In this document: piece by piece, positions 1 through 64,000 of the stretch
Layout of the letters: the number at the start of each line of letters is the position of its first letter
How positions within the stretch are numbered: the stretch's first letter is position 1
Origin: Elusimicrobiota bacterium
Lineage (GTDB): Bacteria > Elusimicrobiota > Elusimicrobia > UBA1565 > UBA9628
Direction of reading: 5' to 3'
Assembly: GCA_026388095.1 (NCBI GenBank)
Contig: JAPLKL010000045.1
Span: 1-64,000 of the forward strand
Length of the DNA stretch: 64,000 nucleotides
Position numbers and translations under genes: made by a program
Notes under the pieces: generated by a model
Seen by the model: only the letters and a program-made list of their open reading frames with translations
Database searches by the model: none
What the model was told of the DNA's origin: nothing

Positions 1-226
1 CGCACGAAGAGAGAGTATTGGGCCGAAGTCTCAGTGATCTGGATGGCGACCTGAAATGCTAATTATATTTATGAAATAACGATAAATTTAGAAATACCTC
101 CAGCGCTGGAGGTGGAGGGGCTAGAAGTGATGGGAAAATATTACAAATTGGGCACAGCAAGTCGCCGCCTTTCGTCATAGCACAACAACTGCGTGCCGCT
201 AAGTGACTGGCATTGAGGTTAGCCGC
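1..226. other. AT-richer intergenic stretch at window edge
   Basis: No complete gene is visible here. Two plus-strand frames are open from base 1 and stop at about 54 and 62, so the first 60 bases could be the 3' tail of a gene lying outside the window, but nothing identifies it. Bases 60-96 are much more AT-rich than the flanks. A perfect palindrome follows at 97-112 and is listed separately. Confidence 0.5.
97..112. promoter_or_regulatory. Perfect 16-bp palindrome, possible operator or terminator stem
   Basis: CCTCCAGC is followed directly by its reverse complement GCTGGAGG. It lies downstream of the minus-strand phosphodiesterase-like gene, next to AT-rich DNA. It has no loop and no uninterrupted T-run, so it is not a classical intrinsic terminator. 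Its role is unknown. Confidence 0.35.
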
Positions 227-1267
227 TCAGGGCTCCCGCAGGGAGCGCCCGTCCAGGGGCGGAAGCACGCTTTCCGGAGCGACGCCCAGAGTCTCGAGTA
301 TGGTGGGCGTCACGTCCTTGCGGTCGCCCGCGCGCAGGCGGCCCGGCCGATCGACGGCCAGGAAGGTGTACGGAGCCTTGCGGTGGCTATTGAGCCCCGG
401 ATCGAAGCCGTGGTCGGACACCACGAAGACGGCTGTCCGGTCGTCGAGCCCCAGCTCCTTGAGCTTCGCCATCAGCCGGCCCAGCCAGCGGTCCTCGGCC
501 CGGATGGCGTCCTTGTATTCCGGGGAACCATCCTTGAAAACGTGCCCCTGCTCGTCCGGCTCCTCGAAATGGATGAAGGCGAAGAAGCGGGAGCCGCGGC
601 AGCGCTTGAGAGCAGAGAGCGCGGCCTTGCCGACCCGGTCCGCCGCCTCCAGATTGATCTTGTGTATGTCCAGCGATTTGGCGGCGTTGAAGTAGGGCTC
701 GCCCGCCCGGCTTTCCCAGCGGCGGGGAGAACCGTCGTAAGTCCTGGTCTTGGCGAGGATCTCGTCCTTGTTCCACCAATGGGTCTTGGCGAAGTCCGGC
801 GGCATGCGGGTGACGCAGTTGACGCAGACCTCATGCGGGCCGCGGGCAGCCACGTTGTTGCCCTTGCCCGCCAGGAAAACCGTCTTGATGCCCGGGATGC
901 GGGCTTTGAGGAGCTCGAAGATGGTGTAGCCCGGGGGGATGGGCCGGTATATGACGTTGTCCTTTATGCCCATGAGCTCGGCGTTGCGGCCGGTCAGGAT
1001 CTCGGCCCAGCCCGGCTTGGTCTCGGTGGCCCCGGTGGTCACCAAAGTGTCCGTCATCCCGCCCGCCGCGACCAGCCGGCCTAGGTTGGGGAGTTCCCCG
1101 GCCGCGAGCATTTCCAGGACCTCCGAGCGCTGCGCGCCATCCCAGCCGATGAGCACGGCGTTCTCGACCGTGCGGGTCGAGCCCAGGGCCGCCGGCGCGC
1201 CGGCGCAGAGAACGATGATGCAGAGCGGCAGCAGTCTGCGGATCATTGGCACAAATTCCCCCTTCAT
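227..1267 (-). CDS. Secreted type I phosphodiesterase/nucleotide pyrophosphatase-like protein
   Basis: 346 aa in the alkaline phosphatase superfamily. A metal-ligand Asp lies in IGWDG near the N-terminus. A candidate Thr nucleophile lies in TETKPGWAEILTG. The EEPDEQGH and VSDHGFD motifs supply the remaining metal ligands of the NPP/PglZ-type fold. A signal peptide begins at the second Met (MIRRLLPLC, start at 1246), which has a GGGGGA upstream. The first ATG at 1267 overlaps the upstream stop codon as ATGA. Either start gives a secreted protein. It is the last gene of a three-gene minus-strand operon (sulfatase-like, amidohydrolase-like, this gene). The likely chemistry is phosphodiester or phosphate-ester cleavage in the periplasm. 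The substrate is unknown. Confidence 0.8.
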   Translation of the reverse strand: MKGEFVPMIRRLLPLCIIVLCAGAPAALGSTRTVENAVLIGWDGAQRSEVLEMLAAGELPNLGRLVAAGGMTDTLVTTGATETKPGWAEILTGRNAELMGIKDNVIYRPIPPGYTIFELLKARIPGIKTVFLAGKGNNVAARGPHEVCVNCVTRMPPDFAKTHWWNKDEILAKTRTYDGSPRRWESRAGEPYFNAAKSLDIHKINLEAADRVGKAALSALKRCRGSRFFAFIHFEEPDEQGHVFKDGSPEYKDAIRAEDRWLGRLMAKLKELGLDDRTAVFVVSDHGFDPGLNSHRKAPYTFLAVDRPGRLRAGDRKDVTPTILETLGVAPESVLPPLDGRSLREP

Positions 1268-2316
1268 GATTGGCTATCCAGCCATTCTGTTCCTGTTATC
1301 AGATACCAAGCGTTCTTATAGGCTATCTTTTCCGCCGTCGAAATGGAAAGAGAGGCTAAAATGCGCTTTTGATTATTTATGATCTTGCCGTAGTCGGTCC
1401 AGGAATTGCGACTCAAGTCGCTCCCTACGACGAATCGTGTCGGGTGTTTCTCGAGGATGACCCGCCACTCCTCCAACAACGTCCCTTTCCGGTCTTGAAG
1501 AACATTGGTGAAGACCCCATTCACTGGGTAGATTTGGCCGGGAAGCGCGACAGCGAGATCAAAATAGAGATTGCGGTATCTGCTCAATAGACGATCCGCG
1601 TATGCCGGTGAGAAAATAGTTTCTTTCTTGGGATATTTCTTGTTGCCAAGATGGCACCATATGACGCTGGCCCTCGGATAACGGCCGAGGACTTCCTCCA
1701 ACGAGCCCAGGAGTTCGTCATCCGGTTCGAGATGTATCTGAAAAGCGATCTGCGCGTCGGAACTCAACCTGAAAAGCTCTTGTACCCTGGGGGAATTCAA
1801 GGGCATGAAGCCCTCTCGATCTGTACGATGGTGCTTAGCCTGAGCGGCCGACATATATTTCTTAAGCTCATATTCCCCCATCTGCCAGTAGCGACCGCTT
1901 CCGACTTCTTTTTCAACGACCTCCATGAAAGGGCTTTTTTGGTCGTACCAATACCGGGTCGAGCCGTCCGCCGTGGTCGGCACAAAATAGTCCGGATCCC
2001 TGCGGGAGAGCTCCAAAGATTCCTCGCTTCCCCGAGCCGGGTCCGTGAATTTCGGGGCGAATGCGACCAGCGCGATCCCCAATTCATCCATGGCTTTCTT
2101 CATCTCGGGGATGTCGAACCCTTCCGTGTAAGTGGCTTGTCTATCGATTATGGGCAGCTTCCCGCTTTTCTTGATCCCGATTATTCTTTTCTTCCATCTG
2201 GCGATTTGGACCGGGTCGTGCCTTCGTATGCCCGGAAGCGGGGCCTCCTGGACCCCGGTCAAGCCGGCGGCCGCGGCGGCGCCGGCGCAGAGCATGATGA
2301 GGCAGAATTTCACCAA
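1264..2316 (-). CDS. Secreted amidohydrolase-like (Amidohydro_2 type) protein
   Basis: 350 aa with an N-terminal signal sequence (VKFCLIMLCAGAAAAAG). Amidohydrolase-2-like landmarks are FQIH (His195), VIWCHLGN (His222) and VVGSDLS (Asp300). The usual N-terminal HxH after ID is missing: the protein has PIIDRQATY, so the metal site would be incomplete or altered. Translation starts at TTG 2316 or GTG 2313, overlapping the end of the upstream sulfatase-like gene by 7 nt. Two homologous domains lie nearby, in the C-terminal half of the 3836-6082 protein and in the 6069-7163 protein. The substrate is unknown. Association with sulfatase-like proteins is a recurrent theme here. Confidence 0.7.
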   Translation of the reverse strand: MVKFCLIMLCAGAAAAAGLTGVQEAPLPGIRRHDPVQIARWKKRIIGIKKSGKLPIIDRQATYTEGFDIPEMKKAMDELGIALVAFAPKFTDPARGSEESLELSRRDPDYFVPTTADGSTRYWYDQKSPFMEVVEKEVGSGRYWQMGEYELKKYMSAAQAKHHRTDREGFMPLNSPRVQELFRLSSDAQIAFQIHLEPDDELLGSLEEVLGRYPRASVIWCHLGNKKYPKKETIFSPAYADRLLSRYRNLYFDLAVALPGQIYPVNGVFTNVLQDRKGTLLEEWRVILEKHPTRFVVGSDLSRNSWTDYGKIINNQKRILASLSISTAEKIAYKNAWYLITGTEWLDSQS

Positions 2317-3842
2317 TAGCCTCGCTCCCTGGCTTTGTCCACGAGCTTCTGGGGCATCGCTTGCGCGGCTGGCTCCGGGCCGGCAGAGCGCCGGGCCGCG
2401 TCCCGCCAGGCCAGCAGTTTGTCCAGCAAGTCCTTGGCCACGGCCGGCTGCGCCTCGGCCAGGTCGTGCAGCTCCTGCGGGTCATGCTCGACATCGTAGA
2501 GCTCGATGGCCTGCCGGGCGGGACCCAGCACGGCCGGGGGCTTGCCGGGAGCGACGGGGGTGGATTCTTCCCAGATGAGCTTCCAATGCGCGTCCCGGAT
2601 CATGTCGTTCTCGCTGCGGTATCGGTAGTAGGAGGGGTGGGGGCCGTAGCTGGCCCCGGCGTAGACGTAGCGGTTGGGCCCGGCGCCGGAGAGCAGGGCG
2701 GGCAGCAGGGGTGAGCCCTGTCTTTGCGGCGGCATCTCCACCCCCAGCTCCTGCAGGACCGTGGGCATGACGTCGATGAGCTGCGCCAGGCCCGAGACCC
2801 GCCGGCGCGGTCCCTTTGGGAAGCGCATCAGCAAGGGCACGCGCGTCACGTCGTCGTAGAGGGTGCCGCGGATGTTCCCGGCCCGGCCGAAGCGGCCGTG
2901 CTTCTCGAACATCTCCCCGTGGTCCGCGAAGACCACCACGATGGTCTTCTCCAGCAGCTTGGCGTCCAGGGACTCCAGGAACTCGCCCACCAGCGCGTCG
3001 ACCTCCGCCAGCTTCTCGTCATAGATGTCGCTGAGGGCTTCGATGTCGCGGCGGGTCATGGGGACTTCCGGCCCGAAGGCGCAATGGGTGCGGAAGCCGC
3101 TGCAAGCGCCGACGGTCTTGAAGACCGGGCCGAGCGCATGGCCGGGCGCGGGGCTCGCGTAGCCGCGGATGCAGGAGTCCGGGTCGACCAGGGGGCTCGT
3201 GCTCTTCGGGTCCGAGAAGAGTCCGCGGTAGGCCGGGGTCGGATAGAAAGGGCAGTGCGCGTCGTAGCCGTGCAGGAAGAGCATGAACTTTTGGGAGGAG
3301 TTCTTCGCGAGCCAAGCCTTGGCCTGCGGGAGGGTCGTGTTGAATCCGGCGAATTCGCCGTTGTCGATGGTGTCCTGGAAGCCGCGCAGGTGGCTCGAGC
3401 CCGTGAAGTAATCGAGCCCGCCGGTGAAGGCGGCGGTCCTGTAGCCGTGGTCGCGCAGCACCTCAGGCAGGGTCTTGAGGTCCGGGCTCAGTGAGTTGTG
3501 CAGGTCGCGGCGCAGGATCTGATGGGAATAGGGCTGCAAGGAGGTGAAGAGCGAGACGCCCACGGGCAAGGTCCAGGAGGCCGGAGTGAAGGCGTTCTCG
3601 AAGACCAAGGCCTTCTCGGCCCAACGGTCCAGATGGGGGGTGGTCTTGCGCCGGTAGCCGTAGAGGCTCATCCGGCTGGCGCCGACGTTGCTCAAGGAGA
3701 TGAGGATGAGGTTGCAGTCCGGGCAGCCTGGGGCCGGCGCCCGCGCCGAAGCCGGGAGCGCGGCCGCCAAGTGCGCAATGGCCAGGCCCGCCAGCCCGAG
3801 GGCGCGGAGCGCGGAATTTAGGTAATATAGGGGCCTTGCCAC
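2310..3842 (-). CDS. Secreted sulfatase-family (PF00884-like) hydrolase or transferase, no formylglycine Cys
   Basis: About 510 aa from a GTG at 3842. The open frame extends upstream to 3914, but the signal-peptide-like segment (ALGLAGLAIAHLAAALPASARA) fits the GTG start. The domain begins with ILISLSNVGASRMSLYGY, then the nucleophile region ASWTLPVGVSLFT, where Thr takes the place of the Cys/Ser of formylglycine sulfatases, and then VVFADHGEMF with the metal-binding Asp-His. The first metal Asp (usually V-D-T) is replaced in SLSNVG. This WT-x-P version resembles LTA-synthase and phosphoethanolamine-transferase-like enzymes more than classical sulfatases. The C-terminus ends in RERGYW, as in the protein ending at 12842. 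It heads a three-gene operon and is divergent from 3836-6082, with overlapping 5' ends. Confidence 0.75.
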   Translation of the reverse strand: MARPLYYLNSALRALGLAGLAIAHLAAALPASARAPAPGCPDCNLILISLSNVGASRMSLYGYRRKTTPHLDRWAEKALVFENAFTPASWTLPVGVSLFTSLQPYSHQILRRDLHNSLSPDLKTLPEVLRDHGYRTAAFTGGLDYFTGSSHLRGFQDTIDNGEFAGFNTTLPQAKAWLAKNSSQKFMLFLHGYDAHCPFYPTPAYRGLFSDPKSTSPLVDPDSCIRGYASPAPGHALGPVFKTVGACSGFRTHCAFGPEVPMTRRDIEALSDIYDEKLAEVDALVGEFLESLDAKLLEKTIVVVFADHGEMFEKHGRFGRAGNIRGTLYDDVTRVPLLMRFPKGPRRRVSGLAQLIDVMPTVLQELGVEMPPQRQGSPLLPALLSGAGPNRYVYAGASYGPHPSYYRYRSENDMIRDAHWKLIWEESTPVAPGKPPAVLGPARQAIELYDVEHDPQELHDLAEAQPAVAKDLLDKLLAWRDAARRSAGPEPAAQAMPQKLVDKARERGYW

Positions 3843-6082
3843 GATCTTATTATCGTAGTTTGAGGTTGTTGGGCACAAGCCTCCTGCTCCTGACCGTCCT
3901 GTCATCATCCGCATGGTCCGCCGAGCCCGCGGCCTCGACGGTGACCGTGCGGGGCATCGTGCTCGTGGTCGTGGACACTCTGCGCGCCGACCGCGTGGGC
4001 GCCGCCTCCGGCGGCAGCGGCCGCGGCACGCCGGAGCTGGACCGCTTCGCCGGCGGGGCCGCGGTGTTCACCGCCGCCCGCAGCCCCTCTTCCTGGTCGC
4101 TGCCGGCCGCCCTGACGCTGATGACCTCCATGCTGCCCTCCCGCCACGGCGTGCTCAACCGCTATCGGGACTTCCTGGCCGAGCCGCCGGTTCCTGCCCG
4201 CCTCAAGGACGAGCGGCCCGATGCGCGCACTCTGGCCGAGGTCCTGCGCGCCGCGGGCTGGCGCACCGCGGCCTTCACGGGCGGTGCGGGCTGGGCCGGC
4301 GAGAGCGGGCTGGGGGCCGGCTTCGAGGTGTTCGACGACTCGCCGACATTTTCGGGCTTCGAGCGCACGGTGCCCGCGGCCCTGCGCTGGCTGGACGCCG
4401 TAAAGCCCGGGGAGCGGTTCTTCCTGCTGGTCCATGGCTATGATGTGCACCCCTACTATCCGGGCCGGCTGCCCGCGGCCCTCCTGGCGCGTCACAAGAC
4501 CCTGCGCGCCGCCCACATCGAGGGCAAGCCCGTCGAGGCGTCCGCCGAGGAGAAGCGGGCGCTGACTCAGTCCTACGACCAGGCCGTCGCGGCCATGGAC
4601 CGGCGGCTGGCTCCCCTGCTGGGCCGGCTGTCGCGGCGGGAAGCGTCGGACACGGCCGTCGTGTTCACGGGAGACCACGGCGAGGAGCTTTTCGACCATG
4701 GCGGCGTGGACCATGGGATGACCCTGTTCGAGGAGGTCCTGAGGGTCCCGCTTCTGGTCCGCGCGCCGGGCCTGCGGCCCCGCCGCGTCGCGGCCGCGGT
4801 CGGCCTGATAGACCTCATGCCCACGCTCCTGGACCTCGCCGGAGTCTCCGGGGACGCGGCCTTGGGCTCGCAGATGGAAGGCGTGAGCCTGCGGCCGTTC
4901 TTGGAGGGCAGCCCTCTGGAGCTGGACACTTTCGCGGAGACCGACTATCTGCTCAGCACCGCTTTGAGAGCCGTGGCGACGCACGACGGCTGGAAGGGGA
5001 TATGGGACCGCTCCGCCCGCCGTACGGCCCTGTACCGGCTGGCCGAGGACCCCGGCGAACGCCGCGACCTCTCGCAGCAGCTGACTGCCGAAGCGGCGGG
5101 CCTGGAGCAAAGGCTCTGGAACCTGAGCGCCTCATCCGGCCCGGTCAAGGAGAATCCCTCAGCCGCCTGGCGGCGGACCCTCGACTCCATGCGGGCCCAG
5201 GGCGCCCTGCCGCTCATCGACCTCTCTTCCACCTTCGATGCCTTCGACCTCAACCCGGCGCCTCTGGCCGAGCGCCTGCAGGAGCTCGGCGTGGCCTTGA
5301 TAGGCGTGACCTGCGAGGAGCCCGATCTGGATTCGGCGCTGGGGCCCTGCGCGAGCCGGGCCGCGGCCGAACGGTCCGCCGTGTTCATCCCCCTGCCCAC
5401 CGGCGACCTGCCGCATTACCGGCTGTCCCGGCGCGCTGCGGATCCCGACCTTCTCTGGCAAGAGCTCAGGGCCGCGGCCAGCCGGGGAGCGCCGGCCCTG
5501 GGGCCGATGCATTTCCGGATCGAGCCCCGGGGCAGCCGCGACAGTGAGCCGGCCCCGTCTTCGCCGCCGGACGCGGACCTCGTCGAAAGGGTCTTCACCT
5601 TCTGCGCGCAGAGCAAAGTGGTCCAGCAGATCGTCGGCGAAGCGGATGACCGGTTCCTGCCCGCGCTGGAGAAGCTGCTCGCGGAGCATCCCGAGGCCCG
5701 GGTCATATGGGCGCGCGCCAGCGGGTCTCCCGTCGGAGCGGAGGCGGCGGCCCGGAGCGCCGTGTTGGCGCGGGGTCTGCTGGAGCGCCACCCCAACCTC
5801 TATCTGGATCTGTCTCTGCGGGCCGTCGGCCGCGGAGCGCCGGAAGACCTACGGGATCCCTACCTGGCGGCCGATGGACGGCTCTATCCCGGCTGGAAGC
5901 GGCTCATCGAGCAGCAGCCATGGCGGTTCCTGTCGGCATTGGGCATCTATCCCCGCACCATGGCGCAGCTGCCCGGGGCCGTGGCCCGGCAGCGCGACAT
6001 CCTGGGCCAGCTGGCCCCCGAGGCGCGCGCGATCGTGGCCTACAAAGCGGCTTGGAGACTCCTCTTCGATGAAGACCTTTGA
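3836..6082 (+). CDS. Sulfatase-like domain fused to a degenerate amidohydrolase-like domain
   Basis: 748 aa if TTG 3836 is used; later TTG codons at 3860-3869 are alternatives. A signal peptide (LLGTSLLLLTVLSSSAWSAE) is followed by a sulfatase-family domain (about 38-430). Asp47 lies in VVVDTLRAD, Ser88 in SSWSLPAALTLMTS (position of the nucleophile, no Cys) and Asp280-His281 in FTGDHGEEL. Residues about 443-748 align with the amidohydrolase-like proteins at 1264 and 6069. There the ligands are lost: FQIH becomes QQIV (600), VIWCH becomes VIWAR (623-627) and the final Asp becomes Gly (SALGIY). The second half is therefore probably a non-catalytic binding or scaffold domain. It overlaps the next gene by 14 nt. 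Confidence 0.75.
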   Translation: MPRSYYRSLRLLGTSLLLLTVLSSSAWSAEPAASTVTVRGIVLVVVDTLRADRVGAASGGSGRGTPELDRFAGGAAVFTAARSPSSWSLPAALTLMTSMLPSRHGVLNRYRDFLAEPPVPARLKDERPDARTLAEVLRAAGWRTAAFTGGAGWAGESGLGAGFEVFDDSPTFSGFERTVPAALRWLDAVKPGERFFLLVHGYDVHPYYPGRLPAALLARHKTLRAAHIEGKPVEASAEEKRALTQSYDQAVAAMDRRLAPLLGRLSRREASDTAVVFTGDHGEELFDHGGVDHGMTLFEEVLRVPLLVRAPGLRPRRVAAAVGLIDLMPTLLDLAGVSGDAALGSQMEGVSLRPFLEGSPLELDTFAETDYLLSTALRAVATHDGWKGIWDRSARRTALYRLAEDPGERRDLSQQLTAEAAGLEQRLWNLSASSGPVKENPSAAWRRTLDSMRAQGALPLIDLSSTFDAFDLNPAPLAERLQELGVALIGVTCEEPDLDSALGPCASRAAAERSAVFIPLPTGDLPHYRLSRRAADPDLLWQELRAAASRGAPALGPMHFRIEPRGSRDSEPAPSSPPDADLVERVFTFCAQSKVVQQIVGEADDRFLPALEKLLAEHPEARVIWARASGSPVGAEAAARSAVLARGLLERHPNLYLDLSLRAVGRGAPEDLRDPYLAADGRLYPGWKRLIEQQPWRFLSALGIYPRTMAQLPGAVARQRDILGQLAPEARAIVAYKAAWRLLFDEDL

Positions 6083-7163
6083 CTCCCTACTCCGCTGGGC
6101 CGGCGCGCTGGTCCTGACCCTGTCTTGCTCGGCCGCCGCCCCGCCGGATTGGGCCGCCCGAAAGCAGGTCTGGCGGCAGAGCCTCTCGGAGGTGCGCGCC
6201 GCGGGCCGGCTGCCCATCATAGACCTGGAGTCCTCCTATTTCGAGGCCTACATGAACCCGGAGGCCATCCTCTCCTATCTCAGGGGCCGCGGCTTCGCCG
6301 TGGTCGCCTGGTCTGTGGAGGATGAGCCGAGCCGCATCAACGGCCGCGGCTACGGCTGGTGGGTGGAGCATTGGCAGGGCGTGCTGCGGGACCTGGAGGG
6401 GCGTTTCCCCGGCTTCGTGCTGCCGGTCCCATCCCCCACGGGAGTCATCTCGAACCCCCCGCTCAAGATAGGCTCCCAGCGGGTCCTGGACGACATGCTG
6501 GCCATAGCGGAGGCCGGGAGCTACCCTATGCTCGGCGAGTTCTTCTTCCGGCGCTATCCCTCCCCCAGGAACATGTTGACCGGAGGCGACTGGGACTCGG
6601 ACCTGGCCGAGCCCATCGACGGCCCCATCGGACGGCGTCTCTTCGCCTTCTCGCAGCGCACCGCCATACCGTTCCAGATCCATTACGAGACCGAGGACGC
6701 CCTCATCCCGCCCTTGGAAGCCATGCTCCGGCGCTATCCGCGCGCGCGGGTCATCTGGTGCCACGGGGGGCGGGTGCGCCGCCCGGAAAAGGCGCCGCAT
6801 TTCACGGCGCATTGGAGCGAGACCTTGCGGCGTCTCCTTGAGGAGCATCCGAACCTCTATTTCGATGTCTCATCCATCGACCCGGATCAGGCCTACCCGG
6901 CCGGGGGGCCGTCCTCCTCCCTGTGGTGGGACATGCCGGGCCGGCGGATGAAGAGGGAAGGCGTCAAGCTCGTCAGCGACCATCCCTGGCGGTTCCTGGC
7001 GGCCCTGGACCAGGGTGTCGACCGGGCCGGGGAGACCCCAAAACTGGCGGACCGGCTGATGAGCTTCCTGGAGAGTCTGCCGCCGCGGACCCGCGAGGTC
7101 GTCGCCTACCGGGCGGCGTGGAAGCTCCTGTTCGGAGAAGACCTTTCAGCCTCGGCTCCGTGA
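6069..7163 (+). CDS. Secreted amidohydrolase-like protein, paralog of the 1264 protein
   Basis: 364 aa from ATG 6069, which lies 14 nt inside the preceding gene in another frame. The N-terminus is a signal peptide (LLRWAGALVLTLSC). The family landmarks are LPIIDLESSY (no HxH), FQIHYETED with His205, VIWCHGG with Cys231-His232, and FLAALDQG keeping an Asp. The C-terminal VAYRAAWKLLFGEDL closely matches the fusion protein upstream (VAYKAAWRLLFDEDL). The fusion's C-terminal domain thus probably arose by duplication of this gene or a relative. It is likely a periplasmic hydrolase. The substrate and whether it binds metal are unknown. Confidence 0.7.
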   Translation: MKTFDSLLRWAGALVLTLSCSAAAPPDWAARKQVWRQSLSEVRAAGRLPIIDLESSYFEAYMNPEAILSYLRGRGFAVVAWSVEDEPSRINGRGYGWWVEHWQGVLRDLEGRFPGFVLPVPSPTGVISNPPLKIGSQRVLDDMLAIAEAGSYPMLGEFFFRRYPSPRNMLTGGDWDSDLAEPIDGPIGRRLFAFSQRTAIPFQIHYETEDALIPPLEAMLRRYPRARVIWCHGGRVRRPEKAPHFTAHWSETLRRLLEEHPNLYFDVSSIDPDQAYPAGGPSSSLWWDMPGRRMKREGVKLVSDHPWRFLAALDQGVDRAGETPKLADRLMSFLESLPPRTREVVAYRAAWKLLFGEDLSASAP

Positions 7164-7191
7164 GGGCCGCCCTGGCAAGCCCGGGACTGTT

Positions 7192-7197
7192 TATAGT
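7192..7197 (+). promoter_or_regulatory. -10-like TATAGT, 6 nt before the ABC ATPase ATG
   Basis: TATAGT at 7192-7197 is followed by six bases and ATG 7204. A start site at the normal distance from a -10 box would fall at the ATG, so a leaderless mRNA is predicted. No convincing -35 hexamer is seen. Confidence 0.4.
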
Positions 7198-7203
7198 CTA
7201 ATC

Positions 7204-8273
<1,070 letters not shown>

Positions 8274-8277
<4 letters not shown>

Positions 8278-9263
8278 GGGGCGCGATGCTGCGCGCGCTG
8301 TTCCTGGCGGTCGTGGCCGCCGCATCCGTCCGGGCCGAGGACGAAAGATTGGTGGTCTGGTATGCCGGCACCCATGCCTTGCATCCGGCCCTGGCCGCGG
8401 CTTTCATGGCCGCCCACCCCAAAATCCGCGTGGAGCTCATCCAGCTGGGCGGTCCGTCCCTCACCGCGAGGTTCACCGCCGATGAGGAGCGGGGCGTGCA
8501 TGCCGCGGACGCCTTCTCCACGGGCCTGACCGAGAGCTATCCCGGCCTGCGCGCGCGGGGCTGGCTCGCCGACCTGCGCAGCCTGCCGCATTGGGGAGAA
8601 CTGCCGGCCTGGGCCAAGGACCCCCGCGGGACCTACGCGTTCTTCCACGTCCTGCGCCACTGCCTGGCGGTCAACACCGAACTGGTTCCGCCGCAGCGCC
8701 GGCCGCGCTCCTACGCGGAGCTCTCCGAGCCGCGGTGGAAGGACCAGGTCGCCTTGGTCGACCCGGATACGGGAGGCACGGGCATCTACCTAGCCCGCTT
8801 CGCCGCGGCCCAGCCCGGATTGGGACTGGCTTGGCTGACGCGCCTGCGGGCCAACGGCGCCCGGCTGTTCTTCCAGAGCGGACAGCTCACCGAGGCCGTG
8901 GCCAGCGGACGGCGCGCCGTGGGCTTGGACCGCGACGTGGAGGTCGCCGAGGCGCGCCGCGCCGGCGCCCCGATCGAGTGCGTCTTCGCCTCGGACGGCC
9001 TGCCCCTGCAGTTCACCGCCGTGGCCGTCAACTCTCGGGCCCCGCATCCGCGGGCGGCGCGGCTGTTCGCGGACTGGCTGATCTCGGCCGAGGGCCGCAG
9101 GGTCGTGACCCAGGCCGGCTTCCTGGCTCCCCGGGGCAGGCGCCCGCAGGCCGTCTGGCCCAAGGCCTGGGTCCTGGACATCGAGTCCCTCAAAGACGCC
9201 GAGGTCAAGGCCTTCGCGGGCCGGGTCTCGCAGGCGCTCAAGGGGCCGTCGGGGGGACGATGA
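8274..9263 (+). CDS. Periplasmic solute-binding protein, FbpA-like
   Basis: 329 aa with a signal peptide (MLRALFLAVVAAASVRAED). It starts at ATG 8274, overlapping the ATPase stop as ATGA; ATG 8286 is the alternative. The mature N-terminus LVVWYAGTHALHPALAAAFMAAHP is typical of family-1/6 extracellular solute-binding proteins that feed Fbp-type iron(III) or 2-aminoethylphosphonate importers. A C-terminal segment (HPRAARLFADWLISAEGRRVV) is also characteristic. It delivers substrate to the permease encoded next. The paired Tyr ligands of FbpA could not be assigned confidently, so iron specificity is not proven. Confidence 0.8.
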
Positions 9264-10951
9264 AGCGGGGCCAGGCCGCCGCCCTCGTCTGCACGGCCTT
9301 GCTGCTGCTCGTGACCGCCTATCCCGCGGCCTGGCTGGCGTTCCGGGCGCTGCGAGATTCCTCAGGGGCCTGGACGCTGGCGAACCTGCGCACCGTGTTC
9401 GACACGGCGCGCCTGCGCGAGGGCGCGGTCAACACTCTGCTCCTGGCCTTGGTCGGCGCCGCGTTCGCGGTGGTCTCGGGCGGCGGGCTTGCGGCCTTGG
9501 CGGCGCGCACCGACGCCGCCGGCCGCGCCTTGATCCGGCCGCTGGCTTTGGCGCCCTACCTGGTCCCGCCCATCGTGGCCTCGCTGGCCTGGATCGTGCT
9601 GGCCGACGGACAGGGGGGGCTGCTCAACGCGCTCCTGGCCTGGACCGGCTGCGGCCTGCGCGTGGAGATCTTCTCCTTCTGGGGCGTGGCGCTCGTGGGG
9701 GGCCTGGTCTGCTCGCCGGCCGCCTTCCTCATCCTGCACGAGGCTTTCGCGGGCCTGGACGGCGAACTGGAGGAGGTCGCCCGCGTCTGCGGGGCGTCCG
9801 GGCTCGTGGTTTGGAGGCGCGTGATCTTGCCCGCGGTCTGGCCCGCGCTGGCCGCGGCGGGCCTGCTCTGCGCCCTGCTGTGCGTCGCCCAGTTCGGGGT
9901 CCAGGCTCCTATCGGCATGCCCGCCAACGTCTGGACTTTGAGCACCTTGATCTATTCCACCAGCCTGGTCGGACCAGTGGACCTGGGGCTGGCCTCGGCC
10001 ATGGCCCTGCTCCTGGCCGCCGCGGGCGCGGTGCTGCTGCTCCTGCAGCGCGCCGTGGTCCGGCGCGCCGCGCCCCGTCGCGCCAACGCCCGGCCGGCCC
10101 GCAGGCTGGCTTTGGGCCTCTGGCGCTGGCCCGTGGCCGGACTTTTGGCTCTCTACGCGGCCGTGGCCTTGCTCCTTCCCTATGGGGCGCTTCTGCTTCG
10201 TTCCTTGCGGCCGTTCAACATCCATGCCGGCATGAGCGCGCAGCAACTGCTCTCCGGCTGGGACGCCGGGGTGTGGGCGCAGCTGGCGCGCGACGAGGTG
10301 GTGCGTCGCGCCTTCGGGCACAGCTTCGTCCTGGCGACGGCTACGGCCGCGCTCTCCTGCCTGTTGGGCGCGGTCGGGGGCTGGGTCCTCTACCGGGGCC
10401 GGTCCCGGGGCCGGGACCTGCTCGAAGGGCTTTTCCTGACGACGCCGGCCCTTTCCGGGGTGGTGGTGGGCCTGGCCGTGCTCCTCGCCTTCGGCGGCGC
10501 GCCGTTCTGGCTCTACGGCACCTATCTCATTTTGCTCGTCGCTTATGTGGCGCGCGAGGCGGCGACCGGGCTCAAGGCCGCCGAATCGGCCCTCAGGACG
10601 ACCCCCGCGGAGCTCGATGACGCGGCGCGGGTCTGCGGGGCCGGCGGGCTCCAACTGGCCCGGCGGATCTGGTGGCCGCTGCTGCGGCCGGCTTTGGCGG
10701 CCGGCGCGGCCCTGTCCTTCATCGCGGCCTTCCGAGAGGTGGGGGCCTCGTCCATGCTCTACAGCCACGGCCGAGAGGTGCTGGGCTCCTTGCTCATGGT
10801 GGTCTGGCAGGACGGGCGCTACCAGGACCTGGCCGCCCTGGCTTTGGCGGGCGGCCTGGCCGCAATGCTTGGTTCAGCCTTGGTCTACCGCGTGGTGCGC
10901 GGCCCCATAGCCTGCGCCGCGGCGCGGCGGACCTCGGCGTCCTGGTCCTGA
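9260..10951 (+). CDS. ABC importer permease with two fused transmembrane halves, FbpB-like
   Basis: 563 aa from ATG 9260 (GGGGGGACG just upstream), overlapping the previous stop by 4 nt. It has two homologous membrane halves. Each carries an EAA-type cytoplasmic loop contacting the ATPase: EELEEVARVCGASG-like near residue 175 and ELDDAARVCGAGG near residue 455. Two-half permeases of this length are usual for FbpB/ThiP-type systems. It completes the importer with the two preceding genes. Its 3' end overlaps the convergent HEAT-repeat gene by 67 nt. Confidence 0.85.
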   Translation: MKRGQAAALVCTALLLLVTAYPAAWLAFRALRDSSGAWTLANLRTVFDTARLREGAVNTLLLALVGAAFAVVSGGGLAALAARTDAAGRALIRPLALAPYLVPPIVASLAWIVLADGQGGLLNALLAWTGCGLRVEIFSFWGVALVGGLVCSPAAFLILHEAFAGLDGELEEVARVCGASGLVVWRRVILPAVWPALAAAGLLCALLCVAQFGVQAPIGMPANVWTLSTLIYSTSLVGPVDLGLASAMALLLAAAGAVLLLLQRAVVRRAAPRRANARPARRLALGLWRWPVAGLLALYAAVALLLPYGALLLRSLRPFNIHAGMSAQQLLSGWDAGVWAQLARDEVVRRAFGHSFVLATATAALSCLLGAVGGWVLYRGRSRGRDLLEGLFLTTPALSGVVVGLAVLLAFGGAPFWLYGTYLILLVAYVAREAATGLKAAESALRTTPAELDDAARVCGAGGLQLARRIWWPLLRPALAAGAALSFIAAFREVGASSMLYSHGREVLGSLLMVVWQDGRYQDLAALALAGGLAAMLGSALVYRVVRGPIACAAARRTSASWS

Positions 10952-11460
10952 GTCGCGGCTGTCAGCGCCTGGCGGACCATGGCCGAATCCTTCCCGATGC
11001 GTCCCAGGGCTTGCGCCGCCGCGGCGCGCACCACCGGATCGGCGTCCTTGAGGGCGCCGGTCAAGGGAACGGCGGCGGCGCGGGCCGGCTGGCCGATGCG
11101 GCCCAAAGCCCGGGCGCAGGCGAAACGCAGGTCCGCGCTGCGGTCGTCGAGCACGCCCTCGGCCAAGGCGGGCACGGCCGCGGCGGAGCGCGGCCCGATG
11201 AGCGCCAGGAAGCCGGCGGCCTGGACGCCGAGGTGGGGCGCAGGGTCCTTCAAGATCACGGCCAACTGGGAGACCGTCCCGTCCACGTCCAGACCGGAGG
11301 TCTGGAGGATCCAGGCTCCGTCGCGCAGGTCCACATGGTCGTACATCAGCACTTCCCAGGTCGCGGCCAGGAAGGACGCCGAGGCTGAGGACGCGGGCGC
11401 CGCGGCGCGGGCCGAGGCGCCCCAGAGCGCCAGCGCGGCCGTCCAGATGAAGATCCTCAT
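10885..11460 (-). CDS. Secreted HEAT-repeat protein
   Basis: 191 aa from ATG 11460, with a signal peptide (MRIFIWTAALALWGASARA). The rest is helical repeats of about 30 residues with the HEAT/PBS-lyase pattern, for example DADPVVRAAAAQALGRIG and DRSADLRFACARALGRIG. It is probably a periplasmic protein-protein interaction module with no enzymatic motif. The gene is divergent from the PhoA-like gene, with both 5' ends meeting at an AT-rich promoter near 11485, and convergent with the permease. Confidence 0.75.
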   Translation of the reverse strand: MRIFIWTAALALWGASARAAAPASSASASFLAATWEVLMYDHVDLRDGAWILQTSGLDVDGTVSQLAVILKDPAPHLGVQAAGFLALIGPRSAAAVPALAEGVLDDRSADLRFACARALGRIGQPARAAAVPLTGALKDADPVVRAAAAQALGRIGKDSAMVRQALTAATQDQDAEVRRAAAQAMGPRTTR

Positions 11461-11482
11461 ATGTGGCCCTCCCAGACCCGGA

Positions 11483-11492
11483 TAAGTATAAT
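11483..11492. promoter_or_regulatory. Divergent -10 elements between HEAT and PhoA-like genes
   Basis: On the plus strand TATAAT (11487-11492) sits 6 nt before ATG 11499, predicting a leaderless transcript. On the minus strand the same AT-rich patch reads TATACT, placing a start site about 10-20 nt before ATG 11460. No clear -35 element is seen. Confidence 0.45.
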
Positions 11493-11498
11493 CAGGGT

Positions 11499-12851
11499 AT
11501 GATACTTTCATCCGTCCTGACAATCCTTCTGAGCGCCGCCGCCGCCGCTCCCGAGAGGCCCAAGAACGCCATCCTCCTCCTTGTCGACGGCCTCTCCTGG
11601 GGCCAGCTCCAGCTCGCCCTCGACGACGCGCGCCTGCGCGGGACCCGGCTGGCTTTGCAGGACATCCTCGACGCCGGGCACACGGCCTACTGCCAGACCG
11701 CGCCCCTGGGCGCCTTGGTCGTGGAGTCCGGAGCCGGCGCATCCGCCGTCTCGGGAGGCCGCCCGATCGCCAACCGCATGCTGGGCAAGCTGCCGGACGG
11801 CACGGACGTTCCCGGCATCCTCGAACTGGCCAAGCGCGACGGCAAGTCCACGGGCCTGGTCACGACCGCGCGCCTGACCCATGCGACCCCGGCCGGCTTC
11901 CTGTCCCACATGCGCCTGCGCGACGACGAGTACGAGATCGCGGACCAGATCGCGGACTCCGGCCACGACGTGCTCCTGGGCGGCGGTCGGTCCTATTTCC
12001 TGCCCTCGGCCGTGGCCAAGGCCCGCGCCCGCGGCACCACGGTCCTCTTCCACGCCGACGAGCTGGAGCAGGCCCCCTCGGGCCCGCTGCTGGGGCTGCT
12101 CAACGAGGACTCCTTCCCCTACGCCATCGACGGCGAGTCCGGGCCGGGCCGCGAGACCGTGCCCAGCCTGGAGCGCATGACGACGCTGGCCCTGGAGCGC
12201 CTCTCCCGCAACCCCAAGGGCTTCATCCTGGTGGTCAACTCCCGGCTCGTAGACGAGCTCTCCCATTACAATGACGCGGCCGGCGTCCTGGCCGAGATGG
12301 GCCGCACGGACCGCACCGCCGCCATACTGCGCGACTTCGCGCGCGCGCACCCGGACACATCTCTGATCGTCACTACGAACCACGACTCCGGTGGAATGGG
12401 CATGATGTGGCAGGCGTATCCGGCGAAATTCGGCGGCCCGGACGAACTGGCGCGCATGCGCGGGCAGAAAGCGTCGGCCCAGATGATGTTCGCCGAAGTG
12501 CGCCGCCGGGAACTGGCCGGGGAGAAGCGCGACGGGGCCTTGGTGCGCAGCGTGGTCGCCCCGAAGCTCGCCTCGGGAGTGGTCCTGAGCGACGCGGACT
12601 ACGAAGCTTTGGCCAAGTCCCTGTCGATAGGCCCCAAGGGCGCCGCCTTCACCTACGCCCCGGCGGCGCGGGAATTCTCACGGGTCATGGTGCCCCACTA
12701 CCTCATGGGCTGGGTGGACGGCACGCACACGAGCTCGGCCGTGCCCTGCTTCGGCATGGGGCCGGGCACCGAGGCCTTGAAGGGGCTTCTGCATCACTCC
12801 GCGGTCTCCGGCGTGATGCAGACCGCTCTGTCAGGCCCGGCTCACCAGTAG
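11499..12851 (+). CDS. PhoA-type alkaline phosphatase family protein
   Basis: 450 aa with a short signal-like N-terminus. Recognisable PhoA blocks are NAILLLVDGLSWG (metal Asp), ESGAGASAVSGG (nucleophile Ser region, usually DSA-x2-AT), TTARLTHATPAGF (strongly conserved), a VD-x3-H region, TTNHDSGGMG (usually T-x-DH-[DS]) and GTHTSSAVP (usually H-T-[GA]-x2-VP). The Glu of the canonical VEG Mg ligand is replaced (VVNSRLVDELSH), so metal binding or activity may differ. The start is ATG 11499, immediately after a TATAAT box. The last 10 nt overlap the convergent gene ending at 12842. It probably hydrolyses periplasmic phosphate monoesters. Confidence 0.8.
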   Translation: MILSSVLTILLSAAAAAPERPKNAILLLVDGLSWGQLQLALDDARLRGTRLALQDILDAGHTAYCQTAPLGALVVESGAGASAVSGGRPIANRMLGKLPDGTDVPGILELAKRDGKSTGLVTTARLTHATPAGFLSHMRLRDDEYEIADQIADSGHDVLLGGGRSYFLPSAVAKARARGTTVLFHADELEQAPSGPLLGLLNEDSFPYAIDGESGPGRETVPSLERMTTLALERLSRNPKGFILVVNSRLVDELSHYNDAAGVLAEMGRTDRTAAILRDFARAHPDTSLIVTTNHDSGGMGMMWQAYPAKFGGPDELARMRGQKASAQMMFAEVRRRELAGEKRDGALVRSVVAPKLASGVVLSDADYEALAKSLSIGPKGAAFTYAPAAREFSRVMVPHYLMGWVDGTHTSSAVPCFGMGPGTEALKGLLHHSAVSGVMQTALSGPAHQ

Positions 12852-13933
12852 CCTTTCTCCCGCATCTGGCGCAGGAGCTCCGGCGAGAGCTGCTCGCCGC
12901 GCCGGCCCGAGGACTTGGTCTCCCGGAGGTGGCGCATCAGCCGTTGGGTGAGGTCCAGGCCGATGTCGGGCCGGCTCTCGGACAGGTCGGTCTTCATGTC
13001 CGGGTCGGCCTTGAGGTCGAATAGGCGCGCCTCCCCGCTGGCCTTGTCGTAGATCATCTGCCAGCCCCCGTCGCGGATGGAGAAGAGCGTGGGTTTCCCG
13101 GGCTGGGTCCCGGAGGCGCTGAAGCCGTAGCGGGGCGCGGCGGAGCCGCCCTCGGCCAGAGGCGCGAGGCTGGCGCCCTGGAACGAATCGGGCACCGCGG
13201 CCTTGGCCCATTCCAGCAAGGCGGGGCCCAGGTCGACCAGGCGCACCACCTCCGCCACGCGGCGGGGCTTGAGGCCAGGGCTCCAGATGAGCAGGGGCAC
13301 GTGCACGGAGCGCTCGCCCAGCTCCGGTCCGCCGCCCGGGCCGACGCCGGCCGTGAGGATGAGCCAAGACCCGGCCGGGGCGGCCTGGCGCAGCGCGCGG
13401 ACGGCCTCCAGGGATTCCGGCGCGGGGCGCGCGCCGTGTAGGTAGAGGAAGAACGGCCCGCGCTGCGCCGCGAGCCAGCGCAAGGCCCCGTCCCGGGCCT
13501 GCCGGAACGCGGTGGAGGATGACTCGGCCTGGAACCCGGCCACGGCGAAGCCGCGCGCCAGGCCGGCCTGGAGGTCGAGACCGGCGTCGGCGGCGAAGCC
13601 CGCGGTGGCGTAGCCGGCTCGGCCCAGAGCCTCGGCCATGGTCGCGGCCGCCGTGGAGATGTGGTCCCCGGGCGCCACGAGGCCGTGGTTCTGCACGTAC
13701 TGGGAGGCGAGCAAGGAAGCCGCGCTCGGAGCGGCGGCGCCTCCCTGCGCGACGGCCTGCGCGAAGACCACGGCGCCCGGGGCTTCGCGCTCCAGGGCGG
13801 ACTGCTCAGCGGGGAGCCCGACGAGGTCCAGGAGCACGATGCCTCGGGGCGCGGCCGGGGCGGCGGCCCGCAGGGGCGAAAACGCGGCCAAGAGCGCCAG
13901 CAGAAGGGGCAAAGACCGGGCTTGGTTCACCAT
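12842..13933 (-). CDS. Degenerate sulfatase-like protein, probable pseudoenzyme
   Basis: 363 aa with a signal peptide (SLPLLLALLAAFSPLRA). The sulfatase-family architecture is visible: GIVLLDLVGLP at the first metal site, a GYATAGFAADAG block, FFLYLHGARP, VHVPLLIWSPGLKPRRV and a family-like C-terminus ending in REKGYW. The catalytic residues are gone. The Thr/Ser nucleophile region reads GGAAAPSAASL and the DHG metal motif is replaced by TAGVGPGGG. It is also shorter than the 450-530 aa relatives in this window. The reading frame is intact, which argues for a retained non-catalytic role rather than decay. It is the last gene of the minus-strand run that includes the TonB receptor, 22 nt upstream. 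Confidence 0.7.
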   Translation of the reverse strand: MVNQARSLPLLLALLAAFSPLRAAAPAAPRGIVLLDLVGLPAEQSALEREAPGAVVFAQAVAQGGAAAPSAASLLASQYVQNHGLVAPGDHISTAAATMAEALGRAGYATAGFAADAGLDLQAGLARGFAVAGFQAESSSTAFRQARDGALRWLAAQRGPFFLYLHGARPAPESLEAVRALRQAAPAGSWLILTAGVGPGGGPELGERSVHVPLLIWSPGLKPRRVAEVVRLVDLGPALLEWAKAAVPDSFQGASLAPLAEGGSAAPRYGFSASGTQPGKPTLFSIRDGGWQMIYDKASGEARLFDLKADPDMKTDLSESRPDIGLDLTQRLMRHLRETKSSGRRGEQLSPELLRQMREKGYW

Positions 13934-13955
13934 GCTGCCATGCTAGCAAATCAGC

Positions 13956-16016
13956 TCAGCGGTAGTGCAGGCGCAGGCCGAGGGCCGCGTAGAACGGCTC
14001 GCCCAGCAGCGGCAAGGCGCCGAGCTGGACCGCGGTGTAGCTCCGGCTCAATAGGTTCTCGACGTCTCCGTAGACCTCCAGATTCTTGGTGAGCCAGCGC
14101 GAAGCCGAAAAGTCCATCACGAAGTGCTCGTCGAGGAGCTGGGTGTTGGCGTCATCGCCGTAGCGCCTGGTCAGGTAGCGCCCCCGGAGCTGCGCGGTCG
14201 CGATGCGGGGGTCGTCGAAGCCAAGCGCGAAGGCGGCCTGATGGCGCGGGATGTTCGGGATCATGTTGCCCGCGGTGCCCGGGCTGGCGATGCTGTCCAT
14301 GATGATGGCGTTGGTGTAGGTGTAGGACGGGGTGAACGCCCATTGCCGGCTCACCTGCCAGGGGACCTCGAAGGTCGCGCCGCGGACGCGGATGGAGCTG
14401 ATGTTCTGGACCTTGGTGAGCTTGCCGCTGACGATGGTCACGCTCCCGATCGAATTGGATATCTCGCTCCAGAAGCCCGTGGCGCGGAAGGTGGCGGGCC
14501 CGAGAGCCAAGTCCCAGCCGAATTCGCCGCCCACGCGCAGAACCTCCGGACTGAGGTCGGGGTTGGGCAATTGGATCTGACCCTGCGGCCGGGCCCCGCG
14601 GTAGAGGTTCTGCAGGGTGGGCGCGACGAAAGCTCGGTAGACCGCGCCGCGCAGGGCCAGCGGCTCTGTCGCCTGGTAGCGCGCCGCCAAGCGCGGGCTG
14701 AAGAAGGTGTAGCTCTTGGAGGGGAGGGCTTGGTGCCCGGTGCCGTCGAAAGTGTCCTGGAAGGCGCCGTGGTTCTGCCAGTAGTCCAAGCGGCCGCTGG
14801 GCACCAGCGTGAGCCCGGGCAGGGGGTCCAGGCTCCACTGCCCGAAGAGGCCGATGGTGGTCTGCGTGCCCCCCGAGCTGATGTTGTTCTGGAAGACGCC
14901 GGTGGTGGAGAAGTCGGACTCGTCGTTGCGCGCGGATACGTTGCGCACGTCGACGCCCGCCGTGACCGAGGAGGAGAGGAGGTCGAAGATGTTCGACCAT
15001 TGCAGGCTGGCGCCGCTGTCCAAGGAAGGCAGCACGTTGTGCACGTACTGGTAGTCGTTGAACCGGCCGGTGCTGATGGCGGCGTTGGTGCTGTCGAGGA
15101 GGTGCTTGCCCACGAAGGCGTTGCCGCGCACCTCGCCCGCGGAGTCGAGCGGCAGGCGGAAGCCCGCGGCCAGGTCCATCTCGTCGCGCGAGTCGAAGAA
15201 CTGGTCCATCCCATGGTTGCGCGCGTCTTGGAACATCATGCCGCGCACGAACCAGAGGGGCCCCCCCGCCCCGCCCCGCAGCGAGGCGGCCTTGATATTG
15301 AGAGCCCAGTTCCGGGCGGTGGCGTTGTGGTCGATGGGCCCGCGGTCTATGGTCCTCAGCCACGCGTAGCCGTCGGTGTAGTAGTCGTTGTAGCCCACGC
15401 TCAGGCCGAACTTGTCGAGGAACGTCTCGCTGGCATAGACGTTGAATATCCGGGTGCTGCGGTGTCCCGACTGGTCGTGCTCGCCGTATGAGTAGTCGAG
15501 GTCCAGAGCGCGTTCCTTCGGGGCGCGGGTGATGACATTGATGACGCCGCTCATGGCGTTGGTGCCGTAGAGGTTGGAGTTGCCTCCGCGCAGGATCTCC
15601 ACGCGCTCCACCAGGGCCGGCGGGACCTTGCTCCAAGGCACGAAGCTGGTGAAGCCGTCGGTGAGCGGCAGGCCGTCGAGGAGGACCAAGGCGCGGCCCG
15701 TGCCGCCGGCGCCCAGCATGGACACGGTCTGCAGGGCCGGGTTGACCACCCGGCTGCTGCCCAGCGAGATGTTGACCCCCGGCATCGTGCGCAGGGCGTC
15801 GTCCAAGGTCTGCGCCGGGACGGCTTTGAGCGAGGCCGAGGACACGACGGTGAGATAGGCCGGGACCGAGTAGGCGGACTGGACGTAGCGGGAGGCGGTG
15901 ATGACCAGGGGATCCAGAGCCGGGTCGGCGGCGCGGCCGCTGAGCGGGGCGGCGCAGATGAGCGTCAAAGCCGCGATCGTGGGAAAGGCCGCTCTCTTGA
16001 GGACGTCTCTCATCAT
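13956..16016 (-). CDS. TonB-dependent outer-membrane receptor 1
   Basis: About 686 aa from ATG 16016 or 16013, with an AGGAGG just upstream; the open frame continues to 16049 without a better start. A signal peptide (FPTIAALTLICAAPLSGRA) is followed by a plug domain (VVITASRY..., VLLDGLPLTDGF, ERVEILRGGNSNLYGTNAM, GVINVITR) and a 22-strand-type barrel ending in LRLHYR with an aromatic-rich terminus. It is closely related to the receptor at 23111. It lies directly downstream of the Crp/Fnr gene, and the CATGAC-N4-GTCATG palindrome lies between them. Substrate import through it would need TonB/ExbBD, which are not in the window. The ligand is unknown. Confidence 0.9.
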   Translation of the reverse strand: MMRDVLKRAAFPTIAALTLICAAPLSGRAADPALDPLVITASRYVQSAYSVPAYLTVVSSASLKAVPAQTLDDALRTMPGVNISLGSSRVVNPALQTVSMLGAGGTGRALVLLDGLPLTDGFTSFVPWSKVPPALVERVEILRGGNSNLYGTNAMSGVINVITRAPKERALDLDYSYGEHDQSGHRSTRIFNVYASETFLDKFGLSVGYNDYYTDGYAWLRTIDRGPIDHNATARNWALNIKAASLRGGAGGPLWFVRGMMFQDARNHGMDQFFDSRDEMDLAAGFRLPLDSAGEVRGNAFVGKHLLDSTNAAISTGRFNDYQYVHNVLPSLDSGASLQWSNIFDLLSSSVTAGVDVRNVSARNDESDFSTTGVFQNNISSGGTQTTIGLFGQWSLDPLPGLTLVPSGRLDYWQNHGAFQDTFDGTGHQALPSKSYTFFSPRLAARYQATEPLALRGAVYRAFVAPTLQNLYRGARPQGQIQLPNPDLSPEVLRVGGEFGWDLALGPATFRATGFWSEISNSIGSVTIVSGKLTKVQNISSIRVRGATFEVPWQVSRQWAFTPSYTYTNAIIMDSIASPGTAGNMIPNIPRHQAAFALGFDDPRIATAQLRGRYLTRRYGDDANTQLLDEHFVMDFSASRWLTKNLEVYGDVENLLSRSYTAVQLGALPLLGEPFYAALGLRLHYR

Positions 16017-16094
16017 CCCTCCTGGGACCGGTGGATAGCGGGGATTCAACTAAACCGCCCGGAGGTCATTGAATGAGCGCCCTCATGGAGGGCA

Positions 16095-16110
16095 CATGAC
16101 GCCCGTCATG
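16095..16110. promoter_or_regulatory. Candidate Crp/Fnr operator upstream of TonB receptor 1
   Basis: The inverted repeat CATGAC-GCCC-GTCATG has perfect 6-bp arms and a 4-nt spacer, the geometry used by FNR, HcpR and FixK-type regulators (TTGA[TC]-N4-[AG]TCAA). It overlaps the last codons of the Crp/Fnr gene and lies about 80 nt upstream of the receptor start. The same core occurs in the larger palindrome at 23010-23033. Confidence 0.6.
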
Positions 16111-16870
16111 CTGCCGGTGCTGAGCCGGCGGACCGCTCCAGGCGCGCTCGCAGCCGCCGCGCATCCCGGATCACGATCTCCCCTCGATGCCTCTCCACCA
16201 AGCCCGACTCCTCGAGCCGCCTCAGCGTCCGCATGGCCGTCTCCGCCGTGGTCCCGGCCATCTCCGCCACCTCGGCGCGCCGCACCGGCAGGACCGCGCC
16301 GAATTTGTGGTGGAGATAGAGCAGCGCAGCCGCCAGCCTCTTTTCCACCCTTTCGCGGGAGAGATAGAGCAGGGTCTCCACATACTGCAGGCGCTGGGCA
16401 TGGCGATTGAGGATCTCCCGGAGGAAGGCGGGATGGCTGTCCAGCAGCCGGAGCACCGCTTCCCGCGGGATGACGAGCAGGACCGTGTCCCGGGCCGCGA
16501 GCACTTCCCAGATATAGCTGTCATGAGAGACGGTGGCCATGCCGGCTATGTCGCCGGGCAGCATGATGTCGATGCACATCCGGCCCCCGCCCGAACTGTA
16601 CTGGTTGGTGCACAGCCGGCCCTCTTGGACCACGAACATCTCTCGCGCCGGCTCTCCCGCGTGGCACACGGTCTCTCCGGCGGCGTAGCGCCGAGGGGAT
16701 GCCGCCGACGCGAGTGCCGCGACCGCTTCCTCGGGCAGGCGCCGGAACGACCCGCGGGTCCGCAGGAAAGAGACGACCCGGGCGCAGTCCTCGGGCCCCG
16801 GGCGCCCGCATGGCCCCAGGTCGGGGTAAAGCAGGTTCGGGCGCGCGCGCGCGGCGGTCCGTGTCGGCAT
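16106..16870 (-). CDS. Crp/Fnr-family transcription regulator
   Basis: About 254 aa from ATG 16870, with a TAGAAT 11 nt upstream; TTG 16891 is the alternative. The N-terminal cNMP-binding-like beta-roll (about 40-150) includes YAAGETVCHAGEP and LPGDIAGMATVS. A long dimer helix follows, then a C-terminal winged HTH (VRRAEVAEMAGTTAETAMRTLRRLEESGLVERHRGEI). The recognition helix keeps the E-x3-R spacing (ETAMR) that reads TGA/TCA half-sites in FNR-like proteins. Several Cys residues occur (N-terminal C-x7-C, plus two in the beta-roll), so a redox or metal sensor is possible but unproven. Context suggests control of the two TonB receptors and its own operon. Confidence 0.85.
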   Translation of the reverse strand: MPTRTAARARPNLLYPDLGPCGRPGPEDCARVVSFLRTRGSFRRLPEEAVAALASAASPRRYAAGETVCHAGEPAREMFVVQEGRLCTNQYSSGGGRMCIDIMLPGDIAGMATVSHDSYIWEVLAARDTVLLVIPREAVLRLLDSHPAFLREILNRHAQRLQYVETLLYLSRERVEKRLAAALLYLHHKFGAVLPVRRAEVAEMAGTTAETAMRTLRRLEESGLVERHRGEIVIRDARRLRARLERSAGSAPAA

Positions 16871-16921
16871 CGGGATGAGAGATTCTATCAAATCACCCCC
16901 GCCATTTCTCGCTGAGGGAAA

Positions 16922-18310
16922 TCAGTGACACTGGTCCGGATACACCGGGTTGCAGCCCACTTCCCAGTGATCCAGCACGGCGCCGATCTTGCGATATTGG
17001 GCTAAGAGCCGGTCGTCCAGCCCTTTGGCCCGGTCGGGCTGGCTGGCGGCCAGGTCGGTCATCTCCTGCGGATCGGAGTTGAGGTCGTACAGCTCTATCT
17101 TCCCCGTCTCCAACGTGTGGATGAGTTTCCAGCCGTCGCGCGTGCGCAGGCCGCGCTTATGGGTGAACAGACGGTAGTCCGTCTCCATGTAAACGTCCTC
17201 GCCAACCGTTTCCTGTCCCGTCATCAGCGGGACCAGGCTCCTGCCTTTGAGCTGCGACTGGAGCCGGGAGCTCTGCGGGATGCCGACCAACGACAGGATG
17301 GTGGGCATGATGTCGAGCGTTCCCACCTGGACGGTGACCCGGCGCCCCCCTTTGATGCCCGGCGCGACGACCGCCAGCAGGACATGCTCCATCTCGTCGT
17401 AAAGGCCGTAGCCGTGGTCGAACCTCTTGTGCTCGTATTCCTCGGTGCCGTGGTCCGAGGCCAGGACGAAGACGGTGCGCCGGTCCAGCTTCATCGCCTG
17501 GAGCGAGGAGAGGAAGCCGGCGAACAGGGCGTCCGTGCGGGCGATCTTCTCGTCGTAGATGTCGCGCCAGAACTTCACGTCCGGATCATCGAGGCCGATC
17601 GCTTGTTTGAGCCCCAGCTCGCGCAGGACCCTCTGCTGGGAGGGGGTCCCGTCGTAGAACCCCTCGTAAGGGGGGTCCACGAACCTCTTGTCGTAGCCCC
17701 CCGCGGGCATGTACTGCCCATGGATGCCGTAGCCGTGCAGGAACAGGAAGAAGCGCTGACCCTGGCGTCCCTCCAGCCACTTCAGGGCCTTGGGGATGGA
17801 GGCTTCCATGCCGGTGAAGGGCGGCACGTCGTCGGAATAGACATCGAAGCCCTTGCTGAAGCCGAAGCTCCCGCTGACTCCCGCCCCGCCTGTGAAGCCC
17901 CCGGTGGCGTAGCCGTGCTCATGCAGGGCCTCCGCGAGCGTCTCGGTCCCTGGGGACAGCTGCTCCAGGCTGGAGAGGACCAAGCGGTCCGGCTGGACCA
18001 CGAACTTGTTGACGACTTTGTGCAAAGAGGGGTAGGTCCCCGTGAACCAGGACATGTGCGCGGGCAAAGTCCAGGGCGCCGGGCTGATAGCTTGGCTGAA
18101 CAGGACGCCTTGGCCGGCCAGCCTGTCGATGGTGGGGGTGGTCAGGCGCTGATAGCCGAGCGAATGCACGTGCGCGGCCTGCAGCGCGTCGAACGACACC
18201 AGGATGACGCTGCAGCCGGGGCAGAGGGCGTCCCGGGAGAAGCCCGGCTCGGCGGCCGCGGCCGGGAGCCCGGCGCACAGCAGGGTCAACGCCGTGAGTG
18301 TGCGTAGCAT
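16922..18310 (-). CDS. Secreted sulfatase-family protein (Thr nucleophile type)
   Basis: 462 aa with a signal peptide (TLTALTLLCAGLPAAAAEP). The first metal site is VILVSFDALQAAHVHSLGY. The nucleophile region APWTLPAHMSWFTG has Thr and no Cys. The second metal site is VLASDHGTEEYEH, followed by RFDHGYGLYDEMEHV. The C-terminal block has KLIHTLETGKIELYDLNSDPQE. With Asp, Thr and Asp-His all present it looks catalytically competent, probably as a phosphoester hydrolase or transferase rather than a formylglycine sulfatase. It starts 1 nt after the importer ATPase stop and precedes the Crp/Fnr gene by about 50 nt, so it is probably cotranscribed with both. Confidence 0.8.
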   Translation of the reverse strand: MLRTLTALTLLCAGLPAAAAEPGFSRDALCPGCSVILVSFDALQAAHVHSLGYQRLTTPTIDRLAGQGVLFSQAISPAPWTLPAHMSWFTGTYPSLHKVVNKFVVQPDRLVLSSLEQLSPGTETLAEALHEHGYATGGFTGGAGVSGSFGFSKGFDVYSDDVPPFTGMEASIPKALKWLEGRQGQRFFLFLHGYGIHGQYMPAGGYDKRFVDPPYEGFYDGTPSQQRVLRELGLKQAIGLDDPDVKFWRDIYDEKIARTDALFAGFLSSLQAMKLDRRTVFVLASDHGTEEYEHKRFDHGYGLYDEMEHVLLAVVAPGIKGGRRVTVQVGTLDIMPTILSLVGIPQSSRLQSQLKGRSLVPLMTGQETVGEDVYMETDYRLFTHKRGLRTRDGWKLIHTLETGKIELYDLNSDPQEMTDLAASQPDRAKGLDDRLLAQYRKIGAVLDHWEVGCNPVYPDQCH

Positions 18311-18311
18311 G

Positions 18312-19088
18312 TCATGCCTCCTTGTCGGAATCGTTCATGAGTGCGGAGACCTTTTCCTTGAACGCCTGGAACTCGCTGCTGGACCCGAGCGACTGGAGCT
18401 GGTCCGGTTTCGTCGCGGAGGGGTCGAAGGTCGCCGCGATCCGGCCCGGGCCCTTGGTCAGCAGATAGACCCGATGTCCGATGTGGAAAGCCTCCTCGAG
18501 GTTGTGGGTGACCAATATGATGGTCTTGCCCATCTGCCCCGCGATGGCTTTGAGCTCGTCGATGACCGCGCATTTGGCTACCAGGTCCAGCGAGCTGAAG
18601 GGTTCGTCGAGGAGCAGGACGTCCGGCTCCGCGGCCAGTGCCCGCGCGATGCCGATGCGCTGCTGCATGCCGCCCGAGAGTTCGCGCGGGTAAGCGTCCG
18701 CATGAGCCTCCAGCCTGACCCGCCGCAGATACTCCAGCGCCTGCCCGCGCCGTAGGCCCGGGGGCAGTCCTCTGGCTTTCAGGACGAACTCGATATTCTG
18801 GGCGGCCGTCTTCCAGGGGAACAGAAGATGCCCTTGGAAGATCAGAACCCGGCTTCGGGACGGACCGAGCACCTCCTGGCCGTGGTCCAGGATCCTGCCG
18901 CGGCTCGGCCGCAGCAGGCCGGAGATCAGCGAGAGGAGCGTGGTCTTGCCGCACCCCGAGGGCCCGATCACGGAGATGAACTCCCCGGCCTGCGCCGTCA
19001 AAGAGATGTCTTCGAGGACCCAGGGGGCGGCCCCGTCGCCGTGCCGGCGCACGGGATATTTGAAATAGACTTTCTCAAGAGACAGCAT
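18312..19088 (-). CDS. ABC importer ATPase, SsuB/TauB/NrtD-like
   Basis: 258 aa. Walker A is GPSGCGKTT (42-50), the signature LSGGMQQ (137-143), Walker B LLLDEPFSSLD (158-168), and the H-loop lies in VTHNLEEAFHIG. The LSGGMQQR signature and lack of a TOBE domain fit the nitrate/sulfonate/taurine importer group. It follows the permease gene by 3 nt and is followed after 1 nt by a sulfatase-like gene, all on the minus strand. The substrate is not determined by this subunit. Confidence 0.85.
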   Translation of the reverse strand: MLSLEKVYFKYPVRRHGDGAAPWVLEDISLTAQAGEFISVIGPSGCGKTTLLSLISGLLRPSRGRILDHGQEVLGPSRSRVLIFQGHLLFPWKTAAQNIEFVLKARGLPPGLRRGQALEYLRRVRLEAHADAYPRELSGGMQQRIGIARALAAEPDVLLLDEPFSSLDLVAKCAVIDELKAIAGQMGKTIILVTHNLEEAFHIGHRVYLLTKGPGRIAATFDPSATKPDQLQSLGSSSEFQAFKEKVSALMNDSDKEA

Positions 19089-19091
19089 GGC

Positions 19092-19841
19092 CTAGACCCA
19101 ATGGATCCAACGGTCCTTCATATGGACGATCAAGGTGTCGACCAGGAGGCCGATCATCCCGATGGCCAGCATCCCCACCAGGACCCGGTCCGTGCGGAGC
19201 AGGTCCTGGCTGGTGTAGATCAGGTAGCCGAGCCCGGAACGCGTGGCGATCATCTCCGCGGCCACCACGGCCATCCAGGCGAACCCGAATCCGGTCCGGA
19301 TCCCGGAGATCATCATGGGCAGCGAGGAGGGGATGACGATGTCCCAGAGGATGGACGTCCGCGTCGCCCTGAAGCAGTGCGCCACCGCCAAGTGCTGCTG
19401 GGACACGTTCTCCACGCCGGTCATGGTGCTGGTGAGGATCGGGAAGAACGAGGCGATCATGGTCAGGAAATATGACGGTCCGTTGCCGATGCCGAACCAG
19501 AGGATGGCCAGGGGGATCCAGGCGATGGGCGGTATGGGCCGGATGAACTTGAGCAGAGGGTCGAGAAGGGCTCTGAGCCGGCGGCTGTATCCCAAGGCGA
19601 TCCCCAAGGGCAGCGCCGTCAAGAGCGAGATGCCGAACCCGCAGCCGACCCGCCACAGGCTCAGAGCCGCGGCGGATAGGAGCTCTCCGGATGAAAGGCC
19701 TTGGACCAGCGCGCGGAAGACCGAGCCGGGAGCCGGCAGGATGAAGACGTTGACGCGTCCGGTCGCGGACAGGCCCGCCCACACCAGAAGAGCCAGGGCG
19801 AAGGGGGCCAGGACCGAGAGCGCCCTGCGGAGGAAGCTCAT
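19092..19841 (-). CDS. ABC importer permease, SsuC-like
   Basis: 249 aa from ATG 19841, overlapping the binding-protein stop by 4 nt (ATGA). An open frame continues upstream antisense-like to 20873 but is not coding. The protein has about six membrane segments and the EAA-type loop around QHLAVAHCFRATRTSILWDIVIPSSLPMM near residues 125-155, typical of the sulfonate/nitrate/taurine permease family. It partners the ATPase at 18312 and the binding protein at 19838. Confidence 0.85.
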   Translation of the reverse strand: MSFLRRALSVLAPFALALLVWAGLSATGRVNVFILPAPGSVFRALVQGLSSGELLSAAALSLWRVGCGFGISLLTALPLGIALGYSRRLRALLDPLLKFIRPIPPIAWIPLAILWFGIGNGPSYFLTMIASFFPILTSTMTGVENVSQQHLAVAHCFRATRTSILWDIVIPSSLPMMISGIRTGFGFAWMAVVAAEMIATRSGLGYLIYTSQDLLRTDRVLVGMLAIGMIGLLVDTLIVHMKDRWIHWV

Positions 19842-20767
19842 CTGGGATTGCGGATGGAGCCGCCGATGTCCGGGTTCCGGCTGATGACCTTGTTGGCGTA
19901 GAGGAACGACCCCGTCATCTCCATCTTGGCGATGAAGGATGGGCTGATGCGGATGTCGATCTGCTCCAGCCGGGCCTTGTCGTAATTCCGGTTGGTGCGC
20001 GAGACCCGGTCGATAAGGCTCGCGTCCAGCTTGGTGGTGCCGCTGGCCCAGCCGTTGACCTCGTCCTTGTGCCGCACGAAATACAGGACCGCCTCGCGCA
20101 GCGTCCCTTGCAGCCGCTCCAGCGCGCCGGGCTGGCGGTCCACGAAACTCTTGGCCGCGACGGCGATGAGCTCCAACGGCTCCTTCCGGAGGACCTTGAC
20201 GATCCCGCGGGCTGCGGCATCCGTCATGTACGGGTCCCACAGGAGGGCCGCGTCGATCTTCTTGGCCTCCAGCGCCGCCAGCAGCGCGCCGATGCTGGAC
20301 ATGCCGACGATCCGGACCTCCGGGACACCGCGGGTCCATTCCAGGGCCGGGCGATGCAGCGACGTGCCGAACAATGTCCCGATGGTCTTGCCGCGCAGCT
20401 GCGCGATACTTCCTAACCCCGAGCCCGCCCGGACCGCCAGCCCCATGTCGCCCCCGGCGCCCAGCGAAGCGATGCCGTAGGCCGGGAAGCCTTCCGCCAG
20501 GAGCACCACGAAATTGGCCTCGCTGGTCAGGATGACGTCGACCTTGCCGCCGACGAGAGCGAGCTTCATGTCCCGGCCGGTGGACAGGGCGAAGAGCTCG
20601 GGCGCGAAGCCGTTCGCCCGCAACAGGCCGGTCCGGCCCAAGGTCAGGCCGACTTGCGCGCTGATGAGCGTGCCGTTCTCGGGATAGGCGATGCGGATAT
20701 TCGTCGGAGCGGCGGCGGCCAGGGTGGAGCCCAGGACCAGGGTCAGGCCCGCCGCGATCGGGTTCAT
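19838..20767 (-). CDS. Periplasmic binding protein, SsuA/NMT1-like
   Basis: 309 aa with a signal peptide (IAAGLTLVLGSTLAAAAP). The NMT1/THI5-SsuA fold is indicated by FALSTGRDMKLALVGGKVDVILTSEANFVVLLAEGFP, LRGKTIGTLFGTSLHRPALEW and LLAALEAKKIDAALLWDPYMTDA. It starts at ATG 20767, overlapping the B12 radical SAM stop by 4 nt. Members of this family bind sulfonates, nitrate, pyrimidine thiamin precursors or phosphite. Which applies here cannot be read from the sequence. The cotranscribed radical SAM and methyltransferase may act on the imported compound. Confidence 0.8.
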   Translation of the reverse strand: MNPIAAGLTLVLGSTLAAAAPTNIRIAYPENGTLISAQVGLTLGRTGLLRANGFAPELFALSTGRDMKLALVGGKVDVILTSEANFVVLLAEGFPAYGIASLGAGGDMGLAVRAGSGLGSIAQLRGKTIGTLFGTSLHRPALEWTRGVPEVRIVGMSSIGALLAALEAKKIDAALLWDPYMTDAAARGIVKVLRKEPLELIAVAAKSFVDRQPGALERLQGTLREAVLYFVRHKDEVNGWASGTTKLDASLIDRVSRTNRNYDKARLEQIDIRISPSFIAKMEMTGSFLYANKVISRNPDIGGSIRNPR

Positions 20768-22227
20768 TGGCTTGCGGGCTTCCTCTTGATGAACTTCTCT
20801 CCGGCCTCCAGGAACACGTTGTCCTCCCGGCTGTGGTCGTAGGGCCGGGACTCGATGAGGCCGTTGACGTCATGGTAGACCTGCCGGAGCTCGGCCTTGG
20901 TCAGATGCTCCGTGAACTTCACGAACCCGGGGTGGTCGATATCCTCTTCGATGGATTGCTCTTCCGAGAGCCACTCCAGGTGCTTGCGCTCGTCGGGGAT
21001 GACGCCGTTCTTGAGGCACTCCCGGTAGAAGGGGGTGCCCGGCAGGGCGGAGAGGTACTTGACCCGGGTGACCTCCTTGAACTCCTTGCAGAACTCGACC
21101 AGGTCGCGCATGCCCTGGCGGTCGTCCTCCGGGGCGCCCACGATGAAGAGCCCTCCGACCTTCACCCCGCACTCGCGGTGCAGCCGGATGACCTCGACCA
21201 TCGCGTTCTTGGAGGTGCCCTTGCGGTATCTGGCCAGGACCGCCGGGGAGACGGATTCCATGCCGTACAGGATGATATCGAGGCCGTTCTTCTTCATCAG
21301 CAGGAGCGTCTCCTCGTCCAGGCCGGTGACCCGGCTGAAGGCGTTCCAGCGGAAGCGATGGCCTTTGATCGCGGTGTCCATGAGCCGGCGCAGGTAGTCG
21401 CGGTCCGTGACGAAGGTCAGGTCGTTCCACCAGGCGTAGCGGAAGCCGCAGGGCGCGTAGTAGTCCATTTCCCTCTTCACCCGCTCCACGGACTTCCGCC
21501 TCAGCTTGGGGAAGGCGCGGTAGCAGAAGGTGCAGCTGTGGGGGCAGCCGCGCGAATAGGAAAGATAGAGCTCCGGGATGGGCTTGCCCCGGAACCGGTC
21601 CCAGGCTCTGAGGTCCTGGAATGGGACCACGTCCAGGTCCCGCAATTGCGGGCGCGGGGCGTTGAGCCGGGCCGCTCCGGACTCGTCCTTCCAGGCCAGG
21701 CCCAGGATCTTCGAGACCGGCAGGGCCAGCTCGCTGCCGGCCAGGCGGTCCAGCAGCTCCGTAAAGGTCAGCTCGCCTTCCCCGGCCACCACGAAGTCAG
21801 CCCGGGTCGTCTCCAGCAGCAGGCGCGGCACGGAGGTGGCCAGCGGTCCGCCGAGGACCACCGGGCGCTGCGGCCTTTCCGCCTTAAGGACCTCCACCGC
21901 CCGCCGCACGTAGTTGAAGCTGTCGCCGTAGACGCTGACCCCGACGATGTCGCAGTCCGCGGCCAGCCCCCGCACATGCTCGGCATCGAAATCATCCCTC
22001 TGGTCGATCATGCGGAAAGGATAGCCCAGGCCCTTGACCAGGCTGGACAGGATGGACGGACCCTCGAAAGGGGCGGTGTGGGTCCATTCCCAGCCCCGGG
22101 GGACCACGAAGACTGACGGCGGGATCAGCAGGCCGACGGCATGGCCGTGTACGGCCTTGGCTTCATGGGGCAGCGGGATCGCGGCGACGCGCTCGATGGT
22201 CCGAGCCGAGTTCTCCGGAAGCGTCAT
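20764..22227 (-). CDS. B12-binding-type radical SAM enzyme
   Basis: 487 aa from ATG 22227, overlapping the methyltransferase stop by 4 nt; a longer open frame to 22539 is spurious. An N-terminal Rossmann-like cobalamin-binding-type region (about 60-165: DCDIVGVSVYGDSFNYV, PVVLGGPLATSVP, VVAGEGE) precedes the radical SAM core with SRGCPHSCTFC (Cys228, 232, 235). Further core motifs include ILYGMESVS and VGGLFIVGAPEDD. No DxHxxG is evident, so B12 would bind base-off in the manner of many family members. Typical roles are methylation of unactivated carbon or ring rearrangements. It is cotranscribed with an importer and a methyltransferase. Confidence 0.85.
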   Translation of the reverse strand: MTLPENSARTIERVAAIPLPHEAKAVHGHAVGLLIPPSVFVVPRGWEWTHTAPFEGPSILSSLVKGLGYPFRMIDQRDDFDAEHVRGLAADCDIVGVSVYGDSFNYVRRAVEVLKAERPQRPVVLGGPLATSVPRLLLETTRADFVVAGEGELTFTELLDRLAGSELALPVSKILGLAWKDESGAARLNAPRPQLRDLDVVPFQDLRAWDRFRGKPIPELYLSYSRGCPHSCTFCYRAFPKLRRKSVERVKREMDYYAPCGFRYAWWNDLTFVTDRDYLRRLMDTAIKGHRFRWNAFSRVTGLDEETLLLMKKNGLDIILYGMESVSPAVLARYRKGTSKNAMVEVIRLHRECGVKVGGLFIVGAPEDDRQGMRDLVEFCKEFKEVTRVKYLSALPGTPFYRECLKNGVIPDERKHLEWLSEEQSIEEDIDHPGFVKFTEHLTKAELRQVYHDVNGLIESRPYDHSREDNVFLEAGEKFIKRKPASQ

Positions 22228-22979
22228 GGCCGCTGCGTCTTCCGGGCCGTGAAGACCACCCAGTTCCAGTCCTCGAAGACCGCGCCGTCCTTTACTGCGA
22301 CCCGATGCAGCCGGCGATAGGCCTCGGGCGCCTGTGCGACGAGGCCGCAGACCTCCGCCGTCTTGGCCTTGGTCAGCTCGGGCGCGGCCGCCATCCACCT
22401 CGTGATGTTCTCCCGGACCGACAGCCGGCGCCTCTCCAAGATGCGGAAACCACCTCGCTCCAGATCCAGGGCGAGGGTCTCTTCCGTGAAAAATCGCCTC
22501 AGTTGGGCCTGCTTGGTCCGGTGGATGTGCCCCAGCCAATCGGCGTCATCCGCCGAGTAGGGCACCGTCTGACTGAACACCAGGACCCCGTCCGGCTTGA
22601 GCACTCGGGCGATCTCAGCCAGCGCCTGGCGGCCGTTCTTCAAAAGGAAATACGCCTGGCGCAGGACGGCCACGTCGAACGAGCCGGCAAGATAGGGGAT
22701 ATCCTCCGCCGCGCCGCATATGCAGGGGAAATAGCGGTTGGCTTCCTCGGCCATGTCGCGGGTCAGGTCGATGCCGCACACGCTCCAGCCCGCGGCCTGA
22801 AAGTTCCTGCCGACCATCCCGGTCCCGCAGCACACCTCGAGCACGTGCCCCGGTGGGCGCCGTCCGCAGGACTGCAGATGCGTTTTGATGAGTCGGCGGT
22901 CGGAGATCCAACTGGCTGAACCGGAATAGGTTTTAGCCCTCTTCTGGAACTGGCCTATCACTGGATCCCTGGGTCTCAT
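22224..22979 (-). CDS. Class I SAM-dependent methyltransferase
   Basis: About 251 aa from ATG 22979; a TTG at 23021 is an unlikely extension because it would run through the operator palindrome. Motif I is VLEVCCGTGMVG, the acidic SAM-ribose ligand lies in CGIDLTRDM, and motifs II/III are AAEDIPYLAGSFDVAV and IARVLKPDGVLVFSQ, as in Methyltransf_11 enzymes. It is the first gene of the minus-strand run that continues into the B12 radical SAM gene, importer, Crp/Fnr and TonB receptor. The 5' end lies about 30 nt from the 23010-23033 palindrome. Confidence 0.8.
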   Translation of the reverse strand: MRPRDPVIGQFQKRAKTYSGSASWISDRRLIKTHLQSCGRRPPGHVLEVCCGTGMVGRNFQAAGWSVCGIDLTRDMAEEANRYFPCICGAAEDIPYLAGSFDVAVLRQAYFLLKNGRQALAEIARVLKPDGVLVFSQTVPYSADDADWLGHIHRTKQAQLRRFFTEETLALDLERGGFRILERRRLSVRENITRWMAAAPELTKAKTAEVCGLVAQAPEAYRRLHRVAVKDGAVFEDWNWVVFTARKTQRP

Positions 22980-23009
22980 CGCCCCGATGTTGCCATAAAT
23001 CGTATGCCT

Positions 23010-23033
23010 CCAACATGACAACCGTCATGTTGG
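23010..23033. promoter_or_regulatory. Candidate Crp/Fnr operator between methyltransferase and TonB receptor 2
   Basis: Perfect 10-bp inverted repeats CCAACATGAC (23010-23019) and GTCATGTTGG (23024-23033) surround the spacer AACC. The core CATGAC-N4-GTCATG is identical to that at 16095-16110. It lies in the divergent promoter region, so it could control both the minus-strand run (which encodes the Crp/Fnr protein) and TonB receptor 2. Confidence 0.65.
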
Positions 23034-23050
23034 CTGCGTTGCCGCCGTCA

Positions 23051-23080
23051 TGGACAGAGACGGAGACAATCGCCGATAAT
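23051..23080 (+). promoter_or_regulatory. Sigma70-like promoter for TonB receptor 2
   Basis: TGGACA (23051-23056) and GATAAT (23075-23080) are 18 nt apart. The predicted start near 23087 places the palindrome centre about 65 nt upstream, a class-I-like activator position. A Shine-Dalgarno-like GGAGG precedes ATG 23111. Confidence 0.45.
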
Positions 23081-23110
23081 CACCTACCCCAACACTCCGG
23101 AGGTCTTGAG

Positions 23111-25210
23111 ATGACCATGCTGACTCATCGCGGCGCACGTCGGACGGCCCTCGTGATCTTGCTCTCCGGCCTCCCGGCAGCCGCGCGGGCCTTGGGGACG
23201 CAGGCCGCTCCGGAGCCCGAGCCGGTCGTGATCACGGCGTCCCGGTACGGCCAACTGAACCGGACTGTCCCCGGGGTCGTGACCGTCATCTCCTCGGCCG
23301 AGGTCAAGGCCGCTCCGGCGCATGCGCTCGACGACGTCCTGCGCAACGTCCCGGGAGTGCAGATGCGGACCATCAGCAGCAACATCGTCAACCCGTCGCT
23401 GCAGACCGTCTCCATCCTGGGTCTGGGCATGAGCCTGCTCGGGGGCGCGCGCTCTTTGGTCATGCTCGACGGGATGCCGCTGACCGACGGATTCGGGGGC
23501 TGGGTGCCGTGGAGCATGGTTCCGACCGACACCGTGGAGCGCGTCGAGGTCATGCTCGGCGCCAGCTCCAGCCTTTACGGCAACAACGCCATGGGCGGAG
23601 CCATCAGCATCATCACGCGGTCGCCCAAGGAGCGCGCCGCGGACTTGAACTTCTCCTACGGCTCGCGCAACACCTTCAAGACCAACGCCTACGTCAGCGA
23701 CGTCGTCAGCTTGAGCGATTGGTTCGGGGCGACCCCGAAATTCGGCTTGAGCATCGATTACAACGACTTCCGGACCGACGGCTACCAATGGCTTCCGACC
23801 CAGAGCCGCGGCCAGGTGGACCATAATGCCTGGGCCCGCAACACCACCCTGCAGGTCAAGGCGGCCTCGCTCAAGGGCGACGCGACCGGCCCCTTCTGGT
23901 TCCTGCGCGGAGACGCCTTCTACGAGGCGCGCAACTTCGGCATCGACCACTGGTTCACCAAGCGCGACATCCTCGAAGTCGCGGGCGGCTTCCACCATCC
24001 TCTGGACGCGGGCGGCGAGGTCCGCGGCCAAGCCTTCTACGGGAAGCACCACGTGGACTCCAACAACGGGGCCACCAACACGGCCCGCACGCTCGACGTG
24101 ACCACCTTGCGCAACGACCTGCCCTCTTACGACAGCGGCGGCAGCCTCCAGTGGTCTCACCCCTTCGAGGCGTTGTCCTCCTCGGTCACCCTTGGGATGG
24201 ACGTGCGCAATGTCTCCGGCCAAGTCCATGAGTTCGATTATGACAACAGCGGCAACTACACCGTGGACCGCAGCACGCGCGCCACGCAGACCAACATTGG
24301 CTTCTTCGGCCAGTGGACCGCGAACCCCGTCCCGGACCTGATCGTGGCCCCGAGCGCGCGCGTGGACTATTGGCAGAATCACGACTTGCACCAGCTCGAT
24401 TCGGCCGGGGAGGCGGCATTGCCAGCGAAGCAGTACGCCTTCCTCAGCCCGCGCTTGGCCCTGCGCTACCAGGCCCTGGAATCCCTGGCCCTGCGCGGCG
24501 CGGTCTACCGCGCCTTTGTCGCGCCAGACATCAACTCCCTCTATCGAGGGGCGAAAACCCCGGTTCCAGGCAAGTCCACGGTCACGACCCTGTTGCCGAA
24601 CCCTAACCTCGCACCCGAGATCCTCGATATCGGCGGCGAGTTCGGCTCCGACCTGGCGCTCGGGGCCTTGAACTTGCGCACGACCCTGTTCTGGGTCAAG
24701 ATGAAGGACGCGATCTCCTCGGTCATCGTAAACTCAAACAACGACACTCAGCCGCAGAACGTCGCCCAAGTCCGCAGCCGGGGCGTTGTGGTCGAGGCGC
24801 CCGTGCGCTTCAGCCGCCAGTGGTCCCTGTTGCCGACCTATACCTACACGGATGCCACGGTCATCAGCAACCCCCTAAGCCCCACTTCCGAGGGCCAGGC
24901 GCTCGCGGACATACCTCGCCACCAAGCCTCCTTCAAGATCAGCTTCGACGACCCGAAGATCGTGACCGCGCGCCTGGGCGGACGCTATCTTAGCAAGCGT
25001 TGGAGCGACGATACGCACAAATATAGTCCCCTGGATGAAGAATTCGTGCTCGATTTCTCGGCCTCCCGCTGGGTCACGAAGGACCTCGAGGTCTACTTCG
25101 ACGGCGAGAACCTGCTCGACCGGCGCTACACGGCTGTGTACATCGGTTCGCAGCCGTATCTCGGCGAACCGCTGTATGCGGCGCTCGGCCTGCGGTACCA
25201 CTACCGCTGA
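23111..25210 (+). CDS. TonB-dependent outer-membrane receptor 2
   Basis: 699 aa from ATG 23111, which has a good GGAGG about 8 nt upstream; the in-frame extension to 23015 crosses the operator and is unlikely. A signal peptide (ALVILLSGLPAAARALG) leads to the plug domain (VVITASRYGQ, VMLDGMPLTDGF, ERVEVMLGASSSLYGNNAM, AISIITR) and the barrel, which ends in LGLRYHYR. It is a clear paralog of the receptor at 13956, matching along its length (for example TVSILGLG/TVSMLGAG, SPKERAADLNFSYG/APKERALDLDYSYG). It is divergent from the operon encoding the Crp/Fnr regulator. The ligand is unknown. Confidence 0.9.
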   Translation: MTMLTHRGARRTALVILLSGLPAAARALGTQAAPEPEPVVITASRYGQLNRTVPGVVTVISSAEVKAAPAHALDDVLRNVPGVQMRTISSNIVNPSLQTVSILGLGMSLLGGARSLVMLDGMPLTDGFGGWVPWSMVPTDTVERVEVMLGASSSLYGNNAMGGAISIITRSPKERAADLNFSYGSRNTFKTNAYVSDVVSLSDWFGATPKFGLSIDYNDFRTDGYQWLPTQSRGQVDHNAWARNTTLQVKAASLKGDATGPFWFLRGDAFYEARNFGIDHWFTKRDILEVAGGFHHPLDAGGEVRGQAFYGKHHVDSNNGATNTARTLDVTTLRNDLPSYDSGGSLQWSHPFEALSSSVTLGMDVRNVSGQVHEFDYDNSGNYTVDRSTRATQTNIGFFGQWTANPVPDLIVAPSARVDYWQNHDLHQLDSAGEAALPAKQYAFLSPRLALRYQALESLALRGAVYRAFVAPDINSLYRGAKTPVPGKSTVTTLLPNPNLAPEILDIGGEFGSDLALGALNLRTTLFWVKMKDAISSVIVNSNNDTQPQNVAQVRSRGVVVEAPVRFSRQWSLLPTYTYTDATVISNPLSPTSEGQALADIPRHQASFKISFDDPKIVTARLGGRYLSKRWSDDTHKYSPLDEEFVLDFSASRWVTKDLEVYFDGENLLDRRYTAVYIGSQPYLGEPLYAALGLRYHYR

Positions 25211-25337
25211 CGCGGTGGACCAGGAAAGAGCCCATTGGATCTCAGATCATTCGGCCATGGACCAAAGCAGGCCCGGGCCGACAAATGCGCCTTGCCGGCT
25301 TTGGCAAATTATTCGTAATGTCATTGGCGGTGTCCTC

Positions 25338-26135
25338 ATGCTGGATTTGACCTATCATCTGCAGGGCCTATGCATCCGGCTCAAGATCCCGGAAAAGCGG
25401 GTCTTCGTCCCGAACTTCGTCGGCCTCTTCAACGCCACCCAGATCCGCCTGCGCCGAGGAGATACCGTCGTGGACGTCGGCACGGGCGCGGGCCTGCACG
25501 CCATCCTCTGCGCCAAGCTGGGGGCTCGGCGGGTCTACGGGATCGACGTCAGCGCCGACGCGATCCGCACCGCCCGCCTCAACGCGCGGCTCAACGGCGT
25601 GGCCGGCCGCTGCCGGTTCCTGCGGGGCTCCTTCGCAGAGCGCCTGCCGCGGCTGAGCTGCCGGCCCGACCTCATCGTCTCGACCTTGCCCAGCACACCC
25701 GGCGCGAGCCGGCTCATGCGCGAGCCGGCCATGCGCCGGGCCCCGCTGGTCTCGCGGTTCCTCAGCGGCGGCCGGGACGGCGCCGAGCTGTCGGTCGCGC
25801 TCGTAGAGGCCGCGCGGCGGAGCCTGGCCCCGGGAGGCCGGCTGCATCTGCACCTGGTCGACTGGTCCAATCCCCGGCGCACTTTGGCGGAGTTGGCGAG
25901 CCAGGGCTTCCATGTGCTTCCGCTCGCCCAGGCCAGCATCCCGCCCTGGGGGCAGAGGTGCAACGCCTTGGACGCTCTCCGGGAGCGCGCCCAAGGCCGC
26001 CCTTGGACGGTGCGTTATGCCGATTTTCCCCGCCGTCCCGGCTGCGGCGTCCGCGTCGTGGAAGCGCGGCTCGGGCCCGGACCCGGGTCCCGGCTGAAGA
26101 GGCCGGCGGAAGCTGTCGTGGAGGTCGTCAAATAG
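25338..26135 (+). CDS. Class I methyltransferase, PrmA/HemK-like
   Basis: About 265 aa from ATG 25338; the open frame runs back to 25035, inside the receptor gene, and is not coding there. The SAM site is GDTVVDVGTGAGLHAILCAKLGA with the acidic residue in VYGIDVSADAI. DLIVSTLPSTPG occupies the position where N5-glutamine and RNA methyltransferases have (N/D)PP(Y/F), so the catalytic NPPY is absent. Substrate class therefore cannot be stated. The upstream 127 nt are AT-richer and probably hold the promoter. The sulfatase-like gene starts 18 nt downstream. Confidence 0.7.
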   Translation: MLDLTYHLQGLCIRLKIPEKRVFVPNFVGLFNATQIRLRRGDTVVDVGTGAGLHAILCAKLGARRVYGIDVSADAIRTARLNARLNGVAGRCRFLRGSFAERLPRLSCRPDLIVSTLPSTPGASRLMREPAMRRAPLVSRFLSGGRDGAELSVALVEAARRSLAPGGRLHLHLVDWSNPRRTLAELASQGFHVLPLAQASIPPWGQRCNALDALRERAQGRPWTVRYADFPRRPGCGVRVVEARLGPGPGSRLKRPAEAVVEVVK

Positions 26136-26141
26136 GAGCCA

Positions 26142-26147
26142 TATGAT
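26142..26147 (+). promoter_or_regulatory. -10-like TATGAT, 6 nt before ATG 26154
   Basis: TATGAT is followed by ATGTCT and then ATG 26154. This matches the 6-nt spacing seen at 7192 and 11487 and suggests a separate leaderless transcript for the sulfatase-like gene. Confidence 0.4.
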
Positions 26148-26153
26148 ATGTCT

Positions 26154-27500
26154 ATGACCATGTTCTCCCTCTGCTTCGCCTTGGCGCAGCATCTCTCGGC
26201 GGCCGCGGCCCCCGCGGCGCGGCCGGCCCAGCCGCTCAACGTCCTCATCATCGGCGCCGACACCCTGCGCGCCGACCACCTGAGCCTGCACGGCTACAAG
26301 TATCCGACCAGCCCCAACATCGACCGCCTCGCCGCCCGGGGCGTGGTCTTCGACCGGACTTTCTCTCAAGGCTCCTACACCCTGTCGAGCTTCGCGAGCC
26401 TCTTCACTTCGCGCTACGCCGAACAGCACCACGCCGTCAGCAAGTTCACCGCCATCAGCGATTCCGAGACCATGCTGGCCGAGGTCTTCCATAAGGCCGG
26501 CTATCGCACGGCCGGCTTCACCGGCGGCCCGAACCTGGCCCTGCAGTACGGCTTCGGCAAGGGCTTCGACACCTACCTCAGCGGCGACCTGCCTCGGCAG
26601 ATGGACGCCTATATCCCGCTCGCCCTGAAATGGATCCAGAAGGACCGCGCCAAGCCCTTCTTCCTATTCCTGCAGCCCCAGGACGTGCATCCGCCCTTCG
26701 ACGTGCTAGAGCTCCCGGAGTCCGAGCGGGACCGTTGGGACCCGGGCGACCATGAACAGACGGAGCGGTTCATGGGGACCTTCTACTTCTTCAAGGCCTT
26801 CAACGGCGACTCCTATTCCGGCAACAAGCCCGAGCCCTCGGACTGGCTGCGCAAGGAGATCGAGGCGGCGGCCAAGGATCCCCGGACCAGGCGGCACATG
26901 GCTTCCATCTACGACGACCGGGTCGCGCACCTCGACGCCAGCCTGGGGCGGTTCTTCGCGGAGCTCGAGCGCTTGGGGGTCATGGAGAACACCGTGGTGG
27001 TGCTCATGTCGGATCACGGCACGCTCTTCGGCGAGGGCGGCAAGTTCGCCCACGGCATAAACATGTCCACGCACGACGGGATCTTCCATGTGGTCCTGGC
27101 CGTCTGGGCGCCGGGGCTCGCACCGCGCCGCGTGAGCTCGCTGGTGGAGTTGGTGGACGTGGCCCCCACTTTGCTGGAACTGGCGGGGTTGCCCAAGCCC
27201 GGGCCTTTCGAGGGCCGCAGCCTCCTGCCCCTGATGCGCGGCCAAGAGGACGTCCCGGAGCGTCCGGTGTTCGGCGCGGCGACCGCCACCTGGAACGAGT
27301 CCGGCGCGATCAAGCATTACGTCCGGGACTCGCGCTGGAAGCTGGTCTCCGAGGAGCCGGGGGGCAAGACCTCACTCTACGACCTGGCGGCCGATGCGGA
27401 GGAGACCAAAGACGTCAGCGCGACCCATCCGGACGAGGCCAAGCGGCTCTCCGGCGTCCTGACCCGCCACCTACAGAGGCTCCTGGCCCGGCCTGATTAG
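26154..27500 (+). CDS. Secreted sulfatase-family protein (Thr nucleophile type)
   Basis: About 448 aa from ATG 26154 (or 26148). It has a short signal-like N-terminus (MFSLCFALAQHLSAAAAPA) and all sulfatase-family blocks. The first metal site is LIIGADTLRADHLSLHGY. The nucleophile region is GSYTLSSFASLFTS (Thr, no Cys). The second metal site is VLMSDHGTLFGEG, followed by FAHGINMSTHDGIFHV. The C-terminal block is RDSRWKLVSEEPGGKTSLYDLAAD. It appears catalytically complete, as a phosphoester-type hydrolase or transferase. It is convergent with the ABC exporter fusion gene, with 27 nt between stops. Confidence 0.8.
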   Translation: MTMFSLCFALAQHLSAAAAPAARPAQPLNVLIIGADTLRADHLSLHGYKYPTSPNIDRLAARGVVFDRTFSQGSYTLSSFASLFTSRYAEQHHAVSKFTAISDSETMLAEVFHKAGYRTAGFTGGPNLALQYGFGKGFDTYLSGDLPRQMDAYIPLALKWIQKDRAKPFFLFLQPQDVHPPFDVLELPESERDRWDPGDHEQTERFMGTFYFFKAFNGDSYSGNKPEPSDWLRKEIEAAAKDPRTRRHMASIYDDRVAHLDASLGRFFAELERLGVMENTVVVLMSDHGTLFGEGGKFAHGINMSTHDGIFHVVLAVWAPGLAPRRVSSLVELVDVAPTLLELAGLPKPGPFEGRSLLPLMRGQEDVPERPVFGAATATWNESGAIKHYVRDSRWKLVSEEPGGKTSLYDLAADAEETKDVSATHPDEAKRLSGVLTRHLQRLLARPD

Positions 27501-27527
27501 GAACTTTAGGGAAGACCGGGGCCCGTC

Positions 27528-30053
27528 TCAGCGGCGCAAGCCCTGGGCGTGGACGAACCGGGCCAGGGCCGCGCAGACTTCCGCCCCATCCTGGTTGTCC
27601 ACGGCGATGTTGAGCCCCCGGCTGAGCAGGAGGCCGGTGTTCGGCAAGTCGCTGATGACCCGGGCTTCCAGGCCGTAGACGCGCTTCATCTGCGCGTTGA
27701 TCCGGATGTCGATGGGCAGCAGCCCCACGGACGCCGCCGCCAGGGCCGCCGCCAGCTCCGCGGCGGAGAACGGGGCGGTCTCCTTCACGATGGCGGTGAA
27801 GCTCTCCGCGTCGGCGCTGAACTGCGCGTGCAGTTCCGGGAGCGTCAAGAGGTCCGGATAGGAGGCGCAGAAGGCCCGCAACTCCGCGACGGCCGCCTTG
27901 CGCCGCTTGGCCGCGTCGCCTAGACCGCGGCTGGCCTCCAAAGCCAAAGAGAGCCCCAGCGCCGTCACCGGCGCGGGATGATGCAGGATGAAAGGGAGGT
28001 TGTCGGGCCTGGGGGCCTTCTGGGCGAAGATATCGCCCAGCTCCGGCCGGGCCAGAGCCAGGGCCCAGGTCTCCGGGGAGTCGGACGGTCCGCCCGTGGA
28101 GCCGCAGCCGACGTCTCCCCAGGTCCCGACCATCCGGGTTCCGCACCGGCAGCCCAGATAATGCGGCGCGCACTCTATGAGCAGCAGCTTATGCTCGTCG
28201 CAGAAGGCGCGCAGGCGCTCCAGGTCCGGGGTGCCGCCGGCCAGGCAGGTCGCCAGAACGGCCCGGCTCGCCGGGCCTAGGGCTTTTTTCAGCTGCGACA
28301 GGCCCAGGTTGTAGGTGGCCGGGTCCAGGTCCACGAAGACCGGGACCAGACCGAAGGCGGGCAGATAGCCTGCGATCGGCATGTTGGCCGCGGTCGTGAT
28401 GACTTCGTCTCCCGGACGCAGCCGGGGGCCGGAGGCCGGGGCCGTCAGCTGGCAGAGAAGGAAAAGGAACGCGTCGTTGAACGACCCGCAGACGTCGAGC
28501 GGGCCGGTGTGGCGCAGGGCCGCGGGCCAGGCCCGGAGGACCTCCTCCTCGATCGGTTGGCGGCGCAGGCCCCGCAGCGTGGAGGCGACATCCGCCGGCT
28601 TGCCGGCCGCCGCCAAGGAGGGCGCCTCCGGCGCGGCCGCAGCGACCTCGGCCAGCGTCTGCTGCCAGTCGGCCCGGAGCCCTTCGATACGGTCCGCGAG
28701 CTGGCCCACGGCGTGGTCGAGCTTCTTGACGAAGTCGGTCGAGCGCTGCTCCCATTCCGAATCCAGCGAGGCCTTCTGTCTGCTCCCGTTCTGCAGCCAG
28801 GAGCTTTGGATGCCCTCGATCTCCCCGGTGAGGCGGGCGACCGCTTCGTCGAGCTTCTTGGCGAAGGCGGCCGAGCGCTCCTCCCAATGCGCGTCCAGGA
28901 AGACGGTCTGCCCTTGGGTCAGCTTCTCGGCCGCGGTCTTCAGCCCCGCGAGTCGGAGTTCTTCGAGCCGGTCCGCGAGCTGTCCCATGGCATGGTCGAA
29001 TCTCTTGAGCAAGGCGGCTGAAGTGCCGGCCTTGAAAGCCTCCAGCCGGTCCGTGATCTCTCCGACGGCCTGGTCGAGCCGCTGCGACAGATCTGCGGAC
29101 TGGTCCGCGCGGTCGCGCTTGAGTTCCGCCCGCACCCCGTCGCGGATCTCTTCGAGGAGAGCGTCCGGGTCAGCGACGGGCGGCAGGACCGGAGCGGGGG
29201 ATGGGACCGGAGCGGGCGGCAGGACCGCGGCGGGCGCCAGGGCGGGCTCAGCCTGGGGCGGCTCGGCCCGGCGCATCAGCGGGCGCGGCTCCGGCGACGC
29301 CCCGCCGCATTCCTTGACGAAGAGTCGGATGGCCTCGGTCGTGTCGCCCAGGAAGGCGGTCCGGCCCGCGTTGAGGTAGAGGGTCCGCGGGCAAAGCCGG
29401 TCGATGAGCTGGAGGCTGTGCGAGACGATGAGCAAGGTCTTGCCTTGCTTCTGGAAATCCCGGAAAACGGAGAGGCATTTGTCTTGGAAGGCGCCGTCGC
29501 CCACCGCGAGCTTCTCATCGACCAGGATGATGTCGAGGTCGCCGTGGATGGCGACGGAAAAAGCGACGCGGGCGGCGAGCCCGGTGGAGAGCTCCCCGAA
29601 CTTCGCGTAGAGATAGTCGTGCAGCTTGGAGAAGTCGAGCATGGCCGGCAGCCGCGCCGCGAAGACCTCCGGCGGCATCCCCAGGAGGGCCGCGCACAGG
29701 GACATGTTCTCGCGGACCGTCAGCTGGGATTGCAGGCCTTCGTCAAGCCCGAAGAACTGATCGGTCTTGCCCGAGACCTCAAGGCGGCCTTCGCTCGGAG
29801 CGAGTATGCGGGCCAGCAGGAGCAGCAAGGTGCTCTTCCCGGCGCCGTTGGGGCCGATGATGCCCAAAGTCTCGCCGCGGTTCACCTCGAGGTCGAGGTG
29901 GCGCAGCGCCCAGAGGACGCGGCGGGACCCCGCGCCCGTGAGCAGGCGGTGGGTCGTCTCCAGGGAGCTCTCTTTTTCCGCCTTGCTGCCGATGAGAAAG
30001 CTCTTGGCGAGCCCCTGGGCCCGGATGACGACGTCGGCGCTCGGCTCGGGCAT
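27528..30053 (-). CDS. Wzt-like ABC exporter ATPase fused to coiled coil and DegT-type pseudo-aminotransferase
   Basis: 841 aa from ATG 30053, 2 nt after the permease stop. Residues about 1-250 are a polysaccharide-exporter ATPase: Walker A GPNGAGKST (67-75), a signature-like LSTGLAARVAF and Walker B IILVDEKLAVGD. A Pro/Ala-rich linker follows. A predicted coiled coil then contains four repeats of the type (R/K)-x-D-x-A-x-G-x-L-x-D-R-x-E. The last 330 residues resemble DegT/DnrJ/EryC1 sugar aminotransferases (PRLRPGDEVITTAANMP, PVFVDLDPATYNLG, VGTWGDVGCGSTGG). The PLP Lys region (usually T-K-N/H) is absent, so that domain is probably a binder. The usual Wzt carbohydrate-binding domain is missing. 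Confidence 0.8.
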   Translation of the reverse strand: MPEPSADVVIRAQGLAKSFLIGSKAEKESSLETTHRLLTGAGSRRVLWALRHLDLEVNRGETLGIIGPNGAGKSTLLLLLARILAPSEGRLEVSGKTDQFFGLDEGLQSQLTVRENMSLCAALLGMPPEVFAARLPAMLDFSKLHDYLYAKFGELSTGLAARVAFSVAIHGDLDIILVDEKLAVGDGAFQDKCLSVFRDFQKQGKTLLIVSHSLQLIDRLCPRTLYLNAGRTAFLGDTTEAIRLFVKECGGASPEPRPLMRRAEPPQAEPALAPAAVLPPAPVPSPAPVLPPVADPDALLEEIRDGVRAELKRDRADQSADLSQRLDQAVGEITDRLEAFKAGTSAALLKRFDHAMGQLADRLEELRLAGLKTAAEKLTQGQTVFLDAHWEERSAAFAKKLDEAVARLTGEIEGIQSSWLQNGSRQKASLDSEWEQRSTDFVKKLDHAVGQLADRIEGLRADWQQTLAEVAAAAPEAPSLAAAGKPADVASTLRGLRRQPIEEEVLRAWPAALRHTGPLDVCGSFNDAFLFLLCQLTAPASGPRLRPGDEVITTAANMPIAGYLPAFGLVPVFVDLDPATYNLGLSQLKKALGPASRAVLATCLAGGTPDLERLRAFCDEHKLLLIECAPHYLGCRCGTRMVGTWGDVGCGSTGGPSDSPETWALALARPELGDIFAQKAPRPDNLPFILHHPAPVTALGLSLALEASRGLGDAAKRRKAAVAELRAFCASYPDLLTLPELHAQFSADAESFTAIVKETAPFSAAELAAALAAASVGLLPIDIRINAQMKRVYGLEARVISDLPNTGLLLSRGLNIAVDNQDGAEVCAALARFVHAQGLRR

Positions 30054-30055
30054 CG

Positions 30056-30835
30056 TCAGGGCTCCATCATCCGGTCCACGATGTGATATTCGAACCGGCG
30101 TATCAGGTAGAACCCGACCGCGCACAGGAGCAGTCCGACCAGGAGCGGCGCCCCGAAGGCAGGCCAGAGCTGGATCTTCCCGTCTATGAGGCAGCCTCGG
30201 GCGGCGATGAGGATCTGGGTGATGGGGTTGTAGAGCAGGATCGTCCGTTTGCCCTCGCTGATGATGGAGAGTGGGTAGAAGACCGGGGTGACATAGAAGA
30301 GGGCCATGGTCAGCACTTCCCAGATCCTCTCCATGTCCCGGTATTCGGCCGCGATCAGGGGCAGGAAGAAGGAAATCCCGGTGACGAACAGGAGCTGAAC
30401 CGCGATGACGAAGGGCAGGAACAGCCAGGTGACCCGCGGCGGCACACCCAAGGCGAGGATGAAGACCATGAGGAGGGCCAGCTCCACCACGAACGGGATC
30501 AGGGCGGAGCCAATCGTCGAGAACAGGATGATTTCGCGAGGGAATTTGTAGTTCTTGATGAGCGAGCGGCGCCGCGAGAAGCCGGTGAGCGCCATGGAGG
30601 TCGTCCGCTGGAAGAAGTTCCACAGGACCAGGCCGATGAGCAGGTAGGCCGCGTACTGGTCCACGAATTTGCCCATCCAGCGCACGAAAAGGACGTACAG
30701 GACGATGAACATGAGCAGGGGGGAGAGCAGGGTCCAGATGAAGCCCAGGACGGTGCCCTGCTCGCGCAGCTTGAATTCGACCCAGGTCAGCTCGCGCAAC
30801 AGGCGCCAGAAGGCCGGCATGCTGGCTCGGTCCAT
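30056..30835 (-). CDS. ABC-2 polysaccharide/lipid exporter permease, Wzm-like
   Basis: 259 aa with an N-terminal amphipathic region (LLRELTWVEFKLREQGTVLGFIWTLLSPLLMF) and six membrane segments. The block FYVTPVFYPLSIISEGKRTILLYNPITQIL is typical of Wzm/TagG/KpsM-type permeases. It pairs with the ATPase fusion encoded 2 nt downstream. Substrates in this family are undecaprenyl-linked O-antigens, teichoic acids or capsules, so a surface glycan is the likely cargo. ATG 30835 is 7 nt downstream of a TAGTAT box that is duplicated at 32544. Confidence 0.85.
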   Translation of the reverse strand: MDRASMPAFWRLLRELTWVEFKLREQGTVLGFIWTLLSPLLMFIVLYVLFVRWMGKFVDQYAAYLLIGLVLWNFFQRTTSMALTGFSRRRSLIKNYKFPREIILFSTIGSALIPFVVELALLMVFILALGVPPRVTWLFLPFVIAVQLLFVTGISFFLPLIAAEYRDMERIWEVLTMALFYVTPVFYPLSIISEGKRTILLYNPITQILIAARGCLIDGKIQLWPAFGAPLLVGLLLCAVGFYLIRRFEYHIVDRMMEP

Positions 30836-30839
30836 GTCT

Positions 30840-30856
30840 GAAATACTATCACATTT
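30840..30856 (-). promoter_or_regulatory. Extended -10 promoter element, copy A
   Basis: Read on the minus strand, AAATGTGATAGTATTTC contains TG-A-TAGTAT (extended -10). The hexamer lies 7 nt before ATG 30835. The same 17 bases at the same distance from an ATG occur at 32541-32557. This predicts a near-leaderless transcript of the exporter genes. Confidence 0.55.
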
Positions 30857-30877
30857 GGGCGGCGGCGCCGCCCGGGA

Positions 30878-31762
30878 TCACCAGCCGAAGCGCCAGCGGT
30901 CTTTCTCGGCGACATCGCCGAGGTGATGGTACTCCATGGGTGAAAAGCATCGCGCCGCCGGGCACGGCGAAGGGGCGGACAGCATCTGAAAATCCGGGTC
31001 CTTGATGTTCCCCATCGCCTTGGCGCCGGGCACGTCTTTTGCTCCGCTGCAGCGATGGATCCACCCGTCCGGATAGGCACGGAAGTACTTTTGCCCCGCG
31101 GCGCAGAGCTTGCCCAGCGGACGGAGGACTTCCACGCCGTACGCGAAGGCCCTCCGGGACTCCGCGGCATGGCTCGCATAGAGCCACGCCCTCTGCTCGT
31201 CGGTGAATCCTTCCGGGTAGGAGACCCCTTCGTATGTCCCCTGGTAGGGCGCGACCCAGAAAGGGATGCCTGAGGACTGCAGGAGATCGCAGGCGTGCCG
31301 CAGCTGATCGAAGATCGGAGGATAGGCGACCGCCGTGGTCGTGACATGGAATCCGCGGGCGCGCAGGGCCAGGTTCTTGTCCAGGAAATCTTCGATCTTG
31401 GCGAAGTGGGGATGGAAGCTGGAATGAAACCGCACTCTTTGGGGATCCAACCGCTCCACGATGCCGCTGACAGGGGCGGAGAGATTCGTGATGATCCGCA
31501 GCAAGTGCAGTCTGGATATCTTTTCAACCAGAGGGATGAACCCGGGATACAGGAAGGGCTCGCCTCCGGTGATCTCTATCTTGAACGAACCGCTGGACCC
31601 GTGGATCCTGGACCAGAATGCCAGCCAATCCTCGGAGGAACACCCGGCGTGGCGCGTATTGGTGTCTTCGGGAGCGCTTTCCCAGCATTTGATGAAGAAA
31701 CAATACGGACAGCGGAAGTTGCAGGCGTGAATGATCTCCCAACTGCAGAATAGGGAAGACAT
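30878..31762 (-). CDS. Radical SAM protein of the YPxxYT paralog family
   Basis: 294 aa from ATG 31762, 20 nt after the SDR stop; an extension to 31840 would overlap the SDR. The radical SAM core motif is ACNFRCPYC (Cys14, 18, 21), followed by KIEITGGEPFLYPGF. The motif YQGTYEGVSYPEGFTDEQ is shared with at least five other radical SAM proteins in this window. Downstream Cys residues (KLCAAGQKYF, IHRCSG, CPAARCFSP) could bind an auxiliary cluster. It lies between an SDR and an ABC exporter on the same strand, so a role in glycan or peptide precursor modification is inferred. The reaction is unknown. Confidence 0.75.
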   Translation of the reverse strand: MSSLFCSWEIIHACNFRCPYCFFIKCWESAPEDTNTRHAGCSSEDWLAFWSRIHGSSGSFKIEITGGEPFLYPGFIPLVEKISRLHLLRIITNLSAPVSGIVERLDPQRVRFHSSFHPHFAKIEDFLDKNLALRARGFHVTTTAVAYPPIFDQLRHACDLLQSSGIPFWVAPYQGTYEGVSYPEGFTDEQRAWLYASHAAESRRAFAYGVEVLRPLGKLCAAGQKYFRAYPDGWIHRCSGAKDVPGAKAMGNIKDPDFQMLSAPSPCPAARCFSPMEYHHLGDVAEKDRWRFGW

Positions 31763-31781
31763 GTCGGATGGGCTCAGGAGC

Positions 31782-32474
31782 TCACCAGTCGATCCGCAGG
31801 CGATTGCGGAACATTCCCCCGTTGGGACCGTCAGCGCCAAGGGTGGCGAGCCAGACGATCGTATCGGCGCCGTTCTCGGTGTCCAGGGGGGCGGACGGCC
31901 CGCCCATCCGGGTGCGGACCCACCCGGGGCAGACAGCGTTCACCTTCACGTCCCCGGAAACCTCCTGCGCAAGCTTGAGCGTGAAGGCATTGAGCGCGGC
32001 CTTGGAGATGCTGTACCATGCGTCTGGCCCGGGCAGCTGCTCCGCGAAAGCGCCGCACCCGGACGAGACATTGACGACGCGGCCGTAGCCGCTGCGCAGC
32101 ATCCTCGGGACGAAGGCTCGGCATGTCCACGCGGCGCCGAGAAGATTCGTCTTGAGCGTCCCCTCGACAATGCCGGAAGGGCATGCGAGCAGCGAGTCGG
32201 ACAAGGTCATCGCCGCATTGTTGATGAGGATGTCAACGGCCACGCCGTCTCGATCCAGCTTGGCCGCGCAGGCCTGCACCGAAGATTCCTGCGCGACGTC
32301 CAGTTCCGCAAAGATGGCCTGGGCTTGGCCGAGCCTGGTGACCGCCTCCAGCCCTGCGCGGGCGTCTCGGGCGGTCAACACCACCCGTATGCCCTGAAGG
32401 GCGAGCTGCCGACAGACCTCGAATCCGATCCCGCGGTTGGCGCCGGTGACTAATGCCGTCAGCGATCTGTTCAG
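31782..32474 (-). CDS. Short-chain dehydrogenase/reductase (start unresolved)
   Basis: About 230 aa. It has the cofactor motif TGANRGIG near the N-terminus, NNAA in DILINNAAMT and the catalytic YSISK after SSGCG. These are the marks of a classical NAD(P)-dependent SDR. The frame carrying TGANRGIG has no ATG, GTG or TTG upstream before its stop; only a CTG at 32474 is available. A start at GTG 32384 would delete the cofactor site. An ATG at 32536 lies 7 nt after a -10 copy, but its frame ends after 21 codons at a run of five C/G (32476-32480). One extra base there would join it to the SDR. A sequencing indel or a real frameshift is therefore likely. Confidence 0.7.
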   Translation of the reverse strand: MNRSLTALVTGANRGIGFEVCRQLALQGIRVVLTARDARAGLEAVTRLGQAQAIFAELDVAQESSVQACAAKLDRDGVAVDILINNAAMTLSDSLLACPSGIVEGTLKTNLLGAAWTCRAFVPRMLRSGYGRVVNVSSGCGAFAEQLPGPDAWYSISKAALNAFTLKLAQEVSGDVKVNAVCPGWVRTRMGGPSAPLDTENGADTIVWLATLGADGPNGGMFRNRLRIDW

Positions 32475-32540
32475 ACCCCCATCCTCCGCATGAAGATTCT
32501 AGATAAGATGGACGCGGGCCTGCGGCTCCGGCCCATGTTC

Positions 32541-32557
32541 GAAATACTATCACATTT
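32541..32557 (-). promoter_or_regulatory. Extended -10 promoter element, copy B
   Basis: This is identical over 17 bases to the element at 30840-30856. The TAGTAT hexamer is 7 nt before ATG 32536. Outside the shared block the flanks differ, except for the ACATGG at the start codon. Confidence 0.5.
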
Positions 32558-32608
32558 TGACGTCGAGCCCGGTCGTACCGGCCAAGGCCGCGCCCGGCGA
32601 GGATGTTG

Positions 32609-32614
32609 TATGAT
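32609..32614 (+). promoter_or_regulatory. -10-like TATGAT before radical SAM gene
   Basis: TATGAT lies 8 nt before ATG 32623. This again leaves little or no 5' leader. No clear -35 is visible. Confidence 0.35.
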
Positions 32615-32622
32615 ACACGCCC

Positions 32623-33498
32623 ATGAGCTCGTCCGGGCACATGCACTGGAACATCACGGACTGGTGCGATTACCACTGTTCCTATTGCTGCGAGGGACGC
32701 TCGGACCCGCCAGCCCAGCGGGGCGGAGCCAAGCGCTTCATCGACGAGGACATGCTGGCCGCGGGCCTGGCCTTCCTTTCCGGACTGCCGCGGCCCTGGA
32801 CGGTGCGGCTGAGTTCCGGCGAGCCTTCCGCCCATCCGGACCTGCTCTCGCTCGTCCGCAGGATTTGCGCCTTGGGCCACAGTGTGGCCATGGAGACGAA
32901 TCTGTCCTTCCCGCTGGAGCGCTATCTTGGTTTCCTGGGCGCCGCCGGCGGCCAGTTGGCATACCTGCACGCCAGCCTGCACTTGGATGAGGCCGACCCG
33001 GAGGCCTTCCTGGGGAAATGCCTGCGCTTGCGGGAGTCCCTGCTCGCGGAGGGGATCGAGGCCAGGCTCCAGGTCTCGACCGTGGCGCGTCCGGAACGCC
33101 TGGAACAGATCGAGCGGCTGGCCGCCCGTCTGCGGGAGCAGGGCCTCACTTTGATCCTGCAACCCTGCTACGACAGGCGCCGGCGCGCCTTCCTCCCGAT
33201 GCCTCCGCCGGGCAGCCCGCTCGCGGCACTATGCAGCCGGGAAGGCACCGTGGAATTCAATCAGGAGGCGGGCGGCCCCCGGGGGCGCCTCTGCGCCGCC
33301 GGCCTGCGCTGGCTCCTGCTCGACTTCGCCGGCGACTTGTGGCGCTGCCAAGCCGCGCTCAGAAAGGAGAAGGCTTCCTTGCGGCCCGAGTCTCAGGGAT
33401 TCCTAGGGAACGTGCGCCGGGGCGGGGTGAGGTTATTCAAGGAGCCGGGACCCTGTCCCTATGACTGCTGTCTATGCCCTGGCCGGGCCATAGAATAA
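32623..33498 (+). CDS. Radical SAM protein convergent with the small-peptide operon
   Basis: 291 aa. The cluster motif is DWCDYHCSYC (Cys15, 19, 22), followed by RLSSGEPSAHPDL, corresponding to the GGEP strand. The C-terminal region has several Cys (RLCAAGLRW, DLWRCQAAL, GPCPYDCCLC), like SPASM/twitch auxiliary-cluster segments. It lacks the full YPxxYT motif of its relatives. Its stop codon is 30 nt from the convergent end of the 38-aa peptide gene. It might be a peptide-modifying enzyme for that precursor, but only proximity supports this. Confidence 0.75.
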   Translation: MSSSGHMHWNITDWCDYHCSYCCEGRSDPPAQRGGAKRFIDEDMLAAGLAFLSGLPRPWTVRLSSGEPSAHPDLLSLVRRICALGHSVAMETNLSFPLERYLGFLGAAGGQLAYLHASLHLDEADPEAFLGKCLRLRESLLAEGIEARLQVSTVARPERLEQIERLAARLREQGLTLILQPCYDRRRRAFLPMPPPGSPLAALCSREGTVEFNQEAGGPRGRLCAAGLRWLLLDFAGDLWRCQAALRKEKASLRPESQGFLGNVRRGGVRLFKEPGPCPYDCCLCPGRAIE

Positions 33499-33528
33499 AG
33501 AAGCCTCGGCCTGGTCCGCGTCCACGGC

Positions 33529-33645
33529 TCAGTAGCTGTGAGCGAGAGCGGTCTTGGAAAGCTCACCATGGCGGGTGAGCCGCGGCTTGGAGTACTTCTT
33601 CCTCTTGGCATTCTTGCCGGCAGAGAGGCGGGTCTTCTTTGCCAT
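33529..33645 (-). CDS. 38-aa basic peptide with lasso-type leader motif, candidate RiPP precursor
   Basis: A 38-residue frame runs from ATG 33645 to TGA 33529. The first 20 residues are rich in Lys and Arg. The region Y18-x2-P21-x-L23-x3-G27-x-L29-x2-T32 closely follows the leader recognised by the PqqD-like RRE of lasso-peptide systems (Y-x2-P-x-L-x3-G, then Thr), with one residue fewer before Thr. Only six residues (ALAHSY) follow, too few for a lasso ring and tail. The final product is therefore either a very short peptide or a tag, or the gene is degenerate. It is the last gene of an operon encoding a PqqD-like protein, an HPr-kinase-like protein and four glycosyltransferases. Start codon spacing to the restored kinase stop is 13 nt. 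No strong ribosome site is seen. Confidence 0.6.
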   Translation of the reverse strand: MAKKTRLSAGKNAKRKKYSKPRLTRHGELSKTALAHSY

Positions 33646-33658
33646 CTTAAGGGTTAGT

Positions 33659-33843
33659 TTAACATCCTCTGTCCCGCTGGTCAAGGGCCTTTGGGCCCGC
33701 CAAGAAGGCCGCCAAGGCGGCCACGTTCGCCTTGGGATCGTCGCCTAGAGAAAAGCGCAAGAGGCGGGCTTGGCGCAGGATGCCGATGGCGGTCCGCGCC
33801 CGCGAGAGCGCGATCCCCGCCAAAGTGCGGGCCCCGACCCGAC
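33659..33843 (-). other. Out-of-frame C-terminal tail of the HPr-kinase-like gene
   Basis: In the frame shifted from the main kinase frame, this segment encodes VGARTLAGIALSRARTA followed by a further C-terminal stretch ending at TAA 33659. The sequence joins sensibly to ...MLRADLVG of the kinase. A tandem duplication CCGAC-CCGAC (33834-33843, plus strand) sits at the junction. Removing one copy restores a continuous kinase of the expected length. Confidence 0.65.
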
Positions 33844-34689
33844 GAGGTCCGCGCGCAGCATGTATTCCGACATCTGGGCGATGCCCGAGCCCACGACCAG
33901 GTGGACCGCCAGCGCGCCCGCGGCGCGCAGCCGGGAGGCGGGCTCTATGCGGGGAGCGGCTCCGGGCCGGCGCTCCCCGATGAGGATCCAGGCCACGGGC
34001 ACTCCGCCGCGCACGCGCTCCCGGAAGAATCCCAGGTCCACCAGGCGCTTGATCCCGTAGCGCAGACGGCGCATGCTGCGCAGCCATTTCTCGGGCACGT
34101 CGCGGAGCTCGGTGGCGGGGGCGAAGCCCAGCCGCAGGGGGAAGGCCATCAGCCGGAGGTCGTCGGCGATCAGGGGGGTGTCGTCGGAGACCAGGCCCAG
34201 GTCGGTCGCGCGGAGCAGCTCCAGGGCGGTGGTGCTCTTGCCCGCCCCCGAAGGCAGCAGCAGAAGGCCGCCCCGCTCGCCGCAAGTGAAGCCCAGGGCA
34301 TGGATTCGGTGCCAGCCTTTGAGGTCCAGCGCCTCCCCCGCGCGCGAGAGCACCGCCAGGAGGGCCAGCTCGTGCAGCCGTTCCGGATCCGGGCAGAGTA
34401 TCCTGCCGTGCTTGGCCGCGTAGTCGTATTCGGCACGGGCCTCGTCGGCATAGACGATGAGGCGTATTCCGGAGCGGTCGAAGACCGCGTAGTCTTTGGT
34501 CCGGAAGAGAGGCCGGCCTTCGGGGGAACGCTCCGGCAGGCGCGGCTCCAGCTCGATATGGATGGCTCCCTCGGCCGGGAAGGGCAGGAAGAAGTACTCG
34601 AAGTCCCGGCGCAGGTCGTCCAGGACCTCGGCCGGGCCTCCGCTCAGGGTCACGGGCACGCCGTGGATGTCCAGGTTGAGCTCGGTCAT
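33745..34689 (-). CDS. HPr-kinase-like protein, C-terminus frameshifted
   Basis: As written the frame gives 314 aa, but only the first ~280 are native. A non-homologous Arg/Ser-rich tail follows a 5-bp tandem duplication at 33834-33843. The conserved core is a P-loop LLLLPSGAGKSTTALELL and a downstream LVSDDTPLI, the Walker A and Asp pair of HprK/PEP-carboxykinase-like kinases. Homologs in some lasso-peptide clusters (ThcoK, PadeK) phosphorylate a C-terminal Ser of the precursor. The peptide encoded next ends in Ser-Tyr. The gene starts 4 nt inside the GT2 gene. Whether the frameshift is real, phase-variable or a sequencing error is open. Confidence 0.75.
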   Translation of the reverse strand: MTELNLDIHGVPVTLSGGPAEVLDDLRRDFEYFFLPFPAEGAIHIELEPRLPERSPEGRPLFRTKDYAVFDRSGIRLIVYADEARAEYDYAAKHGRILCPDPERLHELALLAVLSRAGEALDLKGWHRIHALGFTCGERGGLLLLPSGAGKSTTALELLRATDLGLVSDDTPLIADDLRLMAFPLRLGFAPATELRDVPEKWLRSMRRLRYGIKRLVDLGFFRERVRGGVPVAWILIGERRPGAAPRIEPASRLRAAGALAVHLVVGSGIAQMSEYMLRADLVGSGPALWRGSRSRGRGPPSASCAKPASCAFL

Positions 34690-35678
34690 GGCTTGGCGGG
34701 GGCGCCCGTGGACAGAAGCAGGCCGCGCAGCATGCCCAGGGCGTAGGAGAGATGGCCCAGCGGCATCAGCAGAAGGAACCAGGCGGCGGCAGCCGGACGA
34801 CGCGTCCGCCAGAGCAGGCGCAGGGCCGCGGCGAGGCAGACCCCCGCGTATAGCGCCGGGGGAGCCCAGGATGCCAGCGTCCTCGGCCCCAGCGCCAGGA
34901 ACACGAGGTAGGCCAGCCCGGCGGGCGGCAGCAAGGTCACCGGCTGCAAGGAGCCGGGGGCCATGCGGGTGATCTGCATGCGCCCGGCTCCGCTTTGGAA
35001 AGCCTGATGGCAGAACCCGGGTATGTCCCCGCGGCGGACATGATAGACATGGAGCTCCGGGCTGAACAGGCCGGGCCCGCGGCGCTGCTCCGCGTGGTAG
35101 AGCAGGAGGTTCTCCTCGGCGCTCACGCAGGATTCGGGGAAGGCCAGCCCGTCCTCGCTGAAGACCCGGCGCCGCACCCCGAGATTGCAGAGCATGAAGC
35201 CCCAGGACGACAGCAGACGGTCTTCACCCCCGGCAGCGTAGCGGACGCGCATGGGGCCCGCTCCCCAGGCCGAGCTGAGGACCGCGTCCGCGGCGAGCTG
35301 GAACGCGGTGGGCTCGGGCGCCCCCAGGTTCGGGCCGCCGGCGTAGCAGACCTCGGGATGCCGGGCGAATTTCTCCAGGACCCGCCCGCAGAATCCGGGC
35401 GGGACGACCACGTCGTCGTCGAGGAAGTACAGGATCTCGCCCCGGGCCCGCCCTACGGCCAGGTTGCGGGCCGCGCCCCGCGACGAGCGCGCGGCGTCCA
35501 GCACGGTCGCCAGCGGCCAGCGCGAGGCCAGCTCTTCGCGCAGGCCCGCGCCGGCTGGCCCGAGGCCGTTGAGGAGCACGACGACCTCGGCCTCGGAGCC
35601 TGGCGAGACGTCGAGGCTCTCCAGGCAGCGCCGCAGCAGCTCCGGCCGGTGGCTGATGATGATGAGGCTCAGCCGCAT
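34686..35678 (-). CDS. GT2 family glycosyltransferase with C-terminal membrane helices
   Basis: 330 aa. The GT-A fold starts with LSLIIISHRPELLRRCLESL. SSRGAARNLAVGRARGEILYFLDDDVVVP contains the DxD motif. CVSAEENLL is in the acceptor-side ED position. Residues about 245-325 contain two or three hydrophobic segments, so it is probably anchored at the inner membrane. It overlaps the GT4 gene by 10 nt upstream and the kinase by 4 nt downstream. It is one of four glycosyltransferases in the operon with the small peptide. Confidence 0.85.
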   Translation of the reverse strand: MRLSLIIISHRPELLRRCLESLDVSPGSEAEVVVLLNGLGPAGAGLREELASRWPLATVLDAARSSRGAARNLAVGRARGEILYFLDDDVVVPPGFCGRVLEKFARHPEVCYAGGPNLGAPEPTAFQLAADAVLSSAWGAGPMRVRYAAGGEDRLLSSWGFMLCNLGVRRRVFSEDGLAFPESCVSAEENLLLYHAEQRRGPGLFSPELHVYHVRRGDIPGFCHQAFQSGAGRMQITRMAPGSLQPVTLLPPAGLAYLVFLALGPRTLASWAPPALYAGVCLAAALRLLWRTRRPAAAAWFLLLMPLGHLSYALGMLRGLLLSTGAPAKP

Positions 35679-36688
35679 GGCCGCTCCTTGCCGTCCTTGT
35701 AGAGGCGGGCGTACTCGCGCGCGCGCTTCTGCCAGAGCGCGCCTTGCGCCATGCGGCGCCCGGCCGTGGCCAAGCGCAGGCGCAAGGCCGGGTCCGACCA
35801 GAGGTGCCGCAGGCCGCGCTCCAGGGCCGCGACGTCGCCGGGCGGCACGAGCCAGGCCTCCCGGCCGTGGCGCAGCTGCCGGGCGGCCATGCCGGTGCGC
35901 GTGGTCAGGACCGGCGCGCCCCCGGCCAAAGCCTCCAGCACCGCCATGCCGTAGGTCTCGCGGCGCGAGGCAGAGACGAAGACCCTGGCCTTGGCCAAGG
36001 CCGCGCGCAGGGGCGCGGCGGCTGCGGCCTTGGTGAAGCGCACGCGGCCGCGCAGGCCCAGGCGCAGGGCCAGGTCCTGGAAGCGGCCATTTTGGAAATC
36101 CTGCCCAAAGACGAGCAGGCGGGCTCGCGGCTCCTGGCGGAGCAACCCGCAGAAGGCCCAGAGCAGGAGGTCAATGCCCTTGTAGGGGGCCAGCCTGGCC
36201 GCGGCCACGATGCTGTCTCCATCGCGGCGTCCGGCCGCGCGGCAGAACCACTCCCGACCCACGCCGTTGCCCACCACGGCGACCTGGCCCGCGGCCCGGG
36301 GATAGCGCCGGCCCACCGCCCGGGCCAGGTCCGGGGTCAGGGCGGTGACCCGGCTGGCGCGGGCGAGGAGGGATGCGATGTGCCGGCGCTGGACTGCGTC
36401 CGGAGCCGGCAGGTCCGGGTGGTCGAGGTCCTGGAAGGTGACCACCAGCCTGGCCCGCCTGACCGCGGCGGAGTCCAGCCAGCGGCGCGCGGCCGCACCG
36501 AGATGCCCGGAGAAATGCAGGTGCACCAGGTCGGGGCGGAAGAGCGCGAGGTCTCCGAGTCGGGAGCGCCGCGGACAGAAGCAGCGCGCCTTCCAGCCGC
36601 TGCCGCGCAGGGCCTCGGCCAGCGAGGCGAGCACCCGGCGATAGGTCGGGTCCTGCAGGGAGGTGCCGGGCAGCAGGGCGAGTCTCAT
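35669..36688 (-). CDS. GT4 family glycosyltransferase
   Basis: 339 aa from ATG 36688, overlapping the GT9 stop by 4 nt. GT-B fold: an N-terminal domain with RLALLPGTSLQDPTYRRVL and DLVHLHFSGH, and a C-terminal domain with AAARLAPYKGIDLLLWAF. The C-terminal E-x7-E-type block is SASRRETYGMAVLEALAGGAPVL, the nucleotide-sugar binding signature of GT4. It probably transfers a sugar from a nucleotide donor at the cytoplasmic face. The acceptor is unknown. Context is the operon with PqqD-like, HprK-like and RiPP-like genes. Confidence 0.85.
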   Translation of the reverse strand: MRLALLPGTSLQDPTYRRVLASLAEALRGSGWKARCFCPRRSRLGDLALFRPDLVHLHFSGHLGAAARRWLDSAAVRRARLVVTFQDLDHPDLPAPDAVQRRHIASLLARASRVTALTPDLARAVGRRYPRAAGQVAVVGNGVGREWFCRAAGRRDGDSIVAAARLAPYKGIDLLLWAFCGLLRQEPRARLLVFGQDFQNGRFQDLALRLGLRGRVRFTKAAAAAPLRAALAKARVFVSASRRETYGMAVLEALAGGAPVLTTRTGMAARQLRHGREAWLVPPGDVAALERGLRHLWSDPALRLRLATAGRRMAQGALWQKRAREYARLYKDGKERPCG

Positions 36689-37593
36689 GACCGCTCGACG
36701 ACCCCGATCCGGCCGCATTCGCGGCGCACCTGCTCGCAGACCTCGGGGACGGTGAGCGCGTCGCCTGGCGCGCGCGCGGAGCCCCGCCCATAGGCGTAGT
36801 CCTGCCAGAGCGGGCTGACCACCTTGGCGAGCCTCCCGTAGCCGTGGATCTCGGCGGGGCTGGTGCAGATGAAGAGCGCCACGGTCCGGATGCCGAGAGC
36901 CAGGGCCAGGTGCATGGTCAAGGTGTCCCCGCAGACCACCAGGTCGCAGGCCGCGATGTCCGCCAGGAACTCCTGCAGGCTGTCACGCTGCCGGAAGACC
37001 TCCACCCGCAGACCGTCCTTTTCAAGGCCGCGGGCCAGCTCGGGGAAGCCGCTCCAGCGCTTCATGGGCCAACGCTCGCTGGCCCGCCCATCGAGGCCGA
37101 TCCGCAGGGGCCGGCCCGGCCCTGGGCGCCGGGCGGCGGGGCCGATCCAGTATTCCTCGCCCCCGAACTTCCGGTCCAGCATGGCGAAGACGAGATCCTG
37201 ATAGGTGCGGTCGTTGGACCGCTTGCGGCTGTCGGCCTGGGCTTGGCCGAGGCGGGAGATCAGGCTCAGGTCGAACCAGGCCGCCGCGCTGTCCGTGTAG
37301 CGCAGGCCGCCGTCCGGACCCAGATAAGTCCCCACAAGCCGGCCGGCCTGGACCGACGAGGCCAGAGCGGCGGCCTCCCGGTCCTCATCCAGGCTCAGGA
37401 CCAAGTCGAAGCGGGTCCCGCGCAGGGCGGCGGCCTGCGCCAAGGTCAGGACCGCGGCTAGAGGTTCGCGCGGAAGCAGCGGATGGGCGGCGTGGTCGGC
37501 GACCCAGGTGATTTCCCCCGGGAGCGCGCGCAAGAGCGGGGTGGTGCGGACCACGTCGCCCAGGGCGCCGAGCTTGATGACGAGTGTGTTCAA
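36685..37593 (-). CDS. GT9 family (ADP-heptosyltransferase-like) glycosyltransferase
   Basis: 302 aa, starting with TLVIKLGALGDVVRTTPLLRAL, the hallmark N-terminus of LPS heptosyltransferases. The C-terminal half has RIGLDGRASERWPMKRWSGF and IAACDLVVCGDTLTMHLALALG, the GT9 donor-binding motif. Family members build LPS inner core or related glycans. It overlaps the PqqD-like stop by 4 nt. In this operon it may act on a dedicated acceptor rather than core LPS, which would be unusual. The exact acceptor is not inferable. Confidence 0.85.
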   Translation of the reverse strand: MNTLVIKLGALGDVVRTTPLLRALPGEITWVADHAAHPLLPREPLAAVLTLAQAAALRGTRFDLVLSLDEDREAAALASSVQAGRLVGTYLGPDGGLRYTDSAAAWFDLSLISRLGQAQADSRKRSNDRTYQDLVFAMLDRKFGGEEYWIGPAARRPGPGRPLRIGLDGRASERWPMKRWSGFPELARGLEKDGLRVEVFRQRDSLQEFLADIAACDLVVCGDTLTMHLALALGIRTVALFICTSPAEIHGYGRLAKVVSPLWQDYAYGRGSARAPGDALTVPEVCEQVRRECGRIGVVERS

Positions 37594-37859
37594 GAGGCCG
37601 GCGCCAGGAGTTTGTCGCGGAGCAGCTCTTTGAGCAGGGCGTCGGCGTAGCGGGCGACGTCGGGGGCCGCGGCGCCATACTCCTCCGCCACGAGGGAGGC
37701 CACCTTCTCGACGGGATGTCCCGCCGCCAGCAGCTCCCAGATGCGGGAGCCGGTGTCGTTGAGGGAATAGTAGACGCTGGAGTCGAGGTCCAGGACCACG
37801 ACTTCTTCGTCAACGCGCCGCCAGGCGACGTGCCCGGCGGCCTTGTAGCTCTTGTTCAT
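37590..37859 (-). CDS. PqqD-like RiPP recognition element protein
   Basis: 89 aa, the usual length of the free-standing PqqD family. It has a beta-hairpin region (HVAWRRVDEEVVVLDLDSSVYYSLNDTGSRIWELLAAG) and a C-terminal three-helix part (VASLVAEEYGAAAPDVARYADALLKELLRDKLL). Such proteins bind RiPP leader peptides and present them to modifying enzymes; in lasso systems the B1 protein binds the Y-x2-P-x-L-x3-G motif. A peptide with that motif is encoded at the end of the same operon. It starts at ATG 37859, within the 3' end of the GT2 gene (50-nt overlap). Confidence 0.85.
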   Translation of the reverse strand: MNKSYKAAGHVAWRRVDEEVVVLDLDSSVYYSLNDTGSRIWELLAAGHPVEKVASLVAEEYGAAAPDVARYADALLKELLRDKLLAPAS

Positions 37860-38655
37860 CGCGGCTCCTCCGCAGGTCCCAGCTCGCCGCGTCCGTGTCG
37901 TCGAGGGCGTGGAACACGAACTGGGACCATTTGCGCGCCAGGATCTCGCGGTTGATCCTCCGGTGATGGGAATAATCCACCCCGCGGTAGCCCATGGCGC
38001 CGTAATGGTGCACGAAGACGTCCTCGGCCAGCAGGAGCTTGTAGCCCGCCTGCCGGACGCGCAGGCAATAATCGTAGTCCTCGTAGCCGCCCGGGCCGAA
38101 GCGCTCGTCGAGGAGGCCCACGCGGTCGACCACCTCGCGCTTGACGAGCAGGCAGAACGCGATGAGCCGGTGGACCTCCCGGCTGCGGCCGGCGTGCGCC
38201 TGCGCCCAGGCCCAGGAGAACTTAGGCAGGTCCGCGGCGCCGCGATAGGAGGGGGCGCTGGCGCTTTGCAGGCCCGGAGCCGAGTTGGTCATGGGCGCCA
38301 CCAGTCCAGCCTCGTTGTCGCGCTCGGCCCAGGCGATGAGGCGGCTGAGCCACTGCGGCCCGACCACGGCGTCGGCGTTGAGCAGCACGAGGTGGCGTCC
38401 GCGCGCCGCCCGGATGCCCTGGTTGTTGCCGGCCGCGAAGAACCGGTTCTGCGCGTTGCGGATCAAGCGGATGTTCGGGCGCCGGCAGAGGCGCTCCAGG
38501 CGGCGCACGGCTGGAGCCTGGGAGGCGTTGTCCACCACGATGATCTCGTGCGGGACGTCTGTGCGGGACCGGACGCTCTCCAGGCATTCCTCGAAATAGT
38601 CCACGTCGTCGTGGGTGAGGATGATGATGCTGGCGCGGGGAGCCGTCTTGGTCAT
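37810..38655 (-). CDS. GT2 family glycosyltransferase (rhamnosyltransferase-like)
   Basis: 281 aa from ATG 38655, 21-30 nt downstream of a TATAAT-like box read on the minus strand. It begins SIIILTHDDVDYFEECLESV. The donor site has IIVVDNASQ, NQGIRAARGRHLVLLNADAVV (DxD-like NAD) and the acceptor block FGPGGYEDYDYCLRVRQAGY, typical of GT2 family enzymes such as WbbL-type rhamnosyltransferases. It is the first gene of the seven-gene operon that ends with the small peptide. It is divergent from the nucleotidyltransferase at 38698. Confidence 0.85.
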   Translation of the reverse strand: MTKTAPRASIIILTHDDVDYFEECLESVRSRTDVPHEIIVVDNASQAPAVRRLERLCRRPNIRLIRNAQNRFFAAGNNQGIRAARGRHLVLLNADAVVGPQWLSRLIAWAERDNEAGLVAPMTNSAPGLQSASAPSYRGAADLPKFSWAWAQAHAGRSREVHRLIAFCLLVKREVVDRVGLLDERFGPGGYEDYDYCLRVRQAGYKLLLAEDVFVHHYGAMGYRGVDYSHHRRINREILARKWSQFVFHALDDTDAASWDLRRSRDEQELQGRRARRLAAR

Positions 38656-38679
38656 TTCCTGTGGAGGGGACGAGTATTT

Positions 38680-38687
38680 ATTATACT
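38680..38687. promoter_or_regulatory. Divergent -10 elements for GT/RiPP operon and nucleotidyltransferase
   Basis: On the plus strand TATACT (38682-38687) lies 10 nt before ATG 38698. On the minus strand the overlapping AT-rich patch reads AGTATAATAA, with TATAAT about 25 nt before ATG 38655. The two operons probably share one promoter region. Confidence 0.5.
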
Positions 38688-38697
38688 TTTGGCACGG

Positions 38698-40248
38698 ATG
38701 GTCCTGCAAGGCTCTCTGCGACGGCTGGTCATCGCCACCAGGGGCTGGCCGCTGTTCGGGGCCGGCTACTGCGCCGCGTACGGCCTCGCGGTCCGTCTGG
38801 CGGCCTTGCTCCTGGCTCCTCTGGCCGCGCTCTATCTGCGCCGGGGTCTGAGCCGGCAGGGCCTGACGCCCGGGGTCAGCGACGTGGACCTGCTCGCGGT
38901 CCTGGACATCCCCCGGGATGGGGAGGCGGACCTTCTGCGCGGTCTTTGGCGCCGCTATCGCCTGGCCAAGAGCCTATTCCCGATGCTGGGAGAGCTGCAG
39001 GTCGCCACGAAGGATGAGCTGGCCGCGTACCTCTCCTGCGGAGGGATCCGCCGCCTAGAGGCGCCGGGCTGGCAGGTCCTCAGAGGCGGGGCTCCGCCCG
39101 CGCCCGCGCCGGCAGGGGTCGACTCGGCCCGGCTGCACCTGCACGAGGCCCTGGCCGCCTACATCTTCCTCTCCCAGACCTACTTCGAATCCGCGCGCGA
39201 GCCGCGGCTGCCGGATTTTGGGTTCCGCGTGGCCAAGGGGTTCCTGGACGTGCTGCGGCACGCTTCTGCGGCGCAGGACGGCCTGCCCACGGCCCTGGAG
39301 AGGCTCCGGGCGCGCAGCGAGCTGACCGGCTCCTTGCCGGGGGACCTGCGGCGCGGCCTGGAGCAGCCCGACCTCCTGGACCGTGACGCGGGGCTGAGGC
39401 TCTTGGGCCTGGCCCTGTCCCGCATCGACGGCCTCTGCGGCGGGCTGGCCTTGCCCGCTGCGTCCGCGCCCACGGGCCCGGCGCACAGCCCCCCGGCCAA
39501 CGCCGGCTGCGACGGCTGGCCGGCGCTGCTTTCAGCGCTCGGCCCGGGGACGGGTTTGTTCATGGATACCTTGTTCCATTGGTACGTGGTGCTGTCCGGC
39601 GCGCCCGAGCCGGAGGCGCTGCGCAAAGTCGCCGGCCTGATGGACGGCTGGCATCTGCGCGACCCGCGGTTCCAGAGCGCCGGCTGGCTGGTCACCCGGA
39701 ACGTCATGCAGGCCCTGCTTCTGGTCCCGCATCTGGACACGCCGTTCTTCGCCTGGGCCTTGGGCGGGCCGGACCGCGGTGACGGCTTGTGGGTCCGGGC
39801 GCTGAGCCGCCACCCTCTCTGGGCGGGCCATTATCGCCTGCGCTGGAAGCTGGGCGGCGGCCTGCGGCCGCCTGGCCCGGAGGAGCTGCGACGCAGCGCC
39901 CGGCAGGCCGCCTCAGAGCTGGCGCTAGCGTTGCGCATGTTCGGCCTGGGCTCCTGGGCCGGGGGCAACTCCTACCGGCTTTTCTTCCTTTATAGCCGCG
40001 TCCTGAGCCTGCGCCTCTTCCTGGAACGCGGCGTCATCGTTGACCCGCACGACATCGACGCCTTGCTCGATGCCTACGCGGAGCATTTCCCGGAGGCGCG
40101 CTCCTGGCTGGAGCGCCTGGCGGCCGAGGAGTTGCGCAGCCCGGCGGCCGAGCTGGACGCTCTGGACCCCGCCGAGCTATTCTATCGGCACCTGCCCTTC
40201 CTGCGTGCGCAGGCGGACGCGGCGCTGGCGCGGCTCTGGCCAGATTGA
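38698..40248 (+). CDS. Nucleotidyltransferase-fold protein
   Basis: 516 aa from ATG 38698; the frame is open further upstream, but that part overlaps the divergent gene and is not coding. Near residues 58-67 it has GVSDVDLLAVLD, the G-x-S-D-x-D-L motif of the Pol-beta-type nucleotidyltransferase superfamily with two metal-binding Asp. The rest is helical and not assigned. Nucleotidyltransferases occur in some lasso-peptide and polysaccharide clusters. It is divergent from the operon with PqqD-like, kinase-like and glycosyltransferase genes, so coregulation is likely. The substrate is unknown. Confidence 0.6.
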   Translation: MVLQGSLRRLVIATRGWPLFGAGYCAAYGLAVRLAALLLAPLAALYLRRGLSRQGLTPGVSDVDLLAVLDIPRDGEADLLRGLWRRYRLAKSLFPMLGELQVATKDELAAYLSCGGIRRLEAPGWQVLRGGAPPAPAPAGVDSARLHLHEALAAYIFLSQTYFESAREPRLPDFGFRVAKGFLDVLRHASAAQDGLPTALERLRARSELTGSLPGDLRRGLEQPDLLDRDAGLRLLGLALSRIDGLCGGLALPAASAPTGPAHSPPANAGCDGWPALLSALGPGTGLFMDTLFHWYVVLSGAPEPEALRKVAGLMDGWHLRDPRFQSAGWLVTRNVMQALLLVPHLDTPFFAWALGGPDRGDGLWVRALSRHPLWAGHYRLRWKLGGGLRPPGPEELRRSARQAASELALALRMFGLGSWAGGNSYRLFFLYSRVLSLRLFLERGVIVDPHDIDALLDAYAEHFPEARSWLERLAAEELRSPAAELDALDPAELFYRHLPFLRAQADAALARLWPD

Positions 40249-40275
40249 AGTCCAGTATCCTAAACAAGAAGCTGC

Positions 40276-40304
40276 TTGAGATTCATAGCGCTTGAAGGTA
40301 GAAT
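40276..40304 (+). promoter_or_regulatory. Consensus-like sigma70 promoter for the SPOR gene
   Basis: TTGAGA (40276-40281), a 17-nt spacer and TAGAAT (40299-40304). A Shine-Dalgarno AGGAGAG (40330-40336) lies 6 nt before ATG 40343. This is the clearest -35/-10/SD arrangement in the window and contrasts with the leaderless-looking genes around it. Confidence 0.65.
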
Positions 40305-40342
40305 ACATCCACTTTTAATAATACTCTTTAGGAGAGTCAGGT

Positions 40343-40762
40343 ATGGCAAGCCAAAATAAGAGTTTATGGGTGGTGTTGGCGTTGGTTGCAGTGGGTATGG
40401 TTATTCTCTTTCTAAGCTTTAAGGCGTCTTCGAAGAAGGTGGTGCAAGATGTGATGGCTCAAAAGGATACCGTGCCTTCTCCGGCGATTGTGACTAGTCC
40501 TGAAAACGGTAAGGAAGCAGGTTTCGCAGTCCAGGTGTATTCGTTTAAGGGTCAGAAGAGAGCCAATTTGGCTTTAGATAGTCTGAAAAGCAAAGGATTC
40601 GCAGAAACCTATATTGAGATCAGCAATCTAGGTGAGCGAGGAACCTGGTATCGGGTTCGCATTGGTGGGTTAAAGGATGAGGCATTAGCCAGGACGAAGC
40701 TAGAGACGATCCGCAAGGATTTCAACAGGGCCTGGCTCGTAAAACCGTCCAGGACTAAATAA
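40343..40762 (+). CDS. SPOR-domain membrane-anchored protein of low GC
   Basis: 139 aa. An N-terminal helix (SLWVVLALVAVGMVILFLSF) would anchor it in the inner membrane. The C-terminal 80 residues are a SPOR domain (GFAVQVYSFKGQKRANLALDSL, then TWYRVRIGGLKDEALARTKL), which binds denuded peptidoglycan at division sites. Codon use is strikingly AT-richer than all neighbours (many GTG/TTA/AAT/GAT codons). It has a consensus promoter and a strong ribosome site, suggesting constitutive expression or recent acquisition. It is probably monocistronic. The SGNH gene follows after 23 nt with its own -10-like GATAAT. Confidence 0.85.
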   Translation: MASQNKSLWVVLALVAVGMVILFLSFKASSKKVVQDVMAQKDTVPSPAIVTSPENGKEAGFAVQVYSFKGQKRANLALDSLKSKGFAETYIEISNLGERGTWYRVRIGGLKDEALARTKLETIRKDFNRAWLVKPSRTK

Positions 40763-40785
40763 AAACAATCCGATAATCCCCGGAT

Positions 40786-41997
40786 ATGTCTTCCGAAGAC
40801 CCGCTTGTCGCGACTACAATCAGGAACCGGCTCATCGCTTTGGGCCTCGGCGCGGCTGCCGCGCTCCTTCTGGCGCTCGCCGCGGAATGGGCCTGCGGAA
40901 TCCTTCTGCGGGCCAGGGGCCCCATCCAGTGGGGACCGCCTGCCGCCGCGGCCTCCGGCTCGGCAGCGGAGAGCCCCTACCACATCATCCTGCCTCCGCC
41001 TCCGTCCGTCATGCGCATGGACCAGGCGCGGGCCTGGTCCGTCGACGCGGGACAGATCGAGGACATCCGCATCCCGCCGGATATCGGGGAAAGGATCGGG
41101 CCCGGGCTGCTGTGGCTGCCGCACCGCTCCTTCCGGTTCATCCGGAAGACCCGGAGCGGCCGGGTCATCTGGGACCTGTCCTGCGGGATCGACGAGTTTA
41201 ACCGCAGGGATACTCCCGGCGAGAGGAGCAAGGCGCGCACCGAGCGCTTCCTCCTATTGCTCGGAGACTCCTTCATCTTCGGCGAAGGCGTGGGCCAGGA
41301 TGAGACGCTGGCCGCGGACCTGGGCCGGCAGTTGCCCTGGGCGCGGGTGTACAACTACGGCATCGGCGGCCTCTATCCCGGGGAGCTGCTGGAGCGCCTG
41401 CGCCTGGTCCAAGGCCCGCCCGAGATCCGGGAGCCCAAGGGGACGGCGCTCTATTTCTTCGCGGATTCGCACCTGCTGCGCAACATGGGCTCGCTGACCT
41501 CGGTGGGCGGCTGGGGCTACTCCAGGCCTTACTACCACGAGGACGCCAGCGGCAGGATCGCGGCCGAGCAGTACATCAAGGACGCGCGGCCCGTCTGGAC
41601 TGTCCTGGCCAAGCTCTTCGTGCGGTCCAACGTCGCGCGCTTCTTCAACGTGGACTATCCCACGCGCCCGCGCGAGGGCGACCTGCGCTTCATGGCCAAG
41701 CTCGTCGAGCAGCTGCGTGCCGAGACCGTCCGGCTCGGCGCCGAGCGCTTCTACGTCGTCTTCTATCCGAACAACTCGTATCTGGGAGGGCTGCTGCTCC
41801 CCTATCTTGAGAAGGCCTCCATCCCGGTCCTGGACCTCTCCGGCTGGGACCTCCTGCAGCTCACCCGCGGCCCGGCCTTCATCCCCGGAGAAGGCCATCC
41901 CACCGCCGAGTCGCACCGCCTGGTGGCCGACGCTCTGGCGCGCTTGCTCAGCTCGCAGCGCCCCGGCCGAAGGCCCCCACCTCGTCGAGGAACCTGA
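40786..41997 (+). CDS. Membrane-anchored SGNH hydrolase/acyltransferase-like protein
   Basis: 403 aa with an N-terminal membrane helix (LIALGLGAAAALLLALAAEW). The catalytic Ser block is FLLLLGDSFIFGEGVG (GDS at 160-162). The C-terminal His block is GEGHPTAESH, as in AlgX/PatB-like sugar O-acetyltransferases and esterases. The Asn/Gly blocks are less clear. Such proteins often add or remove acetyl groups on surface glycans. GATAAT lies 8 nt before ATG 40786. The 3' end overlaps the convergent radical SAM gene by 50 nt. Confidence 0.75.
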   Translation: MSSEDPLVATTIRNRLIALGLGAAAALLLALAAEWACGILLRARGPIQWGPPAAAASGSAAESPYHIILPPPPSVMRMDQARAWSVDAGQIEDIRIPPDIGERIGPGLLWLPHRSFRFIRKTRSGRVIWDLSCGIDEFNRRDTPGERSKARTERFLLLLGDSFIFGEGVGQDETLAADLGRQLPWARVYNYGIGGLYPGELLERLRLVQGPPEIREPKGTALYFFADSHLLRNMGSLTSVGGWGYSRPYYHEDASGRIAAEQYIKDARPVWTVLAKLFVRSNVARFFNVDYPTRPREGDLRFMAKLVEQLRAETVRLGAERFYVVFYPNNSYLGGLLLPYLEKASIPVLDLSGWDLLQLTRGPAFIPGEGHPTAESHRLVADALARLLSSQRPGRRPPPRRGT

Positions 41998-42853
41998 ACT
42001 CCGAGCAACTGCAGCTCTCGTAGGGGCAAGGCTGCGCCTGCGCGGGGAGCCGGAAGCGGGGGTCGAAGATGCTTCCCAAAGGCTTTTGCCCGAAGGCGTC
42101 CTGCCCGCAGCGGTACACCGTGCCGTCGGCCTTGACGTTCGCGTAGACCCGGCCCGCGTGGCAGAGCTTGCCCTTGGTGGAGCGGCGTTCCAGCCGGTAG
42201 CGGACCTCGTCGTCCTTGACCGAGGTGTCGTTCATCAGGGAGGCGATGCGGGCCTTCTCCTGGGGCGTGAAGGACTCCGGGTAGTCGCGGCCCTGCCAGC
42301 GGCCCTGGAAGACCATGGGCGTGAAGGGGATGCCGCGGCTCCTGAAGGCCTCGCTCCAGGCGCTCAGGCGCTCCAGGTAGGGCGGCCAGGTCACGACCAG
42401 AGCTCCTGGCTCGAATCCCCGGTCCTTGAGCCTGAGCAGCCGGGCCAGGAAATCGTCGAGGCTGGTGAAATCCGGGTGGAAGCTGGCGTTGAAATGCACC
42501 CGCTCAGGGGAGAGACGCCCCAGCAAGGCTTCGAGCCGGTCCAGGGGCAAAGCCAGGCTCGTGGTGGCCTGCACGAAGTGCAGTCCTGAAAGTCCTTCCA
42601 GGAGCTCGTCGCAGCGGGGATAGAGCAGAGGCTCGCCGCCCAGGATGTCGATGCGCACGTCCCCGTGAGCGGCCCGGATGCGCTCCCAGACCGCCAGCCA
42701 CTCCGCGGGCGGCAGGATGCGGTGCTGCTTGGCCAGCTTTTCCCAGAGTCCCTCGAGCTCCCACCAGCAGTAGGGGCAGCGGTAGCTGCAGCCGTACCAG
42801 AGGTCCCAGGTGAAGGTGACCGCCCCTTCGGAGAGCCGCCAGGCGTTGGGCAT
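41948..42853 (-). CDS. Radical SAM protein of the YPxxYT paralog family
   Basis: 301 aa from ATG 42853, sharing one base with the upstream stop (TGATG); the open frame to 42964 is an upstream artefact. The core is YGCSYRCPYC (Cys22, 26, 29), then RIDILGGEPLLYPRC. The motif is FQGRWQGRDYPESFTPQEK. C-terminal auxiliary-cluster-like Cys are GKLCHAGRVYANV, TVYRCGQ and PCPYESCSCSEFRFLDE. It is the last gene of the large radical SAM array. Like its paralogs it is about 300 aa and lacks a complete SPASM domain. The substrate is unknown. Confidence 0.8.
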   Translation of the reverse strand: MPNAWRLSEGAVTFTWDLWYGCSYRCPYCWWELEGLWEKLAKQHRILPPAEWLAVWERIRAAHGDVRIDILGGEPLLYPRCDELLEGLSGLHFVQATTSLALPLDRLEALLGRLSPERVHFNASFHPDFTSLDDFLARLLRLKDRGFEPGALVVTWPPYLERLSAWSEAFRSRGIPFTPMVFQGRWQGRDYPESFTPQEKARIASLMNDTSVKDDEVRYRLERRSTKGKLCHAGRVYANVKADGTVYRCGQDAFGQKPLGSIFDPRFRLPAQAQPCPYESCSCSEFRFLDEVGAFGRGAAS

Positions 42854-44988
42854 CAGTCCTTCCGGGCCGCGGCGAAGACATGGTCCAGGCCGGCGACGAC
42901 CTTGCGGCTGGAGAGCTCCTCGAAGCGGGTGAAGCCGGCGGACTCGAGCAGTTCGGGCAGGCATTTCTTCGTGGGCACCCAGACCGGCCGTATGATGGAA
43001 GGGGCGATGCGCTCCGGCCCCCAGAGCAAAGCGCTGCCCGGCGCGCGCTTGTCCACCAGAAGGCTCAGGAAGACCCGGTCCGCCACCGCCGCGGTCTTCT
43101 CCAGGAGCAAGGCCGGATGGGGCACGTGGTCCAGCATGTCCAGCAGGAAGGCCCAGTCGAAGCGCCGGCCCGCCAGGGCGGGTTCCTGCGCGGCCCAGTG
43201 GTCCATGACGAAGGCGTTGACGGTGCGGAAGGCGACGCCGGAGAGCCCCAGCGTCTGCTGGGCGAAATCGGCCCGGCGGATGGAGGGGGCGTCAGTGTCG
43301 ATGCCGTAGACCAACGCCGCGCCCTGGGCCTTGGCCTGGAGGGCGTGCCAGCCGTCCGAGCAGCCCACGTCGAGCACGGTCTTGCCCTTGAGCTCCAGCG
43401 GGATGCGGGCCTGGCGCTTGGGCATGGTCTTCTGGGGCACGTCCCGGCCCGGGGAATCGTCGGGGTACACGTCGCGCGTGCCCAGGCCGCGCAGCTCGAT
43501 CTGGTGGTGCCAAGGCCCCAGCATACGGATCTGGCGGGCCAGCTGGCGGCCGGGGGCGGCGCGGCCGGGCTCGGCTTCGAGGCACTCGGCGACCAGGCGG
43601 CGCAGGGCGGCCGGGTTCTTCAGGGTGCGGCGGTTGACGGCCAGGCGCGGGCCGCCCATGGAGAGCACCCTCTCGCAGAGCTCCTGGAAGCGGCGCACGC
43701 GCTCGACATAGGTGTTGCCGCCGTCGGGGGTCTGCCACTTCTCGTGCTGGGACGAGGCCAGGCTTGCGGCCAGCGGAGTGCCGGGCTGGAGCAGGGTCGT
43801 CGGCGAGGTCAGGCGCACCTCCGCGATGTCCTGCCGGCTGCGCTCCAAAAAGCCGATGGTCTCGCGCAGGTCCGCGCGGGTCTCCGCGGGCAGGCCGACC
43901 ATCACGTTGAGGGAGACGGGGATGCCGTGACTACGGCAGCTCCGCAGCACGCGCGCGGCCAGCGCGTTGCTGAAGAAGCCCTTGCGCACGGAGCGGCGCA
44001 CGCGCTCGGAGCCGCTCTCCAGGCCGGTGCCGAAGCTGTTGCAGCGGGCCCGGGACAGCTTGGCGATGAGCGCGTCGGTCATCTCCGGCCGGATGATGAA
44101 GTCCCCGCCCCAGGCCACGGGCGGCTCCGGATAGGCGGCCAGGAGACGGTCGCAGAAGGCCTCCAGGGCGGCCATGTCGCCGTTGAGCAGGCGGTCGTAG
44201 TGGCGGAAATGGACCAGGCCGGGGTGGCGCTCGTGTTGGTGCCGGTACTCGGCCAGCCAGCGTTCGGCGCTCATGGAGCGGTACTTGCGGACCGTCACCC
44301 AGTCCTGGCAGAAAGAGCAGCGCTTGGGACAGCCGCGGGACACGCTGAGGCGCGCGGTGGTTCGGTCCGAGTAGCGCTTGAAGTCGTAGTCCGAGTAGTC
44401 GAGGAAGGGCAGCTCGTCGAGGTCCTCCATGAAGGGGCCCTGGGTTGCGTCTACGACGCGGTCCTCCAGGGGAAAGCGCCGGGCCAGGGCCGCGGGCAAG
44501 GCGAGCTCGTCTTCTCCCAGGATTAGGCAGTCGAAGGGCATGACCTTCTGGCCGTAGGCGTCGCTGGCGTCCTGCTCGGCCCGCCAGCGCCGCGCCGCGT
44601 CCGGGTCAGGGCTGCTCAGGCCCGAGGCGACGAGGGGCAGGCCGGGAGCCTGGGCTTGGAGCAGGCGGGCCATGGCCGCGGCGGCGGCGTAGACGTTGCC
44701 GGCCTTGAAGACCACGGCGTCGGGCTTGCCGGCGAGTATGCCCGCCGCGTGGCGGCGCAGGCGCTGCTCCTCCAGCAGGGGGATGGCCGCGGCGGGGTCG
44801 GCGGAATGGTCGGTGAGGCGGAACTTCCAGAAGGGCCGCTGCTTGAAGGTCTCGTGGAAGAGCTCGTTGTTGACGTCGCGGACCGTGACCTCATGGCCTG
44901 CCCGCCTGAGCACGGCCGCGCACAGGGCCAGCTCCATGGGCGGGGTGTCGCGCGGCTGCGGCGGCATCTGGACGAGAGTGATTTTCAT
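42853..44988 (-). CDS. B12-type radical SAM enzyme fused to a C-terminal methyltransferase
   Basis: 711 aa. Residues about 1-200 form a cobalamin-binding-like Rossmann domain (ITLVQMPPQPRDTPPMEL..., CLILGEDEL). The radical SAM core has SRGCPKRCSFC (Cys220, 224, 227) and FGTGLESGSERV. From about residue 505 a class I SAM methyltransferase follows: LKGKTVLDVGCSDGWHALQA, with YGIDTDAPSI and DWAFLLDMLDHVPHPALLLEK. Two SAM-using domains of different chemistry on one chain are uncommon. The N-terminal two-thirds are paralogous to the 47073 protein. The gene follows the BrnTA pair and begins the last two-gene part of the array. Confidence 0.85.
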   Translation of the reverse strand: MKITLVQMPPQPRDTPPMELALCAAVLRRAGHEVTVRDVNNELFHETFKQRPFWKFRLTDHSADPAAAIPLLEEQRLRRHAAGILAGKPDAVVFKAGNVYAAAAAMARLLQAQAPGLPLVASGLSSPDPDAARRWRAEQDASDAYGQKVMPFDCLILGEDELALPAALARRFPLEDRVVDATQGPFMEDLDELPFLDYSDYDFKRYSDRTTARLSVSRGCPKRCSFCQDWVTVRKYRSMSAERWLAEYRHQHERHPGLVHFRHYDRLLNGDMAALEAFCDRLLAAYPEPPVAWGGDFIIRPEMTDALIAKLSRARCNSFGTGLESGSERVRRSVRKGFFSNALAARVLRSCRSHGIPVSLNVMVGLPAETRADLRETIGFLERSRQDIAEVRLTSPTTLLQPGTPLAASLASSQHEKWQTPDGGNTYVERVRRFQELCERVLSMGGPRLAVNRRTLKNPAALRRLVAECLEAEPGRAAPGRQLARQIRMLGPWHHQIELRGLGTRDVYPDDSPGRDVPQKTMPKRQARIPLELKGKTVLDVGCSDGWHALQAKAQGAALVYGIDTDAPSIRRADFAQQTLGLSGVAFRTVNAFVMDHWAAQEPALAGRRFDWAFLLDMLDHVPHPALLLEKTAAVADRVFLSLLVDKRAPGSALLWGPERIAPSIIRPVWVPTKKCLPELLESAGFTRFEELSSRKVVAGLDHVFAAARKD

Positions 44989-45010
44989 GGCCTAAAGCGG
45001 AAGCGGATGT

Positions 45011-45259
45011 CTAGCGCGCATCTGCAACGCGCGACTGATGGATTCCCTCGAGGATGAACATGCGCATCAGGATCTGATAAGGTACTCCACGCCATTGGGC
45101 CAAGGCCTTTAGTTCCTTGATCGTCTCTTCTTCTAGCGCGACGCTCGTGGGCAATTTCCTTTTCTTCTTAAGACGGCGAGCCGCGGCGAGAATCTTTTTT
45201 TCCTCGTACTGGGATGGGGCCTTATATTCACTGAGAGACTTCGCGTAGATATGCTTCAT
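45011..45259 (-). CDS. brnA: BrnA-like antitoxin
   Basis: 82 aa. The basic N-terminal half includes KKILAAARRLKKKRKLPTSVALEEET. The C-terminal ribbon-helix-helix-like part is IKELKALAQWRGVPYQILMRMFI. This is the usual BrnA layout. It overlaps the BrnT toxin gene by 32 nt, in the canonical brnT-brnA order. BrnA proteins bind BrnT and repress their own promoter. The palindrome at 45587-45603 is the likely operator. Confidence 0.8.
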   Translation of the reverse strand: MKHIYAKSLSEYKAPSQYEEKKILAAARRLKKKRKLPTSVALEEETIKELKALAQWRGVPYQILMRMFILEGIHQSRVADAR

Positions 45260-45578
45260 AGAGTTCTTTCTCCTTCTTGTGGGCGGGCCGCGCGCTTATG
45301 GGTCGGATCTCCCCGTCACGCAGGGTGAAGACCACGTGCAGTATTCTGCCCAGGTAGGTAGGCCCCACGATGCCAAGTCTTTGCTCTGGGACCTCGGGGC
45401 TTACCTGGATGCCCAATGGCGCTGCCTGGCCTGAGAGGAAGACCTCTTCGGTTTCGATGGTAGTAACCGCGTGCTTGCTGACGCTCTTGGTTCTATTGCC
45501 CTCATCCCAATCGAAGCGGAAGCCGGCGGTTTCCTGCAGCCAGAGGACCAGCCACTCGACAAACCTGAATTTGGCCAT
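45228..45578 (-). CDS. brnT: BrnT-like ribonuclease toxin
   Basis: 116 aa, slightly longer than typical BrnT (about 90-100). The family pattern is FDWDEGNRTKSVSKHAVTTIETEEVF, then RILHVVFTLRDGEIRPISARPAHKKEKELYE, the RNase-fold core and C-terminal helix of the DUF497/BrnT family. Start at ATG 45578 lies 5 nt after a TATACT -10 box inside the operator palindrome. The pair sits inside the radical SAM array between genes of the same strand, as an insertion-like module. Confidence 0.85.
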   Translation of the reverse strand: MAKFRFVEWLVLWLQETAGFRFDWDEGNRTKSVSKHAVTTIETEEVFLSGQAAPLGIQVSPEVPEQRLGIVGPTYLGRILHVVFTLRDGEIRPISARPAHKKEKELYEAYLREVSQ

Positions 45579-45583
45579 CTCTT

Positions 45584-45603
45584 AGTATAGTGTACTACAC
45601 TAT
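45584..45603 (-). promoter_or_regulatory. BrnTA promoter and operator palindrome
   Basis: ATAGTGTA (45587-45594), one base, then TACACTAT (45596-45603) form a perfect 17-bp palindrome. It overlaps a minus-strand TATACT (45584-45589) that lies 5 nt before ATG 45578. This is the arrangement expected for BrnA autorepression and for a leaderless or near-leaderless toxin mRNA. Confidence 0.7.
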
Positions 45604-45640
45604 CTCATTGTTCGCCAGGGCCAGCTCTGATCCCTCGGCA

Positions 45641-47062
45641 TCATATCCACTCGATATGGTCGCGCCAATGGTCCACCAAGGCCCCGGACAGGCAGAAGTC
45701 CGTGCACTTGCCCCGCTGGGTGCGCGCCAGGATGCGCTTGCGGAACTCCTGCATGGCCGGGCTGTTCCAGCCCTCCATGAGGGACTGCTTCTCGCAGTGG
45801 CCGATGTCCATGTGCCGGCCGTCCCGGATGCAGTGCCAGTTGGGCACCAGGCCGCCGCCCTCGCGGATGATCAGCAGCTTCCAGGGAGAGAGGCAGTGGA
45901 AAGGCGGGATGGGAGCCTCGGCCTTGGGCGCCGTCGCGGGCTGGGGCTCGGCTCGGGAGCCGTCCAGCATCCCGGCGGGCGGGAAAGGCAGGTTGTCGCC
46001 GAAGCGCAGCTTATAACGCGCCGCCTTCTCCGCGGCCAAAGCGCGCTGGCGCTGAAGCTCGGCCCAGGTCTCCGGGGTCCCCCGCTCGAAGATGTCCTCC
46101 TCCACTGGATTGGCGCCGATCACGATGTGGCTCAGGTCAAGGATGTCGAAGCGGTGCTCGTGGGCGAAATCAACCATCGCGGCCACCTGGCGGTAGTTCG
46201 AGCGCATCACCAGCATGTGCAGCTCCAGGCGCACGTAGGGCTGGTTCTGGCGCACGCGCTCCTCGTTGAAGCAGGAGATGCCTTGGAGGAGCTTCTCCCA
46301 AGAGCCCCCGCAGCGGATCTTCTCGAACATCTCCTTATCAGCCCCGTCGATGGAGATGCGCACGTGTACCCGGTTGCGCACCAGGAGCTCAGCCCACTTC
46401 CGGTCTATGAGCAAACCGTTGGTGATGATGTTCTGGGAGAGGTGCGGGTTCCGGCCCCCGCTCTCGATGAGCTCGGGCAAACCGGCGACGATCAAAGGCT
46501 CGCCGCCCTGCCACTGCAGGTCCGAGAGGTAAGGGGTCATGGCCTTGACCTCGGAGATGGTCTTGGCCGAGACGGACCAGGGCTTGTCGTCCGGCATCAC
46601 GCACATGGAGCAGCGGATGTTGCACTGGTTGGTCAGGCGCACGGTGAGCCGGTTGGGGTGGGACTTGAGCTCGGTGCGGCCCTCCGTGATCTCCCGCTCG
46701 TTGAGCATCTGATTGCGCAGATAGGGGTCCTGGGAGGAAGCAAAGCGCGCTTCCAGCTCAGCCTGCTTGGCCAGGGCCTCGTCCATGCGGCCCAGGCGGC
46801 GGTAAAGATGGACCAGAAGCACGCGGGCCCGGAACTCCTTTTCTTCGGAGAGCGCCCCGGTCTCCACGCAGCGATGCAGGCGAGCCGCGGTCCCGGCGAA
46901 GTCCCCGGCTTCGTAGAGGGTCCTGGCCCAGGCCTCGTGCAGGCGCGCCGCGTCCATGGGCTTGGCCTGGGGCGGCAGCTGGGACTCCGCTTCGGCGAAG
47001 CGTCCCTCCAGGGCCAGCTGGCGGACCCCGTCGGCTTCTATGGCGCGCAAAAGCTGCTGCAT
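45641..47062 (-). CDS. TPR-containing radical SAM/SPASM protein
   Basis: 473 aa from ATG 47062, preceded by AGGAGA 6 nt upstream; ATG 47098 would add 12 residues overlapping the previous gene. Residues about 10-115 form TPR-like helical repeats. The radical SAM core has LTNQCNIRCSMC (Cys147, 151, 154) and LQWQGGEPLIVAGL. A C-terminal SPASM-like region includes HCLSPWKLLI, NWHCI and RGKCTDFCLSG. SPASM enzymes often modify peptides. It resembles none of the YPxxYT paralogs closely and sits between a B12-type radical SAM gene and the BrnTA module. Confidence 0.8.
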   Translation of the reverse strand: MQQLLRAIEADGVRQLALEGRFAEAESQLPPQAKPMDAARLHEAWARTLYEAGDFAGTAARLHRCVETGALSEEKEFRARVLLVHLYRRLGRMDEALAKQAELEARFASSQDPYLRNQMLNEREITEGRTELKSHPNRLTVRLTNQCNIRCSMCVMPDDKPWSVSAKTISEVKAMTPYLSDLQWQGGEPLIVAGLPELIESGGRNPHLSQNIITNGLLIDRKWAELLVRNRVHVRISIDGADKEMFEKIRCGGSWEKLLQGISCFNEERVRQNQPYVRLELHMLVMRSNYRQVAAMVDFAHEHRFDILDLSHIVIGANPVEEDIFERGTPETWAELQRQRALAAEKAARYKLRFGDNLPFPPAGMLDGSRAEPQPATAPKAEAPIPPFHCLSPWKLLIIREGGGLVPNWHCIRDGRHMDIGHCEKQSLMEGWNSPAMQEFRKRILARTQRGKCTDFCLSGALVDHWRDHIEWI

Positions 47063-47072
47063 GGCTGTTCTC

Positions 47073-48518
47073 CTAATCCGCCCGGCACTCCGCGACAAGC
47101 TTGTCGATACCGTCCCGGCTCTTGATGACCCGGCGGTTGACCGCCAGCTTCATCCCCGGGACGTCCAGCATCCGGCGGCAGAACTCCTCGAAGCGCCGGA
47201 CCCGCTCCGGATAATCGTTGCTCCCGTCCTCCGTCTCCCATTTCTCCGGGTGCGAGCTCTTCAGGTTGAAGCGGCCCGGGGCCGTGTCGAGCGGCGTGCC
47301 CGGCGGGATGTGCGTGGTGGGAGCGGTCAGGCGCACCTCCCAGATGTTCGAGGCGTTGCGCTCGACGAAAGCGATGGTCTCCTGCAGGTCCTGCCGCGTC
47401 TCCGCGGGCAGCCCGATCATCACGTTGACCGAGGCGTGGATGCGGTGCTTGCGGCAGGAGGCGAAGACCTTCTCCGCCAAAGCGTTGCTGAAGAAGCCCT
47501 TGCCGATGGCGGCCCGGACGCGCTCGGAGCCGCTCTCCAGCCCCACGCCCATGTTGTTGCAGCCGGCGCGGGCGAGCTTGGCCACCATCTCCTCGGTGAG
47601 CTCCGGCTTGAGCACGAAGTCCGCGCCCCAATAGACCGGAGCCTCGCGCCACTGGGCGATCACCCGGTCGCAGAAGCGCTCCAGCGCGGCCATGTCCCCG
47701 TCGAGGAGCCGATCGCAGTAGCGCAGGTGCCGCACGCCCGGGTTGCGCGCGTGCTGGACGCGGTACTCCTCGAACCAGCGGTCCCCGCTCATGCTTCGGA
47801 ACTTGCCGGTCCAGACCCAGTCCCTGCAGTAGGCGCAGCGGAAAGGACAGCCGCGCGACACGGAGAAGCGGATGGTCTTGGGGTCCGAGTAGCGGTTGAA
47901 GTCGTAGTCCGTGAAGTCGTAGTGGGGCAGGCTGTCCAGGTCCTCCAGCCAAGGGCCGCGGCTGGTGTCTATGACCTTGCCTTCCACGCAGAAGCGCTTG
48001 AGCCCTTCCCCAGAGAGCGCCGCGGGCAAGGCCAGGTCGTCCTCGCCTATTATGAGCCGGTCGAAAGGCACGATGGCGCGGCCGCGCTCGTCGCAGAGTC
48101 CCTGCTGCTCCTTCCAGCGCTTCAGGGAGACCGGGTCCGTGGAGACCAGGCCTGAGCCCATGAGCGGCAGGTCCGGAGCCAGAGCCTTGAGCTGCCGAGC
48201 CATTTCCTCGGCGCCGCGGCAGGAATGCTCGGCCTTGAACACCACGGCCTCGGGCTTGGAGGCGAGGATGTCCTGCGCATAGCAGGCGAGCTTGGAGCTT
48301 TCCTCCTCGGCTATGGCTGAGTGCGGGTCCTTCGAGTGCGCGGTCAGGGCGAATTTCCAGTGGGGGCGGGACTTGAAGGTCTCGTGGAAGAGCTCGTTGC
48401 TGACGTCGAAGGCGCGCACCTCGTGCCCGTCCCGGCGCAGCAGCGCCGCGGTCAGCGCCATCTCGAAGGGCGGGGTGTCCCGGGGGCAGGGCGGCGTCTG
48501 GACCAGCGCGAGCCTCAT
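47073..48518 (-). CDS. B12-type radical SAM enzyme, paralog of the 42853 protein
   Basis: 481 aa from ATG 48518, overlapping the upstream stop by 4 nt. The N-terminal cobalamin-binding-like region (LALVQTPPCPRDTPPFEMAL, NELFHETFKSRPHWKF, RLIIGEDDLALPAAL) is nearly colinear with the 42853 protein. The radical SAM motif is SRGCPFRCAYC, with NMGVGLESGSERVRAAIGKGFFSNAL. It ends where the paralog continues into a methyltransferase domain, so it lacks that fusion. Possible cobalamin-dependent methylation. The target is unknown. Confidence 0.85.
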   Translation of the reverse strand: MRLALVQTPPCPRDTPPFEMALTAALLRRDGHEVRAFDVSNELFHETFKSRPHWKFALTAHSKDPHSAIAEEESSKLACYAQDILASKPEAVVFKAEHSCRGAEEMARQLKALAPDLPLMGSGLVSTDPVSLKRWKEQQGLCDERGRAIVPFDRLIIGEDDLALPAALSGEGLKRFCVEGKVIDTSRGPWLEDLDSLPHYDFTDYDFNRYSDPKTIRFSVSRGCPFRCAYCRDWVWTGKFRSMSGDRWFEEYRVQHARNPGVRHLRYCDRLLDGDMAALERFCDRVIAQWREAPVYWGADFVLKPELTEEMVAKLARAGCNNMGVGLESGSERVRAAIGKGFFSNALAEKVFASCRKHRIHASVNVMIGLPAETRQDLQETIAFVERNASNIWEVRLTAPTTHIPPGTPLDTAPGRFNLKSSHPEKWETEDGSNDYPERVRRFEEFCRRMLDVPGMKLAVNRRVIKSRDGIDKLVAECRAD

Positions 48519-50554
48519 CCGCATCCCTCCACGAGCCAGCGGGACTCGCCGCAAGGGCAGAAATCCATGGGGCAGGGTCGGGGGCAGGCGGAGGCCGCGA
48601 AGCCCTCGACGAGGCTGCCCAGGCGCAGCTCCGGCTTCTGGGGGACCTGTGTGCACCGGTACACGTCGCCCAGCTGGTTGATGTGGAAGTAGGACTGGCC
48701 GGAGCGGCAGGGCCTGCCGCGCGGGCTCTGGTCGCCCATGGCGTAGTCCAGGTCCGCGCTCAGGGCGGAGCGGGTCTCCTGGTTGAGCTCGTCGATGAGG
48801 CGCCGCTCCTCGGCCGTGTAGGCGGCGGGGTACCGGCGGCCTTCATAGGAGCCGACCATGGGCTGGACGCGGGTGATCAGGCCCTCGGACTTGAGCTCCC
48901 GGCAGTAGCGCGGGAGGTCCTTGAGATGCGGCGGGTAGGCCACGATGCAGACGCTGCAGTTGCGCAGGCCCAGCCCCTGGACGAAGAGCGCCCGGCGCAG
49001 GAAGCCCGCGAAGTCCGGGTCCTCGGTGGGATGGTAGCTCAACTGCACGCTGCCCCGTGCCATGTCCACCTGCTTGGCGAAGCTCTCCCATGGCGGGATG
49101 TCCCAGGATAGATTGGTGTTGAAGTTCCAGCGGTGCCAGCGGCCCAGGGCGGACATCAGCTCCGCGAACTGGGGATAGACCGTGGGCTCGCCGCCGTTGA
49201 AGGTGACGTAGCACTCCCCCAGGTCCTCGTGGATCCTGCCCCAGGCCTTCTGCAGCCCGTCCAATGCGGGAAGGCGGTTCAAGCCCGCCAGCTTTTTCCA
49301 ATCTTCGTGGAAGATGCAATACGGGCAGCGATAGTTGCAGGCCACGTGGAAGTTCCAATCGAAGACCACTCCGGAGGCGCAGTCCGCCAGCGTCTTGCGC
49401 TTGACCTCTTCCGGGACCGTGATCCGGCTGTTGCGGAGGACCGGCCCGGGGACGGCCGCCTGCTTGGCGAAGACCTCGCGCAGGCGGCGGTTATCCGATT
49501 GGTACCAGTTGGGGCACTTGGCGCAGTAAGGCATCAGGCGGCCGGAGAGCAGGCTCTCTCTGACCTCCCCCATGTCCTGATGGAACCAGGCCTCCTCGAA
49601 GCTCACCCGGTGCAGGTCGCCCTTGGTCTGCGCGCCCTCGCCGTAGCAGCAGGGCGAGATGAAGCCGTTGGGGGTTATGGTCGCGTAGAACCAGGGGAAG
49701 TAGCAGGGCACGCGGGCTTGCGGGGGGCCGGAGGGCGGCTGCGCCGGCGCCGCTGCCTGCGGCGGGTCTTGGTAGGTGATTTGGAAATCATGGGAGATCC
49801 CGTAGGAGTCGAGCAAGTCTTTGTACTTGGGTACAAGCTCCCGATATTGCCGCTTGTCCTCCTCGCGCATCTCCAGGTCTTGGACGAACTCGGGATAAGG
49901 GGCGTTGTGCATGGGGAAGACCCCCACGTTGCCCACCCCGTGGGCCTTGGCGAGCTCGATGATCCGGTCGATCTGCCGAAAACTGCGCCGGGTCAGCACC
50001 ACGTGGAAGCTCAGGTACGGCGTCTTGCGCTGGAGCGCGGACTTGAATCGGTTGAGCCGTTCCAGGGCCTGCGTCACGCGCGCGAAGCTCCCCGGCAGGT
50101 CCGTGATGTAGTCGTGTGTCTCGGCGTCGCCGCCGTGCAGGCTGAAGATGATCTCGTTCCAGCCGGAGCGCACGAAGCCCTCGGCCAGGGCCTCGTCGAT
50201 CAAGGTCCCGTTGGTCAGCAACGTGCAGACCACCTCTTTCTCGGCGATGAGGGGGAACATGCGGGTGAGCAGCCGGCGCTTGAGCAGCGGCTCGCCTCCG
50301 CCGCGGAAGAAGATGCGGCGCGTGCCCATCTCGACTGCCTTCTCCAGGATCTCATACCAGCGGTCGTCGGAGAGGTCCTTGGCGCGGCGGTAGTAGTCCG
50401 CGGACTCGGCCTTCTTGCGGCAGAACCGGCAGTTCACGTTGCAGGCCGTGATCGGGCTGACCTCCATGTAGTAAGGGGCCCGGGGCTTGCCCGCGAACCA
50501 GGAGGCCACGATCTCGGCCTTGGGCTCGTCCAGCTCCTTTTCCGTGTCGCTCAT
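48515..50554 (-). CDS. Tandem protein with two radical SAM domains (SPASM-type plus YPxxYT-type)
   Basis: 679 aa from ATG 50554, overlapping the upstream stop by 4 nt; the longer open frame to 51922 is not coding upstream. Domain 1 (about 1-390) has ACNVNCRFC (Cys38, 42, 45), IFFRGGGEPLLKRR and a SPASM-like tail (VPCYFPWFYATITPNGFISPCCYGEG, MPYCAKC). Domain 2 begins near residue 405 with HVACNYRCPYC, then YVTFNGGEPTVYPQF. The motif is GSYEGRRYPAAYTAEER, and the end has PRPCPMDFCPCGESRWLVEGCG. The two halves correspond to the separate genes at 52932 and 52100, in the same order. Confidence 0.85.
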   Translation of the reverse strand: MSDTEKELDEPKAEIVASWFAGKPRAPYYMEVSPITACNVNCRFCRKKAESADYYRRAKDLSDDRWYEILEKAVEMGTRRIFFRGGGEPLLKRRLLTRMFPLIAEKEVVCTLLTNGTLIDEALAEGFVRSGWNEIIFSLHGGDAETHDYITDLPGSFARVTQALERLNRFKSALQRKTPYLSFHVVLTRRSFRQIDRIIELAKAHGVGNVGVFPMHNAPYPEFVQDLEMREEDKRQYRELVPKYKDLLDSYGISHDFQITYQDPPQAAAPAQPPSGPPQARVPCYFPWFYATITPNGFISPCCYGEGAQTKGDLHRVSFEEAWFHQDMGEVRESLLSGRLMPYCAKCPNWYQSDNRRLREVFAKQAAVPGPVLRNSRITVPEEVKRKTLADCASGVVFDWNFHVACNYRCPYCIFHEDWKKLAGLNRLPALDGLQKAWGRIHEDLGECYVTFNGGEPTVYPQFAELMSALGRWHRWNFNTNLSWDIPPWESFAKQVDMARGSVQLSYHPTEDPDFAGFLRRALFVQGLGLRNCSVCIVAYPPHLKDLPRYCRELKSEGLITRVQPMVGSYEGRRYPAAYTAEERRLIDELNQETRSALSADLDYAMGDQSPRGRPCRSGQSYFHINQLGDVYRCTQVPQKPELRLGSLVEGFAASACPRPCPMDFCPCGESRWLVEGCG

Positions 50555-52113
50555 CCTTGGAGTCCTTTGACCCGGCTGAGTACGAACTCGTTGGTCGGGT
50601 CCTCCTTCAGGTAGCTGCGGTAGCGCTCCAGCGCCAGCGCCGGCTCCCGGCGCGCCTCGTGGTAGCCGGCCATGGAGAAGTCCAGGTAGGCGGGCAGGGG
50701 CATGTCCAGGCCGTCGACCATCCGCGCTCCCAAGGACGAGGCCAGCTCGCGGAAGGCCCGGAAGCGCTCCAGGCGCACCGGGTAGGTGTTGCGGCCGTCC
50801 TGCGACTGCCAATAGAGGGGGTCCTGGCCCTTGGCCACGCCCCACTTCTCCGGGTCGCGCAGCAGCGGACCGTCGAGATGGGCCAAGGTGTAGCTGGGGA
50901 AGACTTGGTGGATGTAGGGGTGCATCTCCCGGAGGAAGTCCAAAGTGGCGGCGAAGTCCTCGTCGGTCTCGCCGGGATGGCCGAACATGAAGTTGCCCCG
51001 GGTCTTGAGGCCGGCGCGGTCTATGTTCTTGAGCACGGTCTTCATCTGCTCCACGGTCTGGCCCTTGCCCATCAGGTCCAAGACCTTCTGCGAGCCGGAT
51101 TCCAGGCCGAGGATGAGCAGCCGGCAGCCCGCTTCGCGGAGCTTCACGCAGAGCTCGTAGGTCATCTCCGGGCGGACGAGCGCGTTGCACTCCTTCCAGG
51201 GCAGCTTGGGCCCGGGACCTGCGGCCAGCAGCTCGGCCAGGCGGGCCAGCTTGCGCATGTCGCCGTTGATGAGCAGGTCGTAGAATTTGATCTCGCTGTC
51301 CGGGTGTCCCAGGCTGGGCATGACCTTGCGCTGGTGCATGATCTCGGCGTGGACGCGTTCCCCGCTCATCTGGCGGAAGCCCTTCCAGGCGGTCCAGTGC
51401 CCGCAGTAGGAGCAGTGCCGCACGCAGCCGCGGCTGCTCATCAGCGGCAGGTCGTGCGGCCCCAGCTGGGGCGTGCCGTAGAGGCTCATGTCGAACGGGG
51501 AGAAATCCGCGAAAGGCAGAGTGTCGAGGTCTACCGGAGCTCTCAGCCCGGTGGACAGGGGGCGGCCCCGCGCGTCTCGGATGAAGAGGCCGGGACAGCC
51601 CGGCGGGGCGCAGCCCGCGGCGAGCGCGGCCAAGGGGTGCTCGCCGTCGCCCGGGACCACGGCGTCCACCTCTTTGCGGCCCAAGATGGTCTCCACGGTG
51701 CTCGGAGTCGTGGTGAAGATCTGTCCGCCGAAAACGACCAATGCGTCGGGCCGCCGGGCCTTGATCCAGCGGGCCAGGATCAGGCTGGCCGCGAAGGAGC
51801 AGGCGGTCACCGAGAAGCCGGCCACGGGCGCGGGCGAGGAGACGATGCGCTCCAGGAAGCGAGCTTCGATGAAGCCGCGGTCCTGCTCCAGGATCTGGGC
51901 GGCCAGCTCCTCTCCGGCCCAAACCGTGTTGGTCTCCTCGGACCAGAGATTGTGGCCCGGCCTGTGGCGGCGGTGGTAGAGCTCCACGCTGATGTCCATG
52001 ACCTCGGAGTCCAGGCCTTCCCGGCGCAGGAAGGCGTAGAGCTGGGCCAAGGCCAAAGGCGGCTCGCAGGCGGCCAGCGGCATCTGGATGAGGAAGACCT
52101 TACCGCGGGGCAC
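50551..52113 (-). CDS. B12-type radical SAM enzyme
   Basis: 520 aa from GTG 52113, 14 nt inside the upstream gene. The cobalamin-binding-like N-terminus (about 1-165) includes KVFLIQMPLAACEPPLALAQLYAFLRREG, VVFGGQIFTTTPS and VVPGDGEHP. The radical SAM motif is SSRGCVRHCSYC (Cys230, 234, 237), with LLILGLESGSQKVLDLMGKGQTV and NFMFGHPGETDEDF. The C-terminal 60 residues are a TPR-like tail. It differs from the two 42853/47073 paralogs, so it may have a different reaction. It lies between the split radical SAM pair and the fused protein. Confidence 0.85.
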   Translation of the reverse strand: MPRGKVFLIQMPLAACEPPLALAQLYAFLRREGLDSEVMDISVELYHRRHRPGHNLWSEETNTVWAGEELAAQILEQDRGFIEARFLERIVSSPAPVAGFSVTACSFAASLILARWIKARRPDALVVFGGQIFTTTPSTVETILGRKEVDAVVPGDGEHPLAALAAGCAPPGCPGLFIRDARGRPLSTGLRAPVDLDTLPFADFSPFDMSLYGTPQLGPHDLPLMSSRGCVRHCSYCGHWTAWKGFRQMSGERVHAEIMHQRKVMPSLGHPDSEIKFYDLLINGDMRKLARLAELLAAGPGPKLPWKECNALVRPEMTYELCVKLREAGCRLLILGLESGSQKVLDLMGKGQTVEQMKTVLKNIDRAGLKTRGNFMFGHPGETDEDFAATLDFLREMHPYIHQVFPSYTLAHLDGPLLRDPEKWGVAKGQDPLYWQSQDGRNTYPVRLERFRAFRELASSLGARMVDGLDMPLPAYLDFSMAGYHEARREPALALERYRSYLKEDPTNEFVLSRVKGLQG

Positions 52114-52945
52114 CGGTCTCCTCCTGTACCAGCCACTGCGATTCGAAGGGGCACCATTCCTGCATGCAGGGCCGGGGCTCCGGCCACAGGGCGAAATCCG
52201 GGGCGAAGAAGTCCCCGAGGGCGCGGTCTTCGTGGCGAGTGCAGCGGTCCACCATGCCGTCGCCGCGGATGAGCGCGTAGCGCTGGCCCGCGCGGCACAG
52301 CTTGCCCTTGGGCGTCAGCTCCTGGAGCTGAAAGCCCAGCTTCTGGTCCGAGGTGTCCTTGTTGGGGGAGATTTCCGCTATGGCCCGCTTCTCTCCCTCG
52401 TCGTTGCCGAGGTGTTGGCCCGACATCAGGGGCAGGGGCACCAGGATCAGGCCGTGCTCCGCGAAGCGGGCCTGGTACTCCGGCATGCGGTCCATCTGCT
52501 TGGGGTCGGCCACGAAATACACCGAGCGCTTGGGCGGCCAGCGCTGAGGGAGGTAGTCGCGGACCGCCACGGCCTTGGCGAGGAAATCCTCGAAAGAGAC
52601 CTGCGTGGGATGGAAGGTCGCCGAGATTTTGAAGACATCGGGGCTCAGTCCCGGGACCAGGCGCTCCACCTGCCAGGCGAGGTTGGTGCACAGGTCCACC
52701 GTGTGCAGCGCGGCCAGGGCTTTGACCAGGTCGTAGAAGCCCGGATAGACGGATGGCTCGCCGCCCGACATGTAGATGTAGCAGCGGCCGTAGCGCTGCC
52801 GCATGCGCTGCCAGGCCGCCAGCCAGTCTCCGACGGGGCGCGGCTTACCCGCGGGCGGCAGGACGCAGTACGGGCAGCTGTAGCCGCAGGCGTAGGTCAG
52901 GTCCAGGCCGAAATGCACGGTCTGGGGGAGGTCATCTGCGGGCAT
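52100..52945 (-). CDS. Radical SAM protein resembling the second half of the tandem protein
   Basis: 281 aa. The core motif is YACGYSCPYC (Cys20, 24, 27), followed by CYIYMSGGEPSVYPGF. The YPxxYT segment is degenerate (PLMSGQHLGNDEGEKRAI). C-terminal Cys motifs are GKLCRAGQRYA, VDRCTRHEDRALGDF and RPCMQEWCPFESQWLVQE, which match the paralogs' ends. It overlaps the SPASM-type gene upstream by 14 nt. Together with that gene it mirrors the domain order of the fused 48515 protein. Confidence 0.8.
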   Translation of the reverse strand: MPADDLPQTVHFGLDLTYACGYSCPYCVLPPAGKPRPVGDWLAAWQRMRQRYGRCYIYMSGGEPSVYPGFYDLVKALAALHTVDLCTNLAWQVERLVPGLSPDVFKISATFHPTQVSFEDFLAKAVAVRDYLPQRWPPKRSVYFVADPKQMDRMPEYQARFAEHGLILVPLPLMSGQHLGNDEGEKRAIAEISPNKDTSDQKLGFQLQELTPKGKLCRAGQRYALIRGDGMVDRCTRHEDRALGDFFAPDFALWPEPRPCMQEWCPFESQWLVQEETGAPR

Positions 52946-54020
52946 GCGCGTCCTCCCCCAGCCAGCGCCGGATCTCGGAGTTGTTGTCGGCGTACATGGT
53001 CGTGCAGTCCTTGCAGAAGGGCAGGAGCTTGCCTTCGGCCATGGCCGCCCGGTACTCGCGGGCGTCGCCTTCCTCCCAGGCCTGCCGGAAGGTCACGGTG
53101 TTGAGGTTGGCGCGCGAGCGGTGGGTCTCCTCCGCGTAGCAGCAGGGCACGATGCTCCCGCCTGGAGTGATGGAGGCCTGGTACCACGGGTAGAAGCAGG
53201 GAATGCCTTCCGGCCGCGGGGCGGGGCCGGCCTCGCGCCGCACGTAGTCGGAGCGCCGGAACCTGTCGAAGTTGTGCGATATGCCGTAGCGCCCGAGTTT
53301 CTCCAGGCAGTCGGGCAGCAAAGCCGAGAAGCGCTCCTCCAGGTCCGGGGTCATCAGCAGGTGCCGCGCGCTCTCGTCGCGCAGGCTCATGGAGTCGAGT
53401 TCCAGGTGTTCCACGCCCTCGCGGTGCGCCAGCTCGATGAGCGGCGCGAGGCGGTCGTGGTTGGCCTTGGTCAGCACGCAGTGGAAGGCCAGACGCGGCA
53501 GAGACGAGCCGGTCGCGGCCTTGGCCGCGCGCAGCCGCGCCAGGCCCGCCATCACCGAATCGAATACGCCGGGCCGGGCGCGCAGGAAATCGTGGGTCGC
53601 GGCGTCCGGGCCATCGAGGCTGATGGTGACCTGATCCCAGCGGGTCGCCACGAAGAGGCGCGCCAGCTCGTCGTCGATGTGGGTCCCGTTGGTGACGAGG
53701 TGGCCGCAGGCTCCCCGCACCTTCACCAAAGGCACGAGCCGGCGCATGAGCTCGCGGCGCAGCAGGGGCTCGCCGCCGCCCTTGATGAAGACGAAGCGCA
53801 CTCCCATGGACAGGGCCTCGTCCGCCAGCTCCAGCCAGCGCTGGTCCGAAAGCTCGGTGTTACGCTCGCGATAGGTCTTCAAGCCGTCCTGCCTGCGGCA
53901 GAACAGGCAGTTGAGGTCGCAGGCCATGGTGGGGCTCAGATGCAAGGTGTGTGGCCCTTGCGGGACGGCGCGCTCCAGCCAATCGCGCAGGCGTTGCACC
54001 AGTTCGCAGTCCTTGGTCAT
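52932..54020 (-). CDS. Radical SAM/SPASM-type protein resembling the first half of the tandem protein
   Basis: 362 aa from ATG 54020, overlapping the upstream stop by 4 nt. It has LSPTMACDLNCLFC (Cys34, 38, 41), VFIKGGGEPLLRRELM and QVTISLDGPDAATHDF. A SPASM-like end has IPCFYPWYQASITPGGSIVPCCYAEE and LLPFCKDCTTMYADNNSEIRRWL. It aligns with domain 1 of the fused 48515 protein (SPITACNVNC..., FFRGGGEPLLKRR, ITPNGFISPCCY). Such domains carry additional Fe-S clusters. The function is unknown. Confidence 0.85.
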   Translation of the reverse strand: MTKDCELVQRLRDWLERAVPQGPHTLHLSPTMACDLNCLFCRRQDGLKTYRERNTELSDQRWLELADEALSMGVRFVFIKGGGEPLLRRELMRRLVPLVKVRGACGHLVTNGTHIDDELARLFVATRWDQVTISLDGPDAATHDFLRARPGVFDSVMAGLARLRAAKAATGSSLPRLAFHCVLTKANHDRLAPLIELAHREGVEHLELDSMSLRDESARHLLMTPDLEERFSALLPDCLEKLGRYGISHNFDRFRRSDYVRREAGPAPRPEGIPCFYPWYQASITPGGSIVPCCYAEETHRSRANLNTVTFRQAWEEGDAREYRAAMAEGKLLPFCKDCTTMYADNNSEIRRWLGEDAHARR

Positions 54021-54958
54021 CGCGGCTCCGGGACCGCATAGGTCTCGAATCTCCAGAGGGGCTTCCAAGTCTGCTCCTCGCCCTGGAGCATCGGTTTCCA
54101 GCAGGAGCAGGCTGCCAGGTCGCAGGGCCGGGCCTCGTCGAACAGGCGGAAGCCGGGGTCGAGGAGGTTGCCCACGAGGAATTCCTTGCGCCTCTCCGGC
54201 GGGACCGGGGTGCAGCAGCGCACCACGCTGCAGTCGGGCTGGATCTTGGCGTAGACCGCGCCGTGCAGGCAGAGCCGGGTCTTGGCCTCGGGCAGGCGGT
54301 CCTGCTTCTCTACGTACCAGTCGAAATAGCGCTTGTTGACCTCATGGATGTGGCCCGGGGCAGTGGCGTCGATCGCGACTTTGAGCAGGCGCTTTTCCTC
54401 GTCGCTGTAGGAGTCCGGATAGGGCTTGTCCTGGTGCCGGCCGCGGAAGGGCAAGAGCACGGAATCGAGGCCCTGGGAGGCGAAGAAGTCCTTGGCCGCG
54501 ATGAGCTTGTCCAGCAGGGGGGGGTAGCCCACCATGTGCACCGAGCCCATGAAACCGTGCGATTGGAGCAGGCGGCATTTGGCCGCGAACTCCTGCATGT
54601 CCCGGTAGAAGCCGGGATGAAAGCTGGGCTCGATGCGCGCCGCGCCCTGCGGCACGCGCCGGATGAATTCCTCCGCATCCCAGTACATGTTGGAGGAGAG
54701 GTCCAGGAAGTGCCGCTGGCCGAGCCGTTCGAGCAGCTTCATGAAATCGGGGTAGGTGAAGGGCTCGCCGCCTGCGAACTTGATGATGCAGCTGCCGTAA
54801 CGGTCGTAGATCCGGTCCCAGGCCGCGATCAACCGGTCCAAGCCCGGGTAGGAGTTCTCCAGGAAGACGTCCTTCTGCCCGGTGGTGATGAAGCAGTAGG
54901 GGCAGCGGTAGTTGCAGGAATGGTGGATGGTCCAGGTCAGGAACAGGCGCTGGTTCAT
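54017..54958 (-). CDS. Radical SAM protein of the YPxxYT paralog family
   Basis: 313 aa. The core motif is IHHSCNYRCPYC (Cys15, 19, 22), followed by CIIKFAGGEPFTYPDF. The family motif is FRGRHQDKPYPDSYSDEEK. C-terminal Cys residues are RLCLHGAVYAKI, VVRCCTPV and RPCDLAACSCWKPML. It starts at ATG 54958, overlapping the small MBL-like gene stop by 4 nt. It belongs to the large array and shares about 300-aa length and layout with the 41948, 55224 and 63333 proteins. Confidence 0.8.
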   Translation of the reverse strand: MNQRLFLTWTIHHSCNYRCPYCFITTGQKDVFLENSYPGLDRLIAAWDRIYDRYGSCIIKFAGGEPFTYPDFMKLLERLGQRHFLDLSSNMYWDAEEFIRRVPQGAARIEPSFHPGFYRDMQEFAAKCRLLQSHGFMGSVHMVGYPPLLDKLIAAKDFFASQGLDSVLLPFRGRHQDKPYPDSYSDEEKRLLKVAIDATAPGHIHEVNKRYFDWYVEKQDRLPEAKTRLCLHGAVYAKIQPDCSVVRCCTPVPPERRKEFLVGNLLDPGFRLFDEARPCDLAACSCWKPMLQGEEQTWKPLWRFETYAVPEPR

Positions 54959-55254
54959 GGGGCGGGGCGCTCCACGATGTAGCTCAAGCCGCCCGGGACA
55001 GAGGCCGCGGTCACTTCCACGCCGAGCACGGTCTGCTTCTGCCCGGGCCGCAGGACCAGTTGGTTGAGAGGCAGGCCCTGGATGACTTCGGCCGGGCCGG
55101 CCACCACGGTCTGCGGCCGGGAGACGCGCATGATGTCGGGCCGCGAGCAGGGTCCCGTGCCGGTGAGCAGGATGAGGTCGGCGGCAGGCAGGTCCTGGCT
55201 CTGACCCGCGGGGTCAATATAGATCAGGGGGCGGTCGGCGCGGGATTCTGGCAT
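54955..55254 (-). CDS. Small protein resembling a fragment of an MBL-fold (UlaG-like) hydrolase, metal ligands absent
   Basis: 99 aa from ATG 55254. The open frame continues to 55473 inside the radical SAM gene; ATG 55266 is an alternative. The stretch ADLILLTGTGPCSRPDI occupies the place of the DLILITHTHGDH metal motif of UlaG-like metallo-beta-lactamase-fold proteins but lacks every His and Asp ligand. RPQTVVAGPAEV, LRPGQKQTVLGVEVTA and SYIVERPA then follow the typical order. This assignment is by pattern only. An intact frame tightly coupled at both ends (31-nt overlap upstream, ATGA downstream) suggests it is expressed, perhaps as a binding subunit. Confidence 0.5.
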   Translation of the reverse strand: MPESRADRPLIYIDPAGQSQDLPAADLILLTGTGPCSRPDIMRVSRPQTVVAGPAEVIQGLPLNQLVLRPGQKQTVLGVEVTAASVPGGLSYIVERPAP

Positions 55255-56195
55255 GGCTCCGTCCATCGGTTGTGGAACCGCTCGGCTTGGTCCACCAGCC
55301 AGCGGTACTCCCACTCGCAACAGTCGCAACGGCAGGGCCGCGGCGCTTCCCAGAGCGCCAGGTCCTGGTCGAAGAAGCTGCCGAGCGGCTCCCATCTTTG
55401 GGTCGCGTATTCTCCGCAACGGTAGACCGTGGCGTCGTCCTCGATGCGCACGTGCTGATAGCCGGCCCGGCACAGGCGGCCCTTGGGCGATTCGCGGCCG
55501 AGGATTTGGCGCACGAATTCCTTATGGGGGGCGTTGGCGTCGTTGTCCTCCACGTTGACCGAAGCGCCGGAGATGAGGGCGCGCTCCTCGGCCGTATAGC
55601 TCTCCGGATAGCGGCGGCCCTGGTAGTCTCCCTGGAAGGGGTTGACGACGAAGGTGAGCTCCTTCCGCGCGAAGAGCTCCCGGAATCCGGCGAGGCGGCC
55701 CAGCAGGTCGGGGTAGGCCACCAACCGGTTGATGTAGGAGAAGCCTGCGTCGCGCACCAGCTGCGCACGCTCCAAGAAGGCTTGCGTGTCCACGGAATGG
55801 GGATGAAAGCTGATCTCGAAGCTCAAGCGTTCGCGGCGCGCGCGCGCCAGGAACCGCGCCAGGCGCTCGCGCGGCCAGGACAGGTTGGTGTCGAAGGCGA
55901 CCCAGAACCAATCCCCAAGCTTGAGCACCAGCTCATCGAAGCCGGGGTAGATGGTGGGCTCGCCTCCGGTCATGATGATGTTGCCCTCGCCGTGGCGCCG
56001 GTGCATGCGCTCCCAGCCCTCCAGCCATTGCGCGGCGCTATAATGCTGCGCGGTCTGGCGCCGGTCGGTGGGGACCAGGCCGTAGACGCAGTAGGGACAA
56101 CGGTAATTGCAGCGCCCGGAGACCATCCAGAAGTACTCTATGCGCCGCTGTTTGGGCCAAGAGCCGGCTGAGGGCTGGGGCATCGGGGAGTCCAT
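55224..56195 (-). CDS. Radical SAM protein of the YPxxYT paralog family
   Basis: 323 aa from ATG 56195 or 56183. The core motif is VSGRCNYRCPYC (Cys29, 33, 36), then NIIMTGGEPTIYPGF. The clearest family motif reads FQGDYQGRRYPESYTAEER. The C-terminal Cys motifs are GRLCRAGYQHVRI, TVYRCGEYA and RPCRCDCCEWEYRWLVDQ. It is the first gene of the minus-strand array, divergent from the SGNH gene at 56260. A minus-strand TAGAAT overlaps the start region. The substrate is unknown. Confidence 0.8.
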   Translation of the reverse strand: MDSPMPQPSAGSWPKQRRIEYFWMVSGRCNYRCPYCVYGLVPTDRRQTAQHYSAAQWLEGWERMHRRHGEGNIIMTGGEPTIYPGFDELVLKLGDWFWVAFDTNLSWPRERLARFLARARRERLSFEISFHPHSVDTQAFLERAQLVRDAGFSYINRLVAYPDLLGRLAGFRELFARKELTFVVNPFQGDYQGRRYPESYTAEERALISGASVNVEDNDANAPHKEFVRQILGRESPKGRLCRAGYQHVRIEDDATVYRCGEYATQRWEPLGSFFDQDLALWEAPRPCRCDCCEWEYRWLVDQAERFHNRWTEPCQNPAPTAP

Positions 56196-56240
56196 TCTAA
56201 TGGGGAAAAAGCGGCGGGCGGGCCTTCAAAAAGGATAGCA

Positions 56241-56246
56241 TATAGC
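56241..56246 (+). promoter_or_regulatory. -10-like TATAGC before SGNH gene 56260
   Basis: TATAGC within GCATATAGCAAC lies 13 nt before ATG 56260 and 4 nt before an alternative TTG 56251. The intergenic region of about 60 nt also serves the divergent radical SAM array. The call is weak. Confidence 0.3.
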
Positions 56247-56259
56247 AACTTTGCAGCGC

Positions 56260-57900
56260 ATGAGAGCCCTTTACATTCTCGCGTTCCTAATAACGGCCGC
56301 CGCAGTCCTTATCGGCACGGAGATGCTCCTCTACTCGCAGAACACCTTGCTGCGCAACGGGGCTTGGCTCTCCACCAAAAGGACGTTGGAAGTGACGACT
56401 TGGGGCTCGGACAGCTTCCTCATCACGCGGCCGGCCCTAAGCCGCAACCGGCTCGACCTCGGGGCTTGGTCGGGCGGCAACGAGCTGATCAGCAGGGAGA
56501 GCTTCACGCCCCGGCGCATCAGTCTGCGCCTGCGCCTGGATCCGGACGCCTATCTCGCCGTCCTATTCGACCGGACCGCCTCCGGCTTTCTCGCGGTGCG
56601 GCTCAGCCGCAAGCCGGACTACCCCAACGCATTCCTGCGCGGCCGGCCGGAGGGCCGCATCCTATCGGCTGAGCCGCTGGCCTGGCCTCTCCTGGACGGC
56701 GCCTGGCACCGGCTGGTCCTGGATTTCGGCGCCGGCGGCCTCTCGGTCAGCCTGGACGCTCAGGCGCCCATCGCGCTGCCGCAGGCCGCGGCCGCGGCCG
56801 GGGCCTGCGGGCTGCGCAGCGGGATGCGCAGCGCCGTCGTAGACGACATCGTCGTCGAGGACGTCCAGGGGCGCGTGTTGCGGGAGTCCTTCCGGAACAC
56901 CAAGCATTGGCCGCGGATACTGTTGTGCAACTGCTTGTTGGTTCTCGTCCTCTTCGCCTGTCTGCGCGGCCGGGTGCATGCCTTCGCCGCCTGCAGCCTC
57001 GTGCTGGCCGTGTGCGGTTCGCTCTGGCTGACGTTCGACTACTTCCACTGGTCCCGGCTGGAGCTCGATGTGTTGTCCCGCCCGCTCTCCGGCGCGGCGC
57101 GGCGCAGCGCCTTGGAGAGGGCTGAGGCGGCGCGCTACGCCTTTTTCGCCGGCTGGGACAGACTCATGGGAGGCGAAGTCGCGACGCGGGAGGCGCTGCT
57201 CGCGCAGGGCTATGCCGCTGTCACGACCGGCGTGGGCCCTATCTTCTGCGGCCGGGGTCCGGGAGAGCGACCCATGCAGCTGCAGCCGGGGCCTGGTCTC
57301 GAGGAACTGTTCAGCGCAAAAAAGACGGCCTATCGCATACTCTTCGTGGGCACTTCGCAGGCGGTCGGGGCCGGGGCCCCGCGCTTGGCCGACACCTTCC
57401 CTTTCCTGACCCATGCGGCTTTGGTCAAGGCGCTGGGACCGTCCCGCCCCATCGAGACGCTCAACATGGCGGTCTCTGGCTCGGATTCCGTGGCCCTGCT
57501 GGACGACTACCGCCGCCTCTACTCGCGCTTCCGGCCGGACCTCGTGGTCCTGGACCTTTCCAGCAACGACCGCCCCGAACAACTGGCTTCGGGCATCGAG
57601 GGCTTTTTGAGCTTGAACAAGGCCGCTGGGATCCGCTCCATCCTCCTCAAGGAGGCCAACTCCAACGAGTCCCCCTATCCGGACGGGTTGCTGCGGAAGC
57701 ACCGCCTTCTCGACGAGGCGGCCCGGCGGTACTCGGTCCCGGTCTACGACCTGCACGGCTTTCTCAACGCCCCGGCGGTGTTCCAGACGGGCTGGCTCTG
57801 GTGGGACCAGGTGCACCTGACGCCCTACGGCCAGGAGCTGGCGGCTGAGTGGCTGGCGCCGAAACTGCGCGCCGAGGCGATCTCCTACCGCCGGAAGTAG
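56260..57900 (+). CDS. Membrane-anchored SGNH hydrolase-like protein with N-terminal jelly-roll-like region
   Basis: About 546 aa from ATG 56260 (TTG 56251 possible). A membrane helix (LYILAFLITAAAVLIG) is followed by an approximately 170-aa beta-rich region (about 40-215) resembling concanavalin/LamG sugar-binding domains in its DGAWHRLVLDFGAGGLSVSLDAQ segment. A second hydrophobic stretch lies near 225-265. The SGNH domain has FVGTSQAVGAGAPRLADTF (Ser in GTS rather than GDS), VLDLSSNDRPEQ and the His block WWDQVHLTPYGQEL. It is probably a periplasmic esterase or acyltransferase on glycans. The 3' end overlaps the convergent SGNH-TPR gene by 16 nt. Confidence 0.7.
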   Translation: MRALYILAFLITAAAVLIGTEMLLYSQNTLLRNGAWLSTKRTLEVTTWGSDSFLITRPALSRNRLDLGAWSGGNELISRESFTPRRISLRLRLDPDAYLAVLFDRTASGFLAVRLSRKPDYPNAFLRGRPEGRILSAEPLAWPLLDGAWHRLVLDFGAGGLSVSLDAQAPIALPQAAAAAGACGLRSGMRSAVVDDIVVEDVQGRVLRESFRNTKHWPRILLCNCLLVLVLFACLRGRVHAFAACSLVLAVCGSLWLTFDYFHWSRLELDVLSRPLSGAARRSALERAEAARYAFFAGWDRLMGGEVATREALLAQGYAAVTTGVGPIFCGRGPGERPMQLQPGPGLEELFSAKKTAYRILFVGTSQAVGAGAPRLADTFPFLTHAALVKALGPSRPIETLNMAVSGSDSVALLDDYRRLYSRFRPDLVVLDLSSNDRPEQLASGIEGFLSLNKAAGIRSILLKEANSNESPYPDGLLRKHRLLDEAARRYSVPVYDLHGFLNAPAVFQTGWLWWDQVHLTPYGQELAAEWLAPKLRAEAISYRRK

Positions 57901-59348
57901 CGGCGCAGGATGGCCTGCGCGATGTTGTCGGCCAGGAGCTGGTTGCCTTTCGGGGTGCAGTGGCCGAAGTCCCCGCCGAAGAGGTCCCTGAAGTATTCCG
58001 CGTACGACTCCCGGCGCACCGCTTCCCGGAAGACCGCTTCGTTGTCGACGAACAGAGGCTCGTCTTCGTGCTCCGCGAATATCCGCTGCAAAGGCGCGGC
58101 GCTCAGCATGGGGTATTGCACGCAGACCAGCCGGATGCCCTTGGCGTCCAGCAGCTCCTTGAGCCGGAGGTAGTTCCTGACCGTGACCGGACTGTGCCGG
58201 GCCCGCAGCTCTCTGGCCCGGTCTTGATACCGCCGGGCCGACTCGCCGCGACCCGTGCGGGAATAGAGCAGACCCAGGGCCGCGCAGGCCCAGTCGTTTT
58301 CCGGGTCGAGTTCCAGGGCCTTCTGATACCAGCGCTCGGCGGCCGCGTCGTCGCCGTGGTCCTTGTAGAACCCGGCCAGCTCGAAGCGCGCCCGAGCGTC
58401 CCAAGGCTTCCACACGGCGGCCTGTTTGAACATCTTCTCGGCCATAGCCGCCCGGCCCTGTGCATTGTAGATCCGGGCCAGGCCCGAGCAGGGGTCTCCG
58501 CCCCCGAAGACGCGGCCGGAGCCGAGCCGGATGGAGCGCTGGAAGGCTCGCTCAGCCTGGGTGAATTTGCCCTGACTCTGGTAGACCACGCCCAGCTCGT
58601 TGTAGGCGACGGCGTCTTCCGGGTCGACGCGCAGCGCCTGGGCGTAGGACTCCTCAGCGCGGGCATAGTCGCGGCGGGACATGGCGGCGCGGGCGGATTG
58701 GATGAAGGCGAACCCCCGCCCGGGCGGAGGGCTCGGGGGGGGGCGCCTCGGCGCCGGCTCCGGGGGCGGACCCGCGGCCGCGGGATGGTCAGGTGGGGCG
58801 AAGACCCCCCCGGTCTCCAGCGCGGGGGCGGGCGGCGGCGGGCGCCGCCCGCGCGACGCATACAGCCACCAGAGGCGGGCCCAGCGATAGAGCCGGAAAT
58901 GCTTGTACCAGGAGTTCCTGGGGTCGATGACCTCGTCGCCGTACCTGATCCCGAAGTCGTTGACTCCCATCATGGCGACCACCATGTCCGGATGATACTC
59001 CTCCAGGTCGGCCGCCAGCCGCGCCAGGATGTCCGTGGTGTTGCCCCCGGGGATGCCCTTGTCTATCACGCTGAACCGCATCCCGGTCATCCTGGAGTTG
59101 AGAGCGCCCTCCAGGAAGCGCGGGTACTCGTTCCAGGTCGTGGATTCGCCCAGGCACATGATGCGGTAGCCGTCCTGGCGCCGCAAGGCGAGGGAGTTCC
59201 CCCGCTCGTGCAGGAACCGCATCACGGCTCCGCCCGCGCGCAGAGCGGCTTCGAGGGCCGCCAAAGTGAGACAGAGGCTCACCAGCGCCAGGAGCAGCTT
59301 GGAGCCTAGGCGGCCGTCCGTCCGTCTCCCGGGGCGCGTCAGCGCCAT
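57885..59348 (-). CDS. SGNH hydrolase with inserted TPR array, copy 1
   Basis: 487 aa. A membrane helix (SKLLLALVSLCLTLAALEAAL) is followed by the first half of an SGNH fold: LGESTTWNEYPRFLE (Ser68) and AMMGVNDFG (Asn block). A Pro-rich linker and four to five TPRs follow (about 215-385, for example YARAEESYAQALRVDPEDAVAYNELG). The fold then resumes with the last SGNH block FGGDFGHCTPKGNQLLA near the C-terminus. The catalytic Ser and the Asp/His block are thus separated by TPRs. It follows the paralog at 59352 after 3 nt, and their 3' ends are very similar in DNA sequence. Confidence 0.75.
   Translation of the reverse strand: MALTRPGRRTDGRLGSKLLLALVSLCLTLAALEAALRAGGAVMRFLHERGNSLALRRQDGYRIMCLGESTTWNEYPRFLEGALNSRMTGMRFSVIDKGIPGGNTTDILARLAADLEEYHPDMVVAMMGVNDFGIRYGDEVIDPRNSWYKHFRLYRWARLWWLYASRGRRPPPPAPALETGGVFAPPDHPAAAGPPPEPAPRRPPPSPPPGRGFAFIQSARAAMSRRDYARAEESYAQALRVDPEDAVAYNELGVVYQSQGKFTQAERAFQRSIRLGSGRVFGGGDPCSGLARIYNAQGRAAMAEKMFKQAAVWKPWDARARFELAGFYKDHGDDAAAERWYQKALELDPENDWACAALGLLYSRTGRGESARRYQDRARELRARHSPVTVRNYLRLKELLDAKGIRLVCVQYPMLSAAPLQRIFAEHEDEPLFVDNEAVFREAVRRESYAEYFRDLFGGDFGHCTPKGNQLLADNIAQAILRRYFRR
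57890..58090. repeat. Paralogous 3'-end repeat, copy 1 (partner at 59370-59590)
   Basis: The 3' coding ends of the two minus-strand SGNH-TPR genes are closely similar at the nucleotide level (for example CCAGGAGCTGGTTGCC then TTTCGGGGTGCAGTGGCC in both). This points to a recent tandem duplication or gene conversion between the neighbours. Confidence 0.65.
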
Positions 59349-59351
59349 GAT

Positions 59352-60821
59352 CTATTGCCGGCCCTGCCGGCGGAAGTACCGGCGCAGGATCGCCTCCGAG
59401 ATGTTGTCCGCCAGGAGCTGGTTGCCTTTCGGGGTGCAGTGGCCAAAGTCTCCTCCGAAGAGATCCGTGAAGTATTCCGCGTATGACTCCCTGCGCACCG
59501 CTTCCCGGAAGACCGCCTCGTTGTCGACGAACAGAGGCTCGTCCGGGAGCCCCGCGAAGATCCTGCGCAGCGGGGAGACGCTCATCATGGGGTACTGGAC
59601 GCAGACCAGCCGGATGCTCTTGGCGTCGAGCAGCTCTTTTAACCGGAGGTAGTTCCGGGCGGTCATGGGGTTGGCGCGCGTGCGCAGTTCGGACGTCTTT
59701 CTTTCGTAGAGTCGCGCCTGGGCGGCGTCGCCAAGCCGGGCGTAGAGCAAGGACAGCGCGGCGCAGGCCCAGTCATTGCCGGGGTCGAGCTCGATCGCCT
59801 CCCGGTAATACCTCTGCGCGTCCGAGAGATGGCCTTGGTCCCGGTAGAACTCGGCCAGCTCGAAGCGGGCCTTGTCATCGCGAGGTTTGAGCTCCAGGGC
59901 CTTGCGGAACATGGCTTCCGCGTCCTTGAGGCGCCCCTCATCCTTGTATATCCGGCCTAAGCCTAAAGCGGCGTCGCCGCTGCCTGCGATATGCCGACCG
60001 GCCAGCTGGACGGAGCGTGCGAAGGCTTTTCTGGCCTGGGGGTATTTGTGCTGGCTCTTGTAGATGACGCCGAGCTCGTTGAGGGCGACGTCGTTGTGCG
60101 GGTCGGAGGCCGCGGTCTGCCGGAGCAGTCTCTCGGCCCGGGCATAGTCCTGCAGGGCCACCGCGGCCCGGGCCTCCTGGATGCGGTCGGCGTCGGGTCC
60201 GGGGGGCAAGACGAGCAGGTCGGTGGGCTTGGGCGGGCGGGCGTCCTGCGGCATGGGCTGGTCCGGCACGCGGCGGAATGTTCCGGGGTCCGGGCCGCGC
60301 TTGGGGGGGACCTTTCTTCCCGTGAGCTTGTTGGCGGCCTGCATCCACATGATGCGAGCCAGCCGGTAGATGCGCAGATGCCGGAACAGGAAGCCGCCGG
60401 CTTCGGGGATGTCCTCGTAGTATCTGACGGCGCCGAAGTCATTGATCCCCATCATGGCGACCACCATGTCGGGCCGGTGCCGCTCGAGCTCGGTCCGGGC
60501 CCGGTCCAGGACGTCCGAGCTGTTGGCTCCGGCCATGCCCGCGTCGATGACGGCGAAGCTCAGGCCAGCGCCGGACCTGTTGAGGGCGGCTTCGAGCGGC
60601 ATGGGATACTGCCGCCAGGTGGTGGACTCGCCGAGGCAGACGATGCGATAGACGCCTTTTGCACGCGCCGCCTGGAGGTCCCGGCGCTGCTGTAGCAAGG
60701 TCGATGCGCAGCCGCCCAGACGCAGGGCGGCTTCGAACAGGACCAAGGCGCAGCCCAGCCCGATGAGCGCGGCCAGCAGTTTTCGGGAGGGTGCCGCCTC
60801 TGCCGGCCCGGCCGGATGCAT
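59352..60821 (-). CDS. SGNH hydrolase with inserted TPR array, copy 2
   Basis: 489 aa from ATG 60821, 7 nt after a minus-strand TATTAT; the open frame continues upstream only spuriously. It has the same layout as copy 1: membrane helix (LLAALIGLGCALVLFEAAL), LGESTTWRQYP, AMMGINDFG, Pro-rich linker, TPRs (about 215-385), and FGGDFGHCTPKGNQLLA. It is cotranscribed with copy 1. The TPR array may bring a partner protein or polymer to the active site, which is an inference. The gene is divergent from copy 3 at 60861. Confidence 0.75.
   Translation of the reverse strand: MHPAGPAEAAPSRKLLAALIGLGCALVLFEAALRLGGCASTLLQQRRDLQAARAKGVYRIVCLGESTTWRQYPMPLEAALNRSGAGLSFAVIDAGMAGANSSDVLDRARTELERHRPDMVVAMMGINDFGAVRYYEDIPEAGGFLFRHLRIYRLARIMWMQAANKLTGRKVPPKRGPDPGTFRRVPDQPMPQDARPPKPTDLLVLPPGPDADRIQEARAAVALQDYARAERLLRQTAASDPHNDVALNELGVIYKSQHKYPQARKAFARSVQLAGRHIAGSGDAALGLGRIYKDEGRLKDAEAMFRKALELKPRDDKARFELAEFYRDQGHLSDAQRYYREAIELDPGNDWACAALSLLYARLGDAAQARLYERKTSELRTRANPMTARNYLRLKELLDAKSIRLVCVQYPMMSVSPLRRIFAGLPDEPLFVDNEAVFREAVRRESYAEYFTDLFGGDFGHCTPKGNQLLADNISEAILRRYFRRQGRQ
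59370..59590. repeat. Paralogous 3'-end repeat, copy 2 (partner at 57890-58090)
   Basis: This is the counterpart of the 3'-end repeat in the adjacent gene. Nucleotide-level similarity is much higher than across the TPR or linker regions of the same genes. Confidence 0.65.
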
Positions 60822-60838
60822 TAGCGCTATAATATATC
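60822..60838. promoter_or_regulatory. Divergent promoter between SGNH-TPR copies 2 and 3
   Basis: The AT-rich block at 60828-60837 gives TATAAT on the plus strand (about 28 nt before ATG 60861). On the minus strand TATTAT lies 7 nt before ATG 60821, again predicting a nearly leaderless mRNA on one side only. Confidence 0.45.
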
Positions 60839-60860
60839 CCCTTTCGAGGCGCGTCAACCC

Positions 60861-62351
60861 ATGCCAATCTCCCCTCAGCCTCGCTCCGGACTGAAGTCCA
60901 GGCTTTTCAGCTTGGCGCTGGGAGTGCTCTGCGCCGCGGTCCTGCTCGAGCTCGGGCTGCGGTTCGTGGGCCTGGGCTTCCTGTTCCTGCAGGAGCGGCG
61001 CAACCGCGTGACGCTGAGGCATCCGGGCGCCTATCGCATCCTCTGCGTGGGGGACTCCATGACCGCCGGAACCTACCCGCGCTATCTCGAGGAGATCCTC
61101 AACGCGCGGGGCGCGGGCCGCCGCTTCGCGGTCATAGACGAGGGCCGCCTCGCGACGACCTCGCGCCAGGCTTTGGCGACCTTGCCGGAGCATCTGGCCA
61201 AGTACCGGCCCGACATGGTGCTGGCCATGATGGGCGCCAACGATGTGGGAGAGGTCCTGCTCTACGGAGGGGTGCCGGCCTCCGGCGGCTCTTCCTTGAG
61301 GATCCTGCGCCTGGCGGGTTTCCTGCGCTACCTCGCGGCTCAGCGCTGGCCCGGACGGGCGGCGGCGCTTGCCCCGCGGATCTATGGCCCCCCCCAGCGC
61401 CGTTCCTCGCCCGAGGCCGAAGCCCGGACGGCTTCGGTCAAGGCCGGCCGTACTTTGCTCGATCAGGGGAAGGTCGCTGATGCGGCGGCGGCTTTTTCCC
61501 GGGCCCTGCGGCGTTTTCCGGAGGAGCCGGAGCTCCTCATCGGCTTGGGGGATTGCTACGCGGTTCTGGGGGAGAGCGACCGGCCCCGGAAGCTTTTCGA
61601 GCGGGCGGTGCGCCGGGCTCCGCCGGGTCTGCTGTATTTCGCGCTGCGGCGTCTGGGGTGGCACTGCCGGGAGCACGGTCAGTTCCAGGCCGCCGAGGAC
61701 GCATTCCGGCGGGCCATGCGTCTGGAGCCCCGGCAGAGCAGCCCTTACCGGGAGCTGGGCATGATCTCTCTGCTCAGGGGCCGGTCCCTGGACGCTACCG
61801 CCTGGTTTGAAAAAGCCGTGGCAGTCGACCCCAGGAACAGCGGCTTGCTCGTGCTCCTGGGCGGCCATTACCTGCATATGGGGCGGCAGGCCGACGCCGC
61901 GCAGGCCTACCTGCGCGCGGCCGAGGCGGATCCCAACGACCCCCTCGCCCTCGGGGGGCTGGCCACCTGCTACGGGCTCCTGGGCCAGACGAAGCTCGCG
62001 CGCCAGGCCCGGGCCAAGGCCAACGCTCTGCGCGAGCGCCGCTTCGTGGCCATGACGCGGGATAACTATCGTCGGATCCTGCAGCTCGTCAGCGCGAGCG
62101 GCGCGCGGCTGGTCTGCATCCAGTACCCGCGGCGCAGCGTGGCGGAGCTGCGGAACCTATTCGACGACCCGTCCGGGATCATCTTCGTGGACAACGAGGC
62201 TCCCTTCGAGCGCGCCCTGCGCGCCGCGCCGCTGGGCGACTACTTCATCGATTTCTTCGGCGGCGATTTCGGGCACTGCACAGAGAAAGGCTACCGCCTG
62301 CTGGCGGCGGACATCGCGGACGTCATCTTGAAGGCGTTCCCGCCGCGGTAG
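60861..62351 (+). CDS. SGNH hydrolase with inserted TPR array, copy 3
   Basis: 496 aa. It has a membrane helix (LFSLALGVLCAAVLLELGLRF), VGDSMTAGTYPRYLEE with a canonical GDS, AMMGANDVGE and TPRs (about 190-390). The C-terminal FGGDFGHCTEKGYRLLAADI closes the SGNH fold. It has the canonical Asp of GDS, whereas copies 1 and 2 have GES. The gene is divergent from copy 2. Its last 29 nt overlap the convergent SGNH gene ending at 62323. The same inserted-TPR plan in all three supports a functional module. Confidence 0.8.
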   Translation: MPISPQPRSGLKSRLFSLALGVLCAAVLLELGLRFVGLGFLFLQERRNRVTLRHPGAYRILCVGDSMTAGTYPRYLEEILNARGAGRRFAVIDEGRLATTSRQALATLPEHLAKYRPDMVLAMMGANDVGEVLLYGGVPASGGSSLRILRLAGFLRYLAAQRWPGRAAALAPRIYGPPQRRSSPEAEARTASVKAGRTLLDQGKVADAAAAFSRALRRFPEEPELLIGLGDCYAVLGESDRPRKLFERAVRRAPPGLLYFALRRLGWHCREHGQFQAAEDAFRRAMRLEPRQSSPYRELGMISLLRGRSLDATAWFEKAVAVDPRNSGLLVLLGGHYLHMGRQADAAQAYLRAAEADPNDPLALGGLATCYGLLGQTKLARQARAKANALRERRFVAMTRDNYRRILQLVSASGARLVCIQYPRRSVAELRNLFDDPSGIIFVDNEAPFERALRAAPLGDYFIDFFGGDFGHCTEKGYRLLAADIADVILKAFPPR

Positions 62352-63336
62352 GCCCGGGGTCCGGGGCCGGCAGCAGGCCGCTCTTGAGCAGATGCCGGGC
62401 CAGGACTTCGGCCACGATCCGGTGCGCGGCGTCGTTGGGGTGGATGTCGTCCGCCGCCTTGGGCGGCAGGTAGCGCAGGCGCTCGGCCCGTGGGAAGACC
62501 TCATGCAGGTCGATGCAGTCCGCGCCTGATCCCGCCACGACCCGCTTCAAGGTCTGGTACTCGGGGACTTCTTCCGAATGGAAGCGGAAGTACGGGAAGA
62601 TCATGGTCAGCAGGGGGAGCTTGTGCTTGCGGCAGAGCTCCTGTATCGCATGAAGGTAGAATCGGCCGACTTCATCCGGGTAGAGCTCCGCCTTCCGCTG
62701 GCGCCGCGCCTCCAGGCCGGTCAGGAACAGCCGGTAGAGGCTGGAGCGGCAGTAGAGCCAGTTGTCGAGATGGCCTTTGAGCAGGCGCATGGGACGGTAG
62801 CAGTGCATCTTGCCGTCCACGCCCCGGAAGATGACGGGCGTGAGCTGGAGGTCATTGAGGCAGAAGCCGATCAGGATCATGTCCGGGTGGTAGTGGATGA
62901 CCCGGCGCTCGAGATTGTGATAGTAGTCCGCTATGCCGTGCCCGCCGATGGAGCAGTTCCAGACCTCGGCCTTGAGGCCCAGGCGGTGGGCGAGTATGTC
63001 CTCGAGGAAGTCCGTGTAATGGCCGTACATGGTGATGGAGTCTCCCAAGGTGATGATGCGGAAGACCCCCGGCGCCTTCTTTATGACGCGTTCCTTGTCC
63101 CGCATGCCGAGAGAATTGGTGAAGCCGGGGAGGTTCGGGGCGAGGTCGAAGGGCAGGAAATCGGAGGGGATGAACAGGCTGTTGCTGGGGTAATCCGGAG
63201 AGCGGAAGGACTGCAGGGCGCAGAGACCCCGGAGCCGGCAATAGGCCTCTCCGGTCAGCAAGGCGAGCCAGAGCCCCGCCGCGGCGGCGGCCAAGGGCAC
63301 GAGTATGAAGAAGACCGGGCGGGCGCGGGTCTTCAT
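62323..63336 (-). CDS. Membrane-anchored SGNH hydrolase-like protein
   Basis: 337 aa from ATG 63336, overlapping the radical SAM stop by 4 nt; the longer frame upstream is not coding. An N-terminal helix (FFILVPLAAAAAGLWLALL) is followed by ITLGDSITMYGHYTDFLED (GDS), IGFCLNDLQLTP (Asn block) and a C-terminal DDIHPNDAAHRIVAEVLARHLL (Asp-x2-His). This complete SGNH triad is without a TPR insertion. Direct coupling to the partial radical SAM gene links the SGNH group and the radical SAM array. Confidence 0.8.
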   Translation of the reverse strand: MKTRARPVFFILVPLAAAAAGLWLALLTGEAYCRLRGLCALQSFRSPDYPSNSLFIPSDFLPFDLAPNLPGFTNSLGMRDKERVIKKAPGVFRIITLGDSITMYGHYTDFLEDILAHRLGLKAEVWNCSIGGHGIADYYHNLERRVIHYHPDMILIGFCLNDLQLTPVIFRGVDGKMHCYRPMRLLKGHLDNWLYCRSSLYRLFLTGLEARRQRKAELYPDEVGRFYLHAIQELCRKHKLPLLTMIFPYFRFHSEEVPEYQTLKRVVAGSGADCIDLHEVFPRAERLRYLPPKAADDIHPNDAAHRIVAEVLARHLLKSGLLPAPDPGPTAAGTPSR

Positions 63337-64000
63337 GGCGCGGCGGCGCGCCTGGGATGCTCCGGCGACTGCCAGAGCCGGTCCACCTGGTCTTCGTATC
63401 GGCCTGCGACCATGGCCTTCCAGCAGGCGCAGACCGCGGCGGTGCAGGGCTGGGGCCCGTCGTAGAGCCTGAGGTCCGGGTCCGTGATGCGGCCCAGCAC
63501 GGTCACGTCGGGATGGCAGCAGCGCAGCACCGTGCCGTCGGGCAGGATCTTGGCGTAGAGCTCGCCCATGTGGCAGAGCCGGCCTTTGAGGTCCTTGCGG
63601 TCCTTGTCGCAGTCCGGGGCCTGGGCGAAGTCCTGCCACTGCCGGTTGATGGCCTTGCCCAAGGAGTCCCGGCTGTCCGCGATCTGCGCCTGGAGCAAGG
63701 CTTTCTCCTCGGCCGTGTAGGCTTGCGGATAACGGCGGCCCTGGTATTCGCCGCTGAAGGGGATGATCTTGAAGAGGACGCCCTGGCGCTCGAACAAAAG
63801 ACGCGCGCTTTCCAGTTGGCGCAGGTGCGGGGGATAGCCCACCATGCAGGCCGAGACCAGGCGGTTGCCGTGCTCGCGCAAGGACAATAGGCGGCGCAGG
63901 AACTCCTCGGCCTTCATGGATTCGGGGTGGAAGCTCCCGGAGATGGCGATGCCCTGGGCCGGGACCTTGGCTATCCACTCGTCCACGTCGAAGCTGAGGT
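63333..64000 (-). CDS. Radical SAM protein of the YPxxYT family, N-terminus outside window
   Basis: Only the C-terminal ~222 aa are present; the frame is open to base 64000, so the CxxxCxxC motif lies beyond the window. Visible features are the family motif FSGEYQGRRYPQAYTAEEK, RLCHMGELYAKI, TVLRCCHPDV and RRPYDGPQPCTAAVCACWKAM-like Cys clusters at the C-terminus. Its layout matches the 54017 protein best. It overlaps the downstream SGNH gene by 4 nt. Confidence 0.8.
   Translation of the reverse strand, partial: LSFDVDEWIAKVPAQGIAISGSFHPESMKAEEFLRRLLSLREHGNRLVSACMVGYPPHLRQLESARLLFERQGVLFKIIPFSGEYQGRRYPQAYTAEEKALLQAQIADSRDSLGKAINRQWQDFAQAPDCDKDRKDLKGRLCHMGELYAKILPDGTVLRCCHPDVTVLGRITDPDLRLYDGPQPCTAAVCACWKAMVAGRYEDQVDRLWQSPEHPRRAAAP

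Follow-up and report, generated by a model that had tools for sequence, protein, structure and literature searches.

Genes at the locus

The window analysed here is a stretch of 64,000 nt from an Elusimicrobiota genome, and the operon under study lies at 33529-38655 on its minus strand. The seven genes listed by the first-pass annotation are all present, in the order given and on this strand. They code for a GT2 glycosyltransferase (GT2a, 37810-38655; PF00535, 2.6e-24), a discrete PqqD-type RRE (37590-37859; PF05402, E=1.5e-15), a heptosyltransferase-type GT9 (36685-37593; PF01075, 1e-12), a GT4 glycosyltransferase (35669-36688; PF00534, 2e-29), a second GT2 (GT2b, 34686-35678; PF00535, 6e-13), a kinase (33659-34689) assigned by family alignments and a fold search, and a precursor peptide (33529-33645; MAKKTRLSAGKNAKRKKYSKPRLTRHGELSKTALAHSY) assigned by its translation, its family and a congener copy. 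The Pfam matches bear out the proposed set of glycosyltransferases (GT2, GT9, GT4, GT2), including the heptosyltransferase type. Neighbouring genes overlap, as had been described, by 50, 4, 4, 10 and 4 nt.

The orientation of the flanking genes was also correctly predicted. The radical SAM gene (32623-33498, plus strand; PF04055, 4.7e-13) is convergent with the peptide gene and is found beside it in the congener, too (locus L190). A gene at 38698-40248 (plus strand) is divergent from the operon, with a gap of 42 bp. It codes for a candidate nucleotidyltransferase-like (NTase-like) protein, an assignment resting on one motif, GxSDxD, which is kept in 26 homologues. The window protein has no Pfam or PDB match, and its AlphaFold model, built from 3 sequences, has a pLDDT of 38. 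Further away, an ABC-2 type permease (30056-30820, minus strand; PF01061, 1.7e-17) is a candidate exporter. The candidate exporter ATPase (27528-30053, minus strand; PF00005, PF01041) combines an ABC ATPase and a DegT-type sugar aminotransferase domain in one protein; this arrangement is also seen in L190 and L129.

The precursor peptide

The peptide is indeed the last of the seven genes, but a single operon is too simple a picture, since the peptide has its own promoter. A sigma70-like site (TTGACC-17-TAAACT, 33656-33684, minus strand) lies directly 5' of its ATG, inside the 3' end of the kinase gene. It is the sole promoter-like site within 33400-38800 (0.2 expected). The promoter is kept in L190, where the gene upstream is one other than the kinase. 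The peptide start had been placed at TTG 33684; ATG 33645, which gives 38 residues, is most likely instead.

Across the Elusimicrobiota system, the peptides have 34-51 residues and carry the motif Y-x-KP-x-L-x-x-HG-x-[L/I]. In related loci totalling 1.39 Mb, the pattern [YW]..P.[LIVM]..HG.[LI], at most 20 residues before the stop codon, has 41 matches; 2.8 Mb of shuffled sequence has none, so that the motif is not due to chance. The peptide of the congener is nearly identical to that of the window: two codons differ non-synonymously, and 7 further nucleotide differences are synonymous. The tail following HG is mostly 8-13 residues long, and tails are invariant despite synonymous codon changes.

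Recognition element and kinase

The RRE family profile (A7) matches RREs whose structures were solved with leader peptides. Among these is LppB, from the linear polyphosphorylated peptides (LPP) of Bacillota, which are represented by the lpp cluster of Paenibacillus alginolyticus (PMC13381572, Nat Commun 2026). The PDB matches are TbiB1 (6e-20), TfuB1 (3e-12), PbaB1 (1.5e-9) and LppB (1.6e-9), the profile being nearer to TbiB1 (74 bits) than to LppB (41 bits). In LppB, Asp D70 holds the leader Tyr (PMC13381572). This position is occupied by Asp in 16/17 aligned RRE members; the window RRE has Tyr71.

A lasso-type RRE and leader motif could point to a degenerate lasso peptide cluster. This is hardly credible, as the tails are too short for a ring plus tail, and conservation across many families is not a sign of decay. 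The lasso B2 leader peptidase (PF13471) was over the cut-off in 0/56 genomes. An Asn-synthase-like cyclase is not encoded on the window contig; copies in the same genome are on contigs C73 and C63. The first-pass annotation had already stated that lasso machinery is missing, and on these two results we rejected the lasso interpretation.

The window kinase matches Pfam weakly (E=0.03). Its ORF ends in a frameshift near 33840, and the last 52 residues of the protein are read in a different frame, which ends at 33659 (fragment 33695-33850, E=2.9e-6). In the family alignments (A1/A5), the H and the Walker K are invariant and the two D residues nearly so. Searches of the PDB with the kinase sequence returned P-loop matches only, which made a fold search necessary. 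For a relative, an AlphaFold model with a pLDDT of 92 retrieved PEPCK (5e-8) and HPrK (1e-5) in Foldseek; the modelled fold is HprK/PEPCK-like. With its frameshifted kinase and with Tyr71 in place of the Asp, the window copy of the system may be damaged.

Glycosyltransferases and other sugar genes

GT2b is the steadiest neighbour of the kinase, at most 2.5 kb away in 42/53 loci. GT4 adjoins the peptide in L042, L096 and L108, and there are several GT4 genes in loci of the system. GT9 is within 10 kb of the kinase in only 6/53 kinase loci. It is an accessory part of the system, and an anchoring heptose role was dropped for this reason.

Some features recall mycofactocin or PQQ: the last residues of the peptide, often Tyr, would be turned into a small redox cofactor or metabolite by the radical SAM enzyme, with glycosylation by an MftF-like GT2. 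Many of the peptides have a C-terminal Tyr, a radical SAM gene abuts the RRE in 27/53 loci, and MftF is the best NCBIfam match of the window GT2b, with 9/10 members matching. However, the MftF scores (68-73 bits) are far below the cut-off of 280, and the EpsD model matches GT2b members almost as widely, so that we set this similarity aside as generic. The radical SAM proteins, too, score under the cut-off of the mycofactocin model. Tails of the FKP and LSIVEGD types lack Tyr, and we know of no role for a kinase or a signal peptidase in mycofactocin. We consider this origin of the product quite improbable.

Signal peptidase and tail classes

In most tails, a small-x-small, signal-peptidase-like site lies just ahead of the last 3-6 residues (HSY, FKP, FSALY). 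The leader protease, reported as absent, is absent from the window, but a candidate, an archaeal/SEC11-type signal peptidase domain, is encoded on the same contig (C45, 79584-79877), 16 kb past the window and 44 kb from the peptide. The family profile (A4) matches SEC11A (E=7e-7) and TIGR02228 (9e-7), and its S, H and D are invariant. In relatives, signal peptidase, beta-helix and NTase domains are fused, the NTase being the C-terminal domain. By a rule devised post hoc, with the tails already seen, tails having [AVIST]x[ASG] at 16/18 go with a peptidase in 31/32 genomes and other tails in 2/8 (p=5e-5).

The LSIVEGD class is different. Its tail is unchanged in 7 genomes despite varied codons, has a single hydroxyl residue and stops at the position of the would-be cleavage site, and the class mostly lacks the peptidase. 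An AprD4-like radical SAM gene and a sugar aminotransferase gene adjoin its RRE. All of this, together with the multiple GT4 genes, would suit a peptide that is not the product but a permanent carrier, on whose tail sugars are built and tailored and then passed on. As a description of the whole system this is unlikely, since most classes have both a peptidase and a fitting site, and basic leader-like N-termini and an RRE are typical of RiPP precursors. The sugar-tailoring enzymes next to the RRE in this class also strengthen the case that the peptide is glycosylated.

Distribution

The peptide was found in 42/341 Elusimicrobiota genomes. As the first-pass annotation had anticipated, its presence is correlated with that of the RRE (41/42 peptide genomes; [[41,1],[11,288]], Fisher 1e-41). 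The kinase is present in 39/42 peptide genomes ([[39,15],[3,284]], Fisher p=2.8e-35) and co-occurs with the peptidase (p=2.4e-31); all these p-values treat the 341 genomes as a sample, and related genomes are non-independent. The collection was scanned for the kinase with a 7-member alignment, a 16-member one being too diverse. Peptide, RRE, kinase and peptidase are all present in 33 genomes. Kinase and peptide share a contig in 26/39 genomes having both, and are then always within 9 kb. In one genus, the genomes with peptide and those with kinase form identical lists. Thus, at the genome level, the case that the first-pass annotation named as a refutation, with the genes separate in relatives or the peptide gene always lacking, does not apply. 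The set of peptide, RRE, kinase and glycosyltransferases is a conserved, recurrent system and not a chance arrangement.

If the locus were a usual glycan operon and the small ORF merely an unrelated neighbour, this would account for the separate promoter of the peptide and for its different upstream neighbour in the congener. Such a reading is contradicted by the genome-level co-occurrence of the peptide with RRE and kinase, which holds even within single genera, and by the conserved tails, and we regard it as very improbable.

Kinase genes from Deltaproteobacteria, Melainabacteria, Omnitrophota, Verrucomicrobia, Halobacteriovoraceae and Planctomycetota have neither an RRE nor a peptide in their flanks. 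Therefore, the link to the peptide is shown for Elusimicrobiota only. No relatives were found in plasmid records.

Proposed pathway

We favour, with some reservation, an RRE-guided, kinase-phosphorylated and probably glycosylated linear peptide, which works like LPP but represents a separate lineage with ultra-short cores. The RRE would bind the Y-x-KP-x-L...HG leader of the tiny basic peptide and offer its short tail to the HprK-like kinase, which would phosphorylate a hydroxyl residue. The best candidate is the Ser three residues after HG, where present. Tails of the FQLLY group are among those without it, and if the predicted cleavage is correct, a core of the FKP type offers no hydroxyl group for the kinase. 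The NTase-like protein and GT2/GT4 (possibly GT9) would then attach and extend a sugar on the phosphorylated or a hydroxyl residue. In most lineages, the signal peptidase domain, fused to or acting with the beta-helix protein and the NTase, may cut after the small-x-small site. This would free a decorated peptide of 3-6 residues, e.g., HSY in the source genome, which may be exported, possibly via the ABC-2 transporter. The product might be a surface glycopeptide or a signal.

A rather less probable variant is that the peptide is a tether for the assembly and chemical remodelling of sugars. The RRE would recruit sugar enzymes, the AprD4-like radical SAM enzyme would deoxygenate, DegT enzymes would aminate, GT2/GT4 would grow the chain, and the peptidase would free the glycan with 3-6 residues attached. 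If so, this would be RRE-guided glycan biosynthesis, to our knowledge an undescribed use of RiPP logic.

With the favoured phosphopeptide pathway, the logic of phosphorylated linear peptides would reach into a phylum of which hardly any members are in culture. The natural peptidase/beta-helix/NTase fusions link the enzymes. The sugar-modifying partners make an unsolved step testable, the action of NTase and glycosyltransferases on a phosphopeptide, for which the invariant tails LSIVEGD and HGKISEVASAFKP are ready-made substrates.

Comparison with known systems

(a) The NCBIfam systems HPr-rel-A and SynChlorMet (TIGR04352/04353, TIGR04248) also have an HprK-related kinase or a PqqD-like protein in a peptide system. 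The Elusimicrobiota proteins, however, score far under the cut-offs, and the peptide families do not match.

(b) Mycofactocin (PMC3023750) shares a short precursor with, in several classes, a C-terminal Tyr, a PqqD-like binder, a radical SAM enzyme and an MftF-similar GT2. The Elusimicrobiota system adds kinase, signal peptidase and NTase and has other tail classes that lack Tyr, and the glycosyltransferase similarity is generic.

(c) Lasso-tailoring kinases are HprK-like with H-K-D-D residues, and an NTase leads to a hexose on the phosphorylated Ser (reviewed in PMC9266682). Paeninodin and pseudomycoidin, which are phosphorylated and glycosylated lasso peptides, thus share the RRE, the leader motif, this type of kinase and, with the candidate NTase-like protein as counterpart, the NTase. 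In contrast to them, the Elusimicrobiota system has glycosyltransferases but no cyclase, B2 peptidase or lasso-length core.

(d) LPP has the same core logic. It combines an RRE, an HprK-like kinase, an NTP-transferase and a SipW-like peptidase near polysaccharide genes (PMC13381572). A discrete RRE, the kinase, an archaeal-type signal peptidase, the lack of a cyclase, the leader spacing YxxPx[V/L]..H[Q/G]x[I/L] and the polysaccharide setting are common to both. The counterpart of the NTP-transferase LppN would be the NTase-like protein, recognized by its GxSDxD motif. The differences, beyond the phylum, are considerable. The Elusimicrobiota core has about 3-6 residues rather than tens (45 in LppA), and cleavage is predicted at small-x-small rather than T-1. 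The precursor motif YxxPxVLxHQxIxFETxxS is not matched, with HG for HQ, no FET and no S3 phosphosite register. The peptidase is fused to the beta-helix/NTase protein, ABC-2 permease and ATPase genes lie nearby where LPP has an MsbA-like pump, and GT2 and radical SAM partners are conserved. The RRE profile scores TbiB1 above LppB.

The first-pass annotation had proposed a new system. This stands for its own peptides, its fused enzymes and its sugar genes, but the core logic is the same as in LPP (PMC13381572). Of the general features of RiPPs, a conserved precursor with a leader motif and co-occurring RRE and modifying enzymes are present. A link to polysaccharide genes in the Bacillota LPP family was noted without explanation (PMC13381572); the Elusimicrobiota system ties RRE-peptide recognition to such genes.

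The operon in the window

Seven genes on the minus strand bear out the order proposed by the first-pass annotation: a GT2 glycosyltransferase (38655-37810), a PqqD-type RRE (37859-37590), a GT9 (37593-36685), a GT4 (36688-35669), a second GT2 (GT2b, 35678-34686), a kinase (34689-33659) and, last in order, a peptide of 38 aa (33645-33529). The genes overlap as far as the kinase, as was claimed, and the divergent gene at 38698-40248 has the GxSDxD motif that fits its earlier reading as a nucleotidyltransferase (NTase). For the peptide there is a separate sigma70-like promoter (TTGACC-17-TAAACT), which is also kept in a congener with a gene other than the kinase upstream. The kinase frame breaks near 33840 and resumes in another frame, where the C-terminal fragment is intact. 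Residue 71 of the RRE is Tyr, whereas 16 of 17 family members, including the closest congener, have Asp at this position. It corresponds to the Asp with which LppB, an RRE of the LPP family discussed below, binds the leader Tyr (PMC13381572). Given the frameshift and Tyr71, the window copy may be partly broken or misassembled. Positions 27528-30053 encode an ABC ATPase of the type used in polysaccharide export, with a DegT aminotransferase-like domain as fusion partner; an ABC-2 permease lies beside it, as also in relatives (loci L190 and L129).

Co-occurrence across Elusimicrobiota

The gene set is a system that recurs across genomes. Among 341 Elusimicrobiota genomes, 42 have the peptide (by a profile built from the peptides), 52 a high-scoring RRE, 54 the kinase and 55 the signal peptidase domain described below. 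The expected correlation of peptide and PqqD-like gene was found, the two being together in 41 genomes; kinase and peptide are together in 39 and all four components in 33. In the largest genus, the 15 genomes with the kinase are the same 15 that have the peptide, and at least 13 further genomes have neither, which disfavours simple shared ancestry, although related genomes are not independent samples. Kinase and peptide are on one contig in 26 of the 39 genomes, always less than 9 kb apart. The pattern [YW]..P.[LIVM]..HG.[LI] plus a short tail has 41 matches in the loci and 0 in twice the amount of shuffled sequence.

Peptides and signal peptidase

With few exceptions, all peptides have a basic N-terminus followed by Y/W-x-[KR]P-x-[LIV]-x-x-HG-x-[LI]. 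The residues after HG (the tail) fall into classes: TALA(H/R)SY (the window's genome, G001, G008, G027 and G029), aromatic tails with a C-terminal Tyr (FSALY, FQLLY, FRTFY, FSYTY), HGKISEVASAFKP (about 15 genomes), HGVLSIVEGD (7 genomes) and a few singletons. The tail is under selection, since its protein sequence is invariant while the codons vary. Where the tail is HGKISEVASAFKP, the peptide and kinase genes are separated by a gene for a FabD/MdcH-like acyltransferase (at L112:8561-9463, and in the corresponding gap of the other loci of this class), which suggests an acyl step in the class. At L131:484-775, a tandem pair of peptide genes with differing tails (HGKITTVAGIIVRE and HGKITKVAGADDDPVR) adjoins a single RRE.

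When numbering starts at the leader Tyr, most classes have [AVIST] at residue 16 and [ASG] at residue 18, a pattern that fits the -3/-1 rule of signal peptidases. Among genomes whose tails show the pattern, 31 of 32 have the signal peptidase domain, versus 2 of the 8 whose tails do not; this rule was formulated only after the tails had been inspected. The domain has invariant Ser, His and Asp residues, and it matches human SEC11A (7e-7) and an archaeal signal peptidase model. In many relatives, it is the N-terminus of a protein of 1,000-1,900 residues that also has a beta-helix and ends in an NTase; this fusion suggests that peptidase and NTase work together. In the window's genome, the NTase is separate, and the peptidase/beta-helix gene (77739-79931 of the same contig) lies 14-16 kb beyond the window. 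Lasso cyclase and leader protease had both been called absent. This holds for the cyclase, no Asn-synthase being found on the window contig; for the protease, the signal peptidase is a candidate. No lasso B2 peptidase scored over the cut-off in 56 genomes.

Kinase and GT2b

The kinase is predicted to have an HprK/PEPCK-like fold: the AlphaFold model of a relative (pLDDT 92) matches PEPCK (5e-8) and HPrK (1e-5) in Foldseek. A His, the Walker Lys and two Asp are conserved, the same residues named for lasso-tailoring kinases (PMC9266682). Kinase relatives with public names are from Elusimicrobia MAGs, one in the window's genus, which places the host in Elusimicrobiota. In 42 of 53 loci, GT2b and the kinase are no more than 2.5 kb apart. 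In 15 of the genomes with the kinase, there is no recognisable peptide, and neither RRE nor peptide was found in the searched flanks of kinases from other phyla; the role of the kinase-GT2 pair may therefore be wider. In Melainabacteria, Omnitrophota and Halobacteriovoraceae (L153, L154 and L156), a GT2b-like gene adjoins the same kinase or lies close to it, and the flanks contain neither RRE nor peptide. An older kinase-glycosyltransferase pair may exist outside the peptide system.

Radical SAM and sugar genes

In the LSIVEGD class, an AprD4-like radical SAM gene (3e-48) abuts the RRE, followed by a PseC/DesI-like aminotransferase. The invariant tail and the abutting diol-dehydratase homologue were seen at L043, L044, L046, L048, L050, L051, L053 and L193, with the sugar aminotransferase following where checked. 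Together with the constant GT2 linkage and the precedent of the pseudomycoidin NTase, these sugar genes lead us to infer that the peptide is probably glycosylated. Since the two enzymes modify sugars, the peptide might alternatively be a tether for sugar assembly. The LSIVEGD class is the best entry point to the chemistry of peptide-bound sugar.

A co-directional array of at least 12 radical SAM genes, some B12-binding or SPASM, is interspersed with GDSL/TPR proteins between the operon and the signal peptidase gene (41948-56195 in the window, continuing at 64001-75351 of the contig, L218). A similar array of nine genes at L038 runs directly into the RRE gene.

Comparison with known systems

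In profile comparison, the RRE family has matches among solved lasso RREs and also matches LppB; by score, TbiB1 is nearer to it than LppB is. A second RRE family, with lower scores, occurs widely in the phylum (genomes G158-G244 and others) without this kinase or peptide; further unstudied peptide systems are likely. A search of open-licence papers found no report of the system in Elusimicrobiota.

The closest known family is that of the linear polyphosphorylated peptides (LPP), described as restricted to Bacillota, with the final product not identified (PMC13381572). LPP systems have an RRE (LppB, in which an Asp binds the leader Tyr), an HprK-like kinase, an NTP-transferase, a SipW-like peptidase and Ser polyphosphorylation, but no cyclase (PMC13381572). 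By analogy, the Elusimicrobiota set is predicted to work in the same way in outline. It departs from LPP, however, in its precursor motif, in the predicted cleavage site and length of the core, in the architecture of its fusions, in its partners and in the score of its RRE, and we therefore call the set LPP-like rather than a member of the LPP family.
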